The notes beneath the pieces were generated by a model. It searched no databases. It had not been told where the DNA came from and worked only from the letters and a program-made list of their open reading frames with translations. Positions 1-39,898 of a stretch of 39,898 nucleotides of DNA are shown in pieces. This DNA is from Calothrix sp. MO_167.B42 (lineage in GTDB: Bacteria; Cyanobacteriota; Cyanobacteriia; Cyanobacteriales; Nostocaceae): positions 1-39,898 of the forward strand of contig JASJCX010000011.1 in NCBI GenBank assembly GCA_030065255.1, given 5' to 3'. The position numbers and the translations under genes were made by a program. Every line of letters begins with the position of its first letter. The stretch's first letter is position 1.

Positions 1-345
1 CAGATATTGGCGATCGTCTTGGTTAAAATATGCTAAGAGTTCGGGAATTTGTGGATGTTTACCCAATGCATCCAGTTGTACTGCTTCCTGATTAAATAAC
101 TCTATCGCTTTTTGTACAGTGCTAGTGCCCTGGGCTTGGGGGTAAAATTGCTTAATTACACAACTAGGTTGGGATGGTTTATGTTCGTCTAGTGCGAGGA
201 AAGTCCTACCAAAGCCACCTTGTCCAATGGGTTTAATTGGACGGTAGCGTTCTTTGAGTAGTAGTGATGAACCACAGTTGATGCAAAATTGACTATTTCG
301 GGGATTGCGGGGAATTTGACAGGAAGGATTAAGGCAATAGCTCAT
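1..345 (-). CDS. Ser/Thr protein kinase, N-terminal fragment (gene runs off left edge)
   Basis: Only the first 115 codons are present; the gene continues beyond position 1. The N-terminus carries a small zinc-ribbon (Cys 4, 9, 21, 24; the first pair in CLNPSC and the second in CINC), as is common in cyanobacterial Hanks-type kinases. A glycine-rich loop (IGQGGFGRTFLA) and the ATP-binding lysine in CVIKQF follow. It would phosphorylate Ser/Thr of unknown targets in the cytoplasm or at the membrane. The ATG at 345-343 is chosen because the zinc-ribbon begins directly at it. A 7-bp hairpin at 377-398 lies in its likely 5' leader. The C-terminal domains, often WD40, TPR or membrane segments in this family, cannot be seen. 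Confidence 0.85.
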   Translation of the reverse strand, partial: MSYCLNPSCQIPRNPRNSQFCINCGSSLLLKERYRPIKPIGQGGFGRTFLALDEHKPSQPSCVIKQFYPQAQGTSTVQKAIELFNQEAVQLDALGKHPQIPELLAYFNQDDRQYL

Positions 346-805
346 GTTTGGGACAAGGAAGTTCCTTTCTCTATTGTGCCTCGTTCTGGTTCGAGGCAGA
401 TATTATGTATCAAATTATGAATAAATGCTACGGGAACAGGGTGAATTTTACAACTAAGGGATAATTTCCAGGGTATTGTTCTATCTCGACAATTTGTAAA
501 TCCGAAGTAACAGCTAGATATGCAATCAAGTTGGCGAAAATAGCACGAGCTACAATACAAGCAACGGATAACGGATAACGGATAACGGGTATACCCACTT
601 TATCATTCATAACCCAATATCCTATATACTGTCTTCTTGTTTGGAACTCCGACTTCTATCCCACGGGAAACAAGTAATGTATCTACAAAATTCAGAGGGT
701 GTCAACTCTGGAAATCTGATATTTATCTGAAATATTAAGTGAACCATTGACATAAACTATATCAATTTCCCTATTCCCCAATATTTATTAAATATCCCAA
801 ATAAA
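346..805. other. Intergenic, no gene; hairpin and short heptamer repeat
   Basis: Divergent spacer between the kinase (minus) and a lipoprotein gene (plus). It holds a 7-bp inverted repeat (arms TGCCTCG and CGAGGCA, 377-383 and 392-398) about 30 bases upstream of the kinase start, and a heptamer tandem repeat at 563-590. No convincing reading frame was found. Confidence 0.6.
563..590. repeat. Short tandem heptamer repeat (AACGGAT)x4
   Basis: Three exact AACGGAT units followed by AACGGGT. This is the short tandemly repeated type frequent between genes in heterocystous cyanobacteria. A 9-base relative (AACGGATGT) repeats at 1550-1589. Confidence 0.9.
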
Positions 806-1507
806 ATGCACAATAACTACTTTTATCATAAAGTTCAACTAATCTTCTTCACTGTTTTGGTAGCTCTTGCAGGTTGTAATGCACCAACTACTAATAATAA
901 TAATAGTGGTGAAACATCACCCTCGCCAACTTCCACCAAAAGTCCAGTTGCAGCAGCACCTAACACCACCAATGTCAATACTTCCCAACTTATATCTCTC
1001 CAAGGAATTGGTGATGTGCGTTTAGGGATGACTTACGGAGAACTAAAAAAATCATTGGGTGCCAAAGCCACATTTGAAGTAAAGTCACCCTTCATGGTAG
1101 GCTCAGATGCGATCGCTGTTAATCAGGATGGAAAAACTTTATACCATATCCTCTATCCAACTGGAACAAGTTTCTCCAATTCCAGTATAATTACGAACCT
1201 ATTGACAGAAAACCCTGATTATCGCACCGATAAAGGGGTGGGAGCGGGGACAAAAATCGCAGATGCGGAGGCTGCTTACGGTGAAGCAACTTTATCTTAC
1301 AACACGGCGGCTGAGTCCCGAGAATATGTTAAATTTGCGAACTACAAGCAACGCTATATTTATTTTCGTCCCTTACCCACAACTGCTCAACCTTTTGCAG
1401 GGGTATATACATCTCCACCACAGGAATTGAACAAAACGGATCAATTTCATGAAGGTGCTGTGATTAAGTCGGTGCAAATTCTATGTCCGCCAGAAGTTTG
1501 TAAATAA
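806..1507 (+). CDS. Putative lipoprotein of unknown function
   Basis: A 233-aa protein with a typical lipoprotein signal: a short charged start (K9), a hydrophobic stretch at 10-22 and lipobox L-A-G-C ending in Cys24, so it should be lipid-anchored outside the cytoplasmic membrane. Residues 25-55 are a low-complexity Asn/Thr/Ser/Pro linker. The rest (about 65-233) is a single predicted globular domain that opens with ISLQGIGDVRLGMTYGEL, a pattern seen in secreted cyanobacterial proteins of unknown function. Two cysteines near the C-terminus (CPPEVC) could form a disulfide. ATG 806 fits the signal peptide. It stands alone on its strand; I do not recognise a specific function. Confidence 0.75.
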   Translation: MHNNYFYHKVQLIFFTVLVALAGCNAPTTNNNNSGETSPSPTSTKSPVAAAPNTTNVNTSQLISLQGIGDVRLGMTYGELKKSLGAKATFEVKSPFMVGSDAIAVNQDGKTLYHILYPTGTSFSNSSIITNLLTENPDYRTDKGVGAGTKIADAEAAYGEATLSYNTAAESREYVKFANYKQRYIYFRPLPTTAQPFAGVYTSPPQELNKTDQFHEGAVIKSVQILCPPEVCK

Positions 1508-1549
1508 CTCTGTTTAACTGCTCTGGCTAAGTAAAAATCCACAATAGGC

Positions 1550-1589
1550 AACGGATGTAACGGATGTAACGGATGTAACGGATGTAACG
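1550..1589. repeat. 9-base tandem repeat (AACGGATGT)x4.4
   Basis: Four exact AACGGATGT units plus AACG, in the spacer after the lipoprotein gene. The sequence following it (TTTTTCAAAATCCAAAATT) recurs after a single AACGGAT at 4018-4050, so repeat and flank look like one dispersed cassette with variable unit copy number. Confidence 0.9.
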
Positions 1590-1655
1590 TTTTTCAAAAT
1601 CCAAAATTATGTAGCTCGTAGGGAACAGAAAAACTTCATTGCTCCTTTGTATATT

Positions 1656-1979
1656 ATGATTTTTGAGGTTTTTGCTGTGATTTCGGAAATGACCTTAGGA
1701 ATTATTGAACCTTATAATTGTGGATTTCTAGAAATTATCCCCGAAGGTGATGGGAGTGACTACTGGTTAATTGCAGGAGTACACATCAATGGGGAAGCAT
1801 ATCGCCCTAGTCCTCGACTTTATCGTAGCGAGGGTTCGGCACTAACTAAAGCACAAAAGATTTATGATTGGATTGTCAATCATGAAAATCAAATTCAAGG
1901 CTGGGGATGTTGGTGTTCCGATCTCAATATGACTCTCTGGCATCAATCTAAGGAATATCCTAGTTGTCCTTTATACTAA
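1656..1979 (+). CDS. Small conserved-looking protein of unknown function
   Basis: A 107-aa protein beginning MIFEVF and ending CPLY. It is Trp-, Tyr- and Cys-rich in its C-terminal half (GWGCWCSDL). No signal peptide or clear membrane helix is visible. The start is uncertain: TTG 1647, ATG 1656 and ATG 1689 are all in frame and none has a clear ribosome binding site; ATG 1656 is a compromise. The frame is clean and its composition looks coding. I do not recognise the family. Confidence 0.5.
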   Translation: MIFEVFAVISEMTLGIIEPYNCGFLEIIPEGDGSDYWLIAGVHINGEAYRPSPRLYRSEGSALTKAQKIYDWIVNHENQIQGWGCWCSDLNMTLWHQSKEYPSCPLY

Positions 1980-1996
1980 CTCCCTGGGAGTGCCAA

Positions 1997-3481
1997 TCAA
2001 TCATTATGACTATGGTTAAACTCGTAGACATAAAACAAGCGACTTAACCTTTTAAGTTGATACCCCAATGTTGCTAACAGGATTGAACCCACCAGTGCCC
2101 ACCAGAAGCCTCCAGAAGGAGCAATAGTTAATATTGAAGCAGAATTATCAAAAGTTGCTTTCAAGGCTGTAGCACGGGCATCTAGAACCACACCAAAACC
2201 AAAACAAGCGATCGCAGCTGCATACAGAAAAATAGTAGCGCGGTTGATGTTTTTGAGGGCATTTTGACAAACCTGACAATCTTTAGTATGTGTTGTCCAC
2301 ACATCAAACAGCTTTTGCTTATCGCGCTCTGGTGGAGGTAACTCCCCAGTCACTCCCTCAGCCCAAGCCACACCGCCTCCAGCACGTTTGTGCAACCATT
2401 TGCGAAATGTGATAATCATTTTGTCCTGGGGATTAGGTGTATAAACTCCATCCAACCAATCATCTGGACAGCGTTGAGCGACTATTTTCTCTTGGTAATG
2501 TAGAAATACTAAATCCTGATGTAAAAATAGGGAAGCTAGGATATGACCCAACCAAGTAGGCATGGGTAGGGCAAAAAATGCCAATCCTTTGGGAATCTTA
2601 CCACGATCGTTTTTAACTAATACCTGACATCCAATGTGACGACACCATCCAGGTTTGGTAGGGCTAGCATATAAAGCTAAAATAAACTTGCCTCCATCTA
2701 CGAAATCGGAGGTAATCTTCATGTGACAAGGTGGCTGAAAATCATGGATTGCCTGCTTGACGTTGGCTGTGGTAGGAGTGATGCCAAAAGAAAATCCTTC
2801 TTGGGTAGAAATTTCCTTGACGCGAATCATGTCATAATACTTCGCATCCTCGTATCTGCTACCCATTATGCCATGATGGGAAACGGGTACATGGGCAGGA
2901 TCTGCCACATTTTCCATAAAGGAGTCCCATCCATAGGGTAAATCGCGGATATACCAATAAAGCTTCACCACTTTACCCGAATTATCTTCTAATTCGGGAA
3001 TAATCCGGGGACTCCGGAGTTGACTTTCTAGTTGAGCTTGGTTACCTGATTCAGCCCATACCCAAAGTAATCCTTGACGTTCTTGGGTTGGATATGATGT
3101 CGCCCATGACTTACTATTTTGACAATGCTTGGCTTCTAGTTGTTTATTCTCAGTTTGGGGAATACTTACACATTTACCATGGGAATCAAAACGCCAAGCA
3201 TGATAGGCACACATCAATGTACCATCAGATTCCACACGCCCTTCAGATAATGGTGCTAGGCGATGGGGACAAAAATCATCAAAGCAACGCCATTTCTGGG
3301 AACCATCCCGCCACAGAACCAGATTTTTTCCCAATAATTCTATACCGTGGGGACGAGATGGATCTAAGTAGTCTACCACTGCTACTGGGTACCACTGTTT
3401 TGCCCATGAGAATAATTCTTCATCCCTTACTGGTTCTGTGGAGTTTTTCTCGTACCCTGAAAGATTTATCTCGATAGACAC
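1997..3481 (-). CDS. Rieske [2Fe-2S] oxygenase, pheophorbide a oxygenase-like
   Basis: A 494-aa Rieske non-haem iron oxygenase. The Rieske cluster motif is C71-x-H73 (CPHRLAPLSEG) with C91-x2-H94 (CAYHAWRF). The mononuclear iron site is N191-x2-D194-P-x-H197-x4-H202. The C-terminal third has a CxxC pair (C402, C405) followed by two membrane helices (about 417-435 and 457-476), the architecture of the plant and cyanobacterial PAO/TIC55/ACD1-type oxygenases, where the CxxC is thought to be redox-sensitive. A chlorophyll-breakdown or related tetrapyrrole substrate is an inference from family. The start is GTG at 3481, preceded by GGAG five bases upstream. It is full length and all key residues are present. 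Confidence 0.88.
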   Translation of the reverse strand: MSIEINLSGYEKNSTEPVRDEELFSWAKQWYPVAVVDYLDPSRPHGIELLGKNLVLWRDGSQKWRCFDDFCPHRLAPLSEGRVESDGTLMCAYHAWRFDSHGKCVSIPQTENKQLEAKHCQNSKSWATSYPTQERQGLLWVWAESGNQAQLESQLRSPRIIPELEDNSGKVVKLYWYIRDLPYGWDSFMENVADPAHVPVSHHGIMGSRYEDAKYYDMIRVKEISTQEGFSFGITPTTANVKQAIHDFQPPCHMKITSDFVDGGKFILALYASPTKPGWCRHIGCQVLVKNDRGKIPKGLAFFALPMPTWLGHILASLFLHQDLVFLHYQEKIVAQRCPDDWLDGVYTPNPQDKMIITFRKWLHKRAGGGVAWAEGVTGELPPPERDKQKLFDVWTTHTKDCQVCQNALKNINRATIFLYAAAIACFGFGVVLDARATALKATFDNSASILTIAPSGGFWWALVGSILLATLGYQLKRLSRLFYVYEFNHSHND

Positions 3482-3634
3482 AGTTGCTCCTAGTGTTTTT
3501 CAGTTACAGAAATCTGATTAAACAATTTAATTAATAAATCTTAATATAAGCAGTACGGACGATCAAACCAAGATAATTTGAGATTATTCTGTCCGGGTGA
3601 CATATAACAATGCCGAAAAAATGTGGCTGAAAAA

Positions 3635-3708
3635 CGAGCGCGGCAGGACTCGAACCTGCGACCGACTGCTTAGAAGGCAGTTGCTCTATCCGGCTGAGCT
3701 ACGCACCC
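3635..3708 (-). tRNA. trnR-TCT: tRNA-Arg (anticodon TCT)
   Basis: Reading the minus strand: 7-bp acceptor stem GGGTGCG/CGCGCTC with two G-T pairs, anticodon stem ACTGC/GCAGT with loop CTTCTAA giving anticodon TCT, T arm GCAGG-TTCGAGT-CCTGC, and discriminator G. The 3' CCA is not encoded. Length is 74 bases. It decodes AGA/AGG. Confidence 0.96.
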
Positions 3709-4343
3709 ACATATACATTTTTTACTTTTGGGAAAACTTACGCATAATATTATATCTTTCCCTGAGCCAGAATGCAATCTACCAAAGATCCAATTTAATC
3801 CAACAGAATTTTCAGAATATCTCTGTTACTTGAAGAAGTAAATTTATGTTATGGGCAAATAAGAAATAATTGTGCCGCGATGCATCTTTACTCAAGGCTC
3901 AATTATTCATTTCTTGATGCAATTGCTCATGGGGGAAGCCCCCTGTTTTGCATACTGCATCGCTATTTCAAGCCCCTAACTTTAGATATGGGGTTAATCG
4001 GTAAATCCAAAATAGACAACGGATTATCTGTTTTTCAAAATCCAAAATTGTTATGACCCCATAGATTTTGATTAAATTATTTGGCAGATTGATTGTTGAG
4101 TTAGGTATATTATGTTGTCAGTGGGTTGAAAATTATGTATTTTTGCCTAGTATATTGCCAATAGCAGACCTGTTGCAAAGAATAATTTGGCGACTGGTGA
4201 AGAAGAAGGATAAATTAAAAAAGGTTTCAACTTAATTGTTTTCCCGATTTTTGCCAGAAGTGTCCTGTTTTGGCAATATATCCAATAAATATTATAGTTT
4301 CCCATGTTTGGAACGCCCCTGTCAGGAGTTATTCACCAGTACC
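3709..4343. other. Intergenic with dispersed-repeat fragments; no gene
   Basis: No coding region is supported here. It contains a GGGGG-AAG-CCCCC hairpin (3931-3943), an inverted relative (3953-4008) of a dispersed repeat also present at 23181-23240, and a copy of the AACGGAT/AAAATCCAAAATT cassette at 4018-4050. The probable promoter of the following gene is not distinguishable by eye. Confidence 0.55.
3953..4008 (-). repeat. Dispersed intergenic repeat, copy 1 (inverted relative to copy 2)
   Basis: On the minus strand it reads GGATTTACC-x-ATT-x-ACCCCATA, then AGGGG and TGAAATAGC-x-ATGCAG. This aligns with 23181-23240 on the plus strand at roughly 80 percent identity with one single-base gap. 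Confidence 0.75.
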
Positions 4344-4997
4344 ATGTTTATTCTCAAAAGGCAGGATGTTGAAATATCTACTATTCAGCACCCAAAACGG
4401 GATCAGCAGGTGCCCGTCCTCTATTATCAGGAGCAAACCTTCCGTTTGATTCATGTTTTTCCAGCTAGCGAAGAGGAAGAAGCCGTAGCCCTATGGCGAG
4501 ACTTAACGGATCACCGTGGCAAAGCTTGTGTGCTACTGGAAGAACCAGAACGTTATAGTATCTGGGGCAAGGTTCGTGTGGAACAGGCTGATGATACAGG
4601 GGATGTTAGTAAAACAAGTCTTCTAACCAAAGCTAGTCTTTTGTTAATTCAAGCAGTGTACATGGATATCGAAGACTTATTAGGTCATCGAAATGCAAAA
4701 TCATTTACCCAAGATATTGCCGCAATCTTAGATAAACATCAACTCATTGCCAACGCCTCTGAGGCAGTGGAAAATTTACTCAAAATCGATCCTTTGAGGA
4801 TGGAACAAATTCCTATATGGAGAGAAAAACAATTGGTAATTTTGTTACAGGAATTACACCAATTAGGGAAAAAATACTTTGGCAATGAGAACTTTGCCTA
4901 TAAAGTGACCGATCAATTAGAAGAAATGGCCCAGGAAGATCGTTCGGTATTCATCAGGTGGCTAAAAATATCTCCACTGAGTAAACTGTGGCAATAA
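4344..4997 (+). CDS. Conserved cyanobacterial protein (Npun_F0813-like), function unknown
   Basis: A 217-aa soluble-looking protein beginning MFILKRQDVEISTI, which I associate from memory with the uncharacterised cyanobacterial Npun_F0813 family. The N-terminal half carries a predicted alpha/beta region (LYYQEQTFRLIHVFPAS, then ALWRDLTDHRGKACVLLEEPERYSIWGKV); the C-terminal half is helical and charged. The frame extends upstream to 4236, but ATG 4344 is preferred because conservation-like sequence begins there and AGGAG lies at 4323-4327, although 16 bases away. No catalytic motif is seen. The family name is a recollection, not a search result. Confidence 0.7.
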   Translation: MFILKRQDVEISTIQHPKRDQQVPVLYYQEQTFRLIHVFPASEEEEAVALWRDLTDHRGKACVLLEEPERYSIWGKVRVEQADDTGDVSKTSLLTKASLLLIQAVYMDIEDLLGHRNAKSFTQDIAAILDKHQLIANASEAVENLLKIDPLRMEQIPIWREKQLVILLQELHQLGKKYFGNENFAYKVTDQLEEMAQEDRSVFIRWLKISPLSKLWQ

Positions 4998-5155
4998 GTT
5001 GGAATGTGTTATTTATAACTGCAAAATCATAGTTATGATTTTTGAGTTAGGGATAACTAATCTTACATAGAGTTATTCAGATTAATGTTTTCTGGTGCTT
5101 GTAAAAATTGCTTGCCACACATTCCCAACCACAGCAAATTTACACAGTCAAGTTT

Positions 5156-6037
5156 ATGAGTAATATTTCCAACAGCTATCTACGCAGAAAACCCTTAATA
5201 TCTACCCATCATATTATTTTATTTAACATTGTTTGGGCTGTATTTGCATTGTTATATTTTTTACTATTCAGCGCCAAAGTTCCAGGGGCGGATGGCATTG
5301 CCAAGCGTCCTGAATGGTATGTAATCGGTACGAATATTTTAGAAGCTCTAGCCTACTTGCTAGCCAGTGTTCTATGCTTGAGGAATTGGCGCAGCCCACA
5401 AATTGTTAGCGGCAGGCCAGTGTGGCTATTAATAGGCATGGGTATGGTTTCCTATTTTTTAGGAGGCCTATTCTTCGGATATACAGAAATAGTATTAAAA
5501 GCAGAACCAATTGTTTCTGTGGGAGATATATTTTTTGTTATTAGTTATATATTTGTGGGTACGGCAATTATTTTGGCATTTACTTCCAGACGGATCAATC
5601 TCGAATATTGGCAATGGCTAATTGTATTAGCGATCGCAGTGTTTGGTAGTGCCTTGGTGTGGTTAATTTCTAGCCCAGTAGAAGGAGCAGAAGCTGCCCA
5701 ACAACAGTTACCCGCATGGGTAGACACCGTTGCCCCTATTTTGAGTTGGTTTTATGTTATCAGTGATGTGCTACTACTAATAATTGCTACCACGTTACTC
5801 CTGGCTTTTTGGGGGGGTAGAGTCTCCTTGTCTTGGCGAATGATTGCAGCCGCGTCATTTTCCCTTTACATTGCAGATATGTGGTTCAAACACGCTAGTA
5901 GGTATCCCAATTATGAAAGTGGGGACATATTAGAGGTATTTTGGGTATTTAGTGGAGTTTTATTTGGAATGGGAGCTGCCTTGGAATATGACGCATCACT
6001 TAACCGTTTGCGACGTAGTGGACGAAAAAGAGCCTAA
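5156..6037 (+). CDS. Polytopic membrane protein with about 8 TM helices, unknown function
   Basis: A 293-aa integral membrane protein with eight hydrophobic segments (roughly residues 20-40, 58-79, 92-113, 125-147, 158-178, 198-222, 231-251 and 258-280) joined by short loops. The organisation resembles membrane sensor modules found fused to signalling domains in bacteria, but no catalytic or signalling domain is attached here. ATG 5156 (MSNISNSYLRR) is preferred over the in-frame TTG at 5108. It is followed after only about 10 bases by an HTH protein, so the two are probably co-transcribed and may form a membrane/regulator pair; that pairing is inference. Confidence 0.75.
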   Translation: MSNISNSYLRRKPLISTHHIILFNIVWAVFALLYFLLFSAKVPGADGIAKRPEWYVIGTNILEALAYLLASVLCLRNWRSPQIVSGRPVWLLIGMGMVSYFLGGLFFGYTEIVLKAEPIVSVGDIFFVISYIFVGTAIILAFTSRRINLEYWQWLIVLAIAVFGSALVWLISSPVEGAEAAQQQLPAWVDTVAPILSWFYVISDVLLLIIATTLLLAFWGGRVSLSWRMIAAASFSLYIADMWFKHASRYPNYESGDILEVFWVFSGVLFGMGAALEYDASLNRLRRSGRKRA

Positions 6038-6046
6038 AGTTTTTTG

Positions 6047-7006
6047 GTGTCTACCGTGAGAAAATTAACTGATTCTGATAAACAAGAAATCCTGAAATTA
6101 TACCGAGAAAGTGCTGAGACTACCTCAACCCTGGCAGAACGCTACGGGGTGAGTAACTCGACTATTAGTCGCCTACTTAAAAGCACTTTACCCGAAGATG
6201 AGTACGAATATCTAGTTTCCTTAAAACGGGCTGCTAGAACCCCTGAAGGACGAGCCCAGGTAAGTTACCAACAACTACCATTTAAGCCGGAGCCAGAGGA
6301 GGTTGTCCAGTCAAAGCCAGTAAAGGTAAAACCATCCAAGCCATCTATATCTAAGGCGATTAAAAAATCTGCTGACAATATGGATAGTTCAGGAACTCGT
6401 CGGGTGCGACGGCGTTCTTCAGCCGCAACGCAACCGAGTAATTCCGTTGGTGAACAATTAGAGCTGTTAGAGCCAGAATCTTCACCACAACCTCCAGAAA
6501 TTCAAGAAATTCCTAGTCCCTTGTTAGAAGAAGATGACGATAATCGGATTGAAACACAGGCGATTGCCGAAATGCTCGGCGAAGACTTGTTAACTGATGA
6601 AGAGGATTTGGAAGATTTTGATGAGGAGGAGTTTGATGAGGAGGAGTTTGAAGAAACAGCACCCATCCTCAGAAGACAGAACTCTGGCAGCGCAATGGTG
6701 CAAATTTTACCCTTATCTACCGCTAATTTACCTAGGACTTGTTACTTGGTAATTGACCGTTCCGCAGAACTGATTACCAGACCCCTAAAGGAATTTGCGG
6801 ATTTGGGTCAAATTCCTAATCTGGAAACCTTGGAAAACACACTACCAGTGTTTGATAATCATCGCGTGGCGAAAAGATTTTCTACCAAACGCGATCGCGT
6901 GATTAAGGTGCCAGATAGTAAAATGCTACACAAGACCCGTTACCATCTTAATGCTAAGGGAATCACCCGCTTGTTGATTGATGGTCAAGTATACTCTTTG
7001 GCTTAG
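6047..7006 (+). CDS. Helix-turn-helix protein with acidic linker, cyanobacterial
   Basis: A 319-aa protein. Residues about 8-45 form a transposase-like/Hin-type helix-turn-helix (KQEILKLYRE, TLAERYGVSNSTISRLLK). A Pro/Lys-rich stretch and then a very acidic linker (EEDDD; DEEDLEDFDEEEFDEEEF) occupy the middle. A compact C-terminal domain (about 225-319, from CYLVIDRSAEL to RLLIDGQVYSL) is unlike a transposase catalytic domain; no DDE triad is visible, so I read it as a DNA-binding host protein rather than a mobile element. Start is uncertain: TTG 6044, GTG 6047 and GTG 6056 are all in frame with poor ribosome binding sites. It follows the 8-TM gene directly. Confidence 0.75.
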   Translation: MSTVRKLTDSDKQEILKLYRESAETTSTLAERYGVSNSTISRLLKSTLPEDEYEYLVSLKRAARTPEGRAQVSYQQLPFKPEPEEVVQSKPVKVKPSKPSISKAIKKSADNMDSSGTRRVRRRSSAATQPSNSVGEQLELLEPESSPQPPEIQEIPSPLLEEDDDNRIETQAIAEMLGEDLLTDEEDLEDFDEEEFDEEEFEETAPILRRQNSGSAMVQILPLSTANLPRTCYLVIDRSAELITRPLKEFADLGQIPNLETLENTLPVFDNHRVAKRFSTKRDRVIKVPDSKMLHKTRYHLNAKGITRLLIDGQVYSLA

Positions 7007-7258
7007 ATGTAGTCATTTATTACCAGTGGTGCTATGGGCAACTAGTACTTCACCAATCAAAATTTGCTTGCTGGTGGTAGTTAGCGATTTATTGTTAAAA
7101 GATAATTTTCTCTTGGCTTGGTGAAGCACTAGTACAAGTCCCTACCAATCTATAGCACTACGCAATCAGGGCACGGACATTCTTGAAGCATTAAACCTAT
7201 GAACAGTAAACTTATTACTTATTACTTATTACTTGAATCTAAGGACGTAAATTGAGAA

Positions 7259-7999
7259 ATGTTACTGCATCTGAGTACCTGGCAAGAAGTCGAAGCTTAT
7301 TTACAGCGATCGCAAGGTATTATTATTCCTATTGGTTCCACAGAACAGCATGGCCCAACGGGGTTAATTGGTACTGATGCTATTTGTGCAGAGTCAATTG
7401 CCCATGAAGTAGGGGAAGAGACTAGAGCCATGGTTGCACCTACAATTAATGTGGGTATGGCACTACATCATATGAAGTTTCCTGGTAGCATTAGTTTGCG
7501 TCCTAGCACTATGATTATGGTAGTTAGGGACTATGTTACTTCTTTAACCAAGGCTGGTTTTACTAACTTTTATTTTATCAATGGACATGGGGGTAATATT
7601 GCTACTCTCAAAGCAGCTTTTGCTGAAACCTATACATATTTAGAAGATTTACAGATTTTGAATGCATCCAAAGTCAAGTGCCATGTTGCCAATTGGTTTA
7701 TGTGTTCTTCTGTATACAAACTAGCTAAAGAATTATATGGCGATAAGGAGGGTTCCCACGCAACTCCCAGTGAAGTTGCTGTAACTCAGTATGTTTATCC
7801 CGATATTATTAGGCAAGCACCCCTATCCCCAGAAGTAAATAAGGGACATGGGATTTATAGTCCAACCAACTTTCGAGAATCTTATCCCGATGGGAGAATG
7901 GGTTCAGACCCCAGCCTAGCCACACCAGAACATGGTAAGCAGTTTTATGATTTGGCTGTGAAGGAACTCAGTAATGGGTATTTGCAGTTCTTAACTTAG
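7259..7999 (+). CDS. Creatininase-family amidohydrolase
   Basis: A 246-aa protein of the creatininase/creatinine amidohydrolase superfamily, metal-dependent enzymes that open cyclic amides or hydrolyse formamides. The metal-binding signature is present: E29-Q-H31-GPxGxxGTD40, the INGHGGN motif near residues 108-114, and a downstream acidic residue in GSHATPSEVAVTQ. Length is normal. ATG 7259 is directly at the family start (LSTWQEVEAYL). The substrate in cyanobacteria is not established; family relatives act on creatinine or in cofactor biosynthesis (mycofactocin MftE, FAPy deformylase). It is separated by 250 bases from the HTH gene and probably has its own promoter. Confidence 0.88.
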   Translation: MLLHLSTWQEVEAYLQRSQGIIIPIGSTEQHGPTGLIGTDAICAESIAHEVGEETRAMVAPTINVGMALHHMKFPGSISLRPSTMIMVVRDYVTSLTKAGFTNFYFINGHGGNIATLKAAFAETYTYLEDLQILNASKVKCHVANWFMCSSVYKLAKELYGDKEGSHATPSEVAVTQYVYPDIIRQAPLSPEVNKGHGIYSPTNFRESYPDGRMGSDPSLATPEHGKQFYDLAVKELSNGYLQFLT

Positions 8000-8116
8000 A
8001 CACATTAACCCTTCTGCTTTGTTGCCCTTTGAGCTTTGTTACACTTGTGCGTAAATCCGATAAATAATAAGCAGGTTGGGGCGCTGATTTCGCTGCTAAG
8101 GAAGTGGACGTGGTTG

Positions 8117-9286
8117 ATGAACAAGCCAAATATTAAAAGCCTTTATTACATAACACATGTAGAGAATTTACCGTCGATTCTTAACAGGGGGATATTATCC
8201 CACAACAAGGTTGAGGAGTTAGAGGTTTTACATACACCAATCTACGATAAAAGCATAATTAGCAAGCGTAAGGATAAGTCAACAGTTGAACGAGGTAGCT
8301 TATGGGAGTATGCCAACTTATACTTTCAACCCCGTAACCCCATGATGTATAGGGTAGTTCACGAAAAAGACAGGAGAAATATTGCTGTTATTGGGGTCAA
8401 ACCAACAATCTTACAAGCACCAGGAGGACTGATCACAGATGGAAATGCTGCTAACGAATCAACAAAATTTTTCCCCATCAATCAAGGGCTAGAAGTGCTG
8501 CAACGGCAATGGAAAATTATCCAAAATGAGTGGTGGAATGGTTCGGATGGATCAAAGCGCAAAATAATGTCTGAGTGCCTAGTTCCTGAGCAAATTAACC
8601 CAGAATTTATACATTCTATTTTTGTCAGAGATCATAAAGCAAAAGAAGAAGTTGAAAGACTTATTGGTTCGATGAATGTTCCTGTAATACCTGAACCTAA
8701 TATGTTTTTCCAACATAAATCCTTTACTAAAATTGGCAAAAATATTTTTCTAATTGATGGAGATATGTTTTTCTCTAAAGGGCAAACCCTAACGATTAGT
8801 GTTAATCTTCAGGGAGTGATGGGAAAAGGATTAGCATCAAGAGCGAAATACCAGTTTCCCGATGTTTACGTTGTTTATCAGGACGCGTGCAAAAATAAAC
8901 AAATTACTGCAACTCAACCTTATCTTTACCGGCGAGAAACTTCATTAGATCAGGAATTAGCAGACCTCACCCTTCCCCTGGCAACTCCCAATTCTGTAAA
9001 ATGGTTTTTGTTGTTAGCCACCAAGAGGAAATGGCGAGATAATTCACGTTTAGAAGATATTGAAGGCAGTCTGGATTGGGTGAGAAAGAATTTCCATGAA
9101 GCAGGAATCACATCTTTGGCAATGCCCGCTTTAGGCTGCGGATTAGGAAATTTGAATTGGAGTGATGTGGGTTCATTAATGTGTCGTTATTTACACGATA
9201 TTGATATTCCAGTTGCTATATATCTGCCCCGGGAGCAGCAAATCGACCCCAACTACTTAAAACAAGAATTCTTGCTAAATTTTTAA
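8117..9286 (+). CDS. DarT-like ADP-ribosyltransferase fused to DarG-like macrodomain
   Basis: A 389-aa single-chain protein. Residues 1-190 match the DarT (DUF4433) fold: LYYITHVENLPSILNRGIL at the N-terminus, the R51 region (ISKRKDK), YFQPRNPMMYRV, and the catalytic-type glutamate E153 in MSECLVP. DarT enzymes use NAD to ADP-ribosylate thymidine in single-stranded DNA. Residues about 205-375 match the macrodomain of the antitoxin DarG, which removes that modification: N230-LQGVMGKGLA, LLLATKRKWRDNSRLEDIE and PALGCGLGNLNW. Toxin and antitoxin are normally separate genes; here they share one chain and the C-terminal extension of canonical DarG is absent. ATG 8117 is chosen over TTG 8036 because the fold begins there, with AAGGA about 13 bases upstream. 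Likely role: genome defence or stress-linked toxin-antitoxin (inference). Confidence 0.85.
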   Translation: MNKPNIKSLYYITHVENLPSILNRGILSHNKVEELEVLHTPIYDKSIISKRKDKSTVERGSLWEYANLYFQPRNPMMYRVVHEKDRRNIAVIGVKPTILQAPGGLITDGNAANESTKFFPINQGLEVLQRQWKIIQNEWWNGSDGSKRKIMSECLVPEQINPEFIHSIFVRDHKAKEEVERLIGSMNVPVIPEPNMFFQHKSFTKIGKNIFLIDGDMFFSKGQTLTISVNLQGVMGKGLASRAKYQFPDVYVVYQDACKNKQITATQPYLYRRETSLDQELADLTLPLATPNSVKWFLLLATKRKWRDNSRLEDIEGSLDWVRKNFHEAGITSLAMPALGCGLGNLNWSDVGSLMCRYLHDIDIPVAIYLPREQQIDPNYLKQEFLLNF

Positions 9287-9309
9287 ATTAACCTTTGGTA
9301 GTAGGATTT

Positions 9310-10200
9310 ATGCTCAATTTCCAACCCCCTGGTTTTAAACAGTGCACTCTAAATACAAATTTAGGACAGATGGTTTATTCCATCCCAGATTCCGACTTCT
9401 GGCAAATATCTTCAGAAACTAAATCATCACCCCTTGTGTTTCTGCATAGTTTGGGGGGAGGTTCATCCGCCTATGAATGGTCAAAGGTTTATCCCGCTTT
9501 TGCTGCTACCCATCAAGTAATTGCTCCGGATTTGATTGGTTGGGGAGATTCTGCCCATCCTATCAGAGAATATCAACCCCAAGACTACCTCGACCTAATT
9601 CAAACTTTACTTACACAAGTCGCTGTGGAACCAGCTTGGGTAGTTGCTTCTTCCCTGACTGCTGGGTTAACTATTCGTTTAGCCATTCAACAGCCCCAAT
9701 TATTCCAGGGATTGTTTTTAGTTTGTCCTTCTGGATATCGGGATTTTGGAGCCGATTATGGCAAAGAATTGGTATCTCAACTAGTGAGGATTCCAGGGTT
9801 AGATCGGATTATTTATGGCCTTGGTGCTGCCAATGAATTAGCCGTGCGTAACTTCCTAGAACAGTTTCTATTTGCCAAAACGTCACGCCTCAATGATGAA
9901 ATTGTCGCAGCTTATCTAGCCTCAGCAGTGAAACCAAATGCAGAATATGCGGCTCTTTCTTCTTTGAAGGGGGATATTTGTTTTGATTTGTCCCAGTATA
10001 TGCCAGAGCTACAGGTACCCACATTTTTTGTTTGGGGAGAGGAATCCCGCTTTAGTAATGCCGAGCAAGGACGGCGACTTTTCCGACTTAATCCTGAGAT
10101 AATCCGGGGTTTTCATAGTATTCCTGGAGCTGGAGTTTTACCCCATTTAGAAATACCAGCGATCGTTACTGGGTTACTCTATCGTTATATAAATCCTTGA
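9310..10200 (+). CDS. Alpha/beta hydrolase fold protein
   Basis: A 296-aa alpha/beta hydrolase. The oxyanion-hole strand is LVFLHSLGGGSS (H46), followed by APDLIGWGDS. The nucleophile elbow is degenerate: A113-S114-S115-L-T rather than GxSxG, with S115 the best candidate. The acid is probably in VWGEESRF and the histidine is H279 in GVLPHLEIP. Such proteins with an Ala/Thr-flanked nucleophile occur widely in cyanobacteria as hydrolases or haloperoxidase-like enzymes; substrate unknown. ATG 9310 (MLNFQPPGF) with TAGGA just upstream is preferred over the extended start at 9295. It begins 23 bases after the DarT-macro gene, which could allow co-transcription, but a functional link is not evident. 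Confidence 0.85.
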   Translation: MLNFQPPGFKQCTLNTNLGQMVYSIPDSDFWQISSETKSSPLVFLHSLGGGSSAYEWSKVYPAFAATHQVIAPDLIGWGDSAHPIREYQPQDYLDLIQTLLTQVAVEPAWVVASSLTAGLTIRLAIQQPQLFQGLFLVCPSGYRDFGADYGKELVSQLVRIPGLDRIIYGLGAANELAVRNFLEQFLFAKTSRLNDEIVAAYLASAVKPNAEYAALSSLKGDICFDLSQYMPELQVPTFFVWGEESRFSNAEQGRRLFRLNPEIIRGFHSIPGAGVLPHLEIPAIVTGLLYRYINP

Positions 10201-10310
10201 TACAGCACTTTGCTGGTAAATTAAGTATAAGACTACATACTAGAACTAAGAGTGGGATGGGCATCCCTGCCCGTCCAAATTTGTGAAGATGAAATATGCT
10301 GTATCTTTTA
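10201..10310 (+). repeat. Dispersed intergenic repeat, TACAGCACTTT family, copy 1
   Basis: Begins TACAGCACTTT right at the hydrolase stop codon and runs through AAGTATAAGACTACATAC to GGGCATCCCTGCCCG and a TGAAATA end. It aligns by eye with 20284-20390 (TACAGCACTTT, AAGTACAAGGATACATAC, GGCATCC). Neither copy encodes a protein. Confidence 0.7.
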
Positions 10311-10676
10311 GAAAAATCAAAAATTGAGCTTTATTGAGCTTTTATGATAAATATTTAATCGAATATGATATTATAAGCAGACTAAATTAAAATTATTGGC
10401 GCTCTTATAACCCACTTCTAAAAAAGGCTTTCAGAGATTAAGACCATATTTTGCGTTTGGCAATGCTCCAAAGGAGGCAGTATAAGGTTCAATTGCTAGG
10501 TTAGTTGATAATAGGACAACAAACCGTCATTAGACTGGAGCAGTGATCGCAGTCAAACCTAATTGCCTAAAAGCCTTATCATGCAATCACTTGAAAAATA
10601 TAGAAAAGTTTTCCTCTATGCGCGGAATATGGGGTTCAATCAAATTCAACCAAGGTTCCAAAAATAAGAGGTTGCA
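10201..10676. other. Intergenic; dispersed-repeat copy, otherwise nothing recognised
   Basis: The first 110 bases are a copy of a dispersed repeat also present at 20284-20390. The remainder (10400-10670) shows no frame of useful length on either strand. Confidence 0.55.
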
Positions 10677-10976
10677 TCATACCCCATAGCTAAAACTATT
10701 ATAGCTCAAATAGTCAGGTAATTCATCTCCTTCTCGGTAGCAGATATAATGATCCACGCTCCAAGGTTCATCTGATTTAGTCGAGTCATACCAAATTATT
10801 TTGCAATCATCATCTTTATACTTTTCGAACACTGCCGTGACCTGACGATTCATCTCTTCGATCTGTTCGTCTGAAAACTCAAAAGACACTTCTGACCCGC
10901 CACAGATTTGTTCTGTTTGCTTATGGTTAAGTTCCATAAACACATCTGTTTCTAGTTCAGTAACTATATAACTCAT
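10677..10976 (-). CDS. Small protein with double-glycine leader-like N-terminus, unknown
   Basis: A 99-aa protein starting at ATG 10976, with AGGAAAC just upstream; an upstream in-frame extension to 11027 is less likely. Residues 1-27 look like a double-glycine leader: acidic, with hydrophobic residues spaced before a terminal C-G-G (VFMELNHKQTEQICGG). A 72-residue highly acidic, Tyr-rich tail follows (FSDEQIEEMNRQ; CYREGDELPDYL). Double-glycine leaders are cleaved by C39-peptidase ABC exporters, and the HetC-type exporter at 23.5-26.7 kb carries such a peptidase, but no modification enzyme lies beside this gene. It could equally be an ordinary small cytosolic protein whose GG is accidental. 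Confidence 0.6.
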   Translation of the reverse strand: MSYIVTELETDVFMELNHKQTEQICGGSEVSFEFSDEQIEEMNRQVTAVFEKYKDDDCKIIWYDSTKSDEPWSVDHYICYREGDELPDYLSYNSFSYGV

Positions 10977-11212
10977 TGTTTCCTGCAAAAATTTAATTAA
11001 ATTTTCTCTCCTGAATTTTAAAATCACCTCTAAGATTAAATCAAGAGGTGTATCAGTACTAATACCAATGGTTCTATTTTAATCGAGCAATCTTGTCTCC
11101 TGTTACAGTGAAGCTTAACGGGGGTGAATTGGGACCAGCACAAGGATAACATTTTGCTACGTATTTAATTTATCCTATTTGAAAAAAATAATAGGACACA
11201 CGAACGACTGGT

Positions 11213-11235
11213 AGGGGCGGTAAAACCCCGCCTCT
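11213..11235 (-). repeat. GC-rich hairpin just after the FAD monooxygenase stop
   Basis: Arms AGGGGCGG and CCGCCTCT with one G-T pair lie immediately 3' of the minus-strand gene ending at 11237. No T-run follows, so it resembles a repeat-family stem-loop that may protect the 3' end rather than a classic terminator. Confidence 0.5.
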
Positions 11236-11236
11236 A

Positions 11237-12496
11237 TTAAGAATTTTGGGCTAACTTAGGAGTCCGGCCCTTCAAACCAATCATCAATTTCAAGGTAAAT
11301 ATTTTTAGCAATGGTACGCGCTGCATAATCCACAAGCCCAAACGACGTAACATTACTAATGGTAGGAAATTATTAGAAAACATCCGGTCTAATAAATCAG
11401 TAAAGCCTAAAATTGCCAGATTTTCCTGTTTGCGCCACCGTTCGTAACGTTTGAGAACCTGCAAATTACCAATATCTTCCCTGGCTTGGTGTGCAGCTTT
11501 GATTACCTGGGCTAAAGCAGCCACATCACGAATACCCAAATTTAAGCCTTGTCCCCCCACAGGATGACAGTTGTGTGCCGCATCACCCACTAAAGCCAAT
11601 CTGTGTAAAGCATAGCGATCGCTTTGCATCAATCTTACCTGAAAAATAAAGCGATCGCCTAACAATTCCAGTTTACCCATTTCCTTGCCATAGCGCCGAG
11701 TTAATTCTGCTAGGAATTGCTCATCATTCAAAGCACATAGGGCTTGTGCTTCTTCATGGGGTGCAGTCCAAACAATCCGGCATCGGTTCCCTGGTAAGGG
11801 TAAAATGGCGAAGGGCCCACTAGACCAAAATTTCTCATAGGCAGTGTGATTATGGGACTTTTCGGGCTTGACAAAAGCCACAATACATGATTGCCAATAT
11901 TTCCAACCCCTAGTTTTAATTCCCGCCGCCTCACGAATCCGCGATCGCGCCCCATCAGCTGCTACCATTAATTTACTGCGGACTGTGCGTATTTCCCCAG
12001 CTAATTTGACTGCAACACACACTTCGTCGGCAAAATACTCGGTACTTACCACCTCCGCCGGACATAGCACAGTCACATTGTCACAGCCTTGGACAAATTC
12101 CTGTAAAGGATACAAAAGTGCTTGGTGTTCCGCCACATAACCCAAATCCTGGGTATGTAAATCAGAGGTATTAAATTCTACCACCTCTGGATAATCGGCA
12201 TCGGAAAGGCGCACGCGACGGTAAGTTTCAATCTGGGGCAGAATTTTATCCCACACGCCTATTCCTTGATAAATCAGTGCAGACAGCATATGTACGGCAT
12301 AGGCTTGTCCTTTAGCTACTGCTGCTGATTTTTCCCTGGCTTCAATCAAAAGGATTCTCAACCCAGAATCTTTCAAGGCGCTGGCTAAGGTTAAACCAGC
12401 AATACCGCCACCGACAATGACTAAATCGCAATCATATCCCTGTTCAGGTATGGTTTGTGTAGGAGATGGTTCCGAGTAGGATTGTACTTGCACCAT
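11237..12496 (-). CDS. FAD-dependent monooxygenase, UbiH/UbiF/COQ6 family
   Basis: A 419-aa flavoprotein hydroxylase. The N-terminal Rossmann motif is VIVGGGIAGLTLA (glycines 29-34). The second FAD/NADPH motif VAADGARSRIREAAG is near residue 180 and the third FAD motif GDAAHNCHPVGGQGLNLG is near 300-318. These are the three signatures of ubiquinone-biosynthesis-type aromatic hydroxylases. In a cyanobacterium the likely role is a quinone or other isoprenoid-aromatic ring hydroxylation; the exact substrate cannot be read from sequence. ATG 12496 is the only sensible start, 24 residues before the first beta strand. It is monocistronic in this window. Confidence 0.87.
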   Translation of the reverse strand: MVQVQSYSEPSPTQTIPEQGYDCDLVIVGGGIAGLTLASALKDSGLRILLIEAREKSAAVAKGQAYAVHMLSALIYQGIGVWDKILPQIETYRRVRLSDADYPEVVEFNTSDLHTQDLGYVAEHQALLYPLQEFVQGCDNVTVLCPAEVVSTEYFADEVCVAVKLAGEIRTVRSKLMVAADGARSRIREAAGIKTRGWKYWQSCIVAFVKPEKSHNHTAYEKFWSSGPFAILPLPGNRCRIVWTAPHEEAQALCALNDEQFLAELTRRYGKEMGKLELLGDRFIFQVRLMQSDRYALHRLALVGDAAHNCHPVGGQGLNLGIRDVAALAQVIKAAHQAREDIGNLQVLKRYERWRKQENLAILGFTDLLDRMFSNNFLPLVMLRRLGLWIMQRVPLLKIFTLKLMIGLKGRTPKLAQNS

Positions 12497-12698
12497 TGTT
12501 AAGACATATTACAAGGTTTTAATTATTATTTTGACGCGATTTGGCTATATTGGGCAAGTTTGGGGAACAATATCTCTTTTTGATAACGAATGGTTGGTCG
12601 TAGATACCAGAATAATTCTCTACCCCGCAATTTTGAGTAATACAGCAGTTTTACTGTTAAAGTTTTTCCAATTAGTCTGCAAACCAGCACTAACTAAA

Positions 12699-12913
12699 CA
12701 GTAAAAACCGATTGTGACAGTAAAGAAGTGCGAAATGCCGGTTAGAAAAGCCGTTGTTAATAAAAGAACACTAAGTATTTAACAAGAAGCAGGGGATAAG
12801 GGTACTATTAGCAGGAGTAGCAAATTTTTCCTTAAATTTAAAGTAAGTATATTTATGTATATAAAATAGCTTTATATTCTGAATTAAAACCAGTAAAAAC
12901 CGATTGTGACAGT
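12699..12913. repeat. 23-base perfect direct repeat pair, 192 bases apart
   Basis: Identical copies at 12699-12721 and 12891-12913, each starting CAGTAAAAACC and ending TTGTGACAGT. The core ACCGATTGTGACA occurs a third time at 20580-20592 in a MITE-like element next to hetP. Confidence 0.85.
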
Positions 12914-13493
12914 TGAGATGGGGAATGTTAGTTGTAATCCTTAAAAAATAATAAAAATAAATTCATCACATGATTTTTTGTATACCATTAAGGTTGGGAA
13001 TCTAACAACTGACAAGAGTAAGCAGTAATTGTACTGCACAATTAATTTTGTTTAGACATCTTCACAAATAAACCTAAAATCCTTATATTTGTTGCGAAAA
13101 AAAATTACAATCGCTAAAAAGCTTACAGCTATTTCCATTAAAAAACTCTGTTTGTCTTGTCATTAAAGAATTTCACCCATTTTCAGTCTTAATTAATTTG
13201 CAACAATTTTCTTGGTATAAGGTAGTTGAAATTTCAATTTTGAAGAGGTCTTTTAGATCAGCTACTGTGCAACTTTCCTCAATCTGATAATTTGAAGATC
13301 CTGGAGCCATAATAGCTTCTCCAAAATGGAGTGTAACCCTTATCCTTTGCTAGAAAGTTACACATCGGATTACAAAATTAATTAGTGTCTTCCCGATTAT
13401 GTACTCAACTTTGTCCATTTTTGAACAATGCTACCCCTAAAGCTGAAACCTTTGTAGTCAAGTAGTTTGAATTTTTGAGTGTCACCATCAATT

Positions 13494-13520
13494 AGTGATA
13501 TTGAAACAGTGATATTGAAA
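13494..13520 (+). repeat. Tandem 13-mer AGTGATATTGAAA, operator-like
   Basis: Two exact copies (13494-13506 and 13508-13520) about 110 bases before the first cassette gene. The 14-base periodicity and position suggest a possible regulator-binding site; this is inference. Confidence 0.6.
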
Positions 13521-13629
13521 AATATTTTGCCAAAAGGATAACCAAGCTCTTAATTTTGGATGAAGTCGAGATGTATTGACTGACGGAAATAGCGTAGCGG
13601 CATATTCTTTAGATTTAAGGAGAAATGCA

Positions 13630-14484
13630 ATGCTAGGAGATGGAACTATTTCTCAAGAATACGAAGGGGACTTTGAATCCGAATACGAAGACGAATACGA
13701 AGACGAATACGAAGACGAATACGAATACGAAGATGATGACAGCGAAGCTTTTCTGCGGAGAGCTTGGAAGAAAGTACGCCGCGTTGCCAAAAAAATTGCC
13801 CCTGTTCTCAAAAGAGTAGCACCAATTGCCGCTAGAGTTGTCGGATCAGCCGTTGGTGGACCAGGAGTAGGAGCACTCGCTGGCAGGGTTGCTGGCCGTT
13901 TTAGCCGCGAAAGTGAATTAGAGTACGAGCTAGCAGCCGAATTTGAGGACGAATACGAAGGAGACTTTGAGGACGAATACGAATACGAATACGACCTTGA
14001 ATCTGAATACGAAGGAGACTTTGAATCCGAATACGAATATGACCTTGATGATAACTCGGAAGCTGAAGAAACCGTAGCTAATATCCTGGCCGATGCTGCA
14101 AGTAAAACCCAGAGTGAAGCGGAAGCAGAAGCTTATGCGGGTGCAGCCACGGCAACTTTACTCAAACCGAAATCTGCATCTATGCAAAAAGTTACCCCTA
14201 ATGTGGTTAAAGGTGCAGCTAAGTTAACTAAAACTCTACGTAAGTCGGGTGCTACTCGTCCTCTAGTGAAGATGGTGCCGACAATTGCCCGTCTGACTAA
14301 TAAGACTCTAAGCAAGCAAGCGGCTAAGGGTAAGAAAATAACTCGTCCCCTAGCAGCGAAAGTCATGGCAAGTCATACCAAAAAAGTGCTCAGTAGTCCG
14401 ACAGCCTGCGCTAAAACCTTAGTCAAAGCCTCTCAGAAGCTAAAAACACGCAAAACCAGAAAGAAAGTAGCTAAAGCTTTCTAA
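13630..14484 (+). CDS. Acidic EYED-repeat protein with basic C-terminal module (cassette gene 1)
   Basis: A 284-aa protein of unknown function built of alternating charge blocks. Residues 10-37 are acidic and Tyr/Phe-rich (EYED units); 42-93 are basic and hydrophobic with a Gly-rich end (KKIAPVLKRVAP, VGGPGVGALAG); 94-146 are acidic again; about 150-284 form a basic C-terminal module that opens with QSEAEAEA and contains VPTIARLTNKTL and QAAKG. That last module is clearly homologous to the next gene's. No signal peptide or catalytic motif is seen. ATG 13630 is chosen over TTG 13576 because AAGGAG sits 7 bases before it. First gene of a tight five-gene plus-strand unit (47-base gap to the next). 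A secreted, envelope-associated or condensate-forming structural protein is conceivable but unproven. Confidence 0.8.
   Translation: MLGDGTISQEYEGDFESEYEDEYEDEYEDEYEYEDDDSEAFLRRAWKKVRRVAKKIAPVLKRVAPIAARVVGSAVGGPGVGALAGRVAGRFSRESELEYELAAEFEDEYEGDFEDEYEYEYDLESEYEGDFESEYEYDLDDNSEAEETVANILADAASKTQSEAEAEAYAGAATATLLKPKSASMQKVTPNVVKGAAKLTKTLRKSGATRPLVKMVPTIARLTNKTLSKQAAKGKKITRPLAAKVMASHTKKVLSSPTACAKTLVKASQKLKTRKTRKKVAKAF
13681..13734 (+). repeat. In-frame 12-base tandem repeat encoding EYED
   Basis: Three exact GAATACGAAGAC units, then GAATAC and a partial fourth unit. The near-identity of the copies at DNA level suggests recent slippage expansion of the acidic segment. Confidence 0.9.
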
Positions 14485-14531
14485 ATAAAGTCAAGGACAA
14501 CTAATTAAAAGCTTAAAGGAGAGATAAAACC

Positions 14532-15230
14532 ATGTTGGATTATGAATTAGAGTTTGGTTTAGATGGTGAATTTGAAGCTGATGGTGATAGCGAGTTTGAA
14601 GCTGACTTTGAAGCTGACTTTGAAGATGAATACGAAAGTGAAGAATTTTTAGCCAGTTTATTGCCTATGGTTGCTCCTTTAGCGGTGAAAGCAATTGGCA
14701 GTCTCGTTAAAGAGTCAGAATTTGAAGGGGATGATGATGGCGAGTTTGAATACGAACTAGAATCAGAATTAGAGTCAGCGCCTGATTCTGATGATGAAGC
14801 GATGATGCATCATTTAGCAAATATGGCGGCTAATACTGAGAGTGAAGCCGAAGCTGAAGCATTTTTTGGTGCCATCGCCTCTTTAGCTAGTAAAGCTCTA
14901 CCTATTGTCAAAAAAGTAGCTCCTACTCTTATTCGTGGTGCTGCCAGGCTAGGTAAGCGTTTGTTCCGTAACCGTCGTACTCGTCGCCTGGTTCGCACTG
15001 TGCCCACAATTATGAAAGGTACGGCATATTCCCTAGCACGTCAAGCTGCCAAAGGACGACCGCTTAATCGTCAAACCGCAGTCAGGGCTTTAGCACGTAA
15101 TACAGCTCGTGTTTTGCGTAGTCCCCGTCGCACCAGTACGGCAATGCGTCGCTATCGTCGCTATTACCCTTATAGCCGCTATCGTCGCTATTACCCCTAT
15201 CGTTCTCGCCGTCGTTACGCCTATAGATAG
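14532..15230 (+). CDS. Acidic EFEAD-repeat protein with Arg/Tyr-rich tail (cassette gene 2)
   Basis: A 232-aa paralogue of the preceding protein. Residues 1-38 are acidic repeats (EFEAD, EFEADFEADFEDEYE), 39-60 hydrophobic (FLASLLPMVAPLAVKAIGSLV), 61-83 acidic again. The shared C-terminal module follows: ESEAEAEAFFGAIASLASK, RGAARLGKRL, RRLVRTVPTIMKGT, RQAAKGRPLNRQTA, ARVLRSP. The last 30 residues or so are almost entirely Arg, Tyr, Ser and Pro (RYRRYYPYSRYRRYYPY), strongly basic. The polarity from acidic head to basic aromatic tail makes it a polyampholyte that could self-assemble or bind polyanions such as DNA, peptidoglycan or polysaccharide; this is inference. ATG 14532 has AAAGGAGAG upstream. 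65 bases separate it from gene 3. Confidence 0.82.
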   Translation: MLDYELEFGLDGEFEADGDSEFEADFEADFEDEYESEEFLASLLPMVAPLAVKAIGSLVKESEFEGDDDGEFEYELESELESAPDSDDEAMMHHLANMAANTESEAEAEAFFGAIASLASKALPIVKKVAPTLIRGAARLGKRLFRNRRTRRLVRTVPTIMKGTAYSLARQAAKGRPLNRQTAVRALARNTARVLRSPRRTSTAMRRYRRYYPYSRYRRYYPYRSRRRYAYR

Positions 15231-15295
15231 GGGTGCAAGTTGTTGCGCCCAAAAGTGTGGGGTATTAACTATTTTCTGCGGGGAAACGAAAAGCG

Positions 15296-16657
15296 ATGAA
15301 CGGACTGCAATCAACAAGAATGCCCATAGAAACCATGTTTTTCCACTGGGATGTAGATGAGGGAGAGCTGTTAACTGAGATGTTAACTCAAGATACGGTG
15401 TCACCTCATCTTCAATCTTGGCTGAGAACCCAAGCTATTAACGTCACCCGACATGCGGCCGCCTTAAAACCTTTTAGCTACCATGAGTTTGGTACCAGTG
15501 CAGCTAGTCCAGCTAAAGCCCATCTGCAAGCAGCGAATCACCTGATAAATTCTCTGCGATCGCAATTAAAAAGTATGGCTCAACAGGTGGGTGCAAGTAC
15601 CACAGAGGCAATTGAGTCACCTCAACAACCAGAATTAAGACGTTTACTGACACAAAAAGATCGGGCTCAAGCTTGGGTGAAATTGATTGAAAAAATTTGG
15701 GATTTCTATTTTGAAATCTTTAACCAAAGACGAACTCGTTTTGCTAACTGGCTTTTGGGGTGCGATCGCATTGCTTTAGATTGTTATCAGGTCATTTACA
15801 CCCATTTAGGTGTAGCTAAATCAATTCCCACACCAGGGCCATTTTCTTACATGGAGACGGGTTTTACACCATCTACCTTTAGACGAGGCATTCCCCTAAG
15901 CAAATTAGGCAAACAAATTAACCCGTTTCCCCTAATTTATTTACCCTATCACCGTTTAGTTAATCCCTGGACTTTGGGGGCAATTTTACACGAAGTTTCC
16001 CACGATTTACAAACGGATTTGAACTTGAGGCAAGCTGTACCAAGGGCGATCGCACGTAGTTTACTCAAAGCGGGAATGAGTCGGTTTGTCACTTTTACTT
16101 GGTGTCGCTGGCATAGTGAAGCCTGGGCAGATATGTGTGGTTTACTGTTGGGGGGCCCAGTGATGATGGGATCGCTGATGGATATTGCCGCGCGATCGCC
16201 TCAAGTGACTCTATATTTCCAACCCAGAAAACCCCATCCTACCCCTTACTTGCGGATTTTTATTCTGGCTGAATTATTGCGTCGTATGGGTTTTGCCAGG
16301 GAAGCGGAAGCTTATTGTCGGATGTGGCATCGTATTTATCCTCATGCCAGGGCGGGTAATATTCCCGGGCAAATCCTAGAAACCTTTGATCGGGCAAAAC
16401 GTATTGTGGTTGATACCTTAGCTTTTACACCCTATCCACAATTAGGTGATAAAACTCTAGTCCAAGCAACCGGAAAATTTACCCGTAAACATCAAAAAAT
16501 GGTGCAGGAAGCGGGACAAAGAATAGCCACAGGTAATGATCCAGGCATTATTCCTGAACGCTTTTTAATCGGGGCTTCCCGTTGGGCATTAAATCAAAAG
16601 TTAGCCACACCAGAGACAATTACAAGCAATTTTTATCAGGCATTAGTGAGGAGATAA
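15296..16657 (+). CDS. HExxH...E metallopeptidase-like protein (cassette gene 3)
   Basis: A 453-aa protein carrying a zinc-peptidase motif: H232-E233-V-S-H236 within AILHEVSHDL, followed 39 residues later by HSEAWAD (E275), the spacing and sequence style of a gluzincin, where the second glutamate is the third zinc ligand. The N-terminal 200 residues are mostly helical with a basic patch (NQRRTRFANWLLG). The C-terminal part has helical sequence (LRIFILAELLRRMGFAREAEAYCRMWHRIYP). No signal peptide is visible. I do not recognise the family. It may process the acidic proteins encoded just upstream, or be an inactive scaffold. ATG 15296 is used; ATG 15320 is also in frame and neither has a strong ribosome binding site. 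Confidence 0.8.
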   Translation: MNGLQSTRMPIETMFFHWDVDEGELLTEMLTQDTVSPHLQSWLRTQAINVTRHAAALKPFSYHEFGTSAASPAKAHLQAANHLINSLRSQLKSMAQQVGASTTEAIESPQQPELRRLLTQKDRAQAWVKLIEKIWDFYFEIFNQRRTRFANWLLGCDRIALDCYQVIYTHLGVAKSIPTPGPFSYMETGFTPSTFRRGIPLSKLGKQINPFPLIYLPYHRLVNPWTLGAILHEVSHDLQTDLNLRQAVPRAIARSLLKAGMSRFVTFTWCRWHSEAWADMCGLLLGGPVMMGSLMDIAARSPQVTLYFQPRKPHPTPYLRIFILAELLRRMGFAREAEAYCRMWHRIYPHARAGNIPGQILETFDRAKRIVVDTLAFTPYPQLGDKTLVQATGKFTRKHQKMVQEAGQRIATGNDPGIIPERFLIGASRWALNQKLATPETITSNFYQALVRR

Positions 16658-16717
16658 AAGTTATTTTCGCCTCAATATTTAGAGGAATTAAACATATTTT
16701 TTGTCGGAAGGAAGAAA

Positions 16718-18772
16718 ATGCAAGAGTATTTAATTCAGGGTTTATTAGGAGTATATCCTGATCCCGAAACACAACCACAACCATTAGAGGAAGGTGATGT
16801 ATGCACATCAACAGGATATGTCGCAGCAGGAGTTGGTTATCGCATTGAAGTATGGGATAAAGATAACCGCTTTGATGATCGTCTCGGTCAAGGCAGAACT
16901 ACAGCTTTAAAAACAGAAAATTTAGGTAATATATCCATTACTTGGGGTGAAGGAAGCTATTTTGAAATCCGCTTTGCCGATGAATCCTTAAGACAAGAAT
17001 CAGGGGAAACTGAAACTTTAGAAAATGCCGAGATTTTCTTTAAGGTATTTAAAGGTAGTCAACCTATTTTTAGTACGGAAGATAATTACTTGGATCTTGG
17101 AACTCTACCAACAGATGAAACAATTAGTACAAGTAATCCAGCCGATGATGGCTACTGTTACAAAATGTTAGTTCTTGCTTCTGTAATTGAAACGGAGGAA
17201 GAAGAAGAACGTCCTACCTATCCAATACCCATTCCTAGGGATAAGGTAGTTGATATTTTACCCACTGCTGATCAAATTTACAATTTAGGCAGACAAAGCA
17301 CCGTAACTAATACTAATAGTAGTCTGGGTGGTTCATTAAAACAAGTAGTTGATAACGCTTTTGGTAGAGTTATAGGACAAACTTTTAGAGCTGGTAATAT
17401 CACTAATTTCCGTGATTCTCTCAATCAAACTTTTGCCATTCAAGAAACTAATGGTCAAAGAACAATTACCTATAGTCCTCGTTCCTATACTACTCAACCA
17501 GAATTAGGAGGTGCAATTACAGGTGCTCAAGCTAGTCTTTATCATCGCGCTAAAGCAGCACTAAAAGAAATGCTACCTCTCCTAGATGGTATTTATGAAT
17601 TAGATCCTGCTTCAGATGAACAAAATCGGGACGCTATCCGTGCGGTTGTTCGTACCGAAATTACTGAAGTAGTCAACGAAATGGGGGTACAACAAGGACC
17701 AAGAGTTCAAAGAGTTGATAGCCTATTCCAACTATTAATTGGTACGGAAACTGAATCAAGATTACCAGAACAAATTGGTGGACAACTAAAAGATTTTGCC
17801 AGGGCTTTTGGTTTAGAAAGGTCGAAAATTAATACAGTTGATGAAGAACGTAATTATGGCAACTTCTTAATTATTAGGGATTATATAGTGTCTCTCAGAC
17901 AAAGTTGGCAAGATTATGTATCACTACAAATGGCTGGTGGTGGTTCTTTTATTGGCACACAATTAGTATTACTTTCTCAAGCTTTGTCAGTCATGGCAGA
18001 ATCAGTAAGGGAAACTTATCGCATTATGGATTTAGTTTTCCTTGGGCCAGAAGAAAGAGAATCTGTATTAATTGATTTTACTCAAGCTAGAGATACAGAA
18101 CTGCAAAAACCCCGAGCTAAAAACCGCAGACGGAGGGAGTACATTAAATGGGTTCAAACATCTTTAAACAATATTTTTAGTCGGGATAGAAGAAATGTTA
18201 CTCTCCTTAGAGTTGATGGCATTCTTGGACGACTGACAAGAGAAGCAATCAAAAGATTCCAGGAACGACGGAGGATTATAGTTGATGGAATTGTTGGACC
18301 TGAAACAGAGAGAGAGTTGATTGAGTTGACAGGCACTCAACCACCCATAATTATGGAAGAAATAGCATTTTTATTACCTGATGGTACTCCCTACTATGTT
18401 GGAGAAACAGCCCAACTTTTACCAGCAATGGAAGTAGAAAGATTACTATCTTGGGTAATGCGTTTTGCGACGGAAGAAGGACCTACATTAGCGAGATCGG
18501 GTGGTAAATTAGGAATTGCTAAAGCCATCGCAAAAACCTCGAAAACTTTAATGATATTGCTTCAGGCTTCTTCCTATGTGCCTGTACTGAATAATGCTTT
18601 CCGTCGAGAAGGTGTTAAACGTGCCCTCAGGGATTTGGCCTTCCAAACCTATCGAGTTAAACAGTTAGCTGATGAATTAATTCCGCCTTTACTATCTGGT
18701 GAAGGTGATGATGTTAGCGATAGATTTTTAAGGTCTGCAAATAATTTCCAAAACAATAATTTTGTCCGTTAA
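16718..18772 (+). CDS. Large protein with peptidoglycan-binding domain (cassette gene 4)
   Basis: A 684-aa protein. Residues about 35-90 look like a small beta-sandwich (YRIEVWDKDNRFDDRLGQG, then WGEGSYFEIRF), reminiscent of C2- or transthyretin-like modules. The middle (170-470) is helical and unfamiliar. Residues about 475-540 are a PG_binding_1 domain: WVQTSLNNIF, LLRVDGILGRLTREAIKRFQ, VDGIVGPETERELI. A helical C-terminus follows. Peptidoglycan-binding suggests envelope contact, yet no signal peptide is seen, so export, if any, must use a non-Sec route or lysis. The ribosome binding site is excellent (GGAAGGAAG, 4 bases before ATG 16718). It sits 60 bases after the HExxH gene and 59 before gene 5. 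Confidence 0.82.
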   Translation: MQEYLIQGLLGVYPDPETQPQPLEEGDVCTSTGYVAAGVGYRIEVWDKDNRFDDRLGQGRTTALKTENLGNISITWGEGSYFEIRFADESLRQESGETETLENAEIFFKVFKGSQPIFSTEDNYLDLGTLPTDETISTSNPADDGYCYKMLVLASVIETEEEEERPTYPIPIPRDKVVDILPTADQIYNLGRQSTVTNTNSSLGGSLKQVVDNAFGRVIGQTFRAGNITNFRDSLNQTFAIQETNGQRTITYSPRSYTTQPELGGAITGAQASLYHRAKAALKEMLPLLDGIYELDPASDEQNRDAIRAVVRTEITEVVNEMGVQQGPRVQRVDSLFQLLIGTETESRLPEQIGGQLKDFARAFGLERSKINTVDEERNYGNFLIIRDYIVSLRQSWQDYVSLQMAGGGSFIGTQLVLLSQALSVMAESVRETYRIMDLVFLGPEERESVLIDFTQARDTELQKPRAKNRRRREYIKWVQTSLNNIFSRDRRNVTLLRVDGILGRLTREAIKRFQERRRIIVDGIVGPETERELIELTGTQPPIIMEEIAFLLPDGTPYYVGETAQLLPAMEVERLLSWVMRFATEEGPTLARSGGKLGIAKAIAKTSKTLMILLQASSYVPVLNNAFRREGVKRALRDLAFQTYRVKQLADELIPPLLSGEGDDVSDRFLRSANNFQNNNFVR

Positions 18773-18831
18773 TCCCAGAAAATCACTTTGCTAAATCTTG
18801 ATTCCAACTTTTGCAGTTAGGAGAAATAATA

Positions 18832-19947
18832 ATGGCCACCACAGGAAAGAACCGCGATTTTTATGATAGTTTAGGGGCATTTCATGAAAAGTTAGTTGAG
18901 GAATTAGCACCGCAATTAATCGAAAATCCCCGACTAGCAGACGCACTTACCGAACAATTAGAAAAAATCCGTGAGGAAACAGACGCTGCTAACCTGAATA
19001 TTGAACCCCCACCCGATGGCGGTTTATCAGAATTAATCGGCATTGGGCCGAATGCAGCCAAGAAAATTAGTTCAACTCGTCTGCCTGCGGATGTGGAAAA
19101 CTACGATGAGAAAGTTTCCTCAGAACGAGTTCTAGCGATCGCTGATTTATACTATCTCTATCAGCTGGAAATGACTGGGGTTTTCCGTGCGGTGAAGAAG
19201 TTACAACAGCTTTTCCGTGCAGGTACAGTCAGACTTTCTAGTGGGGATGGTGCTTACGGTTTGTATCGCTTCGATCGACGTGGCAGGCTACGTTACACCC
19301 AAAGGGATCGTTATCAAGCTTACCGTCGTTCCCTAGGTTATACTACAATTCCCCCGGTCAAAGGTGCAAAACCCAATACTCAATTTCATGGCCTTTTCTC
19401 CCACTTTATCAACACTGTTGCTCAATATTGGCGTGATAAAAGAGTTTCCGATGTGATTCGTGAGCGTGCCTACGATCCTAGTTTTGGTAGTGTTGCTATA
19501 GTACGCAGGGCAGGTTTAGATTTGCGTAATAACCTCAAATGGGCTTCCTATGGTCATATTAATGTTCTACGGGTGGAAGTCATGCAGCTATTAGACGAAT
19601 GCTTCCGTATTCTCAATGCCGAGGATATTAAACGCTTATTTGGAGCAGAAAATGCTTGGGATGTGATTGAAGAGGTGATGTTGCGCTACTATAACCAAGA
19701 TGTCCAAGCTTCCCAAAGATATCGCATTGCTACCACTGGACGTAATATTCTGCGTTGGTTGGCAATTGAACATATTCTTAAGAGTTCTCAGGCACAATTT
19801 GAAGCTTTATTGCAGGAAATCGCTAACGATGTTGAAGAATGGCTCACCAGTGCTGAAACTTTAGGTATTGCCTACCGCAGTCAGAAAAAGCATGTTATCC
19901 CCATAGAAAATCGCCGTCGTCGTATGAAACGTATCCAACAGGTTTAA
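18832..19947 (+). CDS. Unknown protein, last gene of the acidic-repeat cassette (gene 5)
   Basis: A 371-aa soluble-looking protein, rich in charged and aromatic residues. The N-terminus is acidic and helical (HEKLVEELAPQLIENPRLADALTEQLEKI). A short stretch, LSELIGIGPNAAKKI (about 65-79), resembles a helix-hairpin-helix motif. The centre is basic and Tyr-rich (YRFDRRGRLRYTQRDRYQAYRRS). The C-terminus ends in a run of Arg/Lys (ENRRRRMKRIQQV). No catalytic motif, signal peptide or membrane helix. ATG 18832 with TTAGGAG about 8 bases upstream is preferred over TTG 18811. Position and strand place it as the final gene of the five-gene unit; a DNA- or polyanion-binding role is possible from composition only. 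Confidence 0.78.
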   Translation: MATTGKNRDFYDSLGAFHEKLVEELAPQLIENPRLADALTEQLEKIREETDAANLNIEPPPDGGLSELIGIGPNAAKKISSTRLPADVENYDEKVSSERVLAIADLYYLYQLEMTGVFRAVKKLQQLFRAGTVRLSSGDGAYGLYRFDRRGRLRYTQRDRYQAYRRSLGYTTIPPVKGAKPNTQFHGLFSHFINTVAQYWRDKRVSDVIRERAYDPSFGSVAIVRRAGLDLRNNLKWASYGHINVLRVEVMQLLDECFRILNAEDIKRLFGAENAWDVIEEVMLRYYNQDVQASQRYRIATTGRNILRWLAIEHILKSSQAQFEALLQEIANDVEEWLTSAETLGIAYRSQKKHVIPIENRRRRMKRIQQV

Positions 19948-20636
19948 AATTTAAAAATATCTCAGGAAAGTTATGTGGTAAGAGTGAATTGATTAAATCT
20001 AAAAACATCCAAAATTATACCAATTTGATGGTAAAAATGATTGGGACAGATGGAAATTTGACAAGCCTATGTAGCAGTTATTTCAAAATCCCAAATCTAA
20101 AATCTAAAATCTAAAATACAAAATCCAAAATTGTATCCCCTCCAATTTTCGGGGTAGGGAGTTATTCTGGTGTCCACAATCAAGCAAATGGATGAGAATC
20201 ATATTTCTCCCGAATAATACTTCCCAAAGCAGAAATATCTCCAATTTGAAAAATCCGTGAGCACTAATAATTAGATTATTCCATACAGCACTTTATAGTT
20301 AAATAAAGTACAAGGATACATACAAAAACTCTTGTGGGGGTAGGCATCCGGTGCCTGTTGTGAATGTACTTCACTAAAATAAAATCTTCTATATAAAAAC
20401 ATTTTCCTCCCCTTGACTAAACTTTTGTCAGCCAATGCAGGAGGAATAGGAGAATTTTATTCATGGAAATTTCTGTATATCGAATATCTCCATAAATTAT
20501 GTTTAGTTTAGGCGTAGGGTGCGTGAGATGCGAAAATATTTGAACGTAACAATAAGACTTATAACGTCACGCACCAACCACCGATTGTGACAATTGCGTA
20601 AGTCCTGGGTATATCAAATATCTCCATAGATTATGT
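19948..20636. other. Intergenic; repeats and MITE-like element, no gene
   Basis: Convergent spacer between the cassette and the hetP-family gene. It holds an AATCTAAA-type tandem repeat (20093-20118), the second copy of the TACAGCACTTT repeat (20284-20390), and an element with 9-bp inverted arms bounded by 33-base direct repeats (20475-20641). No supported reading frame. Confidence 0.6.
20284..20390 (+). repeat. Dispersed intergenic repeat, TACAGCACTTT family, copy 2
   Basis: Second copy of the element at 10201-10310, sharing TACAGCACTTT, a GTACAAGGATACATAC segment and a GGCATCC hairpin core, and ending in a similar AAAATA stretch. Confidence 0.7.
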
Positions 20637-20641
20637 TTAGT
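20475..20641. mobile_element. MITE-like insertion flanked by 33-base direct repeats
   Basis: Near-identical 33-base sequences at 20475-20507 and 20609-20641 (two mismatches; both contain ATATCTCCATA and ATTATGTTTAGT) flank about 100 bases. That interior has 9-bp inverted arms, GGTGCGTGA (20518-20526) and TCACGCACC (20567-20575), a motif typical of non-coding cyanobacterial repeats. The right-hand copy covers the last codons of the hetP-family gene. The direct repeats are much longer than usual target duplications, so recombination or slippage is an alternative. Confidence 0.5.
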
Positions 20642-21098
20642 GAAATTTATCGTAATTTAATGGTAAATCTTGTTTATTCTCCGTTTCTAATTCAGATTTA
20701 ATCGATTGATATTCATGAACTTTTGTTGAAAGCCATTTATCTAAATGACCACCACGAATTTCATTTTTATTTTTACCTACCACTTCCAAATATGCAATAT
20801 CTTTAATTTTTTTTAAGCAACCAGAAGATAAATCATTTTTACCGTTTTTTTCAGAGAGTGGGTTGATATTTTCTGTCTGTGTTTGTTGATTATTTTTGAC
20901 GCGAGAATTTTCCTTAAGTAAGCGATTATAGGTACGGTAAGGAATGTAATGCAAAGGGTTATATCCAGCAAAACGCAACATTAATACACAAGCCCAGGAA
21001 TATTTACCTGCCAAAATTGCCTCAACTAGTTGATCGAATTGCTCCGGATGAATTGATTGCTCTAATTTACTATTAATGCCAGGAGTGTTTTGACGCAT
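20637..21098 (-). CDS. hetP: HetP-family heterocyst commitment protein
   Basis: A 153-aa protein. Residues about 17-66 carry the HetP-family core: [40 protein letters not shown] and NRLLKEN. HetP and its paralogues act in Anabaena at the step where a differentiating cell becomes committed to the heterocyst fate, under HetR control. The rest (67-153) is polar and low-complexity with little conservation expected. ATG 21098. It lies downstream of hetC on the same strand, as hetP does in Anabaena sp. PCC 7120, but with an extra HlyD-like gene between them. Whether this is HetP itself or a paralogue cannot be settled without alignment; synteny with hetC favours HetP. Its last codons overlap a direct repeat. 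Confidence 0.9.
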
Positions 21099-21195
21099 AA
21101 CTGTGTTTTATTTGTAATTAATAAACTAATTGGATAAGTTCTGAATCTATTTGCTATCTAAATGTAATTTTCTCAATTACTTTTAATTTTTCTAT

Positions 21196-21978
21196 TTAAT
21201 TTATTCTGGCTGAAAATATTTCAGCAATACTATAATAACCCTTGATTTCAGTAGTCATCTTTTGTCCTGCATTGAAAGCTATATGTTGATTTTTGTTCAT
21301 GGAATCAGTCCGGTCTAAAGCTATTTCCATTTGATAAAATAAAACCTTCTTATTATTTGAGTCAGTATCCGGAAAAATAGAATTTATTTTTCCAGAAATA
21401 ATACCATATCTTGTTAATGAAGGATTATCAAACTCTATTTTTAGAGGCATCCCTTTTTTGAAAAAAGTAGCTTGCTGTTGAGATATTTGAGCCTTAAATA
21501 TGACACGATTTTGCATTAATTTACCCAGTTTTATTTGTTTTTTATCTGGGATATCTAAACTAAGTAATTTGTCATTTTTGACTGGCTTATATCTTTCCAG
21601 TTCCACTGGAGAAAACAGTATCCCCTGAACACGAGCAACTTCTACAAATTTACCTTTCCACACCCAAATCATCAATGCTGTTAAAAAAGATGTACTAGCT
21701 AAAAAAACTAGATAAACCAGCATTGATGGTCTTTGATTTAGTAACATCTGCAACGATTTAGAACAGTTGCCTTGATGATTACATTTTTGCTGCTGGGTTA
21801 TAGAAATTGCAGTTGATTCCTTTGTATCGATTGTACTGATATTAGTCTCAATTGCCCCACACATTGAAACTTTTGTTGGAGGTGGATTATCCCCAAGATG
21901 AGATTTATTGTTTCTCATTCTTGAGTTTCTTAACTTATTAAAGGTTCCGACTGCATAAGACCTGATGATTCTTTCCAT
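21196..21978 (-). CDS. Short HlyD-like membrane-fusion protein lacking the coiled coil
   Basis: A 260-aa protein resembling the adaptor subunits that pair with ABC exporters. Residues 1-85 are a polar cytoplasmic tail; one membrane helix (about 86-107, LVYLVFLASTSFLTALMIWVW) is followed by a short barrel segment (VEVARVQGILFSPVELERY) and then directly by the C-terminal beta domain (KKGMPLKIEFDNPSLTRYG, ISGKINSIFP, NAGQKMTTEIKGYYSIAEIF). The alpha-hairpin that spans the periplasm in ordinary HlyD proteins (typically 350-500 aa in all) is missing. ATG 21978 is preferred over TTG 22017. It sits 97 bases upstream of hetP and 1.5 kb downstream of hetC, and could be HetC's partner or a degenerate relic. 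Confidence 0.72.
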   Translation of the reverse strand: MERIIRSYAVGTFNKLRNSRMRNNKSHLGDNPPPTKVSMCGAIETNISTIDTKESTAISITQQQKCNHQGNCSKSLQMLLNQRPSMLVYLVFLASTSFLTALMIWVWKGKFVEVARVQGILFSPVELERYKPVKNDKLLSLDIPDKKQIKLGKLMQNRVIFKAQISQQQATFFKKGMPLKIEFDNPSLTRYGIISGKINSIFPDTDSNNKKVLFYQMEIALDRTDSMNKNQHIAFNAGQKMTTEIKGYYSIAEIFSARIN

Positions 21979-22223
21979 GAGCTGACCTATAAACAGAAAC
22001 CAGACTTTTGGTAACAAGTCTGTGTACTACCCAAGTGCAATCATTTAGATACTGTCAATATTTTTATTTAGCAAAAAATACTGAATATATTGATTGCTGG
22101 GCTGTAGTTTTGCAAAGGTAGTGACCTATGGGAAAATTTACTTATGTTATGTCATGGTAAATAACATAACAAAGTCTTCGTTTGGTTCTTGGTAGATGCA
22201 GTTTTATTCTCTCAAAATTTTTT

Positions 22224-22294
22224 CGACTCCTAAATTGAATTAGTTATAGCCCCGGTAAAATAGTAACTTCGTATACTATTTGTTGAAGGAGTCG
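22224..22294. repeat. Nested inverted repeats enclosing a Shine-Dalgarno-like sequence
   Basis: Outer arms CGACTCCT (22224-22231) and AGGAGTCG (22287-22294); inner arms AAATAGTA (22258-22265) and TACTATTT (22274-22281). AAGGAG of the right outer arm lies 5 bases before ATG 22297, which opens an 11-codon frame ending at 22332 (MYKYLLTLLMN). The arms could also be ends of a decayed mobile element. Confidence 0.5.
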
Positions 22295-22493
22295 CTATGT
22301 ATAAGTACTTGTTGACTTTGTTGATGAATTAAAAATCTATTTTACTCATCAATGACAACCTTTGTATTTATACTATTTTTTTCTCATTGGATGTTACTTG
22401 TCAATTCTACCATTTTTTTAATTGAATTGCGTGATTATTTCCATCTTTTTTTCTGCTCTGACATGATTCTCAGTGCTGTACTTAAAAAGGCTA

Positions 22494-22513
22494 AATAGGG
22501 GGTAACACCCCTT
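22494..22513 (-). promoter_or_regulatory. HetR-box-like palindrome in the hetC-hetP interval
   Basis: On the minus strand it reads AAGGGGTGTTACCCCCTATT. Compared with the HetR-binding sequence I recall from upstream of hetP in Anabaena (GAGGGGTCTAACCCCTCATT), 15 of 20 positions agree, including both GGGG/CCCC half-sites at the correct 5-base spacing. It lies about 1.4 kb before the hetP start and 0.5 kb before the HlyD-like start, in the transcribed direction. Confidence 0.6.
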
Positions 22514-23180
22514 ATTTTATGGGGGAGAAAAATCTTATATGTGAAAATTAAATGCTTATATTTACCATTAAATCATATTGTATGAAGTCATATTATTGGA
22601 ATTGTCAGAATATAAGTAAGTGAAATAAATCCATAAATTACTAACAATAATATTTTAGATTAACATAGCGTATTCCTTGTATATAGGTATTTTTAGAATT
22701 TAATTAGTGAAATTACGTCTATTTTTTCATGCAAAATAGAGATATATTTTAAACATAATTCCATAAATAATTGATGATATCAATAATAGCATTTGTGGAA
22801 ATAAATACTATAATATAATGCCATGTATCAAGTTAAAATATTTATATCTACGTGTTCTTGTTAAGATTCATTCAAGCTAATTTGAAGATAAGATGAATTT
22901 AATCTATACTGTCAGATTAATTAAATATGAAGGTTTAAATTAATCAAATAGTCGAGCATACTATATTTCGATAATTGATTGGGACATATTAACAATAGAT
23001 TGATATCTTCACCACATATATTCAGTTAGACTGCTCACCATAAATAATACATTTTGTTGGATGGATGCAGCATACTGGCTGGAAATGATATGGGCAACAT
23101 TTTTAAATCTGTATTGAATGGCACTAAAATCATGTCAATCAATTTTGGATTTCCCCTCTTGGGGGGATACCAGGGGAGTT

Positions 23181-23240
23181 GGATTTACCCATTGACCCCA
23201 TACCAGCAAGTCAGGGGTCTGAAATAGCTATGCAGCAGGG
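23181..23240 (+). repeat. Dispersed intergenic repeat, copy 2
   Basis: Plus-strand relative of 3953-4008 with matching blocks GGATTTACC, ACCCCATA, AGGGG and TGAAATAGC-x-ATGCAG, at roughly 80 percent identity by eye. Confidence 0.75.
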
Positions 23241-23263
23241 TTTTGGGGATTTAGCGATCATTT

Positions 23264-23340
23264 CACAGCCAAGATGGCTGTGCCACAACTCCTCAAAACT
23301 AATGAAAAGGACTAGTATATTGTCAGGCAAGGATGCCTGA
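23264..23340. repeat. REP-like hairpin pair downstream of hetC
   Basis: Two perfect 7-bp hairpins: CACAGCC-AAGAT-GGCTGTG (23264-23282) and TCAGGCA-AGGA-TGCCTGA (23323-23340), each followed by a GCCACAA tail. The second, with its upstream TATATTG, recurs at 26750-26780 on the other side of hetC. Confidence 0.8.
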
Positions 23341-23463
23341 GCCACAACCCATTAGTAGTCCACCACATTAATTTTCCAGGTAAACCAAATTCTAGACTTG
23401 TCCTCTCTTTTTCTTTCTCTTCCTCTGCGCCCTCTGCGCCTCTGCGGTTTCTTTCTCTACCCA

Positions 23464-23511
23464 GTCGTCTAAAGACGACTTTAGCCATTAGACTGGGGTT
23501 TTCAACCCCAG
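23464..23511 (-). terminator. Stem-loops immediately 3' of hetC
   Basis: CTGGGGTT-TTC-AACCCCAG (23493-23511) begins 7 bases after the hetC stop codon on the minus strand and is followed by GTCGTCT-AA-AGACGAC (23464-23479). No long T-run follows. They may terminate or stabilise the hetC transcript, and the first is also a common cyanobacterial repeat motif. Confidence 0.5.
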
Positions 23512-23518
23512 GCGGGTG

Positions 23519-26500
23519 CTATCGAATGCAACTGCTATAATAACCACCATTCATTCTCATCAATTGCTCATGGGTTCCTTGTTCGATGAGCATACCTCTA
23601 TTGAGGACAAATATATAATCGGCATGGCGGAGGCTAGAAAGACGATGGGTAACAATCAATTTCGTGCAATGTAAGTGCTGCAAATTTCTTTGCAAACATT
23701 GCTCCGACTTTCCATCTAATGAGCTAGTAGCTTCATCAAAAATCAACATTTTTGGCTTATTAACCAGAGCGCGAGCGATCGCAATTTTTTGTTTTTGCCC
23801 CCCAGACAGGATAATTCCCCCCTTTCCCACTAGAGTTTTATAACCCAGGGGTAAATTTTGGATAAATTCATGGGCATTGGCTAGTTTTGCGGCGGCCATG
23901 GCTTGTTCTAAGGTAAATTGAGAATTATAGAGGGTAATATTCTCAAAAATAGTCCCTGAAAATAACAAACATTCTTGGGGAACTACACCCAATTGACTGC
24001 GTAAAGACTGGGGAGATAACTCCCGGATATCATAACCATCAATAAAAATATGACCGGAAGTGGGAGGATATAAACCAGTTAATAAATTAACTAAGGTTGT
24101 TTTACCAGAACCACTAGGGCCAACAATACCTATGGTTTGTTGGGGTTGGACTGTCAAGGAGATATTGTTGAGGATGTTATCTTCATCGTTGGCATGGTAA
24201 CGGAAACTAACATTGGTAAAATTTATGGCACCCTGCAAAGATGGCAGCACAGTTAAGGGTTGTTGGGGATTTTCTTGGGTTGCAGTACCCCAAACATCTT
24301 GGACTCTTTCTAGGGATATTAATATTTCTTGCCATTCATCCCATAACCCAATCCATGCCAAAAGGGGATTAATTGCATTCACCATCAACATATTGAAAGC
24401 GACAAATTGACCGATTGTCATCTGTCCGTTAATTGTCAACCTGGCACCCCACCACAATATCCCTGTGGTTCCTAAATGTTTGATCAAGGAAGTCGCTAAC
24501 TGGAGATTATTGACCAGTTTTTGCCCCCGAAATCGCACCTTAACCATATTTGCAAATCTTTCTTCCCAATGCCAACGCACTGATAGTTCAGCTGCGGCAG
24601 TTTTGATGGTATGAATGCCTGTAATGGTTTCGACAATGGACGAATTTTGTTGAGATGATGCCTGCCAAAGCTCCCTCAATAACCTTTTACGTAGTGGACT
24701 GGCTCCTATACTCAAACAAGCGATCGCAAAAATTATAAATAATAAAAATAAAGTTAATTGCCAATTGTAGTATAATAGTAAGCCCACACAGACAATGGTC
24801 ATCACCGCGTCCAAACTCATACCCACAGCTTGGCGAGTCAAAAATATTTGGATTTTGCGATTTTCTTGGACGCAAGCAATTATGTCTGCCAGGGGACGGG
24901 AGGTGAAAAATTGCCACGGTAAGGTCAACAGATGACTTACGAAACCCCCTAACAAAGAGATATCCATGCCTTGGGCAAAATAGTCCAGCAGATATTGGCG
25001 CACTGCTTTTAAGCTAATTTGCCAGATGCCAAAGCAGAGGAAACCAGCAGTAAAAAGATTGAGAATGGCTAAATTTTTGTTAGGTAATACATGATCGATG
25101 GCAATCTGTGTGAGTAAGGGTGCAAGTACGCCAAATATTTGCATTAATAAGGAGGCAAAGACGATTTGTCCGATTAAATAACGATAATGGCGTAATCCTT
25201 GCCAAAAACCATGGAGAGAGATTTTCTCATTGGGTTGGGTATGCAACTGTTGGGTTGGTTCCAAAAGTAAAGCGTATTCCGTCCAATGATCAGAAAACTC
25301 TGCAACTGTTAGCCATCGCTTACCAATGGCAGGATCGCTAATCAAAACCCGATTTCCTGCCACCTTCCAAACTACGACATAATGTATTCCTTGCCAATGG
25401 GCAATCCAAGGATCGGCTAGGGATGCTAATTCACCCAAAGAACCCTTGACTGCTAAACTTTCATACCCTAAAGTCTTTGCAGCTGCTAATAAACCTGCCA
25501 AGGAGCTACCTGTCTCATCTACCCTTGCTAAACGACATAGGGTATTGAGGCTAAAGCGTTTACCCCAATATTGACTAACCATGGCTAAACAAGCCGCACC
25601 ACAATCAGAAGTGGTTTGCTGTTGCACAAATGGATAGGAATGCCATAATTTAGCTATTAATCGTCGGCGATTTCTTGGTTGGGTAAATGTGATCTCTTCA
25701 TTAGTACTAGTTTCCGTATTCCCAATAGATTTGACAGATTCTTCTTTGCGTCTTTGCGTCTTTGCGTGAGATAAATCCCCACCTGAATTCACCAGTACCT
25801 GTTTTCCTGGAGAATCCTCTATTTTTGCAGATAATATTACCTGTGGCTCTGGTGGAGTATATGAGGCTCCCACCCCCATAATTGTGCCATCACAATATGC
25901 TAGCGGTAGGTGATAGACTAATAAATCCGTTGTTGAATCCGTTGTTGCCATCCCTTCTGGGGAATTATCATCACCATATCCCCAACTATCTCCCATTTGT
26001 AAGGATGTGGTGGTAGTACCATCAATCAGCCAAAACCGTCCTTGGGATGCAGGAGTGGCCACAGATAAACATGAGCCAGCATTAACGGTAATTTTTTCCA
26101 GGTGGGGTAAGATTTTTAATAGGGTACTACTAGTTTGCGATCGCAATTCTGTCCGGGTTTTCAAGAAAATCAGTTTTTGCCGCTCGTTTACCGTCTGATG
26201 TAAAGATTCTTCTAGATGGGTAAATTTTTGTAACCACTGCTCTAGCTGGGAAATTGGTAACTTTGCCACCCAACCAGGTGCTGCTGCAATGGCTTGATAT
26301 GGTAATGGTTGATGGTGGAATAAATGGTCAGCACCAAAATTTTGTTCTACTAACAATAATTGTGTGGATACCCGTCGTTCCAAGGTGGGGTCAAATGCAA
26401 CAATCCTCACTTTACCTGCACCAATCAGATACAAAAAGCGATCGTTGTCTTCCATGGAGCCATCTAGGGTATAACTTACCAAATCATCACCCAATTGAAA

Positions 26501-26659
26501 CTCATCTACCAGCCAAAACTCACTGAGTTGGGATATTTGACTCGAATCTCTGGCAAAAATCCTCAAAAACTTGAGAATAGTTGCACTTACCGTGGGAGAT
26601 TGCTGGTCATTGGTATATTTCCGCTCTCCCTCAACTCTAAAAGATGAAGAGGAGTTCAT
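23519..26659 (-). CDS. hetC: HetC-type C39-peptidase ABC exporter
   Basis: A 1046-aa single-chain exporter. Residues 1-310 are a regulatory region resembling two cyclic-nucleotide-binding-like folds. Residues about 340-460 are a C39 peptidase with catalytic C353 (TTSDCGAACLAM), a histidine in GIHYVVVW and an aspartate in ISDPAIG, so it should cleave double-glycine leaders. Six membrane helices follow (about 495-760), then an ATPase domain with Walker A GPSGSGKTT (near 846-854), LSGGQKQKIAIARAL, Walker B MLIFDEATSSLD and THRLSS. Length and architecture match HetC of Anabaena (about 1044 aa), which is needed for heterocyst development and linked to handling of inhibitor peptides such as PatS. 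The neighbouring HetP gene supports hetC. A dispersed DNA repeat is read in frame in the linker (SHAKTQRRKEE). ATG 26659 has no clear Shine-Dalgarno sequence. Confidence 0.9.
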   Translation of the reverse strand: MNSSSSFRVEGERKYTNDQQSPTVSATILKFLRIFARDSSQISQLSEFWLVDEFQLGDDLVSYTLDGSMEDNDRFLYLIGAGKVRIVAFDPTLERRVSTQLLLVEQNFGADHLFHHQPLPYQAIAAAPGWVAKLPISQLEQWLQKFTHLEESLHQTVNERQKLIFLKTRTELRSQTSSTLLKILPHLEKITVNAGSCLSVATPASQGRFWLIDGTTTTSLQMGDSWGYGDDNSPEGMATTDSTTDLLVYHLPLAYCDGTIMGVGASYTPPEPQVILSAKIEDSPGKQVLVNSGGDLSHAKTQRRKEESVKSIGNTETSTNEEITFTQPRNRRRLIAKLWHSYPFVQQQTTSDCGAACLAMVSQYWGKRFSLNTLCRLARVDETGSSLAGLLAAAKTLGYESLAVKGSLGELASLADPWIAHWQGIHYVVVWKVAGNRVLISDPAIGKRWLTVAEFSDHWTEYALLLEPTQQLHTQPNEKISLHGFWQGLRHYRYLIGQIVFASLLMQIFGVLAPLLTQIAIDHVLPNKNLAILNLFTAGFLCFGIWQISLKAVRQYLLDYFAQGMDISLLGGFVSHLLTLPWQFFTSRPLADIIACVQENRKIQIFLTRQAVGMSLDAVMTIVCVGLLLYYNWQLTLFLLFIIFAIACLSIGASPLRKRLLRELWQASSQQNSSIVETITGIHTIKTAAAELSVRWHWEERFANMVKVRFRGQKLVNNLQLATSLIKHLGTTGILWWGARLTINGQMTIGQFVAFNMLMVNAINPLLAWIGLWDEWQEILISLERVQDVWGTATQENPQQPLTVLPSLQGAINFTNVSFRYHANDEDNILNNISLTVQPQQTIGIVGPSGSGKTTLVNLLTGLYPPTSGHIFIDGYDIRELSPQSLRSQLGVVPQECLLFSGTIFENITLYNSQFTLEQAMAAAKLANAHEFIQNLPLGYKTLVGKGGIILSGGQKQKIAIARALVNKPKMLIFDEATSSLDGKSEQCLQRNLQHLHCTKLIVTHRLSSLRHADYIFVLNRGMLIEQGTHEQLMRMNGGYYSSCIR
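25743..25766 (-). repeat. Dispersed 8-base repeat inside hetC
   Basis: Three exact CTTTGCGT units, the core of a well-known cyanobacterial intergenic repeat, here translated on the minus strand as part of SHAKTQRRKEE between the regulatory and peptidase domains of HetC. A related CTCTGCGCC repeat lies between genes at 23425-23450. Confidence 0.85.
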
Positions 26660-26729
26660 GGTTAAATATCAAATTTTGGTAAGTTATCTAAATTTTTGTA
26701 AAATCCCTAGTAGTCCAAGGCGGAAGTAG

Positions 26730-26774
26730 CACAGGCATCCTTGCCTGTGTATATTGTCAGGCAAGGATGCCTGA
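26730..26774. repeat. REP-like hairpin pair upstream of hetC
   Basis: CACAGGCA-TCCT-TGCCTGTG (26730-26749) is followed by TCAGGCA-AGGA-TGCCTGA (26757-26774) and CCCACAA. The second hairpin and its flank repeat the copy at 23317-23347. AATTAATGTGGTG follows here, and its reverse complement follows the other copy. Confidence 0.8.
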
Positions 26775-27037
26775 CCCACAATCTTGCAGAATTAATGTGG
26801 TGCAGTACTAGAGCCTGGGTTTGAAATCTCTGACCGCTATTTGTTTCCATCGGGTACGATTGCAGTCAATAAAAGTTGAGAATAAAAGATTGTACTAGTT
26901 AAATCCAATTTTGCCCCACTAGATTTGATTTTGTATTCATCCTTATAACAACTTAGACTCAGATAATTATATAATTCCGGATACTTTATCAAAAATTTAT
27001 TCGGTATTATTAAGGGTTTTTTACAGTAGGAAAAACT

Positions 27038-27051
27038 GTAATTGAAAATAC
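27038..27051 (-). promoter_or_regulatory. NtcA-type box upstream of hetC
   Basis: A perfect GTA-N8-TAC match; on the minus strand it is GTATTTTCAATTAC. It lies 379 bases before the hetC start codon. An AT-rich TTAATAATA stretch about 24 bases downstream could serve as the -10 element. NtcA activation through a long leader is known for hetC in Anabaena, so the position is sensible. Confidence 0.6.
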
Positions 27052-27110
27052 AAAAATAAATACAATTTAGGGATATATGATGCCTGGAATAGATTAATCG
27101 GCTATCTGGT

Positions 27111-27130
27111 GAGGGGTCTCAGCCCCTATG
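27111..27130. promoter_or_regulatory. Second GGGG/CCCC palindrome, weak HetR-box resemblance
   Basis: GAGGGGTCTCAGCCCCTATG shares the first nine bases with the HetR-binding sequence, but the half-sites are six instead of five bases apart. It lies about 60 bases upstream of the NtcA box. It could just be a repeat-family hairpin. Confidence 0.3.
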
Positions 27131-27142
27131 CTACCAATATTT

Positions 27143-28096
27143 CTATGGAGAGATGGGGAATTGGGTGAATTTTTGAGTAATTATATTTGTTACTAGTTGA
27201 TTACCTAACAAATTGAGGTGAATGGTGTCACGGTATAAAGCATTTGGGTTGTTCTGGGAATTAAATATTGGCAGAAAATCTATGTAAGTAATATGTCGAG
27301 ATTGGGTGAATTCATTCAGTCGTTGACGGGCTTTAATTTCATAATCACGGGGCCCTGGTTTGCCAATTTCTCTTAATAAGGGAGTCATCACCAATAGAAA
27401 TTCGCAGTTACTTTGATGAGTTAGGGCGTGAATTTTGTCGATCGCATTTAAATTTGCACCAACCCTATCTCCCCCTTCTTTATGAACCGCTTGCAATTCA
27501 GGGATAGGTTTTGGTTTAATCAAATAACGCTGAAATACTTCTATTAACGCTAAAGGAGGCTTTTTGGCTGGATAATTGCGATCGCGTCCTACTGGTAGGG
27601 AAGTAGGTGCTGTTGCAAATAAGTCATCAGTATTAATTAGTAGTACCACAACTCGGGCATGGAAATGACCAAAATGCTGCAAATAAGCTAATTCATTTCT
27701 CGGTCCCCAAGAATTTGCAGATGCATTCAAAACTTCCACACCTGCAAATTTATCTCTATAAATCCCAGATAGGGAGGCCATCATTAAACTAGAAATGGTG
27801 TTTGTTTGCTCCGTCCACCAACCACCATTAGCAATGGAATCCCCCAACAGCAATACCCTGAAAATGTCAGGTGATGGTTTTTCTGGAATGGGGGCAGTTC
27901 GCATAGAATACTGATTAATCTGGATGGGATTCCCAAAACGCCTTGTTTGCTGATTGGGTGCTAGCAAGTAACCAATATGCGGATCGGTAATATAAATTAA
28001 AGGATTACCGAAGCCAAAAAACCATCTCAGCCCTATTTCCAGCACCACAAATATTGTTAGTAAAGTTCCTAGGGTTGCAAACAGCACTAATTTCAC
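27143..28096 (-). CDS. Membrane-anchored SGNH/GDSL-type hydrolase
   Basis: A 317-aa protein with an N-terminal membrane helix (about 3-23, LVLFATLGTLLTIFVVLEIGL), so the catalytic domain lies outside the cytoplasm. The SGNH block I serine is S87 in LLLGDSIANGG; the C-terminal catalytic pair is D290-x2-H293 (RDTIHLN). ASANSWGPRNEL probably supplies the oxyanion-hole residues. Such anchored SGNH proteins act as esterases or as O-acetyl transferases/esterases on polysaccharides or peptidoglycan; the substrate here is unknown. ATG 28096 fits the helix. It lies upstream of hetC on the same strand with a 480-base gap, so independent transcription is likely. Confidence 0.82.
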   Translation of the reverse strand: MKLVLFATLGTLLTIFVVLEIGLRWFFGFGNPLIYITDPHIGYLLAPNQQTRRFGNPIQINQYSMRTAPIPEKPSPDIFRVLLLGDSIANGGWWTEQTNTISSLMMASLSGIYRDKFAGVEVLNASANSWGPRNELAYLQHFGHFHARVVVLLINTDDLFATAPTSLPVGRDRNYPAKKPPLALIEVFQRYLIKPKPIPELQAVHKEGGDRVGANLNAIDKIHALTHQSNCEFLLVMTPLLREIGKPGPRDYEIKARQRLNEFTQSRHITYIDFLPIFNSQNNPNALYRDTIHLNLLGNQLVTNIITQKFTQFPISP

Positions 28097-28219
28097 CAGT
28101 AAATATCCTCACTCAATTCGTAAATAATTAAGTCTCAAATTATACTACTTTCGATAGATTGCAATGTTGTTTTTTTTACTTCATATTAAAAGTGCAGATA
28201 ACTATTCGAGGTTTATATC

Positions 28220-28702
28220 ATGACAGTAGGAAGACTTTTAATCGATCACAACAGCGATTATATTAGCGGCGACACCAGAGAAGATCCTGTGATTGAGTTG
28301 TGGTACAACCACTCCAAAAAGCACTACATTAGTGACACAGGTGCACAGAATGTCTACACAAGCTACTTTTGGCTGAGAAATAAATTAACCATCCCCATTA
28401 CTTTGAACGGAGTGCAAATTACGACAGGAGAAACCCCAACTGAACCTATTGTTGATGCTGCACTGCAAGATCCAGCGACAGGGTTATGGAAGGACTTTAT
28501 TTCATTTTCCGATCCTGGAATACTTGCCCCAAACACATGGACTCATCGGTATCAGTTCACTATGAAAATTATCAGAGCAATTGATGGTCCTCCATTACCA
28601 GAAGATTACATTAATTCTGTGTATTTCTACCCATCCTACAATGTAGATTACAAGAACACCGATCAGTTCAAGTATGATGTTAGCGTCATAAAAATGAACT
28701 AG
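28220..28702 (+). CDS. Small beta-rich protein of unknown function
   Basis: A 160-aa protein beginning MTVGRLLIDHNSDYIS, with GAGG upstream of ATG 28220. It is rich in Tyr, Thr, Asp and Trp with alternating hydrophobic patterns (VIELWYNHS, VYTSYFWLRNKLTIPITLNG, SVYFYPSYNVDY), suggesting an all-beta fold. No signal peptide, membrane helix or catalytic motif is seen. It stands alone, divergent from the SGNH gene. The stop codon lies inside a short palindrome (28700-28715). Family not recognised. Confidence 0.72.
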   Translation: MTVGRLLIDHNSDYISGDTREDPVIELWYNHSKKHYISDTGAQNVYTSYFWLRNKLTIPITLNGVQITTGETPTEPIVDAALQDPATGLWKDFISFSDPGILAPNTWTHRYQFTMKIIRAIDGPPLPEDYINSVYFYPSYNVDYKNTDQFKYDVSVIKMN

Positions 28703-28715
28703 GAGTCAACTCCTA
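28700..28715. repeat. Palindrome overlapping the stop codon of the 160-aa gene
   Basis: TAGGAGT-CA-ACTCCTA, a 7-bp stem starting at the TAG stop. There is no T-run after it. Confidence 0.6.
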
Positions 28716-29047
28716 AGTACGAGAAGTTGAACTAGCTCTTGTAGTTTGCATTACATTTAGTCTTTTGGCGCAAGTAATGGACGTGCATACCATTACTTGC
28801 GCCAACTGCGTAAGTCATGATTTTTTGGAAATTCCTAGGAGCATAAATTTATACAGTATGTAAGCCCTATAAATCAAAATAATGTATAAAAATACATAGT
28901 ATTCAGATAATTCACCTAAATGGGTAAAAGTAAAATTTTGTAAATCTTAAACAAAATATAATTGGAAATTTCCTGCTGAATGGGAACTAAAGGACTACAA
29001 TCAAATCGGACTGAATTAGCACAGTAACAAAGGAGGATTACAAAGCT
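28703..29047. other. Intergenic with a long perfect hairpin; no gene
   Basis: Besides the 16-bp inverted repeat at 28765-28805 and a strong ribosome binding site (AAAGGAGG) before the 46-aa gene, nothing was identified. The AT-rich 28850-29030 stretch probably carries the promoter of the small gene. Confidence 0.55.
28765..28805. terminator. 16-bp perfect stem-loop, terminator- or MITE-like
   Basis: Arms TTGGCGCAAGTAATGG and CCATTACTTGCGCCAA are exact complements around a 9-base loop. A T-run (28819-28824) lies 13 bases later. It follows the 160-aa gene by about 60 bases. The stem is much longer than typical terminators here, so a small non-coding RNA or a miniature mobile element is also possible. 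Confidence 0.6.
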
Positions 29048-29188
29048 ATGTCCGACCTCAACCGAGGCATCATGAAATTTAAAGATGCAGACTCCCCCAC
29101 CCTAGTCACATTCTCAACTGTACTGCTGTTGGGTTCGATCGCTGTTTTAATTATTTGGGCATTGCAATCAGCCTACGCAGTTAACTAA
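29048..29188 (+). CDS. 46-aa single-helix membrane protein
   Basis: MSDLNRGIMKFKDADSPTLV at the N-terminus, then one membrane helix (about residues 19-39, rich in Leu, Val and Ile) and a short AYAVN end. AAAGGAGG lies about 12 bases before ATG 29048, an unusually strong ribosome binding site for this window, arguing for high expression. The layout is that of small accessory subunits of thylakoid complexes, but I cannot assign it to a named photosystem, NDH-1 or cytochrome b6f subunit. Confidence 0.75.
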   Translation: MSDLNRGIMKFKDADSPTLVTFSTVLLLGSIAVLIIWALQSAYAVN

Positions 29189-29350
29189 GCAGGTATATTA
29201 TTTGTTGCATTTTTCTTATCTTGATTATTTTGCTGCTGGATTGTTCAGCAGTATTAGTCGGGGCACTAGCAATCTAATATTTACCAATAGTCAACGGAAA
29301 ATGTTAGATTTTAGATTTTTAGATTGTCAATCTAGAATCCCGAATCAAAC

Positions 29351-32227
29351 ATGATAGAACTTTGGGGTGCCCTAATTATTTTAATTGTCTGCCCAATACT
29401 GGGCTCACTGCCTTTGATTGCTTGGATCATCCAGGCTTTTACAGGTAGGCAATTGGCACAAGTTGGTACTGGCAACATTAGTGTATCAGCAGCTTTTTAT
29501 CATGGCGGTACATTAACGGGGATTCTGGCAGTTTTGTCAGAAGCCTTCAAAGGCGTTGCGGCGGTTCTTCTCGCCCGGATATTTTTCCCCGATACATTTT
29601 GGGAGCTGATTGCCCTAATTGCCTTAGTTATAGGTAGATATACGGTAGGTAGAGGGGCTGGTACCACTAATGTGGTATGGGGATTTACAGTCCACGATCC
29701 CTTGGTGGCAGCATTCGTCTTTTTACTGGCAAGCATTAGCTTTACCATAGTCCGCGATCGGCAAATGGCAAAGTATGGGGTATTGTTATTATTCCCCATC
29801 ATAGAAGCCCTTCTACACATCGAGGATGTGCCCAGAATTGTAGCTGCGGTAGCCCTTGCAGGCTTATTAGCTTGGATTTATCAGCAAATTCCCGACGATT
29901 TAGAACTTCCCGTTGAAGAAGCACAGCCAGAATCCCAAGCAGCCCTACAATTTCTGCGTGGCGATCGACAAATATTGTCCCTGGATGATGAATTGGATGA
30001 TTCCATGGTGGGGCATAAAGCAGCGAGATTATCCGAAATTAGACGCTGGGGTTACCCCGTACCCAAAGGTTGGGTATTACCTCCCTATGACGATCCAGAA
30101 GTATTAATTGAAATTATTCACCCCTCGGAATTATCACCATTTGTAGTCAGATCAACTGCTATTGGTGAGGATTCGGAACAAGCTTCCGGTGCGGGACAAT
30201 ATGAAACCATTCTGAATGTTACCACTAAAGAAGGACTACTTTCCGCCATCACCAGAGTCCAGGAATCTTATCAAAATCCCAATGCCGTCCAGTATCGTCA
30301 GTCTTTGGGTTTGAAAGAAACTGCCATGGCGGTATTAATTCAGCAACAAATCCGGGGGGTATTTTCTGGTGTAGCATTTAGCCGCGATCCCATGACCCAA
30401 CAAGGGGATGCAGTGGTAGTTGAAGCCTTACCTGGAAATCCCAATGAATTAGTTGCTGGTAAAATCACCCCAGAACAGTACCGTGCCTTTGTGGTGGATA
30501 CGGAAAACTTTTCCTTTGTGCAATTAGAGGGAGAAGGTAGAGTCCCGCCAGTTTTAATTAAACAAGTCGCCTACCTAGCTCGCCATCTAGAAGATAGATA
30601 TCATGGAGTTCCCCAGGATATTGAGTGGAGTTATGATGGTCAAACCCTGTGGGTATTACAAGCACGCCCCATTACAACCCTCCTACCCATCTGGACGAGA
30701 AAAATTGCTGCCGAGGTGATCCCCGGTATTATTCACCCCCTAACTTGGTCAATCAATCGTCCCTTAACCTGTGGAGTTTGGGGGGGGATTTTTGCCATTG
30801 CCCTAGGTAGTCGTGCTTTTGGATTAGATTTTAATGAAACAGCAACACTCCATTATTCGAGAGCTTATTTTAATGCATCCCTCCTAGGGACTATTTTTCG
30901 GCGTATGGGTTTACCACCAGAAAGTCTTGAGTTTTTAACTAGGGGAGCAAAGTTAAGTAAACCACCACTCAGTTCTACGCTACAAAGTTTATCTGGGTTA
31001 TTACGGTTATTGGGTAGGGAATTAACCTTAGTCAGGGATTTCCAACGGGACAATAAAAAATACTTTGCCCCTGGTTTGTCTAAATTAGATGAAGAATTCA
31101 TTGATATTCTGGATACAAGGGAAATATTGGCAAGAATTGACTCCACCTTGGAACTTTTGCGCCGTGCTACCTATTACAGTATTTTTGCTCCCTTAAGTGC
31201 TTCATTACGACAAGCATTATTTCGGGTAAAGGACAACAAAATTGATAATAGTTTGACACCAGAAGTCGCAGCTTTACAGGACTTAGATCAATTAGCTGCA
31301 TCGGCCAAAGAAATATTTCCTGAGTTCGATCCAGAAACCTTATTTGAGGATTTAGCACTTTCTGTCAAAGGGCAGGAAATTTTGGCAGAATTTGCCCAAT
31401 GGTTACAGAAATATGGCTATTTGAGCGAAGTTGGTACAGATATTGCCGTTCCCACTTGGCAAGAAGAACCCCGTTTAGTCAAGCAGTTATTTATCCAGTT
31501 AATGCAGGGGAACCCAGCCTCCCAAAATCAAAAACCTACAAACAAAAATAGGAGAGGCTTCGTTCAAAGAAGAGTAGATTTAAAAGGAAAAGTCACAGAA
31601 ACCTATTCCCGATTTTTAGCTGAGTTACGTTGGTCATTTATAGCCTTAGAACAACTATGGTTAGAGTCTGGGATATTATTAGAACCTGGAGACATATTTT
31701 TTATAGAATTTGAAGAAATACGATTTTTGATCGAATATGATGCTGATGTAGAATTTATTCAAGAATTACAAAATAAAATTCAAATTAGGCGATCGCAACG
31801 AGAATCAGATAGCCAAATCCAGGCTGTACCCCTGTTAGTGTATGGTAATTCACCACCACCACCCCTACCTCCATCCTCATTCTACTCCGGTCAAATTTTG
31901 CAAGGAATTCCCGCCAGCCACGGACAGGTAGAAGGAAAAGTTAAGGTGCTACGCAACTTCGATTCCCTTCCAGAAGTGAATAAGGGGACAATTTTGGTAG
32001 TTCCTTATACCGACTCTGGATGGACTTTATTATTAGCCCAAGCCGGGGGATTGATTGCAGAGGCTGGTGGTAGACTATCCCATGGTGCGATCGTTGCTAG
32101 GGAATATGGGATTCCCGCAGTCATGGATGTTCATAATGCAACATGGTTGCTTCAAGACGAGCAATGGGTACGAGTTGATGGTTCTAGGGGAATAGTAGAA
32201 GTCTCAGACGACTTAAGACCACGTTAG
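29351..32227 (+). CDS. PlsY-like membrane domain fused to PEP-synthase/PPDK-like domains
   Basis: A 958-aa fusion. Residues 1-195 are a multi-helix domain of the PlsY glycerol-3-phosphate acyltransferase type, with GSLPLIAWI, GTGNISVSAAFYHGG and EAFKG approximating the PlsY motifs, though the usual GSGNxGATN block is altered. Residues about 205-445 match the ATP-grasp/pyruvate-binding domain of PEP synthase (GHKAARLSEI, FVVRSTAIGEDS, QDIEWSYDGQTLWVLQARP). Residues about 855-955 are the swivelling phosphohistidine domain with its histidine near residue 910 in GGRLSHGAIVARE. The middle (450-850) is unassigned. Phosphoryl transfer coupled to lipid metabolism is a guess. ATG 29351 lacks a clear ribosome binding site; the frame is intact. 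Confidence 0.82.
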   Translation: MIELWGALIILIVCPILGSLPLIAWIIQAFTGRQLAQVGTGNISVSAAFYHGGTLTGILAVLSEAFKGVAAVLLARIFFPDTFWELIALIALVIGRYTVGRGAGTTNVVWGFTVHDPLVAAFVFLLASISFTIVRDRQMAKYGVLLLFPIIEALLHIEDVPRIVAAVALAGLLAWIYQQIPDDLELPVEEAQPESQAALQFLRGDRQILSLDDELDDSMVGHKAARLSEIRRWGYPVPKGWVLPPYDDPEVLIEIIHPSELSPFVVRSTAIGEDSEQASGAGQYETILNVTTKEGLLSAITRVQESYQNPNAVQYRQSLGLKETAMAVLIQQQIRGVFSGVAFSRDPMTQQGDAVVVEALPGNPNELVAGKITPEQYRAFVVDTENFSFVQLEGEGRVPPVLIKQVAYLARHLEDRYHGVPQDIEWSYDGQTLWVLQARPITTLLPIWTRKIAAEVIPGIIHPLTWSINRPLTCGVWGGIFAIALGSRAFGLDFNETATLHYSRAYFNASLLGTIFRRMGLPPESLEFLTRGAKLSKPPLSSTLQSLSGLLRLLGRELTLVRDFQRDNKKYFAPGLSKLDEEFIDILDTREILARIDSTLELLRRATYYSIFAPLSASLRQALFRVKDNKIDNSLTPEVAALQDLDQLAASAKEIFPEFDPETLFEDLALSVKGQEILAEFAQWLQKYGYLSEVGTDIAVPTWQEEPRLVKQLFIQLMQGNPASQNQKPTNKNRRGFVQRRVDLKGKVTETYSRFLAELRWSFIALEQLWLESGILLEPGDIFFIEFEEIRFLIEYDADVEFIQELQNKIQIRRSQRESDSQIQAVPLLVYGNSPPPPLPPSSFYSGQILQGIPASHGQVEGKVKVLRNFDSLPEVNKGTILVVPYTDSGWTLLLAQAGGLIAEAGGRLSHGAIVAREYGIPAVMDVHNATWLLQDEQWVRVDGSRGIVEVSDDLRPR

Positions 32228-32229
32228 GA

Positions 32230-32340
32230 GTTGATAGTTGACAGTTGACAGTTGACAGTTGATAGTTGTTGGTTGTTTTAAAAACTCTTAACTCTTAACT
32301 CTTAACTCTCAACTCCTTCACTCCCTCACTCCCTCACTCC
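32230..32340. repeat. Clustered heptamer/octamer tandem repeats
   Basis: Five GTTGACA/GTTGATA units (32230-32264), four AACTCTT/AACTCTC units (32283-32310), then CTCACTCC-type units to about 32340. The last block runs into the 3' end of the following minus-strand gene. Confidence 0.88.
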
Positions 32341-33583
32341 TTCCCTCTTCCAAACTAGCAGCTAACTCAATTGCCTCATTGCGAGTAGAAACCCTACCCT
32401 CAACTTGAGCCACAGCAATTTCCGTTAACAGTTTGCCGATAAATGGTGATGCTGGAATTTTTAGTGATATCATGATGTCCTGCCCACTCACCAGAGGGGT
32501 AGGATAAGCAACCAGATCATCAGGGTTTAGGTAGCGGGTGATTAAGGGTGCAATCGCCTCTACCAAGCAGTTATTAGCTAAGGCAAACAAAGCCACAGCT
32601 GGAAATACAGCACCCACTTCCCGAAAGAAAAAATATTGTTCTCGCAGTGACATCTCATCAGCTTTTAACTGTGGTGCAAACTTCAATATTGTAGTTACAG
32701 CTTTAATTTCTGTACGACTATAGGTAAGGGAATTTAGTTCTGTTTCTGCTATATCTGGTGAACTATGGACAAGACAAGCCAGTTTTGCTACACCCAACCA
32801 AGTCGTTTTGATCGTATCTTTGATAAATTCTTGTACTTTTAATCCTAGGGGTTGCCAAGTTTTGACCAATTCCACTGCTGCTGTGTCCACTGCTACTAGT
32901 TTAGTCAAGCTTTCATGGGTAGCCTGGGGGAAAAAAGGAGTAATTAAACCATCTTCCCAAGTACTTTTCAGCCAAGGAGTACCAGCAGCACTAGCCAAAA
33001 GGTAACCTAGTTCTACCCTCACCCTTTCCACCGCGACTTGAGTAATATTTGCTGCCAAACTGCGAATAACCCCTTGGGTATTAGGTTCAATGGTAAAACC
33101 CAACTGGGAAGCTTGACGGTAAGCCCGTAACAATCGTAAAGGGTCATCTGACAAATTGCTAGGGGATACCATTCTTAATAGCTTACTTTCTAAATCCACA
33201 TAACCTTGTAGGGGATCGATAATTTCTTGGGTATGGGGATTATAAGCGATCGCATTTACGGTAAAATCTCGCCTACGTAAGTCAGTTTCTAAACTATCCC
33301 CTTCTTGTTGAGCAAAATCAACGGTAGCCTGGGGAAATACCACCCGAGCAATTTTTCTGGCTGGATCGAGTATGACAAAACCAGCTTGATAATATTTAGC
33401 AATATTTCGCGCTATTTGTATGGCATTTGCAGGTAAAACAAAATCCAGATCCAAATATTCACCGCTTCTGCCTAAAATCCCATCCCGCACCGCACCACCT
33501 ACCATGTAAACTGGCTGTGGTAGTAATTTCCAGTCAAAAGGCCAAGTTTCAGGAGAGAGGCGAGAAATAATGGAGCCTTCCAT
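32318..33583 (-). CDS. tRNA nucleotidyltransferase (CCA-adding) / poly(A) polymerase family
   Basis: A 421-aa class II nucleotidyltransferase. The catalytic core has VGGAVRD (residues 28-34), the metal-binding pair D45-L-D47 (DLDFV), RRRDFTVNAIAY and the nucleotide-recognition helix DPLRLLRAYR. It adds all or part of the 3' CCA to tRNAs; the tRNA-Arg in this window lacks an encoded CCA, consistent with need for such an enzyme. Some bacteria split the CC- and A-adding jobs, which cannot be resolved here. ATG 33583. The last ten residues (EEGRSEGVRE) are encoded by the tandem-repeat block at 32318-32345, apparently a recruited low-complexity tail. Confidence 0.9.
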   Translation of the reverse strand: MEGSIISRLSPETWPFDWKLLPQPVYMVGGAVRDGILGRSGEYLDLDFVLPANAIQIARNIAKYYQAGFVILDPARKIARVVFPQATVDFAQQEGDSLETDLRRRDFTVNAIAYNPHTQEIIDPLQGYVDLESKLLRMVSPSNLSDDPLRLLRAYRQASQLGFTIEPNTQGVIRSLAANITQVAVERVRVELGYLLASAAGTPWLKSTWEDGLITPFFPQATHESLTKLVAVDTAAVELVKTWQPLGLKVQEFIKDTIKTTWLGVAKLACLVHSSPDIAETELNSLTYSRTEIKAVTTILKFAPQLKADEMSLREQYFFFREVGAVFPAVALFALANNCLVEAIAPLITRYLNPDDLVAYPTPLVSGQDIMISLKIPASPFIGKLLTEIAVAQVEGRVSTRNEAIELAASLEEGRSEGVRE

Positions 33584-33669
33584 TGTAATAAAAATAAACC
33601 CAATAGTTAGTGAATAAAATTTCTGCTTAAGCTAGATTAACAATAAAGTCCCTTACAATTGCTCTAGTT

Positions 33670-33918
33670 ATGTGTATTTGCATTAACTGCCAATATGTAG
33701 ATCGCTGTATAACTTACCACGCAGTGGAAACTCAACATCAACAGTTGCACTTAACAGAAACCCCAGATTTTGAGCCGAATGAGCCTTCCATCAATGTTAA
33801 TATCCGTCCCCAGGAAGATGTAATTGAGATGGAATGGGATGTTGTTGGTTGTCTGAGCTTCAAAGAAGAAAAAGGCAAATGGTCCAAATTGCGTCCTGGT
33901 GAATTGGTGCCAACTTGA
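33670..33918 (+). CDS. ycf34: Ycf34-family protein, probable Fe-S protein
   Basis: An 82-aa protein matching Ycf34, conserved in cyanobacteria and some plastids: MCICINCQYVDRCITYH at the N-terminus with Cys 2, 4, 7 and 13, then a late Cys in WDVVGCLSF. The cysteines are proposed to bind an iron-sulfur cluster, and loss of Ycf34 in Synechocystis affects photosynthetic electron transport. ATG 33670 gives the exact family start. It is divergent from the nucleotidyltransferase gene with an 86-base gap. Length is typical. Confidence 0.9.
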   Translation: MCICINCQYVDRCITYHAVETQHQQLHLTETPDFEPNEPSINVNIRPQEDVIEMEWDVVGCLSFKEEKGKWSKLRPGELVPT

Positions 33919-33985
33919 GAATTTGGAGTGAAAGAGTGAAGGAGTGAAGAATAATAATATTGCTTTTCCTTATCTCCTTTTTGCC

Positions 33986-34600
33986 TTATTGTGGGGTGTT
34001 GTGTAAATTTTTGTGTAGTAACATTTGTCGCGACCTTTGAAAGAATAATTTATTCCAAGGGGATTCAACTTTATTTACCCGATATCCCGACTTGAAATAA
34101 AGCTTCTGGGCCTGGTGATTATTTTCCAATACGTGGAGGTATAGGTCTTTAAAACCCCAATTTAGAGCCGTGCGATCGCAAGCCTTTAGTAAACTAGAAG
34201 CAGCTCCTTGGCGGCGATATTGGGGGTTAACGGCTAAATTAGACAGGTAAGGGAAACTTCTATAACCTACATTGGCCCGGGAGTCGCTAAAACGCACCGC
34301 CATTTCCACAGTCCCCACAATATGATTAATTCCGGCGATGGAATCCACAGCCACTAAACAAATGTGGTGGGGAGCAGGTAATGCTAAACGATGTCTCAAA
34401 TCTTCATAAATACCCAAACGCAGGAAAGGGAAAGCCCATCCCCATATACCATGTCGGGAGTGAAAACTTTCAGCAATAATTTGAGCAACACCAGTCAAAT
34501 CAGAGGATGTAGCCACCCGCACTTGAAATAGGCATGAAGTTCGAGTGGGAGTATCCGTGAGTGGTTCTTGGTGAGATGAGTTAAAAAACCAGGAAGTCAA
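33986..34600 (-). CDS. GNAT-family N-acetyltransferase
   Basis: A 204-aa GNAT enzyme. The acetyl-CoA pyrophosphate-binding loop is QYRRQGAASSLL, preceded by the strand PYLSNLAVNP and followed by LYLHVLENNHQAQKLYFKSGY, the typical GNAT end with the conserved Tyr. It resembles acetyltransferases shared by cyanobacteria and plastids; the substrate is unknown. The start is not secure: TTG 34600 gives the full length, but a GTG near residue 28 (VRVATSSDL) begins right at the domain. There are no neighbours on its strand close enough for an operon. Confidence 0.82.
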   Translation of the reverse strand: MTSWFFNSSHQEPLTDTPTRTSCLFQVRVATSSDLTGVAQIIAESFHSRHGIWGWAFPFLRLGIYEDLRHRLALPAPHHICLVAVDSIAGINHIVGTVEMAVRFSDSRANVGYRSFPYLSNLAVNPQYRRQGAASSLLKACDRTALNWGFKDLYLHVLENNHQAQKLYFKSGYRVNKVESPWNKLFFQRSRQMLLHKNLHNTPQ

Positions 34601-34862
34601 GGTAAGTTTTAGTTGTGATTGGATGGCAGGGAAATATTTTTAAATATCCATATCCTAAAACAAGTTAACAAAATATGGGCAGACTAAATTGCTTTTGTGA
34701 AATGGAAAAAAAATAGAGGGGGGTTGGGGAGTAATAATTGTTTCTCAAAATATTTGTTATTTCACGGGAGTTGCTAGATTAACTGACATGACTGCATATA
34801 CTCTTGTAGAATACTAAATCTTTAGAAAAATTTAACCAGCCAAAGTTTGAGCTATTTATTTA

Positions 34863-35540
34863 CTATTTTGATTTGCACAGCAACTTCATAGGCCATTGTT
34901 GCCAAGATAGACCTGAATTAGCTTTTACAACATCTCTTGTAATATTTTCAACTTGTTGAACTACATTACGTATTCTTAGACTGATCGTGTCTTCATTTTC
35001 ATCTATCAACCAAAAAACCGCTTCATACTTATGCATTTCACTCAGATGTTTTTTTAATTCAGTGTCTGACACTTCTCTACCCTGCCGTTGCCAATAATAA
35101 CTGCCGAGCATACTCGCGGATATCCAAATGTCTTGTAAAACTTTATCTAGTTCCTCAAATGGATCTAGTTCCTCAAATAGCTTATCTGTTTGTGTAACAA
35201 AAGCAGCCCTAAACCGGTATTTCATAGAACGAAGTTCTGCGAACAATTTTTCTCGCTTCTGATACCGTTCAAAAACTATGTAAGCTCGATCAAGTAGTTT
35301 CGATTCTTCTTCTCTCTCATTATCAGAACGCTTACGGGATTTACCCTCATCATTGTGGGAGAAGGGATTTCTGATTTCTCTTATTACATCTTCTACCTCA
35401 TAGAACATAGCTAAGACAGACTCAGCTAGTTCTATTCGTCGTTTTCCAATGAATTCTCGCTTCCAAGCCGAAACACCTGATACAAATGAAAGGGCGGCAA
35501 TCATTACAGATACGGATGTTATGACGTTGGGTGTACTCAT
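34863..35540 (-). CDS. Membrane-anchored helical protein of unknown function
   Basis: A 225-aa protein with one N-terminal membrane helix (about residues 5-25, VITSVSVMIAALSFVSGVSA) followed by a long, highly charged helical cytosolic region (KRRIELAESVLAMFYEVEDVI, KSRKRSDNEREEESKLLDRAY). No enzymatic motif is seen. ATG 35540 is preferred over the in-frame TTG at 35549. Upstream-divergent from RNase Z with a 120-base gap. Similar N-anchored helical proteins of unknown role are scattered through bacteria, often in accessory regions. Confidence 0.72.
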   Translation of the reverse strand: MSTPNVITSVSVMIAALSFVSGVSAWKREFIGKRRIELAESVLAMFYEVEDVIREIRNPFSHNDEGKSRKRSDNEREEESKLLDRAYIVFERYQKREKLFAELRSMKYRFRAAFVTQTDKLFEELDPFEELDKVLQDIWISASMLGSYYWQRQGREVSDTELKKHLSEMHKYEAVFWLIDENEDTISLRIRNVVQQVENITRDVVKANSGLSWQQWPMKLLCKSK

Positions 35541-35659
35541 ATTTTTCAACGCAATTTTATTACTCTACAAAGAGTTAAATAATATTTTGTGCCTTTCCAT
35601 GCCACTATAGAAAATGAAGTGGCAAATTAAACTAACTACTTAAAAAAGGCAAGAACACC

Positions 35660-36607
35660 GTGCAGATAACATTCTTAGGGACTAGTTCTGGGGTACCGAC
35701 GCGATCGCGCAATGTTTCCAGTGTTGCCTTGAGATTACCACAAAGGGCAGAATTATGGTTGTTTGACTGCGGCGAAGGCACCCAACATCAACTCCTACGC
35801 AGCGACCTGAAAATCAGCCAACTCTCCCGCATTTTTGTTACCCATATGCACGGGGATCATATTTTTGGCTTGATGGGTTTACTTGCTAGTTGTGGTTTAG
35901 CTGGTAATATCCAACGTATTGATATCTATGGACCACCAGGATTAAACGAATATCTCCAAGCAGCTTCCCGCTATTCCCACACCCATTTTTCTTACCCCAT
36001 CAAAGTCCACACCGTCACCCCAGGATTAATTTACGAAGACGAGGAGTTTTCCGTCACCTGTGGTACTTTACATCATCGGATTACTGCTTTTGGCTACCGC
36101 ATCGCCGAAAAAGATCGTCCAGGACGGTTTGATATCGAAAAAGCCCAACACCTACAGATTCCTCCCGGGCCTATTTATGGTCAATTAAAACGGGGGGAAG
36201 TAGTCACTTTAGATGATGGACGTGTAATTAATGGTAATGACTTATGTGGGACCACGGAAATTGGTCGTAAAATAGCCTACTGCACGGATACTGTTTATTG
36301 TGAAGGTGCGGTGAAATTGGCACAGGATGCAGATGTATTAATTCATGAAGCAACCTTTGCCCATCAAGATGCGGATATGGCATTCCAGCGCCTACATTCT
36401 ACCAGTACAATGGCGGCACAAACAGCCTTGGCGGCCCAAGCACACCGTTTAATTATTACCCATTTCAGTCCCCGCTATACCCCTGGGAACCCCATAGAAT
36501 TTCGGGATTTACTTAAGGAGGCTCGTGCTATTTTTCCTCAAACAGAAATGGCACATGACTTTATGGATTATGAGGTTCCCAGGCGGCGAACTCCAGTAAT
36601 TTCCTAG
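35660..36607 (+). CDS. rnz: Ribonuclease Z
   Basis: A 315-aa metallo-beta-lactamase-fold nuclease that trims the 3' end of tRNA precursors. The metal-binding motif is H62-x-H64-x-D66-H67 ([11 protein letters not shown]). The fold starts [18 protein letters not shown], with [20 protein letters not shown] and [10 protein letters not shown] at the expected places. The start is GTG 35660, which is directly at the first beta strand. Length is normal for bacterial tRNase Z. Together with the CCA-adding enzyme nearby it belongs to the tRNA 3'-end maturation set, though they are not co-transcribed. Confidence 0.95.
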
Positions 36608-36728
36608 TTCCGGATTTAGCCTCCATGATCAACAAAATCTCTTATTTGCCAAAAAAATCCGTAAATTGTGCCATTATTGTTAACGGATCGCCGATCGCTG
36701 AAATAATAAATAGTGAATGGGTAATTGA

Positions 36729-37220
36729 ATGTCTGTTTGGCAAAAATATGTATTTTTAACTCCAATAAGCTTAAGTGCTGTTTTGTGGATTTCTGGTTGT
36801 GCTGAGACCAAACTCTCTCAGTGTCAGCGATTAATTACACTTGTTGACCAAGGGAATAGTTTGATTGAAAAAGACAAAGGTTATCAAGTTACAACTAGTT
36901 CCCAGTTAGCGAAAGACTTGGACAATGTTACCAAATCCCTAAAAAAAACAAACTTTGAAGATCCCAAACTAGTGGAGTTTCAAAATAAGTTTACCAAAAT
37001 ATTTGCAACTTTAAATCAGCAAATAGCCAAAGCCAGTAAGGCTTTAGGTGCCACTAAAGCAGCCAAACCATCACTAGATGGTAGAATCAAAATCCAAAAA
37101 GCCAGAGAAGAGATTGATACCCATCTCACTGCTGCTAAATCTACTGGCAAAAGTTTTGATACCCTATTTACTCAGCTAAATGACTATTGTAATGTACCTG
37201 AGAATACTACCCAGCAATAA
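36729..37220 (+). CDS. Putative helical lipoprotein
   Basis: A 163-aa protein with a lipoprotein signal: hydrophobic residues 7-21 and lipobox I-S-G-C ending in Cys24, so it is probably membrane-anchored outside the cytoplasm. The mature part is mostly helical, rich in Lys, Thr and Gln (LAKDLDNVTKSLKKTNF, NQQIAKASKALGATKAAK), with Cys residues near each end (SQCQRL; YCNVP) that may pair. ATG 36729. Function unknown; it resembles small cyanobacterial lipoproteins of uncharacterised type. Confidence 0.78.
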   Translation: MSVWQKYVFLTPISLSAVLWISGCAETKLSQCQRLITLVDQGNSLIEKDKGYQVTTSSQLAKDLDNVTKSLKKTNFEDPKLVEFQNKFTKIFATLNQQIAKASKALGATKAAKPSLDGRIKIQKAREEIDTHLTAAKSTGKSFDTLFTQLNDYCNVPENTTQQ

Positions 37221-37325
37221 AAAATTGAAATTGGAGATTTGCTGATGATGAATTTAACTTGTATCGCAATGGACATATTGGTTAGGACAGCATTGTTCGA
37301 CTCAAGGACTGTCACCGAAGAGGCA

Positions 37326-37366
37326 GGGAGTGTGGGAAGTGTGGGGAGTGTGGGGAGTGTGGGAGG
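37326..37366. repeat. 9-base tandem repeat (GGGAGTGTG)x4.5
   Basis: Four near-exact units plus a partial copy, followed by AACTGTC-type heptamers to about 37430. Confidence 0.85.
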
Positions 37367-37590
37367 TTTAACCATCAACTGTCAACTGTCAACTATCAAC
37401 TCCTAACTCCTACCTGTCAACTATCAACATCAAAAATGTCCTAACTATCGAATGCAACTGCTATAAGTTTCTATAAGTATTGATATTGTTTCTATCTTCT
37501 CCCCCTAGAAAAAATGCGCTACACTCATCTTAGAGGCGAATCAACGCAGGTTCGTCGAAAGACTTCTTGGAAGATATTCTTATCGCAGGA

Positions 37591-37615
37591 AGTGGGTCAA
37601 TGCCCACTTTTTTTT
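37591..37615 (+). terminator. Terminator-like hairpin in the rimP leader
   Basis: AGTGGG-TCAATG-CCCACT (37591-37608) followed directly by a run of T, ending about 15 bases before the rimP start. A hairpin with this loop style ahead of rimP is known in other bacteria (the rimP-leader RNA), where it may attenuate the operon; the extension to this organism is inference. Confidence 0.75.
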
Positions 37616-37629
37616 GTTGGAATTTTCGC

Positions 37630-38094
37630 ATGACTCATCCCTTAGTCCCAAAAATTATTGATTTAGCAAAACCAGTGGCTCAAGAACTGGGGTTGGAATT
37701 AGTTGGCGTGGTTTTTCATACCAACCAAAGTCCACCAGTATTGCGGGTAGATATCCGTAATCCAGAACAAGACACTGGTTTAGATGATTGTGAACGCATG
37801 AGTCGTGCCTTAGAAGCCTGCTTAGATGTGGCGGAAATCGTTCCAGATGCCTATACCTTAGAAATATCTAGTCCTGGTATTTCCAGACAATTGACAACCG
37901 ATCGGGAATTTATTTCCTTTAAAGGATTTCCTGTGATTATCTCCACTTCTCCAGCCTACGAAGGACAACAAGAGTGGAGAGGAAAGTTAATTAGTCGGGA
38001 TGAAACGGCAGTGTATTTGAACAAGAAAGGTCGTAAAATTGCCATTTCTTGCTCTCTAATTACCCAAGTGCTACTAGATGAAAGTAGCGATTAG
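37630..38094 (+). CDS. rimP: Ribosome maturation factor RimP
   Basis: A 154-aa protein matching RimP, which assists 30S subunit assembly. The N-terminal domain has [38 protein letters not shown] and [14 protein letters not shown], a RimP signature; the C-terminal Sm-like domain follows ([11 protein letters not shown] to [11 protein letters not shown]). ATG 37630 is chosen over an upstream in-frame codon at 37567 because the family starts here and the longer version would read through the leader hairpin. It is followed by nusA, the usual bacterial order rimP-nusA. Confidence 0.94.
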
Positions 38095-38729
38095 CGATTG
38101 GCAATTTTCCGCTAACCTGGGGTATAGCAGGGGATTCGGGGATTCAATGAGCAATACTTGTTGGTACAAGTACCAACGAGTCTTACTCCCTGTCCAGGGG
38201 TTTAAAGTACCGTATGCCCTACGGTATTTGCATTACTGTGTCTTATTACTTCTCCCTTCTCCCTCTTTTTGTTGCCAGTGTTTTCACAACTGCCAGGAGT
38301 TTAACTTGATCGATCCCATTTTACTACAACCTTACCCGCGATTCATCTCCCATCAACCATTCCGGTATGGTGGGAGTGCTTTCGCCCAAGAAAGATAGAT
38401 TGTAAATTTTACAGCCGCCATTAGCTATATCCGTGCATGGCTGGTGGTGATGGATGACACAGACAAATTGCTTGTGGAAACAAACCTTTACACAGAAATT
38501 TCCTTATTTGTGTGTCTTCCACAGGAAAACAAAATGAGTAATTTGGTAACTACTAGCAACAAATAGCCAGATGTGTATTCTGTCTTCTTGGTGGTATGCG
38601 TGACCAAAAGGGTTGTTTATTAGTGTTATTTATTAGTGATTTTGGGTTTTGGATGGGAATCTCCAAGCAAGCCTGTGCTAATCATCAAAAATAACTAAAT
38701 GCTTATGTAAAAATTTAAGGAGATAGCTT
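38095..38729. other. rimP-nusA spacer with two perfect hairpins; no gene
   Basis: A 635-base gap, long for this operon. GTTGGTAC-AA-GTACCAAC lies at 38160-38177 (extended by three more pairs, one a T-G) and TACCGTA-TGCCC-TACGGTA at 38208-38226. A frame at 38078-38398 overlaps the rimP end and shows no protein-like character. A nusA promoter could be present but was not recognised. Confidence 0.6.
38160..38226. repeat. Two adjacent perfect hairpins between rimP and nusA
   Basis: Stems of 8 bp (loop of 2) and 7 bp (loop of 5), 30 bases apart, neither with a T-run. They may be repeat-family stem-loops or processing signals. Confidence 0.65.
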
Positions 38730-39898
38730 ATGTCAATGGTGAGTTTACCCGGATTAAAAGAATTAATCGAAAGTATTAGTCGCGAGAGAAATTTACCCCG
38801 TCTCGCAGTGCAATCAGCAATTAGAGAAGCATTACTCAAAGGTTATGAACGTTATCGCCGGGCTCAAAATTTAGAACGTCAACAGTTTGATGAAGATTAT
38901 TTTGATAATTTTGAAGTGGAACTGGATATTGAAGAAGAGGGTTTTCGCGTCCTTTCCACCAAAACTATTATTGAAGAAGTTGATAACTCCGACCATCAAA
39001 TTTCCCTCAAAGAAGTACAAGAAGTAGCTCCTGAAGCTCAATCAGGGGATTCCGTAGTCTTAGATGTGACTCCAGAGCAAAAAGACTTTGGTCGCATGGC
39101 TGCAATGCAAACGAAACAGGTTCTGGCGCAAAAACTGCGGGATCAACAGCGACAGATGGTACAAGAAGAGTTTCAAGACTTGGAAAGTACCGTGTTGCAA
39201 GCTAGGGTATTGCGGTTTGAAAGACAATCTGTGATTTTGGCAGTTACCAGTGGCTTTGGTCAACCTGAAGTAGAGGCTGAGTTACCCAAAAGGGAACAAC
39301 TCCCCAATGATAATTATCGGGCAAATGCCACCTTTAAAGTTTACTTAAAAAAAGTTTCTCAAGGTCAGCACAGGGGACCACAACTTGTGGTTTCCAGAGC
39401 AGATGCCGGATTAGTGGTTTATTTATTTGCCAATGAAGTCCCAGAAATTGAGGATGAAGTCGTCAGGATTGTAGCTGTAGCCAGAGAAGCCAATCCCCCT
39501 TCCCGCTATGTAGGACCACGGACTAAAATAGCAGTTGACACCCTTGATCGTGATGTAGACCCTGTAGGCGCTTGTATTGGAGCCCGGGGATCGCGGATTC
39601 AGGTAGTGGTAAATGAACTACGAGGGGAAAAAATAGACGTGATTCGCTGGTCTCCAGATCCCGCAACCTACATTGCCAATGCCTTAAGTCCAGCACGGGT
39701 TGATGAAGTACGTCTAATGGATCCAGAAACTAGACAAACCCATGTATTGGTAGCTGAAGACCAACTGAGCCTTGCAATTGGCAAAGAAGGACAAAATGTT
39801 CGTTTAGCAGCTCGGCTTACGGGGTGGAAAATTGACATCAAAGATAAAGCAAAATATGACTACACAGGAGAAGATGAAAAATTTGCAGCAGCCAGAGC
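38730..39898 (+). CDS. nusA: Transcription factor NusA (cut by right edge)
   Basis: The first 389 codons of NusA, which controls pausing, termination and antitermination of RNA polymerase. The N-terminal polymerase-binding domain ([20 protein letters not shown]) is followed by the S1 domain (from about 135) and two KH domains: [18 protein letters not shown] and [21 protein letters not shown] 38730 has AAGGAG 7 bases upstream. The gene is intact up to the window end; only the extreme C-terminus is missing. Neighbour rimP supports the call. Confidence 0.95.

What the first reader, a model, noticed from the sequence alone, without database searches (positions are those of the whole stretch)
13630..19947. 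Five-gene polyampholyte/peptidase cassette, candidate undescribed system
Seen: five plus-strand genes with gaps of 47-65 bases, in order two acidic-repeat proteins with a shared basic C-terminal module, a HExxH...E protein, a 684-aa protein with a peptidoglycan-binding domain, and a basic-tailed protein. Known: PG_binding_1 domains and gluzincins are envelope- or processing-related. Inference: the set makes an assembled, possibly processed charge-patterned structure contacting the cell wall. None has a signal peptide, which hints at lysis-dependent or non-Sec release. I know of no described system with this gene order.
Basis: partly seen in the sequence, partly recalled or inferred. Interest (0 to 1): 0.85.

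Follow-up and report, generated by a model that had tools for sequence, protein, structure and literature searches.

The report
Undescribed five-gene bacterial effector cassette
Five neighbouring genes in a cyanobacterium belong to a gene set found in the same order in very different bacteria and not described in anything we could search; it looks like a kit that builds a charged protein assembly and arms it with swappable cell-wall-cutting and DNA-cutting proteins, though its function is untested.

Summary
In detail: five plus-strand genes at 13630-19947, gaps 47/65/60/59: charge-polar P1 and P2 sharing a C-module, a HExxH...E protein (P3), P4 with PG_binding_1, and P5. P3, P4 and P5 match no solved-structure sequence credibly; P3 and P5 models match no solved fold. 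PG-binding is not the core feature (1 of 55 P4 scanned). In relatives, genes behind P5 are modular: three shared N-terminal domains with different C-termini, nucleases among them; other neighbours are wall hydrolases. In one subtype they carry P1's LFExP tag (9/11 against 2/78 elsewhere). No contractile-tail gene is linked. Best reading, unproven: a phage-unrelated assembly of charge-polar proteins, matured by P3 and scaffolded by P4/P5, that carries polymorphic effectors. Against: most first genes behind P5 carry no tag, and this window's copy has no effector gene. Eight paper searches (six empty) found no description.

The parts
13630..14484 (+). P1: acidic-aromatic N-terminus, glycine-rich hydrophobic cationic segment, basic C-terminal module
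13825..13881 (+). P1 glycine-rich hydrophobic segment (aa 66-84)
   Evidence: hydropathy maximum
14182..14400 (+). P1 copy of the conserved C-terminal module (aa 185-257)
   Evidence: 44% to P2, E 8e-13; profile found in 80 of 94 loci
14532..15230 (+). P2: second charge-polar protein of the same family
14907..15125 (+). P2 copy of the conserved C-terminal module (aa 126-198)
   Evidence: profile found in 81 of 94 loci
15296..16657 (+). P3: predicted zinc metallopeptidase (HExxH...E), mostly helical, no known family
15989..16003 (+). P3 HEVSH motif (H232-H236), in a predicted helix 228-241
16118..16120 (+). P3 third predicted metal ligand, E275, in a predicted helix 273-286
16718..18772 (+). 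P4: N-terminal region aligned with relatives of which some have transthyretin/prealbumin-like domains, then a conserved core; scaffold candidate
18137..18313 (+). PG_binding_1 in P4 (aa 474-532), found only in this copy among 55 scanned
18832..19947 (+). P5: all-helical protein, the strictest partner of P3, no known family or solved fold

Best explanation
The five genes are the core of an undescribed, horizontally spread effector-assembly cassette. P1 and P2 are made without an export signal and keep a membrane-active, glycine-rich cationic part masked by their own acidic-aromatic segments. P3, a stand-alone HExxH...E metallopeptidase, trims P1/P2 or the cargo and so arms the particle. P4 and P5 form the scaffold or adaptor. 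In relatives, genes behind P5 encode modular cargo: an N-terminal segment resembling that of P1 (acidic-aromatic or LFExP) or a conserved loading domain, joined to changing domains (nucleases, peptidoglycan hydrolases, Het-C, OmpA). The assembly is released by lysis or another non-Sec route and delivers the cargo to competing cells. This window's copy carries the core alone, with a PG-binding domain inside P4. Shown: co-conservation, charge pattern, conserved putative active site, modular and tagged neighbours in relatives. Inferred: assembly, masking, processing, release, delivery and toxicity.
For: P5 downstream of P3 in 66 of 66 loci with at least 4.5 kb after P3 (on the other strand in one, L087); P1/P2 module, P4 and P5 all found in 60 of 80; strict order on one strand in 50 of the 79 gene maps with a called P3. 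P4-P5 gap median 42.5 bases (n=60), P1/P2-P3 gap median 43 (n=63). HExxH and E275 invariant in 47 P3. Acid-to-base polarity 98/114 against 5/448. Three accessory groups with like N-termini and different C-termini; Pfam names the C-terminus in two of them, Endonuclea_NS_2 in L025 and GIY-YIG in L027; accessory genes overall also hit SLT, M74, Het-C, OmpA and M15. LFExP tag in 9/11 accessory genes where the locus's own P1/P2 carries it, 2/78 elsewhere, 2/776 other genes. In 292 cyanobacterial genomes the QWLFExP DNA pattern occurs 5 times, 3 of them within about 5 kb behind the cassette of G217. One constant domain rings only right behind P5, in 2 of 9 genomes given; the other in G048 right behind P5, besides one marginal match with 5 in-frame stops in G288, of 292 genomes. 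P3 clades each span phyla.
Against: No toxicity, assembly or peptidase activity is shown. This window has no effector behind P5: the next gene, 690 bases on and on the other strand, is HetP-type. Only 15 of 47 first genes after P5 carry either tag; the commonest accessories are M20 peptidases (18 of 92) and amidohydrolases (13 of 92), which are not toxin-like. No immunity genes were recognised. P3's model matches no solved peptidase fold. The membrane-active reading of the glycine-rich part rests on sequence character; a simple zipper-like pattern was found in 59 of 114. The first constant domain gave 0 of 292 in a sample without a known positive. The tag pattern was absent from the other carriers in the sample (G000, G048, G147, G262) and occurs singly in two genomes not among the P3 matches (G078, G157).
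Confidence: 0.45

Rival explanations
1. One reading: the set builds an envelope- or matrix-bound charged polymer; hydrolases behind P5 remodel the cell's own wall and P3 processes the polymer.
For: PG-binding and wall-hydrolase domains recur in P4 of this copy and in accessory genes; prealbumin-like domains (SpaA in 4, SdrD_B in 3, CarboxypepD_reg in 4 of 55 P4) are typical of surface proteins (recalled).
Against: No N-terminal hydrophobic segment in any of the five; GIY-YIG and NS-endonuclease C-termini do not fit a wall role; the cassette occurs in one- and two-membrane phyla (membrane types recalled).
Confidence: 0.2
2. An intracellular cargo compartment or programmed-lysis device: P1/P2/P4/P5 sequester dangerous enzymes in the producer until P3 releases them.
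For: No export-signal-like N-termini; N-terminal motifs shared between P1 and cargo resemble a loading signal; LuxR-like genes near many copies (5 loci besides the query's own; a cluster of 64 loci read as LuxR-type from its sequence).
Against: P5 and P3 models match no solved shell or other fold; wall-binding and wall-cutting domains suggest action outside the cytoplasm.
Confidence: 0.15
3. A satellite of extracellular contractile injection systems: the set prepares effectors for tail-like machines encoded elsewhere.
For: Accessory Het-C and OmpA domains are also reported in PVC-type toxins (PMC3482391, passages seen); 6 of 8 carrier genomes have a sheath-family gene somewhere, prophage or not.
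Against: 2 of 8 carriers, among them the single-contig G048, have no sheath hit, and the hits in the other six lie more than 600 kb away or on other contigs; no tail family among the 25 of 33 Pfam families shown for 92 accessory proteins and no DUF4157 in 47 P3.
Confidence: 0.07
4. A metabolic or signalling operon: M20 peptidase, amidohydrolase and P3 degrade or make a small peptide product; the other genes are hitch-hikers.
For: M20 in 18 and Amidohydro_2 in 13 of 92 accessory proteins; clusters of 33 and 25 loci.
Against: In the list, read by eye, no cyanobacterial locus has the M20-like gene and three (L023, L025, L084) have the amidohydrolase-like one; this window has neither behind P5; the reading does not explain polar P1/P2 or tag sharing.
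Confidence: 0.08

Closest known systems
PVC/extracellular contractile injection system toxins with the PVC-metallopeptidase (Zhang et al. 2012, PMC3482391; section 13 read, other passages)
   Same: A HExxHxxQ...E metallopeptidase associated with variable toxin domains, including Het-C and C-terminal OmpA; often without immunity genes; reported in free-living bacteria including a cyanobacterium.
   Different: Here the peptidase is a separate protein of about 450 aa with no Pfam peptidase match; no tail gene was found at the cassette; no counterpart of P1/P2, P4 or P5 was seen in the passages read.
Classical polymorphic toxin systems (same paper)
   Same: A constant N-terminal part joined to changing C-terminal nuclease, wall-hydrolase or lipase-like domains, in relatives of this cassette.
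   Different: The effectors are small to mid-sized, show no known trafficking domain in the Pfam families seen, and sit behind a core of five proteins that is itself new.
Endolysin-like and other PG_binding_1 proteins
   Same: P4 of this window carries PG_binding_1 and matches endolysin PHROGs through it.
   Different: The domain was found in 1 of 55 P4 proteins scanned; P4 is defined by its conserved core, and no phage relative of P3 or P5 was found.

Membership tests
Extracellular contractile injection system (PVC/eCIS) | Sheath, tube, baseplate and AAA+ genes in the cluster | tested here: not met
   No such family among the 25 shown of 33 Pfam families for 92 of 113 accessory proteins; sheath PF04984 absent from 2 of 8 carriers and not near the cassette in the other 6; tube, baseplate and AAA+ families were not searched genome-wide
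Extracellular contractile injection system (PVC/eCIS) | PVC-metallopeptidase (DUF4157, Pfam name recalled) domain | tested here: not met
   47 P3 proteins, no DUF4157 or other peptidase family at E<=0.1; only the HExxHxxQ...E pattern is alike
Polymorphic toxin systems | Constant N-terminal region with unrelated C-terminal toxin domains | tested here: met
   Met by downstream genes of relatives, three groups, with a nuclease named by Pfam in two (L025, L027); not present in this window
Polymorphic toxin systems | Adjacent immunity protein | tested here: inconclusive
   None recognised among the Pfam families shown for 92 accessory proteins; small unknown neighbours were not examined one by one
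Gluzincin-type zinc metallopeptidases | HExxH plus downstream Glu, all invariant | tested here: met
   H232, E233, H236, E275 invariant in 47; both motifs in predicted helices
Gluzincin-type zinc metallopeptidases | Known peptidase fold | tested here: inconclusive
   Model mean pLDDT 88 but no PDB match at E<=0.001; ligand geometry could not be measured
Peptidoglycan-binding proteins | PG_binding_1 domain in P4 | tested here: met
   Window copy E 2.7e-10, but 1 of 55 P4 scanned, so not a family trait
Phage-derived particle | Relatives of core proteins in phages | tested here: not met
   No match for P3 or P5 in 50,697 phage records or in IMG/VR pattern scans; P1, P2 and P4 were not searched there

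The most novel reading that the evidence does not exclude
A new, phage-unrelated class of protein-delivery assembly shared by at least eight bacterial phyla: charge-polar membrane-active proteins, a dedicated metallopeptidase and two scaffold proteins of unknown fold form a carrier loaded through an acidic-aromatic or LFExP N-terminal segment with interchangeable antibacterial effectors.
Probability: 0.35. Interest if true: 0.93.

Novelty: categorically new. Interest (0 to 1): 0.82.

Why it matters
A five-gene core kept in order across genomes titled as eight phyla, with three proteins that match no known family or solved-structure sequence, is rare among what remains undescribed. If it is a delivery assembly, it would add a non-contractile, signal-peptide-free route for moving effectors between bacteria, explain a class of acidic/basic hypothetical proteins now seen only as oddities, and offer a natural loading tag. 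Even if the delivery reading fails, the cassette is a clear target: its parts are of ordinary size and present in culturable non-pathogens.

Tried and rejected
Rejected: that the genes are a chance neighbourhood; a phage or prophage origin (P3 and P5 only); direct membership in contractile injection systems; PG-binding as the family's defining function. Led nowhere: sequence-profile search of solved structures for P3, P4, P5 (at best chance-level hits, E 0.032 or worse); fold search of P5 and P3; empty-site comparison in the same genus, because the two flanking genes lie on different contigs in the three relatives; PHROGs (only the PG-binding part of P4). Eight paper searches cover openly licensed PMC papers only; six returned no paper, so their terms may have been too narrow; one search listed one paper (PMC3482391, then read in part) and ten of eleven, seen as a listing, of which PMC7159879 was searched by six terms with nothing relevant.

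The P4 count of 78 loci includes L008, whose hit covers only the PG-binding part. 80 open frames hit the P4 profile; 55 went into A4 after I dropped near-duplicates, fragments and three that looked like separate PG-binding accessory genes (L008, second hits of L029 and L034), so 1 of 55 depends on that choice. A6 holds the window and 46 of 48 representatives (L032 and L082 left out). Genes in the maps come from a home-made caller that misses some P1/P2 in GC-rich loci. L017 and L026 appear to be the same contig. Many loci are metagenome bins. Phylum labels were typed from record titles, the present-day names being recalled. Clusters include antisense artefacts, which I ignored. Related loci are not independent in the tests. 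21 of 113 accessory proteins were not given to Pfam. The window's genome is 80% complete, so absence of further copies or effectors in it is weak evidence.
Full report
What is there. The window comes from a cyanobacterium of a heterocyst-forming kind (a HetP-family gene lies at 20637-21098). The five genes are real open frames on the plus strand. P1 starts at ATG 13630 behind AAGGAG. P5 most likely starts at ATG 18832, because homologues begin with nearly the same residues, and the four gaps are then 47, 65, 60 and 59 bases. P1 and P2 alternate strongly acidic and basic stretches; their acidic-aromatic-acidic triplets (18 and 9) exceed every one of 1000 shuffles, and they share a basic C-terminal module (44% over 73 aa, E 8e-13). 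The only other place in the genome that P1 matches is P2 (the assembly is 80% complete). None of the five has a hydrophobic N-terminal segment.

Families. Pfam, NCBIfam and PHROGs give P4 one real domain, PG_binding_1 (aa 474-532), and nothing credible for P1, P2, P3 and P5; the best of the rest is a low-complexity match of P2 to Trypan_PARP (E 0.00095, far under its cut-off). Profiles of P3, P4 and P5 find no credible relative among solved-structure sequences. The P5 model is all-helical, mean pLDDT 75, the P3 model mostly helical, mean pLDDT 88 and pTM 0.87; neither matches a solved fold at E<=0.001, and P3 matches no predicted viral structure at that level. In P3, H232, E233, H236 and E275 are invariant in an alignment of 47 and lie in two predicted helices, the arrangement expected of a gluzincin-type zinc peptidase; none of the 47 matches a Pfam peptidase family at E<=0.1.

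Distribution. P3 matches occur in 7 of 386 sampled cyanobacterial genomes, the window's own included, and P5 in 3 of 40, own included, with none in the three same-genus genomes, so the set is patchy. In 94 loci in all, P4 was found in 78 (77 without L008, whose hit is only the PG-binding part), P5 in 79 and the P1/P2 module in 80-81. Of the 80, 66 have at least 4.5 kb after P3; P5 is in 66 of those 66 and P4 in 59; the P1/P2 module, P4 and P5 are all present in 60 of 80. By the stricter count on the gene maps, P1/P2 before and P4 and P5 after P3 on one strand, it is 50 of 79. P5 lies on the strand of P3 in 78 of 79; L087 is the exception. A complete set also sits on a Paraburkholderia megaplasmid. 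A midpoint-rooted P3 tree of 88 sequences has three clades, each with more than one phylum (supports 0.946, 0.997, 1.0), which points to horizontal spread of three old subtypes. Distant P3 relatives on rhizobial plasmids sit beside CHAT, phospholipase, patatin and peptidase genes.

What the core looks like across relatives. Of 114 P1/P2 proteins of 200 aa or more, 98 are strongly acidic at the front and strongly basic at the back, against 5 of 448 other genes of 200-450 aa. A ~186-aa protein sits between P3 and P4 in about half of the loci (cluster of 45 loci), not here. Of 55 P4 relatives some carry transthyretin/prealbumin-like domains (TTR-52 in 5, CarboxypepD_reg in 4, SpaA in 4, SdrD_B in 3) and only this window's has PG_binding_1. 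A small LuxR-like gene lies near many copies: 5 of the first loci besides the query's own and a cluster of 64 loci (read as LuxR-type from its sequence); none was found in this window. In a mainly proteobacterial subtype two other genes stand in the place of P4 in most members.

The genes behind P5. I listed 113 same-strand genes downstream of P5 and scanned 92. Commonest are M20 peptidase (18) and Amidohydro_2 (13); others are PG_binding_1 (6), GerE (5), trypsin-like (3), OmpA (3), DUF4438 (3), Het-C (2), M15, M74 and DUF2272. Three groups share an N-terminal part and then diverge: L016/L025/L060/L068; L018/L027/L028; and L045/L073/L077/L097 (L073 and L077 are alike throughout, and L060 and L068 nearly so). 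Pfam names an NS endonuclease in L025 and a GIY-YIG domain in L027 and finds nothing in L016 and L097; M15-like and OmpA-like ends in L073/L077 and L045 were read from the sequence, not assigned protein by protein. Other neighbours carry SLT (L089) and M74 and Het-C (L085). A constant front with changing ends is the layout of polymorphic toxins (PMC3482391, passages seen and section 13).

A shared tag. In one subtype P1 or P2 begins with an LFExP motif, and so do 9 of 11 downstream genes in those loci, against 2 of 78 downstream genes in other loci and 2 of 776 other genes (loci are related, so the p-value of 5e-9 is optimistic). In 292 cyanobacterial genomes the DNA pattern for Q-W-L-F-E-x-P occurs 5 times: 3 times within about 5 kb behind the cassette of G217 and once each in two genomes not among the P3 matches; the pattern read backwards occurs once; the other carriers in the sample have none. 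The first constant domain rings only immediately behind P5 in G364 and G014, the latter copy with an in-frame stop, of 9 genomes given; its search of 292 sampled genomes was empty but that sample held no known positive. The second rings in G048 right behind P5, plus one marginal match full of stops, of 292 genomes, and in no other of 8 carriers.

Reading. I think the cassette makes a non-contractile effector assembly: P1/P2 as charge-masked membrane-active parts, P3 as maturing peptidase, P4/P5 as scaffold or adaptor, and exchangeable cargo carrying P1-like N-termini. The co-conservation, the charge pattern, the active-site residues and the modular neighbours are shown; assembly, masking, processing, release and toxicity are inferred. 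Against it: 32 of 47 first genes behind P5 carry neither tag, the commonest accessories are metabolic-looking hydrolases, no immunity genes were recognised, and this window's own copy ends at P5.

Known systems. The nearest described thing is the PVC-type injection system, whose toxins carry a HExxHxxQ...E metallopeptidase (section 13 of PMC3482391). Membership fails: no DUF4157 in 47 P3, no tail gene found at the cassette, and 2 of 8 carriers have no sheath gene at all. Eight searches of the held papers found no description of this set, six of them returning no paper; most subscription papers and preprints are not covered.

Noticed in passing
window 8036-9286 +: One frame joins a DarT ADP-ribosyltransferase domain (E 3e-50) with a partial macro domain (E 2e-5), so a DarTG-like toxin and its antidote domain may be fused.
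   Followed up: no
window 10677-11027 - and 23519-26659 -: A small protein with an ELNHKQTEQICGG double-glycine-type leader (motif recalled) lies 12 kb from a C39-peptidase ABC transporter with a weak cNMP-binding match; possibly a bacteriocin-like pair around the cassette.
   Followed up: partly
window 21196-22017 -: An HlyD-type adaptor that matches only the C-terminal part of the type I model; perhaps truncated or split.
   Followed up: no
L005 9001-9957, L006 9001-9678: Distant P3 relatives on conjugative rhizobial plasmids beside CHAT genes, with patatin, phospholipase D and GMC oxidoreductase (L005) or a C25 peptidase (L006) nearby; a possible further branch.
   Followed up: partly
L100 15514-16545: A DUF4438 protein (E 5e-51) behind P5 in the proteobacterial subtype; 3 of 92 accessory proteins scanned have this family.
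   Followed up: no
L087 8879-16959: P5 and P4 face the other way and a second P1 follows, as if two cassettes met head to head on this metagenome contig.
   Followed up: no
window 29351-32224 +: One frame joins a glycerol-3-phosphate acyltransferase-type domain with a PEP-synthase-like ATP-binding and PEP-utiliser domain, which looks like an unusual fusion.
   Followed up: no
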